Shown here piece by piece: positions 1-34,905 of a DNA stretch of 34,905 bases. A program made the position numbers and the translations under genes. Numbering within the stretch: position 1 is the first letter of the stretch; every line of letters begins with the position of its first letter. The notes under the pieces are model-generated. The model saw only the letters and a program-made list of their open reading frames with translations. It did no database searches and had not been told where the DNA came from. The DNA lies in IMG/VR virus record IMGVR_UViG_3300009529_000026, positions 1 through 34,905 of that record. One strand, written 5' to 3'. Source of the stretch: a virus.

Positions 1-21
1 TCACAACTGAATACTGTTGTA

Positions 22-193
22 CGAGGGTGATCCAGCGGTGTGCTGGATGCCAGTGGGACTACATCTCACATAAACCGTAGGCCGGTGGTTCGAGCCCACC
101 TCCTCCCATGTTGGTGGGAGGGTAGCTCAGTGGTAGAGCAGCGGACAGATTGTCTCACGACCAACTTGCCAGCTCACCACTGGATCATCCTCG
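22..193 (+). ncRNA. Structured RNA unit 1 framing a permuted tRNA
   Basis: Stem P1 pairs 22-46 with 169-193 (23 of 25 positions pair, counting G-U). Inside it lie GGATGCC (45-51), P2 (GTGGGAC 53-59 with GTCTCAC 152-158), TACATC (60-65) and CTTGCC (165-170). The cargo between the P2 strands is a tRNA whose 3' part (about 66-108) precedes its 5' part (116-144). Unit 2 begins at the very next base. The pairing is read directly from the sequence. The identity of the RNA is unknown to me, and a role in tRNA maturation is inference. Confidence 0.8.
66..144 (+). tRNA. Circularly permuted tRNA, anticodon possibly CAT
   Basis: The 3' half comes first. Its T-arm is GGTGG (84-88), loop TTCGAGC, CCACC (96-100), followed by the acceptor 3' strand TCCTCCC (101-107) and discriminator A108. 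After a 7-nt spacer comes the 5' half: acceptor GGGAGGG (116-122), TA, and the D-arm GCTC..GAGC (125-139). The acceptor strands pair at all 7 positions. GCGG (141-144) pairs with CCGT (75-78) as the anticodon stem. If 144 is joined to 66, the loop is CACATAA, giving anticodon CAT with an unusual A33. No CCA is encoded. Permutation is well supported; the exact joint and the anticodon are tentative. Confidence 0.7.
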
Positions 194-472
194 GAGAGTA
201 CCTATGGCGGCGACCGGATGCCGTCGGGTCTACATCACAATGACGGCCATAATGTAGCTAACTCCCACCTCCAACGGAGGAGAGACAGCGAGCAGAATCC
301 CACGGCGACGTGGGCTGCGCACCGAATACGATCACCCCAGTTCAGGCACCGTTTGCTTCGGCAACCGTACAGCCGTACTGGGAATCGTACAGGGGGCCAT
401 ATACGGTACTGCCTCGTGCAGTGCCTAGATTGACTCGGCCACTCCTTGCCGATCGTCGCCACAGGTACTCTC
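194..472 (+). ncRNA. Structured RNA unit 2 with a 195-nt folded insert
   Basis: P1 pairs 194-217 with 449-472 (24 positions, two mismatches). GGATGCC is at 216-222, P2 pairs GTCGGGTC (223-230) with GACTCGGC (432-439), TACATC is at 231-236 and CTTGCC at 445-450. The cargo (237-431) has no tRNA halves I can recognise but contains several helices: 268-272/276-280, 299-303/310-314 extended by 292-295/315-318, 327-332/384-389 with 336-341/377-382, and 408-412/418-422. It may be a different RNA cargo or a heavily diverged one. No protein product is likely here. Confidence 0.7.
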
Positions 473-473
473 T

Positions 474-637
474 GAAGACAGCGCATTGGCCGCTCGGATG
501 CCCGGTAGGACTACATCCATTTGGAGGACGAGGTCGGGGGTTCAAATCCCTCTGCACCCACTACGGGTGTATAGCTCAGTGGTAGAGCGCGAAAAACGTC
601 TTGCCATCTCTTGCCGAGCTGCCTGTGCGCTGCCTTC
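474..637 (+). ncRNA. Structured RNA unit 3 framing a permuted tRNA-Gln
   Basis: P1 pairs 474-497 with 614-637 (21 of 24 positions). GGATGCC is at 496-502, P2 pairs GGTAGGAC (504-511) with GTCTTGCC (598-605) at all 8 positions including G-U, TACATC is at 512-517 and CTTGCC at 610-615. The cargo is the permuted tRNA at 516-591. P1 differs in sequence from the other copies while still pairing, as expected if the structure rather than the sequence is kept. Confidence 0.8.
516..591 (+). tRNA. Circularly permuted tRNA-Gln (anticodon TTG)
   Basis: The 3' half begins near 516. T-arm GGGGG (536-540), loop TTCAAAT, CCCTC (548-552), acceptor 3' strand TGCACCC (553-559), discriminator A560. A 4-nt spacer is followed by acceptor 5' strand GGGTGTA (565-571), TA and D-arm GCTC..GAGC (574-588). 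The acceptor pairs at 7 of 7 positions with one G-U. Joining base 591 to base 516 gives a perfect 5-bp anticodon stem and loop ATTTGGA, with U33 and anticodon TTG (521-523), which reads Gln codon CAA. No CCA is encoded. The joint is inferred from folding only. Confidence 0.75.
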
Positions 638-648
638 CTTTTCTCCGT

Positions 649-757
649 GAGAGTCGTGCATGTGCTACCTGGATGCCAGGTCGGGTGTACATCTCCTATC
701 CAAGGTGAAGACAACCCACTCGGCCACTCCTTGCCGGGTTGCACGTGCACGGCTTTC
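649..757 (+). ncRNA. Structured RNA unit 4, nearly empty copy
   Basis: P1 pairs 649-672 with 734-757 (23 of 24 positions, several as G-U). GGATGCC is at 671-677, P2 pairs GGTCGGGTG (679-687) with CACTCGGCC (717-725) at 9 positions, TACATC is at 688-693 and CTTGCC at 730-735. Only 23 nt lie between TACATC and the 3' strand of P2, and no tRNA parts are present. It shows the minimal element without cargo and suggests that the element can exist independently of a tRNA. A linear tRNA starts 4 nt after it. Confidence 0.75.
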
Positions 758-760
758 CTT

Positions 761-835
761 CCTGACATGGTCCAACGGTACGACGCGTGGCCCATAACCA
801 CGAGATCCTTGGTTCAACTCCAGGTGTCAGGACCA
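761..835 (+). tRNA. tRNA with CAT anticodon (Met or Ile2), linear, CCA encoded
   Basis: This is a conventional cloverleaf. Acceptor CCTGACA pairs with TGTCAGG at 7 of 7 positions. The anticodon stem is CGTGG/CCACG with loop CCCATAA, and the T-arm is CTTGG, loop TTCAACT, CCAGG. Discriminator A832 is followed by an encoded CCA (833-835). The anticodon is CAT, so it serves Met, or Ile if lysidine-modified; the sequence does not decide. Position 33 is C instead of the near-universal U. Confidence 0.85.
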
Positions 836-838
836 ACT

Positions 839-914
839 GCGGGTGGCCGGTCGGCCATCGGACCCAGGCCCATAACCTGGGGTAAGCAGGTTCGACTCCT
901 GTATCCCGCTCCCA
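839..914 (+). tRNA. tRNA with CAT anticodon, linear
   Basis: It starts 3 nt after the preceding tRNA. The anticodon stem CCAGG/CCTGG holds loop CCCATAA (anticodon CAT, again with C33), and the T-arm is GCAGG, loop TTCGACT, CCTGT. The acceptor is weaker: GCGGGTG (839-845) against ATCCCGC (903-909) gives 5 pairs and 2 mismatches next to the D-arm. The 3' end could be 910 or the CCA at 912-914. Met, fMet and Ile2 are all possible. It may be partly degenerate. Confidence 0.65.
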
Positions 915-915
915 T

Positions 916-1064
916 GGGGAAATCAACGGATGCCTGTGAGGATTACATCCCTCACCAACCTGAGGGCCTAGCTCAATTGGTAGAGCGCCAGATTCATACT
1001 CTGGAGATGGTGGTTCGAGTCCCCGGTCAACGTTTGTCTTCACACTCCCTTGCCGTTGGTCCCC
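916..1064 (+). ncRNA. Structured RNA unit 5 framing a permuted tRNA
   Basis: P1 pairs 916-919 and 922-929 with 1053-1064 (12 bp with a 2-nt bulge), shorter than in the other copies. GGATGCC is at 928-934, P2 pairs TGTGAGGAT (935-943) with GTCTTCACA (1036-1044) at 9 positions including G-U, TACATC is at 944-949 and CTTGCC at 1049-1054. The cargo is a tRNA with its break in the acceptor stem rather than in the anticodon arm. Confidence 0.75.
949..1026 (+). tRNA. Permuted tRNA (CAT) broken in the acceptor stem
   Basis: The body is linear: acceptor GAGGGCC (962-968), TA, D-arm GCTC..GAGC (971-986), anticodon stem CCAGA/TCTGG with loop TTCATAC (anticodon CAT, 995-997, normal U33), then the T-loop TTCGAGT (1014-1020). 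No complete acceptor 3' strand follows. CCCTC, discriminator A and CCA instead lie upstream at 949-957. Joining GG (1025-1026) to CCCTC (949-953) gives 7 of 7 acceptor pairs. The T-stem is imperfect (a T-C mismatch). Permutation is the best fit but less certain than for units 1 and 3. Confidence 0.6.
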
Positions 1065-1238
1065 TCCAGTTTGCTCCCGGCTGCGTGTGCGCCTTCGCGG
1101 CCCTCTTGGGTTTGGCGGTGAACCCGTACCCGGTGATGGGTGAGATAGCCGCCACTATCCGAGCCCCTAATCGGGGCCTGTTAGATCTCGGGCCGCCTGT
1201 GAGCGGCCCACGCTTTCCCCGGCCTCCGGCCGATATGA
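1065..1238 (+). other. Hairpin-rich RNA leader to the terminator, no gene seen
   Basis: No tRNA or protein gene is recognised. Several short hairpins stand out: GATAG (1144-1148) with CTATC, GCCCC (1163-1167) with GGGGC (1173-1177), and GGGCCGC (1190-1196) with GCGGCCC (1203-1209). An alternative helix CCGAG (1159-1163) with CTCGG (1187-1191) overlaps two of them. It could be an additional small RNA or simply the 3' part of the tRNA transcript. Confidence 0.35.
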
Positions 1239-1270
1239 CCCCCGGCACCCCAACTTGCCGGGGGTTTTTT
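1239..1270 (+). terminator. Intrinsic terminator of the tRNA/RNA array
   Basis: A 9-bp GC-rich stem (1239-1247 with 1256-1264) has an 8-nt loop and is followed by six T residues (1265-1270). This is a textbook rho-independent terminator. It separates the RNA locus from the promoter of the next gene. Confidence 0.92.
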
Positions 1271-1291
1271 CTGCATATTCCAACATAACAC

Positions 1292-1319
1292 TTGACTGTT
1301 ATATCGCATTGGGTATAAT
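1292..1319 (+). promoter_or_regulatory. Sigma70-type promoter for the zinc-repeat gene
   Basis: TTGACT (1292-1297) is a 5 of 6 match to the -35 consensus. A 16-nt spacer leads to a perfect TATAAT (1314-1319). It lies between the terminator at 1239-1270 and the gene starting at 1343, so it probably starts that transcript using the host housekeeping RNA polymerase. Confidence 0.8.
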
Positions 1320-1342
1320 ACTCGCAGGAAAGGACGGGAGCC

Positions 1343-2209
1343 ATGGGAACAGCAGTCGAGGCTAACCAGACGATTCAGGAGAAGTTGGACAAGCTGGCGC
1401 TCACAACGGAGTGCCTGGATGTGCTGCCGGTCGATTACGCCTGGAGTGATCACCACGCAGAGTGGGAGATCGCACCCGAGCTGATCGTCTGTCCAAAGTG
1501 TGGGGGCGACGAGACCGTGGAGTGCGAGTCGTGCGACGAGGGCCAGGTAGTGTGCCCCGTGTGTGCGGGTCAGGACACTGACTGCCCTGACTGCGCGGGC
1601 TCCGGCAAAGAGGAGTGCAAGTCCTGCGGGGGCAGCGGTTCGGTGGACACCGGCAATACCATGCTCAGTGAGTGCACCGACTGCGGCGGCGAAGGCACAG
1701 TTGACTGCGAGTCGTGTGGTGGCGACGGCAAAGCCGAGTGCGGGTCCTGCGACGGCGAAGGCACGGTCGAATGCAGCGTGTGCAGCGGCGAAGGCACAGT
1801 TGACTGCGACTACGAGGACTGCTCCTCCGGTTCGCTCTATGACACGTACGAACCTATGATGGACTACTACTACCCACTCCCGTCGGGGTTCAGCGTGCCG
1901 GAAGACATCCACGAAGCGCTCGACAACTGCACGCTGATCTTGCTCACTGACGAGGGGCGCTATGTCCTCGCGCTGAACGGCGGTGGTATGGACACGAGCT
2001 GGCAGATCTGCTCGACGTTCGTGAACCTCGGCTACTTGCCGCCGACGCACTTCTGCGATCTGCCGCGCATGAAGCAACTCTGTGACGACCAGATGAAGCT
2101 GGTCGTCGCTGCGTGCAAGCGCTCGGCCGAGGTCCAGATCCGTAGCCACGAGTGGGTCCGAGACAAGCTCGCGCAGATCCAGCTGGACATGGATGCCGGG
2201 CGCCTCTAG
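1343..2209 (+). CDS. DnaJ-like cysteine-repeat (zinc-binding) protein
   Basis: A 288-residue protein with nine CxxC pairs at residues 50-53, 61-64, 71-74, 81-84, 92-95, 111-114, 122-125, 133-136 and 144-147, then C155 and C160. Several follow the CxxCxGxG pattern of the DnaJ zinc domain, which normally has only four. There is no J domain. The C-terminal half (about 170-288) is acidic to neutral and unrecognised. Near-identical DNA around 1685 and 1787 points to recent tandem expansion of the repeat. It has its own promoter and terminator and a purine-rich ribosome site just before the ATG. A chaperone-like or RNA/protein-binding role is inference. Confidence 0.85.
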   Translation: MGTAVEANQTIQEKLDKLALTTECLDVLPVDYAWSDHHAEWEIAPELIVCPKCGGDETVECESCDEGQVVCPVCAGQDTDCPDCAGSGKEECKSCGGSGSVDTGNTMLSECTDCGGEGTVDCESCGGDGKAECGSCDGEGTVECSVCSGEGTVDCDYEDCSSGSLYDTYEPMMDYYYPLPSGFSVPEDIHEALDNCTLILLTDEGRYVLALNGGGMDTSWQICSTFVNLGYLPPTHFCDLPRMKQLCDDQMKLVVAACKRSAEVQIRSHEWVRDKLAQIQLDMDAGRL

Positions 2210-2258
2210 CACCCTGCGGGGAGGGCCGAGTTAGCAGATAGCCATCAGTTCCTCAGCC

Positions 2259-2294
2259 AGCCGGGAGGCCCCAAGCCTCCCGGCTCTTCTTTTT
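2259..2294 (+). terminator. Intrinsic terminator after the zinc-repeat gene
   Basis: A 10-bp GC-rich stem (2259-2268 with 2276-2285) and a 7-nt loop are followed by a T-rich tract at 2287-2294. It isolates the zinc-repeat gene as a single-gene transcript. Confidence 0.85.
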
Positions 2295-2297
2295 GGC

Positions 2298-2326
2298 TTG
2301 TCGTCTGCGGGTCTCGACCGTATATT
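2298..2326 (+). promoter_or_regulatory. Probable promoter for 2351 and the following operon
   Basis: TTGTCG (2298-2303), a 17-nt spacer and TATATT (2321-2326) resemble sigma70 boxes with 4 of 6 and 5 of 6 matches. The position just after a terminator and 25 nt before the next start codon supports it. Confidence 0.5.
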
Positions 2327-2350
2327 GATTTAGATAGTAGGGGAACTCCT

Positions 2351-3169
2351 GTGGCCAAGCTGCTCGAACTGAACTATTCCCAGTTGTGGGGCAACATCGA
2401 CTGGGACTTCATCCACATGGAGCAGCACTACAACGCGATCCGTGACCTGGGCGTGAGCTACGATGGGATCGAGTTCGACATCCTGAAGTTCTCGACACCA
2501 TCTGAGTCCCGGCCTGGCCTTCGACACAAGCAGCTTGTACAGCTTGTCGAACTCCGAGACGTCCTCGATGACCCCCGCTTCCGTAACATCGGCGATGCGA
2601 CCCGAGCCGCGATCGGCGGCGACCTGAAAGTGCACTGCGACTGCGAAGCGTTCCTCATGTGGGGATACCAGTACATTCTGATCACCCAGGGTGCGGCCTT
2701 CCGAAACGACGCACACACGAACCCGCCGACCCGCTACGAGGGCGGCATCGTCACCGACCACCCGCCGAAGACGCGCAACGAGATGCACCGAGGTTCGGTC
2801 TGCAAGCACCTGGGTAACGTGATCAAGGTGCTGCCGTTCTGGTGGAGCAATATAGCCGGTGAACTCCAGAGGATGGGCTACGGTGTAAAGCCCGCCACAG
2901 TGCAGGTGCCAGACCAGGCGCAGCAGGCCACTCAGCCTGCGGCCCGGCGGCGACAGCCCAAGCGGGCGGGAAAGGCTCAAGTCAAACAGCTGCAACCCAC
3001 CGCGCAGGCTCAGCAGCCGCAGGCCAAGCGTCAGGCCCAGCAGCAAGCTGATCCTTGGGGCATCCGGCAGAGGCTGATGAAGAACCTCCTCTACCCGGAG
3101 AGCCACAAGAAGATCGGCTTCCGCGATCTCGTGGAAACGCTGCTGGGGGGCGCTAGTGAAGCAAGCTGA
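2351..3169 (+). CDS. SWIM-type zinc-finger-like phage protein
   Basis: A 272-residue protein starting at GTG with an upstream AGGGG ribosome site. Residues 96-98 (CDC) and 151-153 (CKH) form a CxC...CxH pattern like the SWIM zinc finger, a nucleic-acid or protein-binding fold. Residues about 185-240 are a low-complexity Gln/Ala/Arg/Lys linker. The C-terminal 40 residues look folded. No enzyme motif is visible. The DNA- or RNA-binding role is inferred from the cysteine/histidine pattern and the basic linker. Its end overlaps the small open frame that follows. Confidence 0.8.
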   Translation: MAKLLELNYSQLWGNIDWDFIHMEQHYNAIRDLGVSYDGIEFDILKFSTPSESRPGLRHKQLVQLVELRDVLDDPRFRNIGDATRAAIGGDLKVHCDCEAFLMWGYQYILITQGAAFRNDAHTNPPTRYEGGIVTDHPPKTRNEMHRGSVCKHLGNVIKVLPFWWSNIAGELQRMGYGVKPATVQVPDQAQQATQPAARRRQPKRAGKAQVKQLQPTAQAQQPQAKRQAQQQADPWGIRQRLMKNLLYPESHKKIGFRDLVETLLGGASEAS

Positions 3170-3272
3170 ACAACGCATCGCCATCAAACAGTATGGGATT
3201 CAGCGCTCGGGCACCAACTACCTAGAGAAGCTCGCCAAGCTCAACTTCGGGTACGCTCCGGAGGAGGCCTGA
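3156..3272 (+). pseudogene. 38-residue sulfotransferase-like N-terminal stub
   Basis: A short GTG-started frame with a G-rich ribosome site overlaps the previous gene by 14 nt. Its TGA overlaps the next ATG. It encodes YGIQRSGTNYLEKL, which resembles the 5'-phosphosulfate-binding loop at the start of PAPS-dependent sulfotransferases (consensus near SGTxxL). Only this N-terminal segment remains, so it cannot be an enzyme. It is either the remnant of a deleted sulfotransferase or a peptide kept for translational coupling to the following gene. Confidence 0.6.
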
Positions 3273-4132
3273 TGGGCCGCCATGCCAAGTTGTGCATCTG
3301 CGTAAGGTGCCACGACTACCCTGACTTCGTGCTCGACGAGGTGGACTCGATCTTCCATTACTCGACGACGGCGCCGCATGTCATTCTCGCGATTGATCGC
3401 GGCTCGCGTGGCGACCCAGCGAAGCAGAATCAGATCGCCGAGTACGTGAAGGTGCACTACCCCCAGGTTGGGGTCTACAAGTCGGGGTACCAGTGGGGTT
3501 GGGGTGCGGGCATGTACGGTTTGCTCTGCGACGCCTTGGAGTGGGCAGACCAGCACTACAGCTTCGATCACTTCCTGTCACTCGACTACGACGCCCTGTT
3601 CATAGGCGACGGCGCGGACGCGCAGACAATCGAGGACGCGCAGAAGCCTGGCATCGGGCTGGTCGGTACCGTGACTCCGATTGGCAAGACGTGGAAGCAG
3701 ATGTTCGATCGACGCTGGGCACAGATCATGGGCATGACCGGCGGCCGCCAGCCTCCGGCTGGCTGGGAAAGGCACTGTGTGTATGGCGCAGTGATGTGTC
3801 TGACCCGGCCGTGCATCGAGGGCATGCGACAGCTCGGCTACCTACTGGGGCAGTTCCGAGACACACGTAAGTCGCTCGGGATCTCGGATGACCCGTGGCT
3901 CACGTTCCTGGTGAAGACCGCTGGCTACGAGATCAAGAACAACAAGGGCTACTGCTACAACGTTTGGAAGCACCCCGAGGACTACCGGCTAACAACACAC
4001 CGTCGGCCTGAGCTGAAGATCTGGCATCCTGCCAAGATGGCACCCGGCGGCCGCAAGACTGACGAGCGAATGGAGCTGCTCTGCCGGAACTACTTCAGGA
4101 GAAAGCGTGGCAAGAAGGGTATCGGCAAATGA
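3272..4132 (+). CDS. Putative glycosyltransferase (GT-A-like)
   Basis: A 286-residue protein. An N-terminal alpha/beta region ends in a FLSLDYDALFIGDG stretch (about 101-114) that resembles the metal-binding DxD segment of nucleotide-sugar-dependent GT-A glycosyltransferases. The C-terminus is rich in Lys/Arg. The family is not certain. The start overlaps the stop of the 38-residue stub, and its last bases overlap the next gene, a clear GT2 enzyme, which supports a sugar-transfer role. The acceptor and donor cannot be read from the sequence. Confidence 0.65.
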   Translation: MGRHAKLCICVRCHDYPDFVLDEVDSIFHYSTTAPHVILAIDRGSRGDPAKQNQIAEYVKVHYPQVGVYKSGYQWGWGAGMYGLLCDALEWADQHYSFDHFLSLDYDALFIGDGADAQTIEDAQKPGIGLVGTVTPIGKTWKQMFDRRWAQIMGMTGGRQPPAGWERHCVYGAVMCLTRPCIEGMRQLGYLLGQFRDTRKSLGISDDPWLTFLVKTAGYEIKNNKGYCYNVWKHPEDYRLTTHRRPELKIWHPAKMAPGGRKTDERMELLCRNYFRRKRGKKGIGK

Positions 4133-4854
4133 TGATCCTGATCCCAGCGAAGAACGCGCAGAATACGATACGGCGTGCGCTGCTCTCGGTGGCCAACCAG
4201 GTAGACCCGCATTGGACGGCGCAGGTCTTGGTCGATTGTTCAACTACTGATGACACGTACAAGAAGGTACGCCTCGTCAAGCAGGAGCTGAGCTGCGGTG
4301 GCAACATCCATGTGAACATCAGCAAGAGACCAGGGCTGCCGAATGTCTATCGCGAGCTGATCGATAGGGCAGAGCCTCGTGATGGGATCTGTGGTTTCCT
4401 GGATGCCGATGATCGTTTGTCGCCAGGCGCGGTCAAGAAGGTCCGGCCGCATTACCTGACGGACAGGAAGCTGGGGCACCTTTGGTCCCAGTTCGCGCAC
4501 CACCCAAGTGGCGCTCGTGGGTTCTCCACCCACCTGCCCGGGGGGAAGAGTCTTCTGCAGGCGTTCAATGGTGGCTGGTGGGGAGCCCAGCACTTCCGCA
4601 CGTTCAGGAAGAGCGTGTACGACGAGTCGCCATACGATCTGCAGCTTGACATCCCGTATGCGACCGACTTCAACCTGGCGCTCGTGCTCGCGGCCACAGA
4701 CTGCAAGGCAAAGTTCCTGCCAGAGGTCTTGTACTACTACCACCGCACGCCATCGGGAATCACGGTGTCGCGGAAGGGACGGCAGACGCGTGATTGTCGC
4801 GAGCTGCGGAACAGGTTCCAGCGATGGTCCAGGGGGAAACGATGCGCATCCTAG
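4129..4854 (+). CDS. Glycosyltransferase family 2
   Basis: A 241-residue GT2-type protein. The N-terminus (ILIPAKNAQNTIRRALLSVANQ) is the usual first strand and helix of the GT-A fold, and FLDADDRLSPG (about 90-100) carries the DxD metal site (D92, D94). It lacks a transmembrane segment, so it should act in the cytoplasm. It overlaps its neighbours by 4 nt upstream and 13 nt downstream. It probably transfers one sugar of the glycan built by this island. Confidence 0.85.
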   Translation: MMILIPAKNAQNTIRRALLSVANQVDPHWTAQVLVDCSTTDDTYKKVRLVKQELSCGGNIHVNISKRPGLPNVYRELIDRAEPRDGICGFLDADDRLSPGAVKKVRPHYLTDRKLGHLWSQFAHHPSGARGFSTHLPGGKSLLQAFNGGWWGAQHFRTFRKSVYDESPYDLQLDIPYATDFNLALVLAATDCKAKFLPEVLYYYHRTPSGITVSRKGRQTRDCRELRNRFQRWSRGKRCAS

Positions 4855-5771
4855 TCGCACAGATCTACGGCCTCGGGAACGCGATCTTGACAACGCCTCT
4901 ACTGAAGGCCTTGTCTGTGCTCGGTGACGCGGGCAACAGGACCCACGAGGTCCACGTCGTAGCTGACCCCAAACGGAAAGCAGCGATCGAGGTCCTCAAA
5001 ACGTGCCCAGGTGTTAAGAAGATATGGGGCATGGGAGACACGAACGGCATTCAGCGGTACCACTTCGACGTGCTGATCATGTGCTGTGACTACGCACCGA
5101 TCGTGCAGCGGTTCAAGATCCCCAGGGTTGAGTGGGCGTATCTTCGACGCAATCCTGGTGAGGACCGGGTGCAGTGGTTCCAGCGTTGGCCGGTGCACGA
5201 GATGGAGATGGCCTTTGCTGTTGCCAGGAAGTTCGGCTTCAAGTCTCCGATGCCAGAGCCCCATGTGCCTTCGACTAAGGTCGACATCACATACCCTGGC
5301 CCACGCCTCGCGCTCGGCATAGGGTACTTCAAGGGTGACGACTGGAGCAAGAAGAAGCACTGGGGCAATGAGAACTTCGTCGAGATCGCCAAGCGATTCA
5401 GGATGTTCGGCGGCATGTCCTTCCTACTCGGTGACAAGAAGGACTATGAGTGCGATGGTCGAGACATCGTGTCCGAGGCTGGGGACAGCATCATCTCGTT
5501 GTGTGGCAAGCTCGGTCTGCGCGGCACCCTGGGAGCCCTAAAGTCGTGTGACATCTATCTGGGGAACGACACTGGCCTCGCGCACGCGGCGGCCGCCTAC
5601 GGCATGCCTACGCTCTCGATCTTCAAGCCGTGGAACCACAGCTTCGTAAAGAACCGGCCGTACGGAGAGCAGGGCCACTACGCGGTTGAGTGGTCTGGTT
5701 TGGATATCGTTGACGCGGTGTGGCACTGGCTTCAGTACGAAGTCGAGCGGCTACCGGAGAAGAAGAAATGA
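4842..5771 (+). CDS. Glycosyltransferase family 9 (heptosyltransferase-like)
   Basis: A 309-residue protein if started at ATG 4842, which has an AGGGGG site 6 nt upstream and places the conserved MRILVAQIYGLGNAILTTPL segment at the N-terminus. An earlier in-frame start is unlikely. The C-terminal GNDTGLAHAAAAYGMPTLSIF motif is diagnostic of the GT9 GT-B fold, whose known members transfer ADP-heptose to lipopolysaccharide. The length is close to the usual 320-350. In a phage the donor may differ. The neighbouring enzymes suggest a shared glycan product. Confidence 0.85.
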   Translation: MRILVAQIYGLGNAILTTPLLKALSVLGDAGNRTHEVHVVADPKRKAAIEVLKTCPGVKKIWGMGDTNGIQRYHFDVLIMCCDYAPIVQRFKIPRVEWAYLRRNPGEDRVQWFQRWPVHEMEMAFAVARKFGFKSPMPEPHVPSTKVDITYPGPRLALGIGYFKGDDWSKKKHWGNENFVEIAKRFRMFGGMSFLLGDKKDYECDGRDIVSEAGDSIISLCGKLGLRGTLGALKSCDIYLGNDTGLAHAAAAYGMPTLSIFKPWNHSFVKNRPYGEQGHYAVEWSGLDIVDAVWHWLQYEVERLPEKKK

Positions 5772-5800
5772 GATGCCCTATCTGCACGAGGAGCCACTAG
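5768..5800 (+). other. 10-codon mini-frame MRCPICTRSH
   Basis: A tiny frame overlaps the GT9 stop (ATGA) and ends just before the next gene. The sequence MRCPIC resembles the zinc-knuckle start of some bacterial methyltransferases and may be a relic of a deleted gene. Alternatively it only couples translation between the two flanking genes. No function is claimed. Confidence 0.25.
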
Positions 5801-5801
5801 C

Positions 5802-6596
5802 ATGGGCAAGTATGTCATCGGCAGTGGTTGGTACTGCAAGCAACCGGGTGGGACCAGTGGCGCCGTACACGGGCACCCCCAGGTTGGCGAGGCCGTGATT
5901 CGCGGCCTGGAGTGGCACGAGGTTTGGAAGTACTTCCTCTTCAGATACACACAGCCAACAAAGGTAATCGTTATCGACTCGGCGTCCCCCTACAAGCCGA
6001 AGCCAGACCCACGCATCGAGTGGGTGCAACTCGACGAGAACTACCAGTACAACTCGAAGACCCACTTCAACGGTTGGATTCGTGGCTTCATGCTCGGTGC
6101 GGCCTACGCGTGGAACTGCAACGCCAACTTCATCTACGTCGAGCAGGACTGTCTGGTTGTAGGCAAGAACTGGATGAACGCCGTTGAGAGGGCGGCTGAG
6201 GGTGAGTTTCCGCTCTTCGGCCAGAGGTTCCGCAGCCCGGTCCAGCAGAGCTTGGTCTATCTGCCGTACGCATCAATCCAGAAGTTTCTCTACCTGCTCA
6301 CCGCACAGAGGAATGCGATGACCTGTGAGCAGCGGTTCCACAATACGTCCAAGGGCAAGGCTGGCCTTCCATACAAGAACATCCCGTTCGGTGTTGGCCG
6401 CGCCCGTCCAATCGATTGGAAAGCGAAGCACCTCTACGCGCAGCATTGGTCGAAGCATGAGCTGACTGCACTTAGCAAGCGTGAGGGTGTGAACGGGATG
6501 ATCAGGGGTCTACTCGGAGGAGGGGACAATGAAGGTTGTAGCGTTCACACCGATCCGGTTGAACAATGTCAGGCTGCCGAACAAGAATCTGCTTGA
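5802..6596 (+). CDS. Putative glycosyltransferase, GT-A-like
   Basis: A 264-residue protein. NFIYVEQDCLVVG (about 109-121) looks like a hydrophobic strand ending in an acidic ExD metal-binding segment, as in GT-A enzymes. PTKVIVIDS (52-60) fits an earlier strand of the same fold. The rest is unfamiliar. Its last 68 nt overlap the start of the cytidylyltransferase gene. A sugar-transfer role is inferred from these motifs and the flanking genes. Confidence 0.6.
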   Translation: MGKYVIGSGWYCKQPGGTSGAVHGHPQVGEAVIRGLEWHEVWKYFLFRYTQPTKVIVIDSASPYKPKPDPRIEWVQLDENYQYNSKTHFNGWIRGFMLGAAYAWNCNANFIYVEQDCLVVGKNWMNAVERAAEGEFPLFGQRFRSPVQQSLVYLPYASIQKFLYLLTAQRNAMTCEQRFHNTSKGKAGLPYKNIPFGVGRARPIDWKAKHLYAQHWSKHELTALSKREGVNGMIRGLLGGGDNEGCSVHTDPVEQCQAAEQESA

Positions 6597-7173
6597 TCTT
6601 GGTGGCATGCCGCTGCTGAACTGGGCGATCAAGAGTGTCGACTGCCTGAAGGATGTCGACAACTACATCTGGTGCAGCAAGCCATCGATCGTCAAGAGCG
6701 TGATCTCAGACAAGGTCCGGTTCATGCGGCGGCCGAAGACTCTCGACGAGGACAATGTACTTGGAGAGGATATCTACCGATCGTTCGCGAGTAGGGTCGA
6801 GGCGGATGCGTACCTCCTCTACCACGTCACGTCACCGCTGATGAAGCTGAAGTACCTGCGCGAAGCAGTCGATGCCGTGACACAGAAGGGATACGACAGT
6901 GCGTTCTCTGTGTTCCCGGTCCAGACGTTCTGCTGGTTTGGCGGCAAGCCGCTCAACTTCCAGTTGGGTGCGATGCCGCGAACGCAGGACTTGAAGCCGG
7001 TGCAGCAGTTGACCTCCGGCTTCTTCTTGTTCACACGTGAGGTGATCATGCAGGGTGGTTGCCGGATCGGCCAGAAGCCAAAGGCCATCGAGGTCGACTA
7101 CCCATCGTCGATCGACATTGACTACAAAATAGACTACGACATCGCCCGGCTCCTGGTGGAGGCTGCCGCATGA
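6529..7173 (+). CDS. CMP-sialic acid synthetase-like cytidylyltransferase
   Basis: A 214-residue protein with the acylneuraminate/KDO cytidylyltransferase fold. The N-terminus VAFTPIRLNNVRLPNKNLLDLGGMPLL keeps the R-LP-KN signature of the nucleotide-binding loop. LLYHVTSPL (about 96-104) matches the conserved T/S-SP strand, and SIDIDYKIDYDIA near the C-terminus is the usual DID-D motif. It would activate an acidic nonulosonate sugar with CTP. No gene for making that sugar (NeuB or NeuC type) is in the window, so the precursor may come from the host. The overlap with the next gene is 4 nt. Confidence 0.85.
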   Translation: MKVVAFTPIRLNNVRLPNKNLLDLGGMPLLNWAIKSVDCLKDVDNYIWCSKPSIVKSVISDKVRFMRRPKTLDEDNVLGEDIYRSFASRVEADAYLLYHVTSPLMKLKYLREAVDAVTQKGYDSAFSVFPVQTFCWFGGKPLNFQLGAMPRTQDLKPVQQLTSGFFLFTREVIMQGGCRIGQKPKAIEVDYPSSIDIDYKIDYDIARLLVEAAA

Positions 7174-7928
7174 AAGTTTCCTATTTCACGACTTGTATGG
7201 GCCGGGTCTGCGACCTGGTCCAGGCCCTCCCCGAATCGATCAAGGGCCACAAGTGTGATCCGAACGTCGAGTTCGTTCTTCTGAGCTACAACGACAAGTC
7301 AGGCATGGCTGATTGGGTGCATATGAACTTGTGCGCCGAGTTAGCATCCGGGCGTGTGGTCTTTGCCGAAACAACTGAGCCTGAGTACTACCGTTTTGGT
7401 CATTCCCGTAACGTGGCGGCGCTACTCTGTTCAGGTGACATCATCTGTTCCCTTGATGCTGACAACATAGCCCCTGAGGGATTCTCCAGACATCTCCGGG
7501 TCCTGATGCAGTCGTTGAAGTTCCCTCTGATCACTTGTGACAAGAAGATCCGCCGAGGCTCTCGTGTCTCGTCGGGTGAGTGCTCTGGCAGAAAGGCTTA
7601 CAAGAAGAACCAGTTCGTTGAGATCTTGCGCGGCTATGACGAGAGGTTCGACGGGTGGGGCGCCGATGATGGCGATATCACCATGCGGGCGATCACTGCT
7701 GGGTTCAACGAGGTCCACTGGGAGCACTCCTACTACAAGCTCGTACCGAAAAGTTCGCAGGTGCTGTTCACACAGGACCCCAAGCGCATGTCTTCCTTGG
7801 CGACTAACCGTGTCTACCGGGACGGCAACATGGCCGAAGGTGTGGTCGGGGCTAACGTTGGGAAGCCATGGGGCGTTGCCAAGGTGAAGATCAACTTCAA
7901 GAAGATGGTCGACGTAGGAAGCCCCTAA
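7170..7928 (+). CDS. Glycosyltransferase family 2, galactosyltransferase-type C-terminus
   Basis: A 252-residue GT-A enzyme. IICSLDADNIAP (about 91-102) contains the DxD metal site. GYDERFDGWGADDGDITMR (about 155-173) is the conserved acceptor-side motif of the glycosyltransferase C-terminal domain shared by beta-4-galactosyltransferases and polypeptide GalNAc-transferases. It starts within the stop of the cytidylyltransferase gene and its stop overlaps the next start (TAATG). It probably acts on the same glycan. Confidence 0.85.
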   Translation: MKVSYFTTCMGRVCDLVQALPESIKGHKCDPNVEFVLLSYNDKSGMADWVHMNLCAELASGRVVFAETTEPEYYRFGHSRNVAALLCSGDIICSLDADNIAPEGFSRHLRVLMQSLKFPLITCDKKIRRGSRVSSGECSGRKAYKKNQFVEILRGYDERFDGWGADDGDITMRAITAGFNEVHWEHSYYKLVPKSSQVLFTQDPKRMSSLATNRVYRDGNMAEGVVGANVGKPWGVAKVKINFKKMVDVGSP

Positions 7929-8668
7929 TGCACAAGCAGACAGCGGCCGCTTGGTTGGAGATGCGTAGACAGATCACCTGGTACGACAGGCTGATGTCGC
8001 TGAAGAATGCCTACCGTAGTTTGGCAGGGACCTGCTTCGTCATAAGCTGCGGACCGTCTACGTCGGAGGTTCTTGCGAACAAGGAGTTCCGAAGAGCCTT
8101 GAAGTCGAAGCTGCTCGTGTGCATCAAGGGAGCAATCGACTACTACCCGAGACACTGTGACTTCCACATCTACAACAGTGACTACTCGATCGATGGCCGC
8201 CGGTACGAACATCCGTACACGACAAGGATCACGGTCCACAAGGACGCCTACAAGATGGGCTCTGACATCCACTTTCCCCTCCACCCGGAGCAGGGTGCCT
8301 CGGAGGGAAAGACGGGTCTGTCCGCAACGATATCAGCGCAGCACAACTGGGCTGACTGGGAGATCTCGAAGTCGTACAAGAGACCCTGGGGGCCTGGGGT
8401 GATGTCGGAGATCGGAATCTTTCTGCCAGTTCACCTAGGGGTGAAACGCATCGTCGTCATCGGTTGGGATCTCAATCCTAATGAACTGCGCCACTACTAC
8501 GACGACAGCGTCAAGAACCTGGAGAAGTACAAGCGCGAGGGCAAGTTGATCAGCGGATCGATCCCATCGTTGCTCGCCTGGTTGGAGACCATTGGTGTTG
8601 AGTTGGTGCTCTGCTCGCCGCGCTCAGCCCTGCCAATACCACAGGTCAGAATGGAGGACATACTGTGA
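7928..8668 (+). CDS. DUF115/sialyltransferase-like protein
   Basis: A 246-residue protein started at ATG 7928 in a TAATG overlap. Residues 34-44 (GTCFVISCGPS) and the later VKRIVVIGWDLNP segment match the first strand-loop (xGxGPS) and second strand of the DUF115 (motility-associated) and bacterial GT42-type sialyltransferase folds. With a CMP-sugar synthetase two genes upstream, transfer of a sialic-acid-like sugar is plausible, but the two families cannot be separated by eye. No membrane segment is seen. Confidence 0.65.
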   Translation: MHKQTAAAWLEMRRQITWYDRLMSLKNAYRSLAGTCFVISCGPSTSEVLANKEFRRALKSKLLVCIKGAIDYYPRHCDFHIYNSDYSIDGRRYEHPYTTRITVHKDAYKMGSDIHFPLHPEQGASEGKTGLSATISAQHNWADWEISKSYKRPWGPGVMSEIGIFLPVHLGVKRIVVIGWDLNPNELRHYYDDSVKNLEKYKREGKLISGSIPSLLAWLETIGVELVLCSPRSALPIPQVRMEDIL

Positions 8669-9963
8669 GGGTCTTATTCTTCAAGGTGCTGCAACGAAAG
8701 CAGTGGATCAGCCACCCATATAAGAGTCGCTACCTGGGCTTCACTCACCTGATCGATTACCTGCTCTCGAAGCAGCCCGAGCACGAGATCTTGTATGCGA
8801 CTCGGCTGGGCGAACTGAAGCAGATGAAGCCGGACCTGATCGCGATCTCGTCTGTCACCGAGTCGTACAACGACGCTATGTACACGGTCGAGTGGGTCAG
8901 GAAGGGTGGCTTCACCGGCCCAATCATCTTAGGAGGGCCACATGTCACGGCATTGCCTTGGACTATCCCGAGCAAGGCTGACTGTGCCGTCGTCGGTGAG
9001 GGTGAGGTCACGTTCGAGCAACTCGTGCGCGAGTACTCGAAGAACAGAAACCCGGACCTGAGTCAGATCCCAGGTCTTGCGTACTATCGAAAGATTCGCG
9101 GGTTGCCAGCGCAATTCACCATGACTCCGCCGCGAACGCCAGTGGTGCTGGACACATTGCCGGTCGACGTGACGCGAGATCCGAAGGTACTCATGGACAT
9201 CTCGACGGTTCGAGGCTGCCCCTTCCGGTGCGCTCATTGCGTGGAGAGACCAACGCAGGGCGAGCCACGGTTCCTCTCGGCCGAGCGCATGTATGCCCTG
9301 ATGAAGAGTCGTGTGGAGGCCACGGGCAATCCCAACTTCTTCTTCCAGGACGATACGTTCCTGGCCGGTGGAACCCAGAGGATCAGGGAGCTGCACAAGC
9401 TCATGTCCGACGACAACACGCTAGGCAAGTACAAGATCCGATCGATCAGCCTGAACGCCAACCTGGTCACACGTGAGAACCTCACGCTGATGAAGCAGAT
9501 TGGTTGCACGAACTTCGGCATGGGCTGCGAGTCGTTCAACCCGCGGGTGCTCGGGGACATGAAGCGCGGCTTCGTCAAACTGAAGCATCTGGACACCACA
9601 ATCAAACTCTGCACTGAGATCAAGGTGCGGCTCGGTGGCTCCCAGGTCTATGGATTCCCTGGTGAGACCGAAGCTGAGATGCTGGACAGCATCGCGATCG
9701 TGAAGGAGTACGAGCGCACGAGTGTGTTCCAGCACTGGGTCATCTTCGTCTGCACGCCGCTGCCTGGGAGCGAGTTGTGGTTCTGGGCCAGAGACCAGGG
9801 GGTCGTTGCCGACGCCATGGACTGGAGTCGTCTGCGCATCGATGGGAACATGCAGTACTTTAAGTCACCATGGATCTATCTCAACGAGGAACAGATACCG
9901 AAGCAGCGATTCATCGAGCTGCTGAAGAAGAACGGTCAAATGCCGAACGGCCATTTCATCTAG
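8665..9963 (+). CDS. B12-binding-type radical SAM enzyme
   Basis: A 432-residue protein started at GTG 8665 with a 4-nt overlap. Residues 1-125 form the Rossmann-like cobalamin-binding domain (IILGGPHVTALP, VVGEGEVTFEQL). The canonical DxHxxG cobalamin ligand is not obvious. C185-P-F-R-C189-A-H-C192 is the CxxxCxxC site for the 4Fe-4S cluster of radical SAM enzymes. VYGFPGETEAEM is the usual C-terminal motif of this subfamily. Known members methylate or rearrange unactivated carbons. In this island the substrate may be a sugar, peptide or nucleobase. Confidence 0.88.
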   Translation: MRVLFFKVLQRKQWISHPYKSRYLGFTHLIDYLLSKQPEHEILYATRLGELKQMKPDLIAISSVTESYNDAMYTVEWVRKGGFTGPIILGGPHVTALPWTIPSKADCAVVGEGEVTFEQLVREYSKNRNPDLSQIPGLAYYRKIRGLPAQFTMTPPRTPVVLDTLPVDVTRDPKVLMDISTVRGCPFRCAHCVERPTQGEPRFLSAERMYALMKSRVEATGNPNFFFQDDTFLAGGTQRIRELHKLMSDDNTLGKYKIRSISLNANLVTRENLTLMKQIGCTNFGMGCESFNPRVLGDMKRGFVKLKHLDTTIKLCTEIKVRLGGSQVYGFPGETEAEMLDSIAIVKEYERTSVFQHWVIFVCTPLPGSELWFWARDQGVVADAMDWSRLRIDGNMQYFKSPWIYLNEEQIPKQRFIELLKKNGQMPNGHFI

Positions 9964-9971
9964 GGGGACAG

Positions 9972-10571
9972 ATGCCACTCGAACGTCAGATGGGAAAGAC
10001 ACTCGCGGAGATCGAGACTCTCCACAAGGAGCGGTACTCGTTCGCGATGCCTTATGTGAAGGACAAGATCGTGGTCGACGCGGCCTGCGGCTGTGGCTAT
10101 GGGAGCTGCATGCTGGCCGGGACTGGCGGCGCCAAGACGGTTCACGGTTGGGATCGTGCCCAAGAAGCGATCACACACGCGAAGAGCTACTTTGATCGCT
10201 CCAACACTCAATGGGCAGTCCGAGATCTCGATGTTGATCCCTGGACGCTGCATGGGTCGCAGGCTGACGTTTTGGTGAGCCTGGAGACGATCGAGCACCT
10301 CAGTTCAACGATCATGGTGTCACTGCTGAAGATGCGCGGCCTCCTGGCTCCTGGAGGCATTCTTGTTTTCTCCCACCCAGCCCACGAAAAGGGCCGTGGC
10401 AACCACTTTCACAAATGGTTTGACTTGGACCCAGTGTTGGTGTTGAATGTTACGAAACAAGTCGGATTCGAGGTCGTCGATCACTGGGAACAGGTTCCCG
10501 GCCACAAACGTTACACCTATCACCTAGTTGCTGCGAGGAAGGTGCCATGCCAGGAATCAAGCTCGACGTAG
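9972..10571 (+). CDS. SAM-dependent methyltransferase
   Basis: A 199-residue class I methyltransferase if started at ATG 9972, which has a TAGGGGG site upstream. Motif I is VVDAACGCGYGS (34-45), DVLVSLETIEHL is the motif II/acidic strand region and LLAPGGILVFSHP is motif III. The length fits the Methyltransf_11/23 type. The substrate is unknown. It sits between two radical SAM genes and overlaps the next methyltransferase gene by 25 nt. Confidence 0.85.
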   Translation: MPLERQMGKTLAEIETLHKERYSFAMPYVKDKIVVDAACGCGYGSCMLAGTGGAKTVHGWDRAQEAITHAKSYFDRSNTQWAVRDLDVDPWTLHGSQADVLVSLETIEHLSSTIMVSLLKMRGLLAPGGILVFSHPAHEKGRGNHFHKWFDLDPVLVLNVTKQVGFEVVDHWEQVPGHKRYTYHLVAARKVPCQESSST

Positions 10572-11041
10572 GTGGTGGTCGGAACCCGGAATCGGGATTC
10601 AAGGTCCTCGATATAGTTTCGGCGCCTCACGTCGATTATGTGTGCCCAGCGTGGGACACACCACTCGAAGACAGGTCAGTGGCGAGCCTCCGGGCTCGCC
10701 ATTTTCTTGAGCACCTCACTCTTGCCGAGGCCGTCGCCACACTAAAGGAGTGGCACCGGATCATGCTACCTGATGGTGGTTTGGACGTCACGGTCCCCAA
10801 CATCCTCTACCATGCCCAACAGTTGGTGATGTCAGGGCAGTCTGAGTTTGTGTCAGAATCGAACTTCGACCACGCGATGGCTGGTTTCTATGGCTGGCAG
10901 AAGAAGGGTGAGACCATGGCCCACAAGTGGGGGTACACACCGAAGACTCTGGTGAAGCTCTTCTTGGATTCCAAGTTTGATGTGGTCCTGATGCCATGCC
11001 GTGCGTGTGACATTGTAGTGCACGCGAGGAAACCAAGATGA
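10547..11041 (+). CDS. Methyltransferase-like protein (short)
   Basis: A 164-residue protein. KLDVGGGRNPESGFKVLDI is a glycine-rich motif I followed by the acidic strand, and FLEHLTLAEAVATLKEWHRIMLPDGG matches the later core of class I methyltransferases. It resembles the small predicted SAM-methyltransferases often found in polysaccharide clusters. It overlaps both neighbours and probably belongs to the same operon. Confidence 0.8.
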   Translation: MPGIKLDVGGGRNPESGFKVLDIVSAPHVDYVCPAWDTPLEDRSVASLRARHFLEHLTLAEAVATLKEWHRIMLPDGGLDVTVPNILYHAQQLVMSGQSEFVSESNFDHAMAGFYGWQKKGETMAHKWGYTPKTLVKLFLDSKFDVVLMPCRACDIVVHARKPR

Positions 11042-12084
11042 AGGTCCAACTCTACATGTGTGGTGGCGAGCACCCGACCTCGGAGATCCCACTTGGTGTG
11101 GGCTATCTGCTCACCAACACGCTCGATGCCAAGCCAGTGTACGTGAAGGACTGGCGCGACCTTCATGGCGCCGACATCGTTGGGTTGTCCACAAACGCCT
11201 GGGGCCTTTCGGAAGCCTTTGACATTGCCCAGCGTCTCAGTGCCGCCAACGTGAACAGTAGGATCGTGCTCGGTGGCCAGGGAGCGCTGTGGCGGAAACT
11301 AGAGGAGTTCAATAGGCATCCGTTCCACAACATCGTCAGGGGAGACGGTGAGCGTGCACTGAACGCAATCATCATGGGCCACGTCGCGATGAAGACAGTT
11401 GTGGAGAAGCGGATCGAAGACATCGACACCCTGAAGTGGCCGGAGCGTGGTGTATGTGGTTCCTCGGTTCCGATCATCACGTCTCGTGGCTGTCCTTACA
11501 ACTGTGCCTTCTGTACATCACGCGCACAGTGGGGCAAGCCAAGGCTCCGGTCGGTGGCGAGCCTTGCAGACGAGATCAAGTATCTCCTCAGGCGATACCC
11601 ACACATGCAGGAGCTGTACATTCTCGACGACCTGTGGGCCTATCCCGAGGAACGATTCGACGAGTTCTTCGCGTGGTGGATGGGGCATGAACTGAACAAG
11701 AAGCTCGCGCTGCGGGGGTTCATCCGATCGAACATGGCGACGAAGAAGCTCTTCGTCCGCATGAAGAAGATGGGCTTCAGCAGGATCAGGTTTGGCGCCG
11801 AGACTGCGAGCCCGCGACTCCTGAAGCTGGTCAACAAGGGAGCGACGGTCGAGGACCACCAACGAGCTGTGGATCTGGCTGCCGAAGTAGGTCTTCCGAT
11901 CACAGCCTCGTTCATGTATGGTCTACCTGGTGAGACCAAGGAGGACCTGGCGCTGACTGCAAAGTTCCTGTCGAAGAACAAAGGTAAGTTGCGGCGCGAG
12001 GGCTGGTACAAGTTCAGGGCCTTCCCAGGATGCAAGCTGTGGGACGGCGAGAGCCCACTGAAGTACGACATGAGAGTGAGGTAG
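11038..12084 (+). CDS. Second B12-binding-type radical SAM enzyme
   Basis: A 348-residue protein. The N-terminal Rossmann-like domain (IPLGVGYLLTN, IVLGGQGALW) resembles cobalamin-binding domains but is short, at about 125 residues. C152-P-Y-N-C156-A-F-C159 is the radical SAM cluster site. MYGLPGETKEDL and a terminal FRAFPGCKLW segment match the subfamily. It differs enough from the 8665 gene that the two are not a recent duplication. It starts in a 4-nt overlap with the previous methyltransferase. Confidence 0.87.
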   Translation: MKVQLYMCGGEHPTSEIPLGVGYLLTNTLDAKPVYVKDWRDLHGADIVGLSTNAWGLSEAFDIAQRLSAANVNSRIVLGGQGALWRKLEEFNRHPFHNIVRGDGERALNAIIMGHVAMKTVVEKRIEDIDTLKWPERGVCGSSVPIITSRGCPYNCAFCTSRAQWGKPRLRSVASLADEIKYLLRRYPHMQELYILDDLWAYPEERFDEFFAWWMGHELNKKLALRGFIRSNMATKKLFVRMKKMGFSRIRFGAETASPRLLKLVNKGATVEDHQRAVDLAAEVGLPITASFMYGLPGETKEDLALTAKFLSKNKGKLRREGWYKFRAFPGCKLWDGESPLKYDMRVR

Positions 12085-12087
12085 ACC

Positions 12088-12894
12088 ATGCCACTGGGCG
12101 AAGGATACTGGTTGAATGCCAGGACTGGCGAGGAGATCGAGGTGTGGGAGCACGCCAAGACTGTGTTGGAGAATCCCACCAAGTTCGGGCTGCATCCCGA
12201 TGCGGTCGCTGACAAGAGTCAGGCTGTCTACGCTAAGGACCCCGGCATGCGGCGACAATTGCTTACGGACGTCATGAAGCGTGGATGGATCAGGGTCCGG
12301 TCGTACAAGGGTCGCAATGTGTTCGAGACCGCCGGGGTGAACGACGACGCGCTCTATTCGATACTGGAGTTCGCTCAGGCTCACAACATGTGGGACAACG
12401 ATCGGGTGTTGATCAACGATGTCACCAAGCCCGAGGGTCATGGCTCCATGTCGATGACGGTGGGCCAGCTGCAGAAGCAGTTCGGGATGGGTGAGCAGTT
12501 GGTCAACGTTCGCAAAGTCGGTAGGTGCACGGCCACTGTCTGGACTGATCTGATAGAGGGAGTCGATGGGCCAGAGATACAAAGACTCCGCGAGCTGCTG
12601 GTGTACGCGGTCCACTTGATTCTTGACCCGTCGCACGTTCCCTGGTCGGTCACCGAGACCAGGGACAACCAAGACCAGATGAAGTTCGAGATCGTTGCGT
12701 ACAACTACAGCATGCTCACTGAGAGCGAGCTGCAGCCAATGCCAGTGTACGGCCTGAAGACTCCGATGGAGCATCTGGACAAGATGATGCAGGGTGTGAA
12801 CAACGTGTTGAACACCAGCATCAAGCGAGAATTACCTGGCAAGTTCTCTGCTGGCGTGATCGAGGTAGAGCAGCACACAATCACGAGGCTGTGA
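12088..12894 (+). CDS. Unrecognised phage protein
   Basis: A 268-residue protein with no motif I recognise. The first 80 residues contain LNARTGEEIEVWEHA, a basic helical stretch and KRGWIRVRSYKG, which look like a small alpha/beta domain. The middle is mixed and the C-terminus (MEHLDKMMQGVNNVLN) is helical. It starts 3 nt after the radical SAM stop, and its stop overlaps the regulator gene. Its place at the end of the modification operon gives no firm clue. Confidence 0.7.
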   Translation: MPLGEGYWLNARTGEEIEVWEHAKTVLENPTKFGLHPDAVADKSQAVYAKDPGMRRQLLTDVMKRGWIRVRSYKGRNVFETAGVNDDALYSILEFAQAHNMWDNDRVLINDVTKPEGHGSMSMTVGQLQKQFGMGEQLVNVRKVGRCTATVWTDLIEGVDGPEIQRLRELLVYAVHLILDPSHVPWSVTETRDNQDQMKFEIVAYNYSMLTESELQPMPVYGLKTPMEHLDKMMQGVNNVLNTSIKRELPGKFSAGVIEVEQHTITRL

Positions 12895-13181
12895 CATGCA
12901 CAATCGCAAGAAGGGGACGGCGAGTGCGTCAGCGGCAGGATACACCGGGGTGCAAGAGACTCCTCCAACTCCTTGGACGTAAGCTCGCCGAGTATCGCGA
13001 GACTCTTGGAGTGACTCAGACTGAGCTGGCCCGGCGAGTCCGGGTCTCGCGCTTTCAGATGTGCAAGCACGAGGCAGGCTCGGCCGAGATGCCAGTGACT
13101 AGGTTCTACAAGATCTGTGAGGCGCTGAGCATCAATCCAGCGGATCTCATGAGGTCAGTGTCACGCTCGATGAAGCCATAA
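12891..13181 (+). CDS. XRE/Cro-CI family transcription regulator
   Basis: A 96-residue protein with a helix-turn-helix of the XRE type at about 29-89: LLGRKLAEYRETLGVTQTELARRVRVSRFQMCKHEAG...FYKICEALSINPADLM. The first 25 residues are basic and may be disordered. The GTG start overlaps the previous TGA. Four near-palindromic 16-bp sites lie directly downstream, the likely operators, so it may regulate the next gene and possibly its own operon. It has no ligand-binding domain. Confidence 0.85.
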   Translation: MTCTIARRGRRVRQRQDTPGCKRLLQLLGRKLAEYRETLGVTQTELARRVRVSRFQMCKHEAGSAEMPVTRFYKICEALSINPADLMRSVSRSMKP

Positions 13182-13189
13182 CAGGAGGG

Positions 13190-13198
13190 TTATCCACA
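13190..13198 (+). promoter_or_regulatory. DnaA-box-like sequence
   Basis: TTATCCACA is identical to the strong bacterial DnaA-box consensus. It overlaps the first 16-bp operator-like palindrome. A single box does not make an origin, and the match could be a by-product of the TGTGG-type repeats. Confidence 0.35.
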
Positions 13199-13315
13199 AG
13201 ATGTTGTGGTCGTGCAGAAGGGACCACAACAAAGTGTGCTTCAAAACGGGGAGGACGACCAGAAACGTCCACAACATCTTGTGGTGGCCAGAAAAACGAC
13301 CACAACAAGATGTGG
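13194..13315. promoter_or_regulatory. Cluster of four 16-bp operator-like palindromes
   Basis: Sites lie at 13194-13209 (CCACAAGATGTTGTGG), 13223-13238 (CCACAACAAAGTGTGC), 13269-13284 (CCACAACATCTTGTGG) and 13300-13315 (CCACAACAAGATGTGG). The first and third are exact reverse complements of each other. Half-site CCACAA recurs with TTGTGG or a variant. Spacings from start to start are 29, 46 and 31. Directly downstream of the XRE regulator gene, they are probably its binding sites. Confidence 0.75.
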
Positions 13316-13467
13316 AGCACGCGGAGAACGGCTGATTCGACCAATTGCACTAAGGACCAGATAGCGAATATCAAGACTAGGGTAGTTGTAGAAGAAGGTG
13401 TCGTAGAAGAAGAGTAATAAAAAGAACGGTGGAGTGTCTTCAGAACAGTGAAGGACTTGAAATAGCT
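13316..13467 (+). promoter_or_regulatory. AT-richer leader with a weak promoter candidate
   Basis: This stretch is richer in A and T than its surroundings and holds no gene. TTGCAC (13345-13350) with AATATC (13368-13373) at 17-nt spacing is a weak sigma70-like candidate. A short repeat, GTAGAAGAAG, occurs twice near 13388-13412. Transcription of the 13468 gene from here, under control of the operator cluster, is inference. Confidence 0.35.
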
Positions 13468-14073
13468 ATGGGAGAAACAGAAGAAGTGGTTGGGAAGCAG
13501 GAGAGCCAAGAGCTGTTGGCAGTCCACCGGCTTCTTAATAATCGATTAGAAACCATTCCTTGGCACGTGTCGAACGTGGGGCCAGAGCTGGCGGAGCTTC
13601 GCACCTGGGAGCATCGATCTCTTCTTCAACTCCTTTGCAAAGGAGACCAGGTCTTCTGTGCGTACGATACACTGGGGATACTGACACATCTGTGTCTGAG
13701 CCTGAAGCACCCGACAGTCTACCACTCTGTTCGAGACCTCTACTCATTTGCCGAGGTGCCAAAGCTCAGGCTGATCTGCGATCCCCTCCACATGCCACCG
13801 AAGCACGAGTTCTTCTACCACGACAAGTACGACGTCGTCATGAGCACGTTCCTGTTCTCAGTCGGGCAGGACCTGGAGGAGAAGGCCTACACCTTCCTGG
13901 CAACCATGGCCCGCATCCTGAAGCCAGGAGGAAGACTGATCGTCAGTTACTGCGCCAAACAGCCTGACACCGTGATCGAAGTTGCCGAACGGATCGGAAT
14001 GTTCTTCAATGTTATCGAGTCACGTTCGGGTGCCAAGGGACATTGTGGGGTTCTGTCGATGGGAGCGAGCTAA
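13468..14073 (+). CDS. Methyltransferase-like protein
   Basis: A 201-residue protein if started at ATG 13468. A GTG at 13429 in frame would add 13 residues. The C-terminal half reads DKYDVVMSTFLFSVGQDLEEKAYTFLATMARILKPGGRLIVSYC, which is the motif II to III core of class I SAM methyltransferases. A clear motif I glycine loop is missing; LLQLLCKGDQVFCAYDTLG may be a degenerate version. It may be an inactive or divergent enzyme. Its stop overlaps the next start (TAATG). Confidence 0.65.
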   Translation: MGETEEVVGKQESQELLAVHRLLNNRLETIPWHVSNVGPELAELRTWEHRSLLQLLCKGDQVFCAYDTLGILTHLCLSLKHPTVYHSVRDLYSFAEVPKLRLICDPLHMPPKHEFFYHDKYDVVMSTFLFSVGQDLEEKAYTFLATMARILKPGGRLIVSYCAKQPDTVIEVAERIGMFFNVIESRSGAKGHCGVLSMGAS

Positions 14074-14870
14074 TGCCTGCAAGCAAGAAGCCACCAATCG
14101 GTGTGGCCATCCTGGCGTACGAAGGATTCGATGATCTCGTCGCGGCCGTCCGCGCCGTGAAGTTCAACACCACTATGGCCTACCAGCTCTTCGTCTTCGA
14201 CAATTCCGAGCAGACAAAGATGATCCGTGAGTACCTGAAGGAGTGCCACAAGGATGTGGTCCTTCTGTGCGCGAAGCGCAACGTTGGCTGCTCGGTGAGT
14301 AGAAACATCATGCTGTCCGAGTACCTGAAGCGGTACCCCGGTGGCGAGTTCCTCTGCATCATGGACCAGGATGTCCAAGTGAAGCAGGGCTGGCTACGAG
14401 CCATGGTCCAGGTTGCTCGCGCTCACGAGGACTGTGGCATCGTTGCGTGGCCGCTCGCCAACAGATACAACCCGGTCACTACCAAAGGTGTGGTCTCAGA
14501 GGTTGCGTCGGTCTGCAACCTCCACCGCGTGAAGGCACTGCTCGGTATCCAAGAGCGATGGGATGGCCCTTGGGAAGAGCGCATGTTCATGCACAAGTTT
14601 GACTCGCTGATCTGCCAGCGACAGAACCTGCTCGGCTGGCGCACGTACCTTGTGCTGAGTGAGTACGCCCCAAACGTCAGCTGGCCGGACCAACCTGCCC
14701 TGATCAAGCACAACCACCCCCACGAGGGCGTGCGCAGGAACCCGAAGTGGAAGGCTATCTTTGATCGCTCGAAGAGGATCTATGCCGACATCATGAAGTC
14801 CGAAGGCTGGCAGCAGTGGCAGCCTCCCGCGCCCTACCTGAAGTACAGCGGACCCAAGCGAGGACGCTGA
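14073..14870 (+). CDS. Glycosyltransferase family 2
   Basis: A 265-residue GT2 protein starting in a TAATG overlap. The N-terminus IGVAILAYEGFDDLVAAVRAV and FVFDNSE are the first strands of the GT-A fold. LCAKRNVGCSVSRNIM matches the conserved N-G-x-xx-RN segment, and FLCIMDQDVQV (94-103) holds the DxD metal site. It is the last gene of the modification island before the virion genes. Confidence 0.85.
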   Translation: MPASKKPPIGVAILAYEGFDDLVAAVRAVKFNTTMAYQLFVFDNSEQTKMIREYLKECHKDVVLLCAKRNVGCSVSRNIMLSEYLKRYPGGEFLCIMDQDVQVKQGWLRAMVQVARAHEDCGIVAWPLANRYNPVTTKGVVSEVASVCNLHRVKALLGIQERWDGPWEERMFMHKFDSLICQRQNLLGWRTYLVLSEYAPNVSWPDQPALIKHNHPHEGVRRNPKWKAIFDRSKRIYADIMKSEGWQQWQPPAPYLKYSGPKRGR

Positions 14871-14883
14871 CCTCGTTTCACCA

Positions 14884-14907
14884 CACGAAACACGACCTTG
14901 TTTCGTG
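14884..14907. other. Perfect 9-bp hairpin between modification and virion modules
   Basis: CACGAAACA (14884-14892) pairs with TGTTTCGTG (14899-14907) around a 6-nt loop. No T tract follows, so it is not a standard intrinsic terminator. A related CGTTTC occurs just upstream at about 14875. It may be an operator or a weak terminator at the border of the late genes. Confidence 0.5.
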
Positions 14908-14979
14908 ACATTCAACAAGCACCTACAAGCCCCGATCATATATGGATGTGACCAGGGAGGTTCTATCGGGACCCAGTAG

Positions 14980-16062
14980 ATGCAGATATTCAGGTCAGCC
15001 AGAGAAGCAGTAGGCTCGCTCACCGAGGAGACACTCCCTGGTGACTTCGTCCGCGTATTGTCGAGTGACCCCAATACCCTGGTATTCGGTCGCGTCCTCG
15101 ATCCTGCGGACCCTGGCCTGGATCAACAAGTCCCGAGCGGCCGCGTCCCTGTCATGCTCGGTGAAGGCAACATCCAGCAGTTTGACCCAGCAGACATCGA
15201 GAAGATCAATGCGGCTGAGCTGCCGTCCGAGCTGCTCTCTGTGCTCAGCGGACAAGGAGAGGACCTCCAGACGGAGGTCCTCGCTGACTTGGACCCTGAA
15301 CTTGCCGAGGAGTTCGGGCTCACTGGCCGTCCAGACCCCGAGCGCTCGATGGCGAACAAACTCGCGCAGCGGATGCCGGATGTCCGCAACCGGAAATCCC
15401 GAGCCATGAAGCGTAACTGGCGACGATCGAAGGGTCGCTCTGGTGATCGTAAACTCGGAAACGAGCCCGCCCTCATGCGGATGAACCCACAGCACACGAC
15501 CTTTGAGTCGTTGGTGGAGCAGGTGTCGCAGGGATTCGGCGCCTATGGTGTCAACTCCGATGTCATGGCTGGGACTCCCGGAAACATGGGTGGCGGAACA
15601 TCCGACGAGGAGGAGATCCTTGGCCAGGAGAACGTGACCTTCGAGGGCTCGAACGCGATGGACCCCGAGGTGGCGTTCAACCTCACGACCCGTGTCTTCG
15701 AGGCCTCGAACGACATCGTGAAGTCTCTGGCGCTCTCCAACGGGATGCCCTACTTCACATGGCTTCAGGACGATCCCGAGGAGGGCATCGTTCGCATCAA
15801 GATCAATGGCGCCTGCCCGAAAGAGATCGTCGAGAAGTTCACCCGGAACCTGAAGGACCTGGAGATCGTAGAGCTTGAGCACCCCGAGGGGTCGCACGAG
15901 AACAACGATCTTGTTGGCAGCTGGGTGTTCGAGACGCAGCTCCCTGGGTTCCCCGAATTCGAGGAGCCAAACTACGAGCCCGAGGAGCCACAGTACGGGC
16001 AGACCGGAGAGGCCCCGGGCGAGATCGTTATACCAGAACAGCCTGTGGCCGGAATGGGGTAA
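14980..16062 (+). CDS. Probable virion structural protein, first of the late module
   Basis: A 360-residue acidic protein without a motif I can name. ATG 14980 follows an in-frame stop directly, so no longer start exists. The ribosome site is poor, since GGGAGG lies about 19 nt upstream. The middle (about 125-165) is very basic (KSRAMKRNWRRSKGRSGDRK) and the C-terminal 30 residues are Pro/Glu-rich. The position before decoration and protease genes suggests a head or portal-associated role, but this is context only. Confidence 0.65.
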   Translation: MQIFRSAREAVGSLTEETLPGDFVRVLSSDPNTLVFGRVLDPADPGLDQQVPSGRVPVMLGEGNIQQFDPADIEKINAAELPSELLSVLSGQGEDLQTEVLADLDPELAEEFGLTGRPDPERSMANKLAQRMPDVRNRKSRAMKRNWRRSKGRSGDRKLGNEPALMRMNPQHTTFESLVEQVSQGFGAYGVNSDVMAGTPGNMGGGTSDEEEILGQENVTFEGSNAMDPEVAFNLTTRVFEASNDIVKSLALSNGMPYFTWLQDDPEEGIVRIKINGACPKEIVEKFTRNLKDLEIVELEHPEGSHENNDLVGSWVFETQLPGFPEFEEPNYEPEEPQYGQTGEAPGEIVIPEQPVAGMG

Positions 16063-16064
16063 GC

Positions 16065-16445
16065 ATGCTCCGAAGTGCACAATTTACTGCCTTCGTGAAG
16101 GACCAGTTGACGATCCGCGACATGATGCCGACCCACAGGAGCGGCGCGGTCATGTGGCTTTGCAACTACTCGTCGGCGGCCCGGAACGTTTTCTGTGACT
16201 GGTCCGAAGGTGGCGTCACGTGGACCGGTGTCAATCTCACTGGCGGCGCCCGCCAGAAGGTTGGTCTCGGCGTCACTGTTCAGCCGAGAGGAATCGTTGG
16301 CGTCGGTTTCATTCTGCCCGACGACAACATCGACGCGAAGTACCTACGCATACGACTGGACGACACGGCAGACGGGGATGGCGTGTTCGTTCAGCTCGAA
16401 ACAGCAGCCCCCATCCCCGATTACCCGCTCATGTCATGGAGCTAG
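16065..16445 (+). CDS. Small virion protein, possible capsid decoration
   Basis: A 126-residue, beta-rich protein of unknown family that starts 2 nt after the previous stop. No cysteine motif, membrane segment or signal peptide is evident. Its size, predicted beta content and position before the protease and capsid genes fit a capsid decoration or head-fibre protein, which is inference. Confidence 0.6.
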   Translation: MLRSAQFTAFVKDQLTIRDMMPTHRSGAVMWLCNYSSAARNVFCDWSEGGVTWTGVNLTGGARQKVGLGVTVQPRGIVGVGFILPDDNIDAKYLRIRLDDTADGDGVFVQLETAAPIPDYPLMSWS

Positions 16446-16458
16446 GGAGTAGGAGAAG

Positions 16459-16839
16459 ATGAACCGCCACAGTCAGGTCTTCACGGCACCCAGTGGTGTC
16501 AGCCGCACGCTGCTCGGACCGATGGCCCTCACGAGCCACCTGGTCGAGAAGCACAAGCAGCCGTACATGATCCACAACTTCGGCGACTACACGGCCAGGT
16601 TGACGTTCCAGTACTCGATCGACTCGGGTGCGACCTGGTTGACGATCCCGAACGCTGTGGGGATGACGAGCGGCTCGCTCGCCAACGTCGACATCCCGGC
16701 CAAGACCGAGCGGACGATCGAGATGGCGTTCCCCAAGGGCGATCGCTTCCGCATCATCGGCCAGGGCGTCGGTGGCACAACCGACGGCCGCATCGAGATG
16801 CTCGAAGTCGACTTCGAGAGCAACCTCAGCGACCGCTAG
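16459..16839 (+). CDS. Small virion protein, possible capsid decoration
   Basis: A 126-residue, beta-rich protein with alternating hydrophobic strands (ARLTFQYSIDSGATWLTIPN, RTIEMAFPKGDRFRIIGQG). It has the same length as its upstream neighbour and the two may be diverged relatives, although no clear identity is visible. A GGGAGTAGGAGAAG ribosome site precedes ATG 16459. A decoration role is inferred from context. Confidence 0.6.
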   Translation: MNRHSQVFTAPSGVSRTLLGPMALTSHLVEKHKQPYMIHNFGDYTARLTFQYSIDSGATWLTIPNAVGMTSGSLANVDIPAKTERTIEMAFPKGDRFRIIGQGVGGTTDGRIEMLEVDFESNLSDR

Positions 16840-16869
16840 TCGCTGAGCACGGGTAGGAGGGTGGACGTC

Positions 16870-17298
16870 GTGAACAAGCTCCTAATCGAAGCGATCACGG
16901 CGTCCACACCTGCTCAGGTCTCGGAGATGATGACCGCCATGGGGATGGGTCCGTACGAGAAACCTATGGCGACCGTCCGAGACCAGACGGTCCGCCGCAA
17001 GCGGAAGAGGAAGAAGGCCAAGCGTGGAGATCCTTCCGATCAACGATCCGGCGCGGATGCGCGGCAAGCCGAAAGTGCCTCCGATCGTGCCCAAAGACTT
17101 GTTGCCCAGGCTATCGGGTCTGGACTGGATCGACTTGAGGCGTTCGGAGGGGATGCAGCGAGTGGTGATCGTCCTGCCGGACGGGGACAGCTATTCGACG
17201 ACGATACGCGGGTTCCTGTGGGCGCTGGAACGGCTCGGAATCTCGAACGGCGAATCCGTGGCGGACTATCTCTGGAACTTTCGGGAAGCAACGTTTGA
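16870..17298 (+). CDS. Small basic protein overlapping the next gene
   Basis: GTG 16870 lies 9 nt after a perfect AGGAGG site, so translation starts here. The first 50 residues look genuine (VNKLLIEAITASTPAQVSEMM...) and end in a Lys/Arg run (RRKRKRKKAKR). After about 17024 the frame runs 275 nt antiphase to another gene, and its residues (Ala/Arg/Gly/Asp-rich) look like a by-product. Either the C-terminus is incidental or a +1 frameshift joins this start to the 17024 frame. Confidence 0.5.
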   Translation: MNKLLIEAITASTPAQVSEMMTAMGMGPYEKPMATVRDQTVRRKRKRKKAKRGDPSDQRSGADARQAESASDRAQRLVAQAIGSGLDRLEAFGGDAASGDRPAGRGQLFDDDTRVPVGAGTARNLERRIRGGLSLELSGSNV

Positions 17299-17359
17299 CC
17301 TGAAGACCGGTGTCTGCGCGCAGACATACGAACGGAACAGGAAGATCGGACGACCATGA
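17024..17359 (+). CDS. Small phage protein upstream of the protease
   Basis: A 111-residue protein with normal composition (PPIVPKDLLPRLSGLDWIDLRRSEGMQRVVIVLPDGDSY...). GTG 17024 has only a weak ribosome site. The frame is +1 relative to the 16870 gene and overlaps it by 275 nt. Its end overlaps the protease ATG by 4 nt, typical of coupling. No family is recognised. Confidence 0.65.
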   Translation: MEILPINDPARMRGKPKVPPIVPKDLLPRLSGLDWIDLRRSEGMQRVVIVLPDGDSYSTTIRGFLWALERLGISNGESVADYLWNFREATFDLKTGVCAQTYERNRKIGRP

Positions 17360-18774
17360 CGACGACCGCTACCAAGAAGAAGCTGATGTACGAACGCGTG
17401 TTCACTCCGAAGAAGATCCTCCGCGAGGATGTCAACGGCGAGAAGCGCATGCGGGTCGAAGGCATCGTGTCCATTGCTGGTGAGGTCACTGGCAACGGTC
17501 GTCGCTACGGCCGTCCAATCTTCGAGAAGCACATCGGAGACCGGAAGTCTCCGTTCATGCAGCGAGTACAAGAGCGGAAGGTCATGGGCTGCCTGGAGCA
17601 CCCTGAGAATGACCCATCACTCGATCGCGTGTCGCACTTGATCGAGGACGTGGATATGAAGCCGAACGGCGAGGTGTGGGCGAAGATGCTGATTCTGCGC
17701 ACGCCGAGCGGGCAGATCCTGGAAGAGCTGTTCGACGTGGGTGTTCCCGTTGGGAGTTCGAGCCGGGGTGAGGGATCGACGACGGTGGCCGACGACGGCG
17801 TGACCGAGGACGTGAACGATGACTACGATCTGGAAGCGTGGGACTTCGTTCACACACCGGCACTCGATCGCGCCCGCCATGTGCCGGTCAAAGAATCGTT
17901 GGAAAAGGGCAGAAGGGAGACGGGTGTTATGAACGAGGCTCTGAAGAAGGCCAAGGAGACGATCGCCGAGGCCGAGTCGAAGAACCTCCCGTCCCTGGAT
18001 GTGCCTGAGCTTGCCGCTCTCCACATGCGTGTCGTGGAGTCCATGACTTCGGTTGCAACCGCGACCGAGGCAGATGCGGTGGAGGCCCGGGGCCGTCTCG
18101 CCGGGATCAGCGCTCAGGTCTCCAGGACGTTGGAGAGCAAGGGAAAGTCGAAGGACAAGAAGGTCGCCGAGGCGTTCAACAAGCAGTACCCGGACGCCAT
18201 GACGGGGATATCCGCCCTGGTCACTCAGCTCGTCGAGCAGAACGAGAAGCTGGGCAAGGACCTGAAGGAAGCGAAGGGCGAGAAGGGCTCGGCCACCGAG
18301 AAGAAGCTCGAAGCCGCCATGCAGGCAGGCGACGAACTCCTCAAGCGCGTGCGCAAGGAGATGGCCGAGAAGCAGAAGATGGAGAAGAAGTACGCCACGG
18401 CCGTCGCCGTTCTCGACAAGGTCATGGAGGCCGTCAGGGCCAAGGGTCTGAAGAAGCAGGTCGAGGACATCTGCGGCCGTCTCCCGCAGCTCCGTCACGT
18501 TCGCAATGAGCTGCTCCAGGCGAAGAGCGCGAAGGAACTGGAGTCGAAGGTCCAGACCTTCAAGAAGCTGATCGCCGAGGCGTCGCCGAAGCAGCCGTCG
18601 AAGACTCAGGACAATACCCCTGGTCGCAAGTCCGAGGGCAAGACCTCGGGCGGCTCCCGCGAACCGTTGCCCCCAATCAAAGCACGGAAGGGCAGGATGC
18701 TCGCGGAGAGCAGGACCAACGGAAGCAGCAGGCCGCAGTCGTTGTTCGGGCGCTTGCACAAGCGCGGCCTGTAG
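17356..18774 (+). CDS. Prohead maturation protease fused to scaffold
   Basis: A 472-residue protein. Residues about 30-175 resemble the T4 gp21-type prohead serine protease: RMRVEGIVSIAGEVTGNGRRYGRPIF, then VMGCLEHPE with the likely catalytic His82, then GVPVGSSSRGEG with a catalytic serine at 134-136, and WDFVHTPA. Residues about 190-420 are a long, Lys/Glu/Ala-rich coiled coil typical of scaffolding cores, and the C-terminus is basic. The capsid gene follows. The fusion resembles protease-scaffold pairs with nested genes such as lambda C/Nu3. Confidence 0.85.
   Translation: MTTTATKKKLMYERVFTPKKILREDVNGEKRMRVEGIVSIAGEVTGNGRRYGRPIFEKHIGDRKSPFMQRVQERKVMGCLEHPENDPSLDRVSHLIEDVDMKPNGEVWAKMLILRTPSGQILEELFDVGVPVGSSSRGEGSTTVADDGVTEDVNDDYDLEAWDFVHTPALDRARHVPVKESLEKGRRETGVMNEALKKAKETIAEAESKNLPSLDVPELAALHMRVVESMTSVATATEADAVEARGRLAGISAQVSRTLESKGKSKDKKVAEAFNKQYPDAMTGISALVTQLVEQNEKLGKDLKEAKGEKGSATEKKLEAAMQAGDELLKRVRKEMAEKQKMEKKYATAVAVLDKVMEAVRAKGLKKQVEDICGRLPQLRHVRNELLQAKSAKELESKVQTFKKLIAEASPKQPSKTQDNTPGRKSEGKTSGGSREPLPPIKARKGRMLAESRTNGSSRPQSLFGRLHKRGL
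17913..17931 (+). promoter_or_regulatory. Internal ribosome site and start for a nested scaffold protein
   Basis: An AAGGGAG site (17914-17920 or so) sits about 9 nt before ATG 17929, in frame with the protease gene at codon 192. This lies exactly at the junction between the protease domain and the coiled coil. A separate 281-residue scaffold protein (17929-18774) could be made from it, as in lambda Nu3. The site is seen; its use is inference. Confidence 0.55.
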
Positions 18775-18819
18775 TCCGCCGGGGACGAGATAAAGGAACC
18801 GTTGAAAGGATTAGGGGAA

Positions 18820-20328
18820 ATGAAAACCCTCGCAGAGAAGACGGCGGACCGCCTGAAGAAGCTCCAGGTGCGAATCGCCGAGTCGCAGAAGAAGGCGCAG
18901 CGCGAAACGTCCGCGCAGCGCGAGATCTTGGGCATGTTCCAGGAGAAGGCCGACAAGCTGATCGAGAAGTGGACCCAGGTCCCTCGAACCGGCGTCGTGC
19001 GCGGCCTCGACACCGAGGACGAGCGGATCAAGAGGTTCGACTTCATGGAGGGCATCGATGACCCGACGAAGCGTCGCGTCATGGCCATGCTCTTCGAGAA
19101 CCAGGCCCGCTATCTCCACCGCATGGACGAGACGCAGCGAGCGTTCATGGTCGGCCCGTATGAGAAGGCGATCTTCGGGATCATTCGCGCCGTCTATGCG
19201 AATACGATCCTCGACCGGATCGTCAGCATCCAGCCGCTCGACGCCCCCACGGGCCGGGTGTTCTACCTGGATGTCAAGTACGCCGACACCAAGGGAGCGA
19301 TCGTCGCCGGAACGCATGCGTTCGACGCGACCACCGGTCCCAACCGGGGCATCGGGTACCCGAGCGAGGTCGTCGAAGGTGAAGTCATCGGCGAAGGTGA
19401 CGGCGTCACATCGGCCATGTCAGGGAACCTGACCTGGACACCGGTGCGACCCGGCACGGTCGAGTTCGGTGACGGTACCCAGGTCGTCCGCGACGACGGC
19501 AACGGGAACCTGATCGGCGACACGTACGCTGGTGGCACGATCGACTACGTGACGGGCGCATACTCGTTCACGTTCACGACTGCCCCTGGCAGCTCCGACT
19601 CGATCACGGCCGACTACGAGTACAACATGGAAGCGAACGACAAGATCCCGCAGATGGACGTCATCCTCACCTCGACGCCCGTCACGGCTCGTCAGTTCAA
19701 GCTCCGTGCTCGCTGGTCGCTCGAAGCCGAGCAGGACCTGAAGGCGTACCACGGGCTCTCCGCCGAGGACGAGATCGTTCAGTACCAGGCGAACGAGATC
19801 AACCGCGAACTCTGCTACCGCGTCATCCGCACGCTGCGGCAGCGAGCCAACGGTGGCACAGTCACCTGGGACCAGACGCCCCCGACCGGCGTGCCCTGGA
19901 AGTGGCACAAGGAAGAGCTGTTCGACAAGTTCGTCGAATTGTCCGAACTGATCTTCGAGTCGACGCAGCGCTGGGGCGCGACCTGGGCGATCTGCGGCGT
20001 CAACGTCGTCCGCATCATCGAGACGTTGGACCGCTTCGTTCCCTCAGGTGGCCAGAACAAGGAGTCGGCGGGCATTCAGTACGTCGGCACCCTGGGCGAC
20101 TTCGAGATCTTCAAGGACCCGACGATCAACCGCGACGAGTGGTTGATGGGGTTCAAGGGCGAAGGCCTTCTGTACACGGGCTTCATCCACGCCGTGTACC
20201 TCGGCATCTACACGACGCCGACGGTCACCCTCGACGACTTCATCTCCCGTAAGGGGATGGCGACGCGGGCAGCGCAGAAGATGATCAACAGCAGGATGTA
20301 CGGCTACGGCCGCGTCTACGCGTCCTAG
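18820..20328 (+). CDS. Major capsid protein, T4 gp23-like
   Basis: A 502-residue protein if started at ATG 18820, with AAAGGA 9 nt upstream. The C-terminal half contains ARQFKLRARWSLEAEQDLKAYHGLSAEDEIVQYQANEINREL, a signature of gp23-type HK97-fold capsid proteins. The N-terminal 60 residues are helical and charged and are probably removed by the protease encoded just upstream. Residues about 208-270 form an inserted beta-domain with DDGNGNLIGDTYAGGTIDY, also present twice in the baseplate gene at 32615. Strong hairpin downstream. Confidence 0.92.
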   Translation: MKTLAEKTADRLKKLQVRIAESQKKAQRETSAQREILGMFQEKADKLIEKWTQVPRTGVVRGLDTEDERIKRFDFMEGIDDPTKRRVMAMLFENQARYLHRMDETQRAFMVGPYEKAIFGIIRAVYANTILDRIVSIQPLDAPTGRVFYLDVKYADTKGAIVAGTHAFDATTGPNRGIGYPSEVVEGEVIGEGDGVTSAMSGNLTWTPVRPGTVEFGDGTQVVRDDGNGNLIGDTYAGGTIDYVTGAYSFTFTTAPGSSDSITADYEYNMEANDKIPQMDVILTSTPVTARQFKLRARWSLEAEQDLKAYHGLSAEDEIVQYQANEINRELCYRVIRTLRQRANGGTVTWDQTPPTGVPWKWHKEELFDKFVELSELIFESTQRWGATWAICGVNVVRIIETLDRFVPSGGQNKESAGIQYVGTLGDFEIFKDPTINRDEWLMGFKGEGLLYTGFIHAVYLGIYTTPTVTLDDFISRKGMATRAAQKMINSRMYGYGRVYAS

Positions 20329-20349
20329 TCGGTCCAGCAGTAGGGTCAC

Positions 20350-20378
20350 GGGGGAGGACCGACTTTAGGTCCTCCCCC
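20350..20378 (+). terminator. Strong hairpin after the capsid gene, no T tract
   Basis: An 11-bp perfect stem, GGGGGAGGACC (20350-20360) with GGTCCTCCCCC (20368-20378), has a 7-nt loop. No run of T follows, so full intrinsic termination is doubtful. It may protect the capsid mRNA 3' end or act as a partial terminator. Confidence 0.55.
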
Positions 20379-20408
20379 ACTCTCTAGCCGGGGGACGGCG
20401 GGGGAACT

Positions 20409-21206
20409 ATGGGAACGCCAAAGAAGTACGCGAATCTGACGGACATGACGCAATGCCATCCTGGCCCAAGGGGTGGCTCGATTTGTTTCCGGCCCGGTGA
20501 CGCCAGGGAAGGGAACTGGTGGTCTCGCTTCGAGCGAAAGGACAGCACAGGGCTCAGCGAAGTCCCGCACGACTACATACCGTCGAGGGATTTCAAGAGG
20601 TTGCCGCGATCGCAGCGGCCAGTCACGAGCCCACGAATTGTGTCGGAGCAGCCGAGGGCAACGACTGGGTGCACGAGTAGGTGTGACAGCTCCTGCCAAG
20701 TCGCCTGCGAGAACAGCTGCCAGATGCTGTGCGAACAGTCGAAGCAGACGATCGTTGTCTGTGACTCATACGAGAAGGTAGGCCCGGCGTACTACTGCCG
20801 CTTCTGCGAGTGGTCGACGGTGGACGCAGAGCGAGTAGCGCAGCACATGGAGGCCTACCACCCTGAGAAGGCGAGGAGGCCCGCGAAGGAGGAGAGCCCG
20901 GAGTCCTGGTCGGGCGATCAGCAAGTCCTGGACCCGGACGCGTCAGGGGGTGGACCCTCTGGCACTGATAGCCCAGCCGTCCCCACTTCTGGCTCTCCGC
21001 CTTCCGGGCTTCGCGAAGAGGCGAAGGAACTCAAGAAGGACTCCGGTAACGGATACTGGAGGATCGAAGACGGACTGTTCGTCTGCGTGAAGTGTGACGA
21101 GATCGCTGGCGTGCGCTGGACTACGTCTGGCAAAGCGCAGATGACCCGGCACGCGAAGAGGGTGCATCAGTACCAGCCTGAGGAAGGCCGGAAGGTCGGG
21201 GCATGA
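20409..21206 (+). CDS. Zinc-finger protein with a six-cysteine ladder
   Basis: A 265-residue protein. Cysteines at 88, 92, 96, 100, 104 and 108 recur exactly every four residues. Two C2H2-type fingers follow: C130-C133-H146-H151 and C226-C229-H248-H253. The linker (about 160-210) is Pro/Ser/Gly-rich. It lies between the capsid and neck genes, so it may be a virion or head-assembly protein. The CX3 ladder resembles cores of radical-SAM-modified thioether peptides, but no such link is shown here. Confidence 0.75.
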   Translation: MGTPKKYANLTDMTQCHPGPRGGSICFRPGDAREGNWWSRFERKDSTGLSEVPHDYIPSRDFKRLPRSQRPVTSPRIVSEQPRATTGCTSRCDSSCQVACENSCQMLCEQSKQTIVVCDSYEKVGPAYYCRFCEWSTVDAERVAQHMEAYHPEKARRPAKEESPESWSGDQQVLDPDASGGGPSGTDSPAVPTSGSPPSGLREEAKELKKDSGNGYWRIEDGLFVCVKCDEIAGVRWTTSGKAQMTRHAKRVHQYQPEEGRKVGA

Positions 21207-21934
21207 GCGACAAGCTGAACACCGCGTACGTTGTCAAGACGATGCAGCAGCGCCTCGGCATAAGTCGACGCTCGGTTGAGGTCAAAGAGGACGACATAGT
21301 CGAAGCGATCGAGCAAGCATTGGACAAGTGGAACGAGTACCGCTCGCGCACCGAGTACCACACTGTCCGCAACGTCTTGACGAGGGAGAACGAGCCGTTC
21401 TCGGTCTCGGTGGACAGCTGCGCCATTGGTGTGCGGACAGTCTACTTCCTTGTGCCGTACTATGACGTTGCCAGTGGTCTGACGATCTTCGAGTTGACTG
21501 AGAAGCTGACGATCAGCCGCCTCGGGATGCGCGACATCGCTCTGAGCCGATCGACCTGGGAGAACTACCGCCGCGTGCGCGGTGTCGATCCACACTGGCA
21601 CTTCGACCAGACTGACCCGCAGGATAAGCGGATCGTGTTCTATGCCCCGAGTGGGCCGTTCGACGCCGGGTACGAGTTGCAGTTGCCGTTCACGAACCCG
21701 GAGCAGATCGAGAAGACCAGGGACTCGCACTTCCTGTCCATGGTCGAAGGATACACACGGCGCATCCTGGCCGAGATCCGAGGGAAGTTCGGCGGCCAGG
21801 TCCTCGGGCCGGGCGGCAAGACGGTGCAGCTCGACTCGGACAAGCAGATGCAGATGGCGGACAAGATGCTCGAAGACGGGGAGATGAAGCTGCGACTGTC
21901 GCGGCCGAATCTTCCGGTGCCGTTCTACTTCTAG
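21203..21934 (+). CDS. Neck/head-completion protein (gp13-like position)
   Basis: A 243-residue protein. The N-terminal 50 residues are helical (VVKTMQQRLGISRRSVEVKEDDIVEAIEQALDKWNEY), as is common in connector and adaptor proteins, and the C-terminus ends in NLPVPFYF. It starts within the stop of the previous gene. Its order after the capsid and before the connector and sheath genes matches T4 neck protein gp13, although residue similarity cannot be judged by eye. Confidence 0.65.
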   Translation: MSDKLNTAYVVKTMQQRLGISRRSVEVKEDDIVEAIEQALDKWNEYRSRTEYHTVRNVLTRENEPFSVSVDSCAIGVRTVYFLVPYYDVASGLTIFELTEKLTISRLGMRDIALSRSTWENYRRVRGVDPHWHFDQTDPQDKRIVFYAPSGPFDAGYELQLPFTNPEQIEKTRDSHFLSMVEGYTRRILAEIRGKFGGQVLGPGGKTVQLDSDKQMQMADKMLEDGEMKLRLSRPNLPVPFYF

Positions 21935-21943
21935 GGGTGAGTG

Positions 21944-22477
21944 ATGGCTGACTGGGCACTCCCAGTATACCCGACCGAGCCCGAGAAGGACATCGTCCAG
22001 GACTTCGAGTACCTGCGCGAGTACGCGACCGATCATTACCCAGCTGTGCCATACCGGCGCTTGACGACGCAGCCGCAGGAGTTGGACGACGTACACCACG
22101 AGATCGCGGTCCACCAGCGGACGTATGCTGCCGCCGTGATCTTGCACGGATTCGTGACACAGGCTGGGAAGCACGACCAGCCAACGACGAAGGGTGTGAT
22201 CGACTGGGAGCGCGACATCGTCTTGCATGTGCCGAGCTTCATCCTGGAGGACCTGGGGTGGGTCGTGCTCGGTGCGGACTCGGACATGCTGACTGTGAGC
22301 CTGGGGATGGGTGACGTCTTCAAGTTCCACGAGTACGAGTTCGAGGCGTTCAACGCGCAGAGGAGCGACGAGCGTTACCACAACACTGATATCCCGATCT
22401 ATTGGGACATCAGCGCGAAGAGATTCAAGCCGGATAGCGGCATCGCAATTGACTGGGATATGGACCCGAGGGGCTGA
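21944..22477 (+). CDS. Head-tail connector protein (gp14-like position)
   Basis: A 177-residue protein. ATG 21944 with AGGGGTGAG upstream is preferred to the adjacent GTG 21941. It contains alternating strands (DIVLHVPSFILEDLGWVVLG, DMLTVSLGMGDVFKFHEYEFEAF) and an acidic, Trp/Tyr-rich C-terminus. It lies between the neck and tail-completion genes. The connector assignment is from gene order. Confidence 0.6.
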   Translation: MADWALPVYPTEPEKDIVQDFEYLREYATDHYPAVPYRRLTTQPQELDDVHHEIAVHQRTYAAAVILHGFVTQAGKHDQPTTKGVIDWERDIVLHVPSFILEDLGWVVLGADSDMLTVSLGMGDVFKFHEYEFEAFNAQRSDERYHNTDIPIYWDISAKRFKPDSGIAIDWDMDPRG

Positions 22478-22944
22478 TGTTCAAGGGCAAGGTAGAAATC
22501 GGGCGGTTTGACTTCGAGAAGCTCGCGAGCAACGCTCGCGATGCGCTCGCTCGTGTACATGCTCGTCGCAGTCAAAGCATGGCCGAGGCAATGACTGTGG
22601 GTCTGCACACAGCAGCCGCCCGCGCCGAGCAGACGGCCAAGATCGTTGGCGAAGAAACTGAGTCGCTGACGAGGGTCGTAGATGACGCAGAGCAAATTGA
22701 GTTCGAGTCCCGAGAGGGACCCACCACCATAGTTGGCGGCGTAGAGCACAGGCGGTCTGTGGTCTCGCCAGCCGGGGAGACCGGGAAGAAGTCCGGCCTC
22801 ACTCCGGAACAAGTTAGCCGTGCCTTCGAGTTTGGCTCAGTCGCGCATGGAGTCCCTGCCACAGCATTTTCCCAAGCGGTAGTGGATCAGCAGCGCAGAG
22901 AGTCCGCGAAGGACATCGAGGAGGTAGCGAAGGCGATCCGATGA
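22477..22944 (+). CDS. Small neck/tail-completion protein
   Basis: A 155-residue protein, helical at the N-terminus (FDFEKLASNARDALARVHARRSQSMAEAM) with an Ala-rich middle and a charged C-terminal helix. It begins in the stop of the previous gene. Tail-completion proteins of many myoviruses sit here and have a similar size and helical start. The family is not recognised. Confidence 0.55.
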   Translation: MFKGKVEIGRFDFEKLASNARDALARVHARRSQSMAEAMTVGLHTAAARAEQTAKIVGEETESLTRVVDDAEQIEFESREGPTTIVGGVEHRRSVVSPAGETGKKSGLTPEQVSRAFEFGSVAHGVPATAFSQAVVDQQRRESAKDIEEVAKAIR

Positions 22945-23219
22945 CGATCGATAAGGCTCAGGCCTGGTGGGAGTCGACACAGGTCGACCTCAAGCTCAGG
23001 CGCGGCCAGAGTGGGCTCCGTCTTCTGGATATTGCAGGAGACGTTGGCTACTCCCCGTACACGCTGCGTCGGGCCGTGGAGCGCGTCATGCCGGTGCTGA
23101 AGCGATGGATCGTTGACAGCCAGGCGCCCAAGTGGGCCGAGAAACTCCTGCGGGAGTGTCGGCGTCACTACGACGTTCTGGAGCTAGTACCTCCGCTGGG
23201 CGACGAGATCGAGGTGTAG
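22941..23219 (+). CDS. Small protein of unknown function in the neck cluster
   Basis: A 92-residue protein starting in an ATGA overlap and ending 1 nt before the next gene. LRLLDIAGDVGYSPYTLRRAVERVMPVLKRW is weakly helix-turn-helix-like, which may be coincidental. Its place inside the tightly packed neck cluster favours a structural or assembly role. Confidence 0.6.
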   Translation: MTIDKAQAWWESTQVDLKLRRGQSGLRLLDIAGDVGYSPYTLRRAVERVMPVLKRWIVDSQAPKWAEKLLRECRRHYDVLELVPPLGDEIEV

Positions 23220-23220
23220 C

Positions 23221-24015
23221 GTGACAGAGTATGGCAGTCACGTAGACATGCAGATCTGGTTGGAGTGGTACGACGGTTACGACAAGGCCATGATCCGTTG
23301 GCTGTTGAACAAGGTCAAGCGGATGGCGAAGGCCGTGCCGACTGTCTTTGCCGCGCCGGAGCGTGCCTTCGGGCAGCTCGCCAAGGTACTCAACAAGCGG
23401 AACGTGGCCAACCAAACCTACACCGAGAAGACCGTGCCGCTCCCCTTCATGTCGCTCTCACGGCTGCAGGATCGCGGCGACCTCGAACGTCGATGGCACC
23501 AGGGCCGGATCAGGAAGCTCCAAGCCGTCAACAGTAGCGGCATGCGTCTCCCACTGCCCCTGGGGACGTTGCCCTCAGGCACGGACGAGGAGATCTCGGC
23601 TCAAGTGGACGGTTGGGAGGGCGCGTTGTTCCCAACACCGGTCATCATCCCATACCAGCTCGACGCCTGGGCGCGGAACCTCCGCGACCTCGACCTGATC
23701 TACAAGCAGGTTCTGGGCGCGATGGATCTCGGCGACATGGCGTACCTGACCATCAAGCACCCCGAGCCGTGGGGATACATGTACCGGCCGATCAGGTGGA
23801 CGGGTATCTCGAACAATAGCGACCTTGAAGTTCCGGGCGACGGCAGTGAGCGGTCACTGCGGTACACCCTGACCTTCGAGATCGAGGCGTACATCATGAA
23901 GCCGACCGAGATCGTCAAGGCCGTGAAGTCGGCGCAGGTCGCGGTGAGCGAGCTTGATACTGACGAGCTACTCGACATCTGGGTATTGTACGACGTACGA
24001 GTCGACTTGGCGTAG
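23221..24015 (+). CDS. Tail terminator/sheath-stabiliser candidate (gp15-like position)
   Basis: A 264-residue protein. It has a helical, basic segment (AMIRWLLNKVKRMAKAVP), then PLPFMSLSRLQ and a beta-rich C-terminus. Length and position directly before the sheath gene match the T4 gp15-type proximal tail protein. The sequence alone does not confirm it. It is followed by a 121-nt gap. Confidence 0.55.
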   Translation: MTEYGSHVDMQIWLEWYDGYDKAMIRWLLNKVKRMAKAVPTVFAAPERAFGQLAKVLNKRNVANQTYTEKTVPLPFMSLSRLQDRGDLERRWHQGRIRKLQAVNSSGMRLPLPLGTLPSGTDEEISAQVDGWEGALFPTPVIIPYQLDAWARNLRDLDLIYKQVLGAMDLGDMAYLTIKHPEPWGYMYRPIRWTGISNNSDLEVPGDGSERSLRYTLTFEIEAYIMKPTEIVKAVKSAQVAVSELDTDELLDIWVLYDVRVDLA

Positions 24016-24136
24016 TTTCAGGGTCTGCTGTATAGGGGGCGGCAACTGTGAAGGAGTGCCACTGATCGTAGATGCCAGAATGGTTCTGGCGGCTCCATAG
24101 TGGGAGCTATCGGTCTCGGGCAGAAAGGACAGTTTC
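24016..24136 (+). promoter_or_regulatory. Leader before the sheath gene with a hairpin
   Basis: A 121-nt intergenic stretch. A hairpin pairs GCCAGAA (24074-24080) with TTCTGGC (24084-24090) around a 3-nt loop. An AAAGGAC ribosome site lies about 7 nt before ATG 24137. No convincing -10/-35 pair was found. The hairpin may end the preceding transcript or shape the 5' end of the sheath mRNA. Confidence 0.45.
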
Positions 24137-25639
24137 ATGTGTGCAGTAGCAGTCTCCCCGGGGGTGTATACCACCGAAATAGATTTCTCACTCTACGCGC
24201 CGAGGCTGGCGTCAACGATCTGTGCAATGGTGGGCTCGGCATCTCGTGGTCCTACTGACGAGCGTATGCTGATCACCGACGAAGGGACGCTGACCGAGAC
24301 CTTCGGTCCGCCTTCGAGTGACCATCCGGCGCTCTACGCGGCGCAGCAATACCTGCGCAGCGGTCGGAACCTCTGGTTCGTGCGCGTGTCGAGCTACGAT
24401 GCCAAGGCGTCAGGCGCGATCCGCAACGTGCCCAACACCGCGAACGCCGTGGGCATCGAGGCGGCCAGCTCGGGTTCCTGGGCCAACAATCTCAAGGTTG
24501 TGGTTGCGGCTGACGTCGGGTCTGGTTACCGAGTCTCGGTTTACTACAACAACATCCTCGTTGAGAAGAAGAACGGCGTCCTGGTCGGTGCGGCCAACGC
24601 AAGCAGCCCGAACTACATCGAGACACAGTTCGCGAATTCGTTGTACGTGGTCTTCAGCGACACGGGAGCGTATACAACTCTCAAGGAGGGGACCTCCACA
24701 CTCACCGGTGGTCTCGACGGCGCGGCCGACGACTCGGATATCGTGGGCACCACGATCGGCAACACGTCAACGGGCATGCAGCTATTCCGCAACGACGAAC
24801 TCATTGACGTCAACATGCTGCTCTGCCCGGGCCGGTGGGAGAAGAGCGTCATTGGCGCCATGATCGACCTGTGCGAGTCCCGAGCGGACTGCATGGCGAT
24901 CGTCGATCCGCCGTCCGGGCTCACGGTCCAACAGGTAGTCGACTGGCACAACGGCCAGCTGACCGGTCACGACGACTACCTGACGGCAGCGCCCAACAGC
25001 AGCTACGCAGCGCTCTACTGGTCGTACGTGCAGGTCTATGACTCCTACAACGACCAGTACGTGTGGATCGCGCCGTCCGGTCCCGCAGCTCGCACGTGGG
25101 CGTACAACGACTCGGTGTCAGAGCCGTGGTTCGCCCCGGCCGGTCTCATACGTGGCAACAGGCCGGGCTGGCTCGACCTGGAGCACTCCCCGTCGCTGGG
25201 CGAGCGCGACTACATGTATGGCTACCCCGGCCACAACGTGAACCCGTTCGTGAACTTCGTCCGCGACGGCATCACGGTCTGGGGCCAGAAGACGTTGCAG
25301 CGAGCACCGACGGCGTTGGATCGCATCAACGTCCGCCGCATGCTCCTGTACGCTCGTAAGGTGATCGCGACGGCCGTGCGATACCTCGTCTTCGAGCCCA
25401 ACGACTCGATCACCTGGCTCCGCTTCCGCATGCTGGTCGAACCGTTCCTTCGTAACATCGCGACGCGGCGTGGCATCTTCGACTTCCGGGTCGTCTGTGA
25501 CGCAACGACCAACACGCCGTACTACATCGACCAGAACGTGATGCGAGGCAAGCTGTTGATCAAGCCGACGAAGGCGGCCGAGATCATCGAGATCGAGTTC
25601 ACGCTCCTGCCCACGGGGGCGGAGTTCGACGAGTTCTAG
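24137..25639 (+). CDS. Tail sheath protein, gp18-like
   Basis: A 500-residue contractile sheath protein. The N-terminal VSPGVYTTEIDFSLYAPRLASTICAMVGSASRGP is the classic sheath start. The C-terminal domain (NPFVNFVRDGITVWGQKTL...RINVRRMLLYARKVI, FRVVCDATTNTP, LLIKPTKAAEIIEIEFTLLPTGAEFDE) is the conserved inner-ring region. Its presence shows a contractile (myovirus) tail. A strong hairpin follows the stop. Confidence 0.95.
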   Translation: MCAVAVSPGVYTTEIDFSLYAPRLASTICAMVGSASRGPTDERMLITDEGTLTETFGPPSSDHPALYAAQQYLRSGRNLWFVRVSSYDAKASGAIRNVPNTANAVGIEAASSGSWANNLKVVVAADVGSGYRVSVYYNNILVEKKNGVLVGAANASSPNYIETQFANSLYVVFSDTGAYTTLKEGTSTLTGGLDGAADDSDIVGTTIGNTSTGMQLFRNDELIDVNMLLCPGRWEKSVIGAMIDLCESRADCMAIVDPPSGLTVQQVVDWHNGQLTGHDDYLTAAPNSSYAALYWSYVQVYDSYNDQYVWIAPSGPAARTWAYNDSVSEPWFAPAGLIRGNRPGWLDLEHSPSLGERDYMYGYPGHNVNPFVNFVRDGITVWGQKTLQRAPTALDRINVRRMLLYARKVIATAVRYLVFEPNDSITWLRFRMLVEPFLRNIATRRGIFDFRVVCDATTNTPYYIDQNVMRGKLLIKPTKAAEIIEIEFTLLPTGAEFDEF

Positions 25640-25648
25640 GATTCTTTT

Positions 25649-25682
25649 GGGTGGGCGTTCCTCATGCGGGGAACGCCCACCC
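25649..25682 (+). terminator. Strong hairpin after the sheath gene, no T tract
   Basis: A 13-bp perfect stem (25649-25661 with 25670-25682) and an 8-nt loop lie between the sheath and tube genes. No T tract follows. Like the hairpin after the capsid gene it is probably an mRNA 3' stabiliser or partial terminator. Confidence 0.55.
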
Positions 25683-25706
25683 AGCTGGGCAGGGAAGGAG
25701 CTGACG

Positions 25707-26255
25707 ATGGCAAGGGTAATGGGTGCGGACCACGTAGCTGAAGCGAACGGCAAATTCGAGCCGCAGCGTCCGTTCAACTTCAAGCTCGTGATGCCACAGG
25801 ATGCAGGACTCGGCAACGCCGAGGACGTCGAGTTGTCGGTGCTGTCGTTCTCGGTGCCGAACATCTCGAACGAGCCGATCGTGATCCCGTTCTTGAACGA
25901 GGATCGTAAGGTAGCGGGCGCCGTCACCTTCGAGAACGCAACGCTCGTCATGGTCGACTACGTTGACCCGAACGTGCTCGGTGCACTCGACGGCTGGCGC
26001 AAGAAGGTCTACGACCCCGAGACGGGTGGCGTCGGCCTGGCGCGTGACTACAAGTTCGACATGTCGATGAAGATGTTCGGACCGGACGACCAGGACAGCT
26101 TCAGCCGCCTGTGGCGTCTCGTTGGCATCTGGCCGCAGAGCATCCAGCACGGAGAGTTCTCGATGGCCACGCGAACGGACTACAAGCAGGTGACTGGGAT
26201 CTTCTCAGTCGACCGGATGTATCTGGAGGCCGACGGTGGTTCGTCGGGTGCGTAG
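25707..26255 (+). CDS. Tail tube protein, gp19-like
   Basis: A 182-residue protein started at ATG 25707 after an AAGGAG site. FEPQRPFNFKLVMP at the N-terminus, the beta-strand pattern and the LDGWRKKVYDPETGGVGLARDYKFDMSMKMFGPD stretch match the T4 gp19-type tube (phage tail tube-like) family. It lies between sheath and chaperone/tape measure, the standard order. Confidence 0.88.
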   Translation: MARVMGADHVAEANGKFEPQRPFNFKLVMPQDAGLGNAEDVELSVLSFSVPNISNEPIVIPFLNEDRKVAGAVTFENATLVMVDYVDPNVLGALDGWRKKVYDPETGGVGLARDYKFDMSMKMFGPDDQDSFSRLWRLVGIWPQSIQHGEFSMATRTDYKQVTGIFSVDRMYLEADGGSSGA

Positions 26256-26287
26256 TTAGACCGTAGGGTCCTGGAAAGGGGACGGTG

Positions 26288-27079
26288 ATGGATCAGGCAG
26301 AAGTAATGGTTTCCGAGCTGATGAAGGTGGGCTTGCCATCGAAGGGTATGCTGTACGGGGACAAGCTCCCCGACGGCGTCTTGCATGTGCGTCCGTTGTC
26401 GACCCGCGAGGAGAAGATGCTGATCTCTTCGCGGGTTCGCAGCGGCCAGCTGATGTATGACATCGTCTCCGGCTGTATCCGGTCGGAGGACAAGGTCAAG
26501 ATGCCGTTCGAGCAGTACTTGGTCGGCGACGTCGTCTACCTGTTCCTTATGATCAGGACGGCGACATACGGCGCGGACTACATGTTCATGCCGAGCTGCA
26601 AGTATTGCCAGAAGCCCATCAAGATCGAAATCCGCGTGCCGTATGACCTGGGCATCTACGTGTTGGAGCCTGGTTTCAGCGAACCGTTCGAGACCGTGCT
26701 TCCGATCAGCAAGAAGAAGCTCGGTCTGCGCCTCTTCAGGATCGCTGACGAGCAGGACGTGCAGAACTACGAGAAGGTGCGCGAGAACCGAGGTGAGGAG
26801 AACCCGGGGTACGTGTACCGAATCGCGAAGCACATCGTCAATGTGGGCGGCAATCCGTATCCCATCGAAGAGGCGTGTGAGTTTGTCGAACGACTCCACG
26901 CACGAGACACCGAAGCGATCCGCGAAGCCATTATCAACGTGGACTGTGGTGTGGACCTACAGCTGGAACGGCAATGCGAAGGGTGCGGGCGAGTGAACGA
27001 TGTCTTCTTCGAGTTCACGCCCGACTTCTTTCGGTCTAACAATGCCCGCGTACGACGACGGCGCGGGACCGTTGGATGA
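26288..27079 (+). CDS. Baseplate-hub or tail assembly protein with zinc knuckles
   Basis: A 263-residue protein (ATG 26288 preferred to GTG 26285, with AAAGGGG upstream). It has two CxxC pairs, SCKYCQKPI (about 106-110) and QCEGCGRV (about 237-241), which could bind one zinc. It resembles T4-like baseplate hub assembly proteins of the gp26 type, which also carry such cysteines. It lies between tube and tape measure where tail assembly chaperones sit. Confidence 0.65.
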   Translation: MDQAEVMVSELMKVGLPSKGMLYGDKLPDGVLHVRPLSTREEKMLISSRVRSGQLMYDIVSGCIRSEDKVKMPFEQYLVGDVVYLFLMIRTATYGADYMFMPSCKYCQKPIKIEIRVPYDLGIYVLEPGFSEPFETVLPISKKKLGLRLFRIADEQDVQNYEKVRENRGEENPGYVYRIAKHIVNVGGNPYPIEEACEFVERLHARDTEAIREAIINVDCGVDLQLERQCEGCGRVNDVFFEFTPDFFRSNNARVRRRRGTVG

Positions 27080-27263
27080 CCAGATCTGGTTGTTCATCAA
27101 CGGTGGTTGTCAGTTCGATGTCTCGAACCTTCTGCCCGTGCCTGAGCGGCAGAAGGTGATGAAGGCGGTCATCAAAGCGTGGAAGCGTGCACGCGGAGAG
27201 GCCGTGTACGATGCCGAGGACCTCGCGAACAGCGGGGCGGTTGGTCTTGCTAAGATGGGGTAG
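27042..27263 (+). CDS. Small tail assembly protein overlapping its neighbour
   Basis: A 73-residue protein starting at ATG 27042, 38 nt before the end of the previous gene in the +1 frame. It has a mixed helical content (QKVMKAVIKAWKRARGEAVYDAEDLA). Paired overlapping genes just before the tape measure are typical of tail assembly chaperones, where a frameshift may make a longer product. No slippery site is proven here. Confidence 0.6.
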   Translation: MPAYDDGAGPLDDQIWLFINGGCQFDVSNLLPVPERQKVMKAVIKAWKRARGEAVYDAEDLANSGAVGLAKMG

Positions 27264-27265
27264 CC

Positions 27266-29218
27266 ATGCCCGATAGCGAACGCGCCCTCAACTTGGTCAT
27301 CGACTCGACCTTCAATCCGAAGGGCGTGAAGGCTGCCCAGGCTGGCATCGGGCAGACCGAGCGCTCCTTCCGAGACATGACACGAACGATAACCGGTGCC
27401 AAGATCGCTGAGCATATCGAAGGCGCCCTGGCCCCCATGCAGAAGATGAAGGGCGTCAACATCGGTCTTGCTAGTGCGATGAACGTGTTTGCCAAGGATA
27501 TCGTTGGGACGACGAAGGCGCTTGGGGCCATATCAGACGAGTTGCGCACTGTCGAGAGCGCGTCTCAGGCCATCAAGCTCCAATACTCGTCTGGTGTGAT
27601 CAGTGGCAAGCAGTACAAGGAGGCCATGGGGACGCTTCGTGCCATGCGACAGGATCTTCGGGGCATGAGTGCCGACGAGTACCAGGCCATGGCTGCTCGC
27701 AACCAAAGCATGCAGGATCTGTTTGCCTCTTCCCAGCGAGCGCAGACTGAGATGAAGAAGTACCACCTGACAACAGAGAACATGACCACGATCCTGGGGG
27801 ACTATGACAAGGGCGTTGTCCAGATCGCCCGGGACCTGAACATGTCGTACGCGCAGGCCTCGAAGTTTGCCGAGGACTTCACGAACCACTTGGCGTACCA
27901 GAAGGTCGAGATGGACGAGACGGCTCGGGCTGCTGAGCAGATGGCCAGCGGCATGGGCTTCCTTGGCTCGCTCAAGCGTGGCTTCAAGAACATCGGTGAG
28001 GACCTGATCGGCGCAGGCAAGGGTTTCGCTGGCGTGCTTATGCAGGTGCCACGCCGCCTGTCCGAGGGTGTGAAGGACGGCTTGTCGAATGCGTTTTCGT
28101 CCAGGCCGATCACTCGGGCGCTGGCCGAGATCCCGAAGCGCATGTTCAGCATGAGCACCCTGAAGAAGACAGCACTCTTCGGACCACTTGGATTCATCAG
28201 CGGGATGCTCACCAAGAGCAAGCCGAAGCAGGAGTTCGCTCGCGCTGGTGAAAAGGAAGGGCCGATGGGCGGCATCATCAAGAGCCTCGGCAGCTTCGGC
28301 GGTATCATGAAGTCGGCGCTCGGCGCATTCGGCCCGGCGATGCTCCTGCTGAAGGCGCTCGAACCTGCTATCCAAACTCTGATGTGGGCGATCGAGCCGC
28401 TGCTTGCGCCGCTGCAACAGCTGATGTCCGACGCAGTCATGCAACTCGTCCCGTTCATCTCAGAGCTGTCGAAAGAGTTCGTCGTGCTGGCCGAGGAACT
28501 TCTGCCACCGATCACGCAGCTGATCAAGCAGCTCATGCCGATCTTCATGGACATAATCCGCGCCGTGCTGCCACCGCTGACGACGTTGCTGAAGATGACC
28601 ATGGAGTGGATCGGGAAGTTGGCGGGTGTTCTCGGGAAGGTGCTGGTACCAATACTCGGCTGGGTTGGCGAGCAGATCGTGTGGGTTGCTGACAAGATCG
28701 GTGGCATCATCGACTGGTTGATCGGGAAGCTCGGGTGGGTGCTCGACTGGCTCGGCATTGATGTGGGGACTTCTGGAAAGAAGCCGAACACTGCGTCTGC
28801 AACCAGCGGCACCGAGGGTGGGGCGCAGGCCATACAGGCCTCGCAGCCACGCATGATTCCTGGCGTCAACGTACAGGGAGAGGGTGTTGCTGGAGAGGTC
28901 CGTCCGATGACTGTGCAGGAGGCGGGCGCGACCGAGCAGTACATGCAGTTCACACGGCCACGCGGCTCGGACAAGCCGCTCATGTACCGTGATGGTGAGC
29001 TGCAATCGGGGCGCCGCGACCTGACGTCCGAGGCTCTCAGGGAGGTCTTCAACACGCAACCCGATGTCGTCTCGCGTGAAGAACCTGAGAAGGCATCCGA
29101 GCCTATCGTGCGTGCAATTGACAAGATGACCAACCGTCTGTTGACGATACTGCCGAAGAAGATCGGTGAGGAGACGAAGTCGATCACGTTGGCGAACTTT
29201 GGCGCCGTGACGGCGTAG
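27266..29218 (+). CDS. Tape measure protein
   Basis: A 650-residue, helix-rich protein. Residues about 1-250 are coiled-coil-like. About 330-510 hold long hydrophobic stretches (MLLLKALEPAIQTLMWAIEPLLAPLQQLM, WIGKLAGVLGKVLVPILGWVG, GGIIDWLIGKLGWVLDWLG), as in other tape measures. By the usual 0.15 nm per residue rule the tail would be roughly 100 nm. It is the longest tail gene apart from the wedge and sits between chaperones and baseplate genes. Confidence 0.9.
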   Translation: MPDSERALNLVIDSTFNPKGVKAAQAGIGQTERSFRDMTRTITGAKIAEHIEGALAPMQKMKGVNIGLASAMNVFAKDIVGTTKALGAISDELRTVESASQAIKLQYSSGVISGKQYKEAMGTLRAMRQDLRGMSADEYQAMAARNQSMQDLFASSQRAQTEMKKYHLTTENMTTILGDYDKGVVQIARDLNMSYAQASKFAEDFTNHLAYQKVEMDETARAAEQMASGMGFLGSLKRGFKNIGEDLIGAGKGFAGVLMQVPRRLSEGVKDGLSNAFSSRPITRALAEIPKRMFSMSTLKKTALFGPLGFISGMLTKSKPKQEFARAGEKEGPMGGIIKSLGSFGGIMKSALGAFGPAMLLLKALEPAIQTLMWAIEPLLAPLQQLMSDAVMQLVPFISELSKEFVVLAEELLPPITQLIKQLMPIFMDIIRAVLPPLTTLLKMTMEWIGKLAGVLGKVLVPILGWVGEQIVWVADKIGGIIDWLIGKLGWVLDWLGIDVGTSGKKPNTASATSGTEGGAQAIQASQPRMIPGVNVQGEGVAGEVRPMTVQEAGATEQYMQFTRPRGSDKPLMYRDGELQSGRRDLTSEALREVFNTQPDVVSREEPEKASEPIVRAIDKMTNRLLTILPKKIGEETKSITLANFGAVTA

Positions 29219-29227
29219 GAGGTCGGG

Positions 29228-29755
29228 ATGGCTCTGCAATCACTCGATCCAGGTGCCGCGATCCTCAAGATCACCGGCAGGTCTGGCTCGTTCAAATTCC
29301 TCATGCCTGCAGAGATACCGAGCCTCTACAGCCACACGAACAACTACGCACAGCAGAACGTCATGCAAGCTGGAAACATGTACGTGAGCCGCAGCCCCAC
29401 CATGCTTTGGCACGGGGGCAAGGACGAGCCGGTCACTCTGGAACTCACGATGGTTGTCGGCGCGAGCATAGAGATTGACACTCCGGCGGACTTGCTCGAC
29501 TACATCAACCGGCTTCAGGCACTTGGGCAGTGTGCGTCGAACGCCAACGTTCCCCAGAAGCCACCCGAGGTGATCAAGATCCAGATAGGGACCTGGTTCG
29601 TCAGGAAGGCGCTGGTCTTGTCCTGCAGCGCGGGCGTGAAGCGTCCGTACGACCCTGGTACCGGACAGGCATATGTCGGGACGTGCAGCTTCAGTTTGCA
29701 GTACGTGTACGACACGCTGCCGACGGCCGACAGCTTCAGGCTTGATAGGATATAG
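29228..29755 (+). CDS. Baseplate hub/tube-initiator protein
   Basis: A 175-residue beta-rich protein (GSFKFLMPAEIPSLYSHTNNYAQQNV, PVTLELTMVVGASIEIDTPADLLDYINRLQAL). This arrangement resembles the tube-like domain proteins that link the tube to the baseplate in contractile systems, such as XkdP-type or tube initiator proteins. It directly follows the tape measure. The exact counterpart is uncertain. Confidence 0.65.
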   Translation: MALQSLDPGAAILKITGRSGSFKFLMPAEIPSLYSHTNNYAQQNVMQAGNMYVSRSPTMLWHGGKDEPVTLELTMVVGASIEIDTPADLLDYINRLQALGQCASNANVPQKPPEVIKIQIGTWFVRKALVLSCSAGVKRPYDPGTGQAYVGTCSFSLQYVYDTLPTADSFRLDRI

Positions 29756-29757
29756 TG

Positions 29758-30111
29758 ATGCCAGATCGTTCACGCGCCAGTGGGTACATGCACATCGATC
29801 GCGGTGAGCATGATCGTTTCCGCCGCACGCGTGTCTACAGCGACGAGACGATCATTGCGGGCATACGCCGATATGGTGTATGGCGGGCTCCGCGCCTCAA
29901 CACCGAGGACGTGGACCGCCATACAGTGACGTCGAAGGACGTCGGCCACATAGACCTGATCGCAAAGGTGTGGTACGACGACGAGACGTTGTGGTGGGTG
30001 ATCGCCTGGGCGAACAGGATCAGCAACCCGATCACTGACATGTTCGTTGGCCAGCAGCTTGTTATCCCGGCGCTCAACGAAATCGCGGGAGCGCTCGACG
30101 AGGTGGTCTGA
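29758..30111 (+). CDS. Baseplate wedge protein, gp53-like
   Basis: A 117-residue protein started at ATG 29758, with a GTG directly before it as an alternative. The C-terminal part YDDETLWWVIAWANRISNPITDMFVGQQLVIPAL resembles the LysM-like end of T4 gp53-type wedge proteins (W-IA-N-I-P...G--L-IP). Its stop overlaps the hub start. Confidence 0.72.
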   Translation: MPDRSRASGYMHIDRGEHDRFRRTRVYSDETIIAGIRRYGVWRAPRLNTEDVDRHTVTSKDVGHIDLIAKVWYDDETLWWVIAWANRISNPITDMFVGQQLVIPALNEIAGALDEVV

Positions 30112-31199
30112 TGCCGTCTCCGTATATCAGGTTTGAGATGAAGGTGAACGGCCAGGACCTCAGGATGGAGGAGTCCCGGCTGCTCAACTTTCTGTACTAC
30201 CACTCTATTCGTGGCAGTGCACAGTACTACGTCTATTGCACAGCCAAGAAGTGGAACTACTACGACCAGCTCTACGAACCCGGCACCGAGGTGCAGATCC
30301 GCTTCGGCCGCAAGGACGGCAGCACGTCGCTCTGGTCACCGACGCACACCATGCTCGTTGGCGAGGTCGAGGCGCACTATCACCCGCAATGCGTCTTCGT
30401 GAACGTGACGGGCATGGACAAGGGCGTGAAGCTCTTCGAGCGCTGCTCGCAGAAGGTTTGGAAAGACAAGAAGATCTCAGAGATCGTGACCGAGCTGGCT
30501 GGGGAGAGTGAACTGGACACACAGGTCGAGTCAACGAAGGGCAAGTTCAATCTGACACAGGCGCTCATGCCTGACGGCCACTACATCCAGAAGGTGCTGC
30601 TGCCGCTGGCCTATAACGCGTCGCGCCAGGACTACCTGTGTTACATCAAGGAGGGCAAGACCCTTGTCTTCGAGCCGCCGGACGTGGGCTCGTCGCAGGC
30701 TACACTGAAGTACCCTGGAGTCGAGGGTGGGTACGGTCCGATCGAGCCGCCGATCATCCACTTCCGGCCGATCCGGCTGCCAGCCAACGGGGCCTGGTCG
30801 GACGAGTGCCGAGCTGTGAACCCGTTCAAGAAGAAGGGCGAGTTCTTCAAAGCGGATGACGGTAGCGTGCAGCTCAAGAAGCTCGCGAGCCAGACCCCGT
30901 CGCCGCCGGACAACCCGGCCAGGCTCTGCCACACGATCTACTCGGAGAAGGACACCCTGGAGAACGTGACGAAGGCGGAGTGGTCACGCCGAGCCCGCGA
31001 GCTGTGGATTGTTGACACGAAGACGATCATCAGCCCGGGGATCGAGATTGGCAAGGCGATCAAGTTGGAGATGACTTCGGACGACGGCGAGTCGCACTTC
31101 GCTTCGGGCAAGTATTTGGTCGCGGGCATGATGCACTGGATCGACACCATGGCGCAGCGTAGCTACACCCGGCTTTGGCTGATGCGCAGGAGCAAGTAA
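30111..31199 (+). CDS. Baseplate hub protein, gp27/gpD-like
   Basis: A 362-residue protein. The N-terminal beta region (IRFEMKVNGQDLR...) and the central and C-terminal domains (FERCSQKVWKDKKISEIVTELAGE, GKYLVAGMMHWIDTMAQRSYTRLWLMRR) match the hub family of P2 gpD and T4 gp27, which forms the ring above the spike. It is directly followed by the spike gene with a TAATG overlap. Confidence 0.8.
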   Translation: MPSPYIRFEMKVNGQDLRMEESRLLNFLYYHSIRGSAQYYVYCTAKKWNYYDQLYEPGTEVQIRFGRKDGSTSLWSPTHTMLVGEVEAHYHPQCVFVNVTGMDKGVKLFERCSQKVWKDKKISEIVTELAGESELDTQVESTKGKFNLTQALMPDGHYIQKVLLPLAYNASRQDYLCYIKEGKTLVFEPPDVGSSQATLKYPGVEGGYGPIEPPIIHFRPIRLPANGAWSDECRAVNPFKKKGEFFKADDGSVQLKKLASQTPSPPDNPARLCHTIYSEKDTLENVTKAEWSRRARELWIVDTKTIISPGIEIGKAIKLEMTSDDGESHFASGKYLVAGMMHWIDTMAQRSYTRLWLMRRSK

Positions 31200-32029
31200 T
31201 GGACCCTGATGTACCTCTGGAAACGCCGTTTCCTGACGAACCGATGAACACAGAGCCCAGTTACATGGGGATCTGGCGTGCGAAGGTTGTGAAGAACGAT
31301 GACCGCGAGGAGGAGAACAAGTTCCTCGGCCGTGTCAAAGTCTGGGTCCCGCAGATCCACGGCGAAGACTACGAGGATCGGGAGGACGACCTCCCCTGGG
31401 CGTTCCCGTGCTTCCTGCACGCGTTCAAGGACCCAGATGACGAGGAGTTGAAGGCTGGGTTCTTTGGTGTGCCGCCGGAGGACTCGTGGGTCTATGTGAT
31501 ATTCGAGGGCGGAAGCCCAGACTACCCAATCTACTTTGGGGGTTGGTACGGCGGCGAGAAGGGTGACACTGAACTCAATGACTTCATGCAGGAGGACGAG
31601 CGATCGAGCGCACGGTACCCCGACATCATCGGGTATATCTCTCCGTTCGATAAGCGCTTCCGCTTTCGCATACTGAAGGAGGATCGGTTCGAGGTCGCCT
31701 GGTGGCAGGACGACGAAGAGAAGGCCATCATCGAGTTCGACTCAGTAGGACAGGCCCCGAACGACAGGCCTACCATCCGCGTCGAGGCCAAGGGCGACTG
31801 GATGGTGAAGGTCAAAGCCGAGAAGAACATCGAGTTGGAGTCAGACGAGAAGGTCAAGATCAAGTGCAAGCGCTTCGAGGTCGAGGCCGAGGAAGAGATC
31901 AAGCTGGAGTCACAGGGCAGCAGCTTGTACGCGGCCAGCGGTGCGAACACGTTCAAGGGCTCTAGTATTCATGGGCGCGGTACACCCGACGGCGGCTTCG
32001 ACTTATACGGTATAGAACGCAGGCAGTGA
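31199..32029 (+). CDS. Baseplate central spike protein, gp5/gpV-like
   Basis: A 276-residue protein started at ATG 31199 in a TAATG overlap. Residues about 25-120 form an OB-fold: YMGIWRAKVVKNDD...FLGRVKVWVPQIHG...DSWVYVIFEGGSPDYPIYFGGWYGG. The C-terminus repeats short strands (VEAKGDWMVKVKAEKNIELESDEKVKIKCKRFEVEAEEEIKLES), typical of the triple beta-helix of membrane-piercing spikes. No lysozyme domain is present, unlike T4 gp5. Confidence 0.88.
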   Translation: MDPDVPLETPFPDEPMNTEPSYMGIWRAKVVKNDDREEENKFLGRVKVWVPQIHGEDYEDREDDLPWAFPCFLHAFKDPDDEELKAGFFGVPPEDSWVYVIFEGGSPDYPIYFGGWYGGEKGDTELNDFMQEDERSSARYPDIIGYISPFDKRFRFRILKEDRFEVAWWQDDEEKAIIEFDSVGQAPNDRPTIRVEAKGDWMVKVKAEKNIELESDEKVKIKCKRFEVEAEEEIKLESQGSSLYAASGANTFKGSSIHGRGTPDGGFDLYGIERRQ

Positions 32030-32039
32030 GAGTATAGAA

Positions 32040-32213
32040 ATGCCTATGGCTAAGGGCGGGCGGCTCGAAGCAGGCAATGCTGTGCTATTGTGCAACAAGT
32101 GCAATTGCCGCAAGGGTGACCGACCCGGTGTCTTTGTCTTTGGGCGCCAGGTATCTTCACGAATCGAGGACCTCCTTGGAGCGCAGCGAAGATCCAAAGT
32201 GAGGGGAGCATAA
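32040..32213 (+). CDS. 57-residue HNH-like fragment or small zinc protein
   Basis: ATG 32040 to TAA 32213 encodes PMAKGGRLEAGNAVLLCNKCNCRKGDRPG near its start. This matches the second half of an HNH nuclease domain (P-A-GG...N--LLC--CN--KG-R), but the preceding catalytic Asp-His is missing. It may be the remnant of a homing endonuclease, or a small zinc protein that replaced PAAR at the spike tip. It sits between the spike and gp25 genes and ends just before the latter. Confidence 0.55.
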   Translation: MPMAKGGRLEAGNAVLLCNKCNCRKGDRPGVFVFGRQVSSRIEDLLGAQRRSKVRGA

Positions 32214-32214
32214 C

Positions 32215-32613
32215 ATGAGCTTTCAATGGCGCGGCCAGGCATTTCCCTGGGACGGCACGCTCGCCACGTTCATTGAACCGAAGAACGACGAGCACATCTT
32301 GAAGACCTCGATCGAGATGATCCTCTTCACGCGGCGCGGCGAGCGCGTCATGCTGCGCGACTTCGGTTCCAACCTTGAGGAGAAGCCGTTCGATCCGAAC
32401 GATGTGTTCCTGCGCAACGAGATCGTGCAGGAAATTGTGAGCGCGATAGAGACTTGGGACGACAGGATCGGGATCGAAGGTATCAACGTCGTCCAGCAGG
32501 AAGACGAGTTCCGGTTCCAGATCGCGTTCTTCAACAAGAAGGACCCGCTGAAAACGACCAAGAACTTCTCGGTCGCGGTGGGTGAGACGACATTACTGAC
32601 TACTGGAGGTTAG
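32215..32613 (+). CDS. Baseplate wedge protein, gp25-like
   Basis: A 132-residue protein of the gp25/IraD-like family. LKTSIEMILFTRRGERVMLRDFGSNLEEKPFDPND is the diagnostic stretch (a T-GE-v-r--fG--l motif), with a following helix (RNEIVQEIVSAIETWDDRI). Gp25 forms part of the wedge core that touches the sheath. The gp6/J gene follows at 2-nt spacing. Confidence 0.9.
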   Translation: MSFQWRGQAFPWDGTLATFIEPKNDEHILKTSIEMILFTRRGERVMLRDFGSNLEEKPFDPNDVFLRNEIVQEIVSAIETWDDRIGIEGINVVQQEDEFRFQIAFFNKKDPLKTTKNFSVAVGETTLLTTGG

Positions 32614-32614
32614 C

Positions 32615-34630
32615 ATGGGCGACCAGGACATCACGGGACTCCCAACGATCGACTACACGGCTCGCGACTTCCCGTCGATCAAGGAGGCGCTGAAAACGCA
32701 CCTCCAGAACAAGTTCCCAACTACGTGGAAGGACTTCTACGAGTCCCAGGCGGGCATAGCCTGGCTGGAGCTGGTCGCGTACTCGTATGCGATCCTCTCG
32801 TTCTACCTTGATTACCAGGCGAACGAGTGCTACCTCCCAACGGCTCAGGACCGCGAGAACGTAGTGCGGGTCTGCAAGCTGATCGGGTATGCCCTCCAGG
32901 GTCCGCAGGCGGCTTCGGTCGAATGCACCTTGGAACTCGTCGGTCCCGAGTTGGTCGACGTTGTGATCCCGGCGGGGACACCGATCAAGTCGCTCTCGGA
33001 TCTCACCTTCGAGTTCCTCGACGGCGCCACCATCCTGGCCGGGCAGACATCAGCCACGGCGATCGTTACCCAGGGTGAGAGCAAGTCGGACATCTTCAAT
33101 TCCGACGGCAGCTCGTTCCAGCGGTTCCTGCTCACGGGCACGCCGGTCATCTACAACTCGATCAGCATGCTGGTGAACGGTGAGGAGTGGACTGCTGTTG
33201 ACGCACTGGTCTACGGGGATGCGACGTCGAAGGTCTACCAGATTTCCTACGACGTGGACGAGGACGGCAATGACATCGCCTATGTCGAGTTCGGTGATGG
33301 CGTCTCCGGTCAGATCCCTGTCGCGGGGGCAACGATTGCTGTGGCCTATAGGATCGGCGGTGGCATCCAGGGCAACATAGCACTGAACCAGATCAACCAG
33401 CAGGTTTTTGGATTGCTCGACGGCGTCGTCCCGGACACCGAGGTCGATGTCACTGTCACGAACCCGGACGAGCGTGGCAGCGGTGGTGAGGATCGTGAGA
33501 CCACCGAGCACGCGAAGTATTGGGCTCCGCAGTGGGTCAAGACCAACGGCCGAGCGGTGACCGAGGCGGACTTCGATACCTTGGCCACACGATTCAACGA
33601 CCCAACGTATGGCGGTGTTGCTTACGCGAAGGCAGCGCTGCGCCAAGAGATCCCCGAGCTGAACACAGTCGATCTGTATCTCTGGTCTCGTGACCAGCAG
33701 GGTGTCCCGGCCGCGCCATCGTCTGGTCTCAAGCAGGCGGTTCAGGACTACTTCGACAACAACGACGCCGGAGCAGTCAGGATCATCTCGGTTGACACTG
33801 TGGTGCAGGACGGCATTAACCTCTACATGGACATCTACGTTCGAGCGGCCGCACTCTCGAACTTTGCGCGGGCTGATGTCGAAGCCGCGATCCAGCAGGC
33901 GGTGTCCGATTTATTCAAGTCGGTGAACATTCAGCCCGGCCGCGAGTTCAAGCTGGCGCATCTCTACCGCGCTGTGCAGAACGCCACGGGTGTGGACTAC
34001 GGTCTTATCGACTGGATCAAGGCGGGCATTCTCCAGGAGAAGATCATTGCCACGGGTGACGACGTGACCATGGCCTTCTCGGGCACCTTCGACGTCTTGC
34101 CGCTTCTCGAAGGGACCATCGTGGTCAAGGCCGGTTCCCAGATCCTGACTGACGATGGCGAGGGCAACCTGACTGGGTCGGGCATTGGTACCGTAGACTA
34201 CGAGACCGGTGCAGTGAGCGTGACGTTTGCGTCCCCGGTCTCGTCGGCCTACAACGTCATCATCACGGGCCGCTACCTGAAGCAGCACCAGCGGGGCGCC
34301 GCCGAACTTGTGGTTGCATTGACAGCTTCGCGCTTCAGAGGCAAGATCGAGCACGCTCCGGTTGTGCCCGGCACCTTCGCGTTGTCGGATGGTGCACAGG
34401 TCGTCATCGATGACGGCAACGGGGGTCTGATCGGGGATGTCTACGCCGGTGGCAACAACACGATCGACTACGAAACAGGTTCGTACGATGTGACGTTCGC
34501 GAGCGGAGTGATCGTCGGGTCCACGATCAGCTCCACGTACGCGCAGTACCTGAATCTGAACGCAGGGAACATCCCTACTCAGAAGTGGGAGTTGCCGGTT
34601 GAGGGCAACCTGACCGTTGAGCTGGTCTAG
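32615..34630 (+). CDS. Baseplate wedge protein, gp6/J-like, with added beta-domains
   Basis: A 671-residue protein. The N-terminal IDYTARDFPSIKEALKTHLQNKFPTTWKDFYESQAGIAWLELVAYSYAILSFYLDYQANECYLPTAQDRENVVRVCKLIGY is a hallmark of the baseplate J/gp6 family. TNGRAVTEADFDTLATRF in the middle is a second hallmark. The C-terminus carries two beta-domains (about 34084-34285 and 34358-34555) with the DDGxGxL...GTxDYxTG motif also seen in the capsid protein. It forms the ring joining the wedges. Confidence 0.92.
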   Translation: MGDQDITGLPTIDYTARDFPSIKEALKTHLQNKFPTTWKDFYESQAGIAWLELVAYSYAILSFYLDYQANECYLPTAQDRENVVRVCKLIGYALQGPQAASVECTLELVGPELVDVVIPAGTPIKSLSDLTFEFLDGATILAGQTSATAIVTQGESKSDIFNSDGSSFQRFLLTGTPVIYNSISMLVNGEEWTAVDALVYGDATSKVYQISYDVDEDGNDIAYVEFGDGVSGQIPVAGATIAVAYRIGGGIQGNIALNQINQQVFGLLDGVVPDTEVDVTVTNPDERGSGGEDRETTEHAKYWAPQWVKTNGRAVTEADFDTLATRFNDPTYGGVAYAKAALRQEIPELNTVDLYLWSRDQQGVPAAPSSGLKQAVQDYFDNNDAGAVRIISVDTVVQDGINLYMDIYVRAAALSNFARADVEAAIQQAVSDLFKSVNIQPGREFKLAHLYRAVQNATGVDYGLIDWIKAGILQEKIIATGDDVTMAFSGTFDVLPLLEGTIVVKAGSQILTDDGEGNLTGSGIGTVDYETGAVSVTFASPVSSAYNVIITGRYLKQHQRGAAELVVALTASRFRGKIEHAPVVPGTFALSDGAQVVIDDGNGGLIGDVYAGGNNTIDYETGSYDVTFASGVIVGSTISSTYAQYLNLNAGNIPTQKWELPVEGNLTVELV

Positions 34631-34640
34631 GAGGTAACTC

Positions 34641-34905
34641 GTGGCTCTGGACCCGGGACGAAAACGAATACGTCGCCAGCTCGGTGTCAACCCGACTGAC
34701 GAGAACGGCAATCCCGTCGTTGTGTACCCCAACATCCGCACGGGGCCTACAGGAGCAACGGGTTTGCCAGGACCTCGTGGCATCAAAGGCACCGATGGCA
34801 CCCGTGGCGCGACAGGTCCCCGAGGACCCGTCGGCGCAGCGACAGGCAACACAGGCGTGACGGGCGGTACAGGCTCGACTGGCGGGGCTGGCAGTACGGG
34901 TGTCA
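34641..34905 (+). CDS. Collagen-like fibre protein, partial (runs off window end)
   Basis: GTG 34641, with an AGGAGG site about 10 nt upstream (TAGGAGGTAACTC), opens a frame that stays open to the window end. After about 35 residues ([31 protein letters not shown] is the start) it turns into Gly-X-Y triplets such as [13 protein letters not shown] and [13 protein letters not shown]. Phage collagen-like proteins of this type are usually tail fibres or head fibres. The C-terminal binding domain is outside the window. Confidence 0.85.

What the first reader, a model, noticed from the sequence alone, without database searches (positions are those of the whole stretch)
22..1064. Five-copy structured RNA element that frames tRNA genes
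Five tandem units share one architecture: a long, copy-specific stem P1 (12-25 bp), then GGATGCC, P2 5' strand, TACATC, cargo, P2 3' strand, a C/T-rich linker, and CTTGCC joining P1. P1 and P2 differ in sequence between copies yet pair in each, with many G-U or compensated positions, so the fold appears to be selected. The invariant bases cluster in the internal loop between P1 and P2 (ATGCC opposite CTCCTTG) and just after P2 (TACATC), as in small ribozymes or processing signals. I do not recognise it as group I, group II, hammerhead, HDV or twister. Possible roles are self-cleavage and circularisation, or recognition by a processing enzyme.
Basis: partly seen in the sequence, partly recalled or inferred. 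Interest (0 to 1): 0.95.

Follow-up and report, generated by a model that had tools for sequence, protein, structure and literature searches.

The report
Phage Y RNA array mimicking tRNAs
The five structured elements are a tandem set of phage Y RNAs, the RNA partners of the ring-shaped Ro60 protein, and two of them carry complete tRNA sequences in scrambled (circularly permuted) order, so they are not a new self-cutting RNA but an unusually rich version of a known RNA family.

Summary
In detail: five tandem RNA elements at 22-1066 share one stem architecture. The suggested new ribozyme or processing signal is not supported. They are Y RNA-like (Yrl) RNAs. P1, the GATGC/CTTGC internal loop and P2 form the Ro60-binding stem; the 'cargo' is the effector module. 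Units 1 and 3 match Rfam YrlA (40 and 47 bits, below the 69-bit gathering score). The same stem was found in 74 of 80 bacterial Ro60 loci and 47 of 73 phage Ro60 loci, always on the Ro60 strand (426 of 426). Of 13 records examined that hold the element (the window included), 10 encode Ro60. The window does not, but its contig ends at the array. Units 1 and 3 hold circularly permuted tRNAs (Met-CAT, Gln-TTG). Two features go beyond the canonical tRNA-mimic description I know. (i) In 19/28 phage and 52/82 bacterial permuted modules the whole anticodon arm is present (shuffles: about 1 and 3). (ii) Unit 2 belongs to a Y RNA class carrying sequence like 23S rRNA helices 69-71. One relative (L151) has the stem inserted, unpermuted, into a tRNA-Leu anticodon loop. 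Verdict: new variant of a known kind.

The parts
22..193 (+). Y RNA unit 1: P1 22-45/170-193, GATGC 46-50, P2 53-59/152-158, TACATC 60-65, TTGC 166-169
   Evidence: YrlA 40.2 bits at 40-178
66..144 (+). unit 1 module: circularly permuted tRNA, 3' half 66-108, linker 109-115, 5' half 116-144; reconstructs as tRNA-Met(CAT) with A at position 33
188..478 (+). Y RNA unit 2: P1 188-216/450-478, GATGC 217-221, P2 223-230/432-439, TTGC 446-449; 201-nt module without tRNA features
237..266 (+). unit 2 module start, diverged copy of a 23S rRNA helix 69-71-like sequence (E. coli 23S 1912-1942)
474..637 (+). Y RNA unit 3: P1 474-496/615-637, GATGC 497-501, P2 504-511/598-605, TACATC 512-517, TTGC 611-614
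   Evidence: YrlA 47.4 bits at 491-623
516..591 (+). unit 3 module: circularly permuted tRNA, 3' half 516-560, linker 561-564, 5' half 565-591; reconstructs as tRNA-Gln(TTG) with perfect anticodon arm
649..757 (+). Y RNA unit 4: P1 649-671/735-757, P2 679-687/717-725, TTGC 731-734, short 29-nt apical loop, no tRNA module (YrlB-like)
   Evidence: YrlB only 17.6 bits, not significant
916..1066 (+). Y RNA unit 5: P1 916-928/1054-1066, P2 935-943/1036-1044, TTGC 1050-1053; module is tRNA-like in natural order (about 961-1033)
   Evidence: unit not more stable than shuffles
761..835 (+). ordinary tRNA-Met(CAT) gene between units 4 and 5

Best explanation
The five units are phage Y RNAs (Y RNA-like, Yrl) transcribed as an array. 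In each, P1 + the internal loop GATGC/YTTGC + P2 + UACA is the Ro60(Rsr)-binding stem. The part between the P2 strands is an interchangeable effector module that Ro60 presents: a permuted tRNA (units 1, 3), a 23S-helix-69-71-like module (unit 2), nothing (unit 4), or a tRNA-like sequence in natural order (unit 5). Shown computationally: the stem, its covariation, and its same-strand linkage to Ro60 genes in relatives. Inferred: that the phage's own Ro60 gene lies just beyond the contig end (or the host supplies it), that Ro60 binds these stems, and that the modules work as mimics. The modules would tether or decoy enzymes that recognise tRNA or 23S rRNA (PNPase, modification or processing enzymes, anticodon nucleases). 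In the intact RNA the full anticodon arm can form as a three-way junction with P2, so no splicing is needed.
For: Rfam YrlA 47.4 and 40.2 bits on units 3 and 1, aligned over the whole model including both stem strands; YrlA also on relatives L127, L150, L068, L159. Bacterial Ro60 loci give gathering-level YrlA (69-98 bits), some of them at elements my stem scan found independently, e.g. L561:2315 and L553:9716. Ro60 (TROVE and/or vWA_Ro60) in 10 of 13 records examined. Stem in 74/80 bacterial and 47/73 phage Ro60 loci, 270+156 elements all on the Ro60 strand and none on the other, against 8+3 in reversed-sequence controls. Arm-swap covariation and A-U/G-C covariation of the core closing pair (AATGC with TTGT, GATGC with TTGC). 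Known biology: Rsr binds the Y stem, and the tRNA-like domain binds PNPase and is a DusA/TruB substrate (PMC8394870); Y RNA 6CU1 superposes on tRNA with circular permutation (PMC11472068).
Against: No Ro60 gene in the 34.9-kb window record. Window units score below YrlA's gathering score of 69, and sub-threshold YrlA matches also appear in ordinary genomes, perhaps because of tRNA content. Unit 5 has the weakest P1 and no excess stability. Nothing here tests Ro60 binding or expression. Two other records with the element (G004 with L143, G007 with L151) also lack a detected Ro60.
Confidence: 0.9

Rival explanations
1. The units are true circularly permuted tRNA genes: the Ro stem acts as a permuted intron that is excised (self-splicing or by nuclease plus ligase), closing the anticodon stem, after which RNase P and 3' enzymes open the circle to give working tRNAs.
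For: Joining the two halves gives a perfect 5-bp, 7-nt anticodon arm with U33 and R37 in 19/28 phage and 52/82 bacterial modules (null 0.9 and 2.9); acceptor stems have at least 6 of 7 pairs in 23/27 and 76/82, and some modules encode CCA; one relative (L151) has the stem unpermuted inside a tRNA-Leu(GAG) anticodon loop, like an intron.
Against: The best junction falls at several positions relative to TACA. Many Y RNAs with the same stem have no tRNA or only a T arm. No RtcB in 13 records and T4 Rnl1 in only 2. The full arm can form without ligation. Unit 1 would have A33.
Confidence: 0.05
2. A new small self-cleaving or circularising ribozyme.
For: Invariant internal loop, fixed P2 length (7-9 bp in the window), conserved UACA and a conserved G-U at the fourth P2 pair (67% of elements).
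Against: All features are those of a protein-bound Y stem and track Ro60 genes on the same strand; no Rfam ribozyme match.
Confidence: 0.02
3. Degenerate remains of tRNA genes interrupted by inverted repeats, with no function.
For: Unit 5 has a poor acceptor stem and low fold stability.
Against: Compensatory pairing within the array and across bacteria and phages; conserved core; strict strand and gene linkage.
Confidence: 0.02

Closest known systems
YrlA (Rfam RF02553), bacterial Y RNA with tRNA-like domain
   Same: Terminal stem with conserved internal loop (AAUGC..CUACA / CUUGU in the model; GATGC..TACA / CTTGC here), permuted tRNA-like module with T arm first, closed acceptor stem and D arm, linkage to Ro60 in relatives.
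   Different: Scores 40-47 bits against a gathering score of 69. An insert of about 14 nt relative to the YrlA model lies between UACA and the lower anticodon stem and supplies the rest of the anticodon arm. Closing pair is G-C instead of the usual A-U. Five copies in a row in one phage.
YrlB (Rfam RF02565), Y RNA without tRNA domain
   Same: Unit 4: the same stem with only a short apical loop.
   Different: YrlB score 17.6 bits, E about 2, so not established as a member of that model.
Circularly permuted tRNA genes of algae and archaea (reviewed in PMC3978253)
   Same: 3' half precedes 5' half, acceptor ends joined by a linker, break in the anticodon arm.
   Different: No bulge-helix-bulge motif was seen by eye; the break carries the Ro60-binding stem; no evidence of ligation.
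RNA repair operon rsr-yrlBA-rtcBA (Salmonella; PMC7790460)
   Same: Ro60 and Y RNA genes next to each other.
   Different: No RtcB in the phage records; Ro60 is beyond the end of the window or absent.

Membership tests
Bacterial Y RNA (Yrl) | Long 5'/3' terminal stem with conserved internal loop (Ro60 site) | tested here: met
   All five units; same core in 438 elements of Ro60 loci and related records
Bacterial Y RNA (Yrl) | Encoded near, and on the strand of, a Ro60/Rsr gene | tested here: inconclusive
   Met in relatives: 426 elements, all same strand; 10 of 13 records with the element encode Ro60. Not seen in the window, whose contig begins 21 bases before unit 1
YrlA RF02553 | Score at or above the gathering cut-off of 69 bits | tested here: not met
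   47.4 and 40.2 bits; bacterial relatives reach 69-98 bits
YrlA RF02553 | tRNA-like module with T arm, closed acceptor stem, D arm | tested here: met
   Units 1 and 3; not units 2 and 4
YrlB RF02565 | Significant match to the YrlB model | tested here: not met
   Unit 4, 17.6 bits, E 2.2
Bacterial Y RNA (Yrl) | Binds Ro60/Rsr protein | not testable with these tools
   Needs a binding assay
Functional permuted tRNA gene | Joined, charged tRNA is produced | not testable with these tools
   Sequence permits it; no expression data
Self-cleaving ribozyme | Match to a known ribozyme family | tested here: not met
   No ribozyme family in Rfam scans of the window

The most novel reading that the evidence does not exclude
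Phage and bacterial Y RNAs are complete permuted tRNA genes (and, in one class, permuted 23S helix 69-71 fragments) from which the Ro60 stem can be removed and the anticodon arm sealed, giving working tRNAs; Ro60 would then be part of an unrecognised tRNA-splicing or repair route.
Probability: 0.05. Interest if true: 0.92.

Novelty: new variant of a known kind. Interest (0 to 1): 0.5.

Why it matters
It gives a phage array of Y RNAs with at least three kinds of module on one Ro60 stem. If the intact anticodon arms and the 23S helix 69-71-like module are functional, Y RNAs display whole tRNAs and a piece of the ribosome to cellular enzymes. That makes testable the open question of what Ro60-Y RNA particles do in bacteria and why phages carry them (decoys for anticodon nucleases or modification enzymes, or RNA quality control during infection).

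Tried and rejected
Ribozyme families: no Rfam match at gathering or relaxed thresholds. Natural permuted intron-exon idea, suggested by perfect anticodon reconstruction and by L151: kept only as a low-probability rival once YrlA and Ro60 were found. Archaeal-type bulge-helix-bulge: looked for by eye at the junctions, not seen. Phage-encoded ligase: RtcB 0/13, T4 Rnl1 2/13. GATG/CATC pairing inside the motif: TACACC, TACATG, TACATT and TACATA in relatives break it, so not a conserved pair. blastn of 1-1080 against named phages: nothing. ARAGORN on rebuilt tRNAs does not discriminate, because shuffled inserts also pass, so only the arm-pairing statistic is used. The first viral pattern scan was mostly chance hits; only L068 was a real homologue. 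Key Y RNA papers (Chen 2014, Wang 2018 and two reviews) were not held, so I could not check whether intact anticodon arms or rRNA-like modules have already been described.

Full report
Observation. The motif GGATGCC-N-GG-NN-TACATC occurs five times in the window, all on + within positions 45-949, with none in shuffles. Each copy is flanked by a long P1 (22, 26, 20, 22 and 11 pairs) and encloses P2 (7-9 bp). In all, P1' follows TTGC directly and the 5' strand of P1 runs up to GATGC. Swapping arms between units lowers pairing, with one tie for P2 of unit 1. Units 1-4 are 5-7 standard deviations more stable than dinucleotide shuffles; unit 5 is not.

Module content. Reading the cargo of unit 3 shows a tRNA in circularly permuted order: variable loop, T arm and 3' acceptor first, then a 4-nt linker, then 5' acceptor and D arm. 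The two ends near P2 complete the anticodon arm: CGTCC-ATTTGGA-GGACG. Unit 1 is alike, with A33 (GCGGT-CACATAA-ACCGT). Joined sequences are called tRNA-Gln(TTG) and tRNA-Met(CAT) by ARAGORN, but ARAGORN also accepts shuffled inserts, so this is not evidence by itself. Unit 4 has only a short loop. Unit 5 has a tRNA-like sequence in natural order.

Relatives. A first viral pattern scan gave one true homologue, L068. Patterns joining the motif to a T arm gave more. A scanner requiring P1, P2 and core spacing found many units with few in reversed-sequence controls. One relative, L151, has the stem unpermuted inside a tRNA-Leu: 5' half, P2', CTTGC, P1 hairpin, GATGC, P2, TACA, 3' half; removing it gives tRNA-Leu(GAG). 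At this stage a permuted self-splicing intron looked possible.

Identification. Relaxed Rfam searching matched units 3 and 1 to YrlA (RF02553), 47.4 and 40.2 bits, E 3e-9 and 4e-7, over the full model including both strands of the stem; other phage units match too. These are below the 69-bit cut-off, and weak YrlA matches also occur in ordinary genomes, so I tested the biology. Y RNAs partner Ro60. TROVE or vWA_Ro60 domains occur in 10 of 13 records examined. I then fetched 73 phage and 80 bacterial Ro60 loci. 74 bacterial and 47 phage loci carry the element, 270 and 156 copies, all on the Ro60 strand and none on the other (reversed controls 8 and 3). Bacterial Ro60 loci contain gathering-level YrlA matches, some at elements the scanner found. 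Selecting sites by the 5' motif only, 250/336 bacterial and 125/220 phage sites pair with their own arms, against 68-101 and 23-25 after swaps. The closing pair of the core covaries: AATGC with TTGT in most, GATGC with TTGC in the window's type. So the five units are Y RNAs.

The window lacks Ro60, but its record starts 21 bases before unit 1. In relatives the Y RNAs lie both upstream and downstream of Ro60, often within 1 kb. I expect the gene beyond the contig end; a host Ro60 is the alternative. The rest of the window is a contractile-tailed phage: head protease, major head protein, tail sheath, tape measure, baseplate.

What is unusual. (a) The YrlA model has only the lower anticodon stem; the window units have an insert there. 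Across 28 phage and 82 bacterial permuted modules with such an insert, 19 and 52 give a perfect anticodon arm with U33 and a purine at 37; shuffling the insert gives means of 0.9 and 2.9, maxima 5 and 8. Most acceptor stems are intact and some modules encode CCA. The modules are thus whole tRNAs opened within the anticodon arm, usually after position 28 or 29. (b) The 201-nt module of unit 2 aligns with that of L356 (score 87, null maximum 47) and the bacterial L547 (57, null maximum 39). Those contain GGTCCTAAGGTAGCGA of 23S rRNA helix 69-71; four clear cases score 38-46 against 23S, where shuffled cargos reach at most 36, with further phage cases. Unit 2's own start aligns to 23S 1912-1942 (28; maximum 23 in 2000 shuffles of that stretch). 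(c) Other modules are T arm only or absent, and L535 10060 appears by eye to be opened in the D loop.

Mechanism. Established for bacteria: Rsr binds the Y stem, the tRNA-like domain binds PNPase and is modified by tRNA enzymes (PMC8394870), the YrlA fold is a circular permutation of tRNA (PMC11472068), and YrlA has been proposed as an inhibitor of an anticodon nuclease (PMC7790460). Jumbo phages with TROVE or Ro60-related proteins are noted (PMC7824862, PMC7765460). I infer the same here: Ro60 holds the stem and presents mimics. Splicing is possible in sequence but not needed, and RtcB is absent from these phage records.

Novelty. Phage Y RNAs near Ro60 and tRNA mimicry are known (Chen 2014, from my memory of its abstract; the paper is not held). 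I have not seen whole anticodon arms or a 23S helix 69-71-like module described, but could not read the key papers, and the library searches for this returned nothing specific.

Noticed in passing
L356:2864, L461:4001, L547:9731, L497:10303, L571, L574, L592; window 237-266: A class of Y RNAs whose module starts with sequence of 23S rRNA helix 69-71 (AACGGTCCTAAGGTAGCGA), in both bacteria and phages; L547 also ends in GACCGTAAC, as if the Ro stem sat in the helix 69 loop.
   Followed up: partly
L151:3160-3480: Y-type stem inserted unpermuted, like an intron, in the anticodon loop of a phage tRNA-Leu(GAG); no Ro60 found in that 80-kb record.
   Followed up: partly
L535:10060: Y RNA whose tRNA module looks opened in the D loop instead of the anticodon arm.
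   Followed up: no
L148:11, L170 (- strand 12162): Permuted tRNA genes in phage contigs flanked by a different stem (AGGATAC/GTATCCT), without the Y core.
   Followed up: no
all Y elements, P2 pair 4: A G-U wobble at the fourth P2 pair from UACA in 67% of 438 elements, not noted in the finding.
   Followed up: partly
L489, L491, L499 (bacterial Ro60 loci): Y RNAs with a shared module ending GGTGATCCTAAGCTGTTC, of unknown resemblance.
   Followed up: no
window 839-909: A second tRNA-like sequence (CAT) with an odd D arm, missed by ARAGORN and only weakly scored by Rfam (tRNA-Sec 22.8 bits).
   Followed up: no
window 1343-2206: A 288-aa protein with repeated CxxC motifs resembling a DnaJ-type zinc finger, just after the array; no PHROG match.
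   Followed up: no

Follow-up and report, generated by a model that had tools for sequence, protein, structure and literature searches.

The window, by which we mean the whole stretch of DNA analysed here, is a single virus record of 34,905 nt with head and tail genes of the myovirus type, and close to its start (about 29-1058) it carries five Y RNAs arranged in tandem. Y RNAs are scaffold RNAs, which in bacteria attach to the ring protein Ro60. The five were scored with a Y detector pattern, RATGCY, 6-12 nt, TAC ... TTG[CT]C, in which both the outer and the inner arms are complementary, and which we ran on the window together with 120 further loci; the units of the window ranked at the top of this combined set, with unit 5 tying the best score obtained outside the window (42.5). 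All five units lie on the plus strand. Units 1 (29-186; detector score 59) and 3 (479-632; 56.5) are YrlA-type Y RNAs that match the Rfam YrlA family at 40-178 (40.2 bits, E 4.6e-7) and 491-623 (47.4 bits, E 3.8e-9) respectively, both matches having been recovered at a relaxed threshold and being below the curated cut-off. In both units the model aligns the 3' tRNA half ahead of the 5' half, which accounts for the “tRNA halves” described in an earlier note on this DNA without invoking circles: they make up YrlA's tRNA-like domain, which is permuted. Unit 4 (653-753; 65.5) is a short, YrlB-like Y RNA with almost no cargo and a weak match to the Rfam YrlB family (661-745, E 2.7). Unit 5 (924-1058; 42.5) consists of a Y stem enclosing a tRNA-like domain (962-1032; Rfam tRNA 42.3 bits) with a CAT anticodon loop and an acceptor stem that looks weak; this domain is unpermuted, unlike that of YrlA. 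Unit 2 (about 188-478; 60.5) is a Y RNA whose cargo is not a tRNA.

Several other features accompany the cluster. Units 4 and 5 are separated by a tRNA-Met (CAT; 761-835) and, at about 839-910, by another tRNA-like sequence whose anticodon loop likewise includes CAT but which drew no call from ARAGORN. A candidate terminator 3' of the cluster on the plus strand (1237-1274) combines an 11-pair stem with a T run, a similar number of such elements being expected by chance. The ORF adjoining the cluster (1343-2209) displays CxxC motifs at a 33-nt period that appear DnaJ zinc-finger-like by eye and has no match in Pfam or PHROG; a search by protein for relatives, using the ORFs that adjoin the cluster, found none. 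Further along, the block at 3272-12084 codes for glycosyltransferases, a cytidylyltransferase, a methyltransferase and two radical SAM/B12-binding proteins; it adjoins the structural genes and is a phage-borne sugar-modification cassette.

The anatomy of unit 2, all parts of which are given here on the plus strand, is well supported. Its outer Y stem is formed by arms at 194-217 and 449-472, with 22 of 24 pairs by inspection, and a repeat search recovered the same region as an inverted repeat (188-217/449-478) with 83% complementarity. The outer stem is followed by an internal loop of the Ro60 type, with ATGCC on its 5' side (218-222), a motif found in all five units and as AUGC in the YrlA consensus, and CACTCCTTG on its 3' side (440-448), with the CTTG motif common to the other units and the YrlA consensus. 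The inner stem (223-230/432-439) contributes eight further pairs. The Y-stem score of unit 2 is the second best of the window and the 120 loci, the best score outside the window being that noted above for the tie with unit 5. By its stem and AUGC/CUUG-type loop, unit 2 is thus classified from sequence as a phage-encoded Y RNA of the bacterial type in the broad sense; as neither a tRNA nor a YrlA match was found by Rfam in 188-478 at E<=10, we do not class it as a YrlA. The 195-nt structured insert that had been described at 237-431 is real, and its limits are better placed at about 231-431, where it is held by the inner and outer stems. This cargo module opens with GACGGYCNTAANGTAGCKA. TACATC (231-236) is retained by each of the five units and also by the relatives from other phages.

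Within the module lies a 23S-like core, GACGGCCATAATGTAGCTA (242-260), a diverged copy of 23S 1918-1936, and a GGCC at 245-248 pairs with a second GGCC at 395-398 to form helix P1. Between the two strands are three hairpins: P2 (257-289; 257-259/287-289, 262-264/282-284 and 268-272/276-280), P3 with a GCGA loop (292-318), and P4 (321-394; 321-323/392-394, 327-331/385-389 and 336-341/377-382). The helices originally pointed out, TACGA/TCGTA and CCCAGT/ACTGGG, are the second and third of the P4 pairings. A further hairpin at 405-425 is present in the minimum-energy fold. Against dinucleotide shuffles, the fold of the insert (232-435; -75.9 kcal/mol) has z = -3.6, none of 200 shuffles reaching it, and that of the complete unit (188-478; -131.9 kcal/mol) has z = -6.1. 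The non-tRNA nature of the insert is borne out, in that ARAGORN finds no tRNA in unit 2 and Rfam returns nothing within 231-431 at E<=10. The related suggestion of a distinct non-coding RNA survives insofar as the insert is structured, not a tRNA and set in the frame that the tRNA-like units also use; it is, however, the cargo of a Y RNA rather than a separate element.

Scans of contigs from viruses, made with the 5' motif of the Y signature and with the YrlA family, led us to a homologue of this cargo in a phage contig, IMGVR_UViG_3300031669_000085 (hereafter L163), whose Y RNA begins at 2862. The two inserts align with a score of 81, against a maximum of 37 in 1000 shuffles, and their structural alignment shows 64% identity over ungapped columns. 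Of the 49 pairs compared, 31 are unchanged, 3 have one-sided changes, 13 have double compensatory changes and only 2 are broken; this alignment was made by hand with guidance from the structure and is hence biased in its favour, but the contrast is large with a control in which one strand was slid by 1-3 columns (at most 2 double changes and at least 26 broken pairs). The inner Y stem and P3 each have three compensatory changes, P2 has one along with one broken pair, and P4 has five along with one broken pair; the P1 pairing is kept as GGTC/GGCC, and the hairpin at 405-425 is absent from L163. The two phages also have Y RNA sequence in common, with unit 3 showing 81% identity over 73 nt, and no convincing similarity was found between the proteins of the window and those of the L163 contig. 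Elsewhere in L163 (1482-1660) there is a Y RNA-like unit whose cargo resembles half of a class II tRNA (Leu/Ser-type) in permuted form.

The cargo of L163 opens with CAATGACGGTCCTAAGGTAGCGA, which includes 18 nt identical to E. coli 23S rRNA 1919-1936; for a query of 187 nt against 2,904 nt, a simple calculation gives about 8e-6 such identities by chance. At the corresponding position unit 2 has CAATGACGGCCATAATGTAGCTA. Two more Y RNAs with this core were found by a core scan, in L288 (IMGVR_3300010430_000377; TAACTATGACGGTCCTAAGGTAGCGA) and L306 (IMGVR_3300034782_000062; TAACGGTCCTAAGGTAGCGA, 20 nt exact to 23S), and their core match is in part selected because both were found by searching for it. 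The longest exact 23S matches in L163, L288 and L306 are 18, 18 and 20 nt, all within 1917-1936 (H69-H70) and all at the same position, directly after TACAT. Across the payloads of four phages that we surveyed, exactly one Y RNA per phage has the 23S-type cargo, and the other payloads have 0-11 nt exact to 23S. Unit 2 by itself is not significantly similar to 23S: its longest exact match is 10 nt and falls outside the core region of 23S, and its best local alignment (1912-1942, score 28), though it lies at the place where the relatives match, is equalled by 71 of 200 shuffles. Its membership in the class therefore rests on its homology to L163. Its cargo also aligns with that of L288 at a score of 38, above 1000 of 1000 shuffles, and its alignment score with the L306 cargo is not significant against shuffles.

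Beyond the core and the next hairpin the four cargoes diverge in sequence and length. In unit 2 and L163 the hairpin after the core occupies the position of H71. The core is usually closed in this class by a GGYC/GGCC helix; a GGCC further along pairs with its GGYC in unit 2, in L163 and, by reading, in L306, with no clear GGCC partner in L288. On the homology to L163 we regard the cargo of unit 2, as judged from sequence, as a diverged member of a class presenting 23S 1917-1936, i.e. the 3' side of H69 into H70. The resemblance to domain IV helices 69-71 extends over the core, the hairpin in the place of H71 and the GGYC/GGCC helix as in H69; the H69-like helix, however, has its two strands in reverse order relative to 23S, the 3' side of H70 (UUCCUU) is missing from the Y-borne cargoes, and no 23S counterpart was found for P3 and P4.

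Several other matches were set aside. L165, L303, L304, L305 and several more core-scan matches proved by inspection to be coding or non-RNA chance matches, and the record of the Paenibacillus phage Pd_22F match contains ordinary 23S sequence. The core also matches the site of the homing endonuclease I-CeuI; we rejected this explanation as the core sits within a covarying Y RNA and unit 2 diverges from the site. Scanning bacteria with a short Y+GACGGYC pattern revealed no core among the bacterial loci checked from the matches listed, and a more specific pattern gave no match in 396 and 282 genomes from the phyla of G025 and G026. Directly after the 23S-type Y RNA of L288, on the minus strand at about 900-1320, about 400 nt look structured; this region contains another core-like string, TTACGGCCCTAAGGTAG, and has no Rfam match at E<=0.5.

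The same core is also seen, apparently in intergenic positions, in RNAs of six phage contigs (L167, L290, L292, L293, L296 and L301) in which no Y stem was detected; for instance, L167 1376-1496 and L292 510-630 present a core corresponding to 23S 1917-1940 followed by a hairpin. Each of the six aligns with 23S better than 300 of 300 shuffles, a signal that comes mostly from the core used to find them. Outside the core, L167 is in register with 23S 1963-1995 (10 of 300 shuffles being as good), and the other five show no convincing 23S alignment. Their mutual scores (L292/L167, 111; L290/L292, 89) indicate that at least L167, L290 and L292 form a family. L167, L290, L292 and L301, and more weakly L293 and L296, share with unit 2 both the core and the next hairpin, but differ from it in lacking a detected Y stem and in a mutual similarity that reaches further.

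Among known RNAs, unit 2 is comparable to YrlA (RF02553) in its basal stem, the AUGC/CUUG internal loop and the conserved CTAC/TTAC step; YrlA is found beside Ro60 genes, and true YrlA-type units are present in unit 2's own cluster. It differs from YrlA in its cargo of about 200 nt, which is 23S-related and devoid of the permuted tRNA-like domain with its D, T and acceptor arms. The YrlB-type short Y RNAs likewise have a Y stem without a tRNA-like domain, but carry little or no cargo, as opposed to the large multi-helix cargo of unit 2. Rfam gave no family for the cargo, nor did we find it described in the searchable literature, key Y RNA papers and reviews lying outside that search.

With respect to the protein partner, no Ro60 is encoded in the 34.9-kb window, possibly a fragment. 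G007, the large relative closest to the window at 145 kb in length, has no TROVE/Ro60 and no clear Y RNA in the 140 kb scanned with the Y detector. The L163 phage, by comparison, encodes a Ro60 at 12727-14352 (vWA_Ro60 6.5e-16, TROVE 6.4e-6) that adjoins a YrlA at 14366, and the L306 phage encodes one at L316 9718-11304 (vWA_Ro60 3e-14), where roughly 13 Y RNAs are arrayed around it. In both phages the Ro60 gene lies within an array of Y RNAs. The presence of TROVE proteins in jumbo phages and of YrlA in phages has been noted previously (PMC7824862; PMC7765460).

In YrlA the basal stem binds Rsr, the Ro60 orthologue, and the tRNA-like domain binds PNPase (PMC8394870). By analogy, we infer a function for unit 2 in which its basal stem and AUGCC/CUUG loop would serve as a docking handle for Ro60 (Rsr), supplied by the host or from elsewhere in the phage genome. 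At the end opposite this handle, the multi-helix module that replaces the tRNA-like domain would offer a surface imitating the H69-H70 part of 23S rRNA, and might thereby recruit or sequester a factor that normally recognizes this part of the ribosome, with a possible effect on rRNA or ribosomes; such action would likely parallel the recruitment of PNPase by the tRNA-like domain of YrlA. The partner might be a modification enzyme, an assembly or recycling factor, or a nuclease. Modification enzymes acting near H69-H70 include RluD, RlmD and TlyA. Helix/loop 70 is important in subunit association, touches both tRNA and ribosome recycling factor, and is also a target of MazF (PMC5408214). That unit 2 is a Y RNA docked on Ro60, with a cargo that imitates domain IV of 23S and so recruits or decoys a 23S-binding factor, is the reading we favor, and we consider it reasonably probable.

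The most serious alternative, to which we assign a minor but real share of probability, is that the cargo is a conserved structure with a function unrelated to 23S, its 19-nt core being a recurrent RNA building block or, in unit 2, a chance resemblance. The unit 2 core indeed departs from 23S at four positions and alone is not significant, and for P3 and P4 one sees no obvious counterpart there; yet three relatives are exact over 18-20 nt at the same place after TACAT, and no other payload behaves in this way. Another possibility is that the cargo acts as a decoy for ribosome-targeting nucleases or toxins attacking H70, such as MazF-type enzymes that cut UUCCU. MazF-mt3 and MazF-mt6 do cleave 23S in helix/loop 70 at this sequence (PMC5408214), and of the six phage RNAs that lack a detected Y stem, all but L296, which has AAGTTCC, retain AAATTCC. 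The Y-borne cargoes, including that of unit 2, are without UUCCU (ACTCCC, CGCTCA, TGTCCC and TGTTGC), and hence such a decoy suits the Y-less RNAs better; for unit 2 we rejected the MazF version on this ground and deem decoys of this kind improbable.

The proposal that the units belong to an element delivering circular RNA, through a permuted intron or tRNA-like processing, drew on the permuted tRNA halves seen in unit 1 and in unit 3. It did not hold up: these units match YrlA, in which the permutation is the normal arrangement (PMC8394870), and no Rfam family of group I or II introns or self-cleaving ribozymes has a match anywhere in the window. We therefore dismiss the group I or permuted-intron reading of the units and find a circular-RNA element very unlikely. 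We give even less credence to a decayed tRNA, a decayed Y RNA or a random spacer. It is true that this is the longest insert among the five units and that its length varies between phages, but the 13 compensatory pairs against 2 broken ones, the fold z-score of the insert and the lack of any tRNA match by ARAGORN or Rfam all speak against decay. Structure prediction and a homology search, among the checks proposed in the earlier note, yielded a multi-helix fold and a homologue that keeps the pairing, the outcome that by the note's own standard supports a distinct RNA.

Returning to the Ro60-docked mimic of 23S, the known cargo of bacterial Y RNAs is tRNA-like and links Ro60 to PNPase. If a second recurrent cargo copies a universally conserved and functionally central part of 23S, the “tether” idea becomes directly testable with a different target, and it would be a hint that phages turn Ro60 RNPs on host ribosomes or rRNA-binding factors. 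More tentatively, and with somewhat less than even confidence, we posit that phage Y RNA arrays might be sets of interchangeable Ro60-docked adaptors, each with a different mimic (permuted tRNA, a whole tRNA-like domain or 23S H69-H70), steering one ring protein to several parts of the host translation apparatus.

Y RNA arrays such as that of L306/L316, where one phage with its own Ro60 packs about 13 of these RNAs into 14 kb, are unusual by themselves. In the same region tRNAs number more than 20, and the Y RNA array includes a gene for a SpoU-type RNA methylase (L316 14018-14647). Additional candidate Y RNAs, whose cargoes are large at about 160-300 nt, are seen at L163 15074-15256, L306 9930-10238 and 12712-12887, and L288 8890-9118 on the minus strand. 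These cargoes have no 16S or 23S match beyond chance length, and that at L306 9930-10238 includes tRNA-like pieces.

Follow-up and report, generated by a model that had tools for sequence, protein, structure and literature searches.

A gene island with a predicted CMP-sugar activation step adjoins the head genes of a T4-like phage

The stretch of DNA analysed here (the window) is an IMG/VR virus record of 34,905 b and is a fragment of a T4-like myovirus genome, since capsid, prohead protease and sheath-, tail- and baseplate-type genes lie on the same contig. The gp23-type major capsid and S77 prohead protease genes are located to the right of the island described below (Table 1), and phrog_138 (2.7e-41) was matched in the window alongside PF07068 and PF03420, so that the gp23, S77 and sheath components of a T4-like set are all found. 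Sheath-, tail- and baseplate-type genes, also right of the island, were recognized by inspection, and many are collinear in relatives; the contractile sheath gene was assigned by this inspection and collinearity rather than by a family-library scan. To the left of the island are tRNA genes and two phage genes. The nearest annotated capsid proteins, from Listeria phage LIS04 and Bacillus phage SP-15, are approximately 33% identical, and the capsid search of genome contigs retrieved one match, in a Neisseriaceae MAG, which at 33% identity is too distant for a host to be named.

Fifteen genes on one strand occupy positions 3272-14870, mostly with overlaps of 4-94 b (from 3272 on, the intergenic distances are -4, -61, +30, -68, -4, -61, -4, -94, -25, -4, +3 and -4), and several of their starts are preceded by G-rich, Shine-Dalgarno-like stretches. 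The nearly continuous overlap that had been predicted extends through most of 3272-12894, whereas the 3' part of the island is broken by g12088 and the HTH gene g12891, and then by a 247-b gap. The likely starts of g4794 and g14043 are the ATG codons at 4842 and 14073, respectively.

Table 1. Genes of the island and of the adjoining structural block.
Feature	Position	Strand	Assignment	Evidence and counterparts
g3272	3272..4132	+	Core glycosyltransferase-like, GT-A-type DYD	Same locus in three phages; no Pfam/PHROG match
g4129	4129..4854	+	GT2 glycosyltransferase, core	PF00535 7e-11; 45% in G001, 30% in G010
g4794	4842..5771	+	GT9 (heptosyltransferase-like), core	PF01075 1.2e-15; PDB 3tov, 1psw; 39% in G001
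g5802	5802..6596	+	Possible divergent GT-A protein, motif level only	No family match
g6529	6529..7173	+	NeuA/KdsB-fold cytidylyltransferase (predicted CMP-sugar activation)	PF02348 2e-9
g7170	7170..7928	+	GT7C/GT2-like glycosyltransferase	PF02709 25.5 bits, cut-off 23; 29% homologue in G001 island
g7868	7868..8668	+	Weakly sialyltransferase/DUF115-like; candidate CMP-sugar user	phrog_4603 1.9e-4; MptE 0.032
g8665	8665..9963	+	B12-binding radical SAM enzyme	PF04055 4.5e-16, PF02310 1.8e-11; CPFRCAHC
g9870	9870..10571	+	SAM-dependent methyltransferase (firm)	PF13649 1e-10
g10547	10547..11041	+	Methyltransferase-like (moderate)	phrog_6636 6.5e-10, phrog_5399 7.6e-9
g11038	11038..12084	+	Radical SAM enzyme, degenerate B12-binding N-terminus	PF04055 2e-23; CPYNCAFC
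g12088	12088..12894	+	Unknown protein, probably not glycan-related	No significant family
g12891	12891..13181	+	Cro/C1-type HTH protein	PF12844 8.9e-8; 35% counterpart in G001, also preceding structural block
g13429	13429..14073	+	Methyltransferase-like (weak)	PF08241 0.0026, PF20922 4e-4
g14043	14073..14870	+	GT2 glycosyltransferase, core	PF00535 3e-8; 47% in G001
Structural block	14980..20328	+	g14980, prohead protease, gp23-type major capsid	Conserved in L002, L003, L005, L008
Prohead protease	17356..18774	+	S77 prohead protease	PF03420 7.7e-10
Major capsid	18802..20328	+	gp23-type major capsid protein	PF07068 4.5e-42

The original prediction described a phage-encoded glycan island with a CMP-sugar activation step, and this description is borne out by the structural genes on the contig and by g6529, a protein of NeuA/KdsB fold with an intact metal-site DxD. 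Regarding the five or six glycosyltransferases predicted, four are supported by Pfam (g4129 and g14043, GT2; g4794, GT9; g7170, GT7C/GT2) and a fifth, g3272, by orthology and its DYD motif, which is invariant in orthologues from a 145-kb relative (G001, 51% identical) and from a third phage (G010/L046, 29%); searches with g3272 gave 0 matches in 50,697 phage records, and genome scans were also empty. The remaining candidate, g5802, is at most a possible divergent GT-A protein, as it matches no family and its profile comparison with g3272 was not significant. Both expected radical SAM enzymes (g8665 and g11038) were recovered with an intact CxxxCxxC motif, a B12-binding domain being over the cut-off in g8665 only, and of the three methyltransferase-like proteins g9870 is firm, g10547 moderate and g13429 weak. 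A transmembrane-like stretch is lacking in all 14 proteins of the island that were tested, and likewise in the tested proteins from the islands of the two relatives; a GtrABC-type membrane flippase GtrA or membrane GtrC is hence absent among the island genes. There is also no tail-fibre gene within 3272-14870, where the glycosyltransferases and radical SAM enzymes are found.

The product of g6529 had been predicted to resemble CMP-sialic acid synthetases, and sequence and structure agree in confirming a NeuA/KdsB fold: PF02348 (CTP_transf_3) was matched with 38 bits (cut-off 22.6), the PDB sequence matches include murine CMP-Neu5Ac synthetase (1qwj, 6e-12) and PpNeuA (9t4z, 1.7e-11), and the AF2 model, computed from an alignment with six relatives (pLDDT 90, pTM 0.87), retrieved in Foldseek the same two structures at the top (2.7e-17 and 6.2e-17, respectively), with CMP-Pse and CMP-Kdo synthetases ranking behind. 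In common with the CMP-Neu5Ac/CMP-Kdn synthetases 1qwj and 9t4z, g6529 keeps, besides the fold, R10, K19-N20, PR.QD and the terminal DID metal motif (DxD). It differs from them in the CTP loop, RLNNVRLPNKN instead of ARGGSKxxPxKN, in which only R, P, K and N are retained and GGS is replaced by LNN, in a histidine at the position of the usual glutamine of QPTSPL, and in having no NeuB nearby. This histidine is also present in the cellular relatives L087 and L089-L091.

NeuB was not found in the window or in G001, in agreement with the predicted absence of genes that make nonulosonate; the further suggestion that a nonulosonate precursor is supplied by the host found no clear support. The curated PseF model scored 41 bits on g6529 against a cut-off of 206, and the best cellular relatives, which are 25-33% identical in a sample of 398 genomes, are located in polysaccharide-type clusters: five of their loci, of 16 kb each, contain glycan-type genes and no NeuB-like gene, with gene types judged by eye from translations. 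Given the motif changes and the NeuB-free cellular relatives, the sugar of g6529 need not be a nonulosonate, and we consider that the enzyme probably activates an acidic sugar with CMP.

Related islands occur in other phages, among which that of the window is an unusual variant. Contig L002 (95-100% identical) independently joins the end of g14043, itself 96% identical, to the capsid block, which argues against chimeric assembly. In G001, whose capsid protein is 73% identical, four glycosyltransferases are kept upstream of the protease-capsid block together with other cargo, in the order g2351-homologue, g3272 (51%), g4129 (45%), g4794 (39%), g14043 (47%), cargo, HTH gene and g14980-capsid block; the cargo comprises, in order, a methyltransferase, a g7170-like glycosyltransferase, a polysaccharide pyruvyl transferase, a B12 radical SAM protein and a GT1, and also includes a UDP-glucose dehydrogenase gene. 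The third phage (G010, capsid 50% identical) keeps two of the glycosyltransferases, with O-antigen-type cargo (g4129-like GT2, PIG-L, methyltransferase, WbqC, TylF, methyltransferase, GT1-like, UDP-GlcNAc 2-epimerase and g3272-like, in this order). Since this layout is kept in other phages, the island is neither a chance grouping nor an accident of assembly, and the conserved site with differing cargo suggests a resident glycosyltransferase core accompanied by acquired, replaceable cargo. The GC3 pattern is as expected for such an arrangement: island genes have a lower value than structural genes (0.73 and 0.81, p 0.001), the methyltransferase cargo being lowest and the core glycosyltransferases near the structural value.

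In a wider scan we found NeuA homologues in further viral contigs, some of them inside structural-gene blocks of unrelated phages, which is new here. In L099, NeuA is fused to a domain of approximately 195 amino acids and lies between a capsid gene (phrog_10, 9.6e-46) and a connector-like/head-tail adaptor gene; by inspection, the genes upstream are terminase-like, portal-like and protease-like. This fusion recurs in L085, where it immediately precedes a head-tail adaptor gene (phrog_442, 2.1e-23), and the C-terminal parts of the two fusions are 49% identical; this domain matched a sialyltransferase PHROG weakly in L099 (0.005) and not at all in L085. In L100, NeuA is paired with NeuB (PF03102, 4e-67), and the pair has a protease-like gene on one side and the capsid gene (PF05065, 8e-56) on the other. 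NeuA is part of larger sugar-gene clusters in L101, L103 and L104, in whose fetched stretches no capsid gene was identified, and L101 also has a GT29 sialyltransferase match barely over the cut-off. The phage collection searched with g6529 gave no NeuA homologue except a Moritella bacterial contig, whose NeuA, used as query, had weak matches to a 462-kb uncultured phage and to two records annotated kdsB; phage NeuA, although rare, is nevertheless on record, since BFVD contains two phage proteins with the name CMP-NeuAc synthase or acylneuraminate cytidylyltransferase.

The resemblance of g7868 to sialyltransferase/DUF115 proteins, also part of the original prediction, is weak (Table 1), with no Pfam family over the cut-off and no PDB match. 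Its single-sequence AF2 model, made without an alignment, has a pLDDT of 34, the viral scan and the phage tblastn were empty of homologues, and the comparison with the C-terminal domain of the NeuA fusions was not significant. A GxGPS-type two-motif pattern is present in two of seven NeuA loci (the window and L099) and in 0/63 controls; the motif was written post hoc and no enrichment is claimed, its first part by itself being present in 11 of the 63 control loci.

We tentatively propose, with a confidence that stops a little short of even, that the island encodes a phage-owned, soluble glycan-assembly module beside the head genes, which glycosylates virion proteins in the cytoplasm. In this scheme, whose enzymatic activities, step order, sugar identity and acceptor we infer, the core glycosyltransferases g3272, g4129, g4794 (GT9) and g14043 (GT2) would assemble a short chain from host nucleotide sugars in the cytoplasm of the infected cell, and the exchangeable cargo would diversify it. 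A CMP-activated acidic sugar would be made by g6529 and added to the chain by a transferase, perhaps g7868, and sugars may be methylated or remodelled by the radical SAM enzymes and methyltransferases. A virion protein would be the likeliest acceptor, because head genes adjoin the island, because the island has no component for export or a lipid carrier, and because NeuA recurs in the capsid blocks of unrelated phages. Candidate acceptors are the capsid protein, with its insertion domain at about residues 213-300, and tail proteins. Judging from position only, the island would be expressed late. Several points run counter to a virion acceptor: genes for GT9, WbqC, pyruvyl-transferase, PIG-L and epimerase are of the kind usually seen in the LPS or capsule pathways of hosts, comparable cassettes of T4-like pelagimyophages were interpreted as modifying the host O-chain (PMC7029224), lipid-linked host precursors are also accessible to soluble glycosyltransferases, and the NeuA homologues of L101, L103 and L104 are surrounded by sugar genes, the fetched stretches showing no capsid gene.

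The original prediction had left virion protein, DNA and host envelope as targets. Remodelling of the host envelope, in which LPS or O-antigen precursors of the host would be lengthened or capped during infection, with altered phage receptors and a block to superinfection as the outcome, is a serious possibility, although we would not expect it to prove correct. The GT9 heptosyltransferase-like gene, the O-antigen-type cargo of the relatives (WbqC, polysaccharide pyruvyl transferase, UDP-GlcNAc 2-epimerase and PIG-L, with UDP-glucose dehydrogenase in G001) and the polysaccharide-type clusters around the nearest cellular relatives of g6529 all point in this direction, which is also the published reading for T4-like pelagimyophages with glycosyltransferase and radical SAM cassettes (PMC7029224). 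However, genes for a membrane protein, a flippase, a polymerase or a GtrA-like product are absent from the islands, that of the window adjoins head genes and contains no tail-fibre gene, and a change of envelope late in the lytic cycle would be of limited value. The virion is therefore slightly favoured over the envelope, chiefly on the recurrence of NeuA beside capsid genes.

Glycosylation of modified bases in the phage's own DNA, of the kind that occurs in T4 or SP-15, would fit a known role of phage glycosyltransferases and the T4-like capsid. Bacillus phage SP-15, whose DNA is hypermodified, is moreover among the phages with the closest annotated capsids (33% identity). We nevertheless regard DNA as a highly improbable target, given that PF00303 (thymidylate synthase/hydroxymethylase) was not found in the window or in G001, records that are perhaps incomplete, that the glycosyltransferase families of the island are of polysaccharide type, and that no role in such a pathway is known for CMP-sugar, pyruvyl transferase or WbqC genes. 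It is likewise improbable, if somewhat less so, that the island is a passing assortment of polysaccharide genes from hosts, whose products do not work together: the cargo does differ almost wholly between relatives and has a lower GC3, but two to four core glycosyltransferases persist at this site even where the capsid is 50% identical, and reading frames, DxD and CxxxCxxC motifs are intact.

If the virion is indeed the target, the island would represent a phage-owned set of many enzymes for virion glycosylation, including a CMP-sugar step and tailoring by radical SAM enzymes, with possible effects on particle charge, stability and recognition. A broader idea, which we put forward as a speculation with the balance of probability against it, is that phages carry dedicated CMP-sugar pathways through which acidic sugars, possibly sialic-acid-like, are attached to their own virions; the window would then be a many-gene version, and the L099/L085 fusion and the L100 NeuA and NeuB pair would be minimal versions. 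The conserved core with swappable cargo renders testable the long-open question of the purpose of large phage glycan clusters, as does, on the scale of a single gene, the NeuA fusion in the capsid operon of smaller phages.

Cyanophage P-SSM2 is a T4-like phage with LPS gene clusters, and the window phage resembles it in combining a T4-like genome with polysaccharide genes. In mycobacteriophages, glycans were reported on the capsid and tail tube (Freeman et al., 2023, cited in PMC12619734), where, according to that citing account, phage glycosyltransferases act on capsid and tail proteins; the window island has many more enzymes. The T4-like pelagimyophages have glycosyltransferase and radical SAM cassettes in a host-recognition cluster, interpreted as modifying the host O-chain (PMC7029224). 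The two systems are alike in a T4-like phage, many glycosyltransferases, radical SAM enzymes and variability between relatives. The window island differs in its position next to the protease-capsid block, in containing no tail-fibre gene, and in its predicted CMP-sugar synthetase, its pair of radical SAM enzymes and its conserved glycosyltransferase core.

An insertion domain of approximately 80 aa is common to the window major capsid protein and a baseplate-type protein, with identity of up to 47%, and possibly constitutes an exposed surface domain.

Insertion domain shared by two window proteins
Protein	Gene	Residues
Major capsid protein	18802-20328	~213-300
Baseplate-type protein	32615-34630	~472-650

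We also noticed, at 34641-34904, a collagen-like GXX-repeat protein, cut off by the record end, and, at 1343-2209, a Cys-rich protein with repeated CxxCxGxG-type motifs, by eye DnaJ zinc-finger-like, for which family searches gave no significant match. A Cys-rich, highly repetitive protein with CExxCxxxC repeats (L083:4846-6072) is encoded upstream of the island of G010, a third phage.

In the relative phage G001 (stretch L035), the homologue of window gene 2351-3169 (L035:15053-16228) contains an in-frame intein (PF14890, 4.7e-11), absent from the window gene, and the host part of this protein presents a SWIM-like CxC...CxH pattern. G001 also encodes a tmRNA (L035:9321-9723; Rfam RF00023, 108.6 bits) and a UDP-glucose/GDP-mannose dehydrogenase (L035:10348-11595), the latter approximately 4.6 kb upstream of its island.

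NeuA-type cytidylyltransferases fused to a domain of approximately 195 aa, with a weak match to a sialyltransferase PHROG, were identified in contigs of two HK97-type phages (L099:6968-8278 and L085:171-1454), in both cases adjoining head-tail adaptor genes and, in L099, immediately 3' of the capsid gene. In a different phage, NeuA and NeuB genes (L100:3774-6682), separated by a possible sulfotransferase gene recognized by eye, lie between a protease-like gene and the capsid gene.
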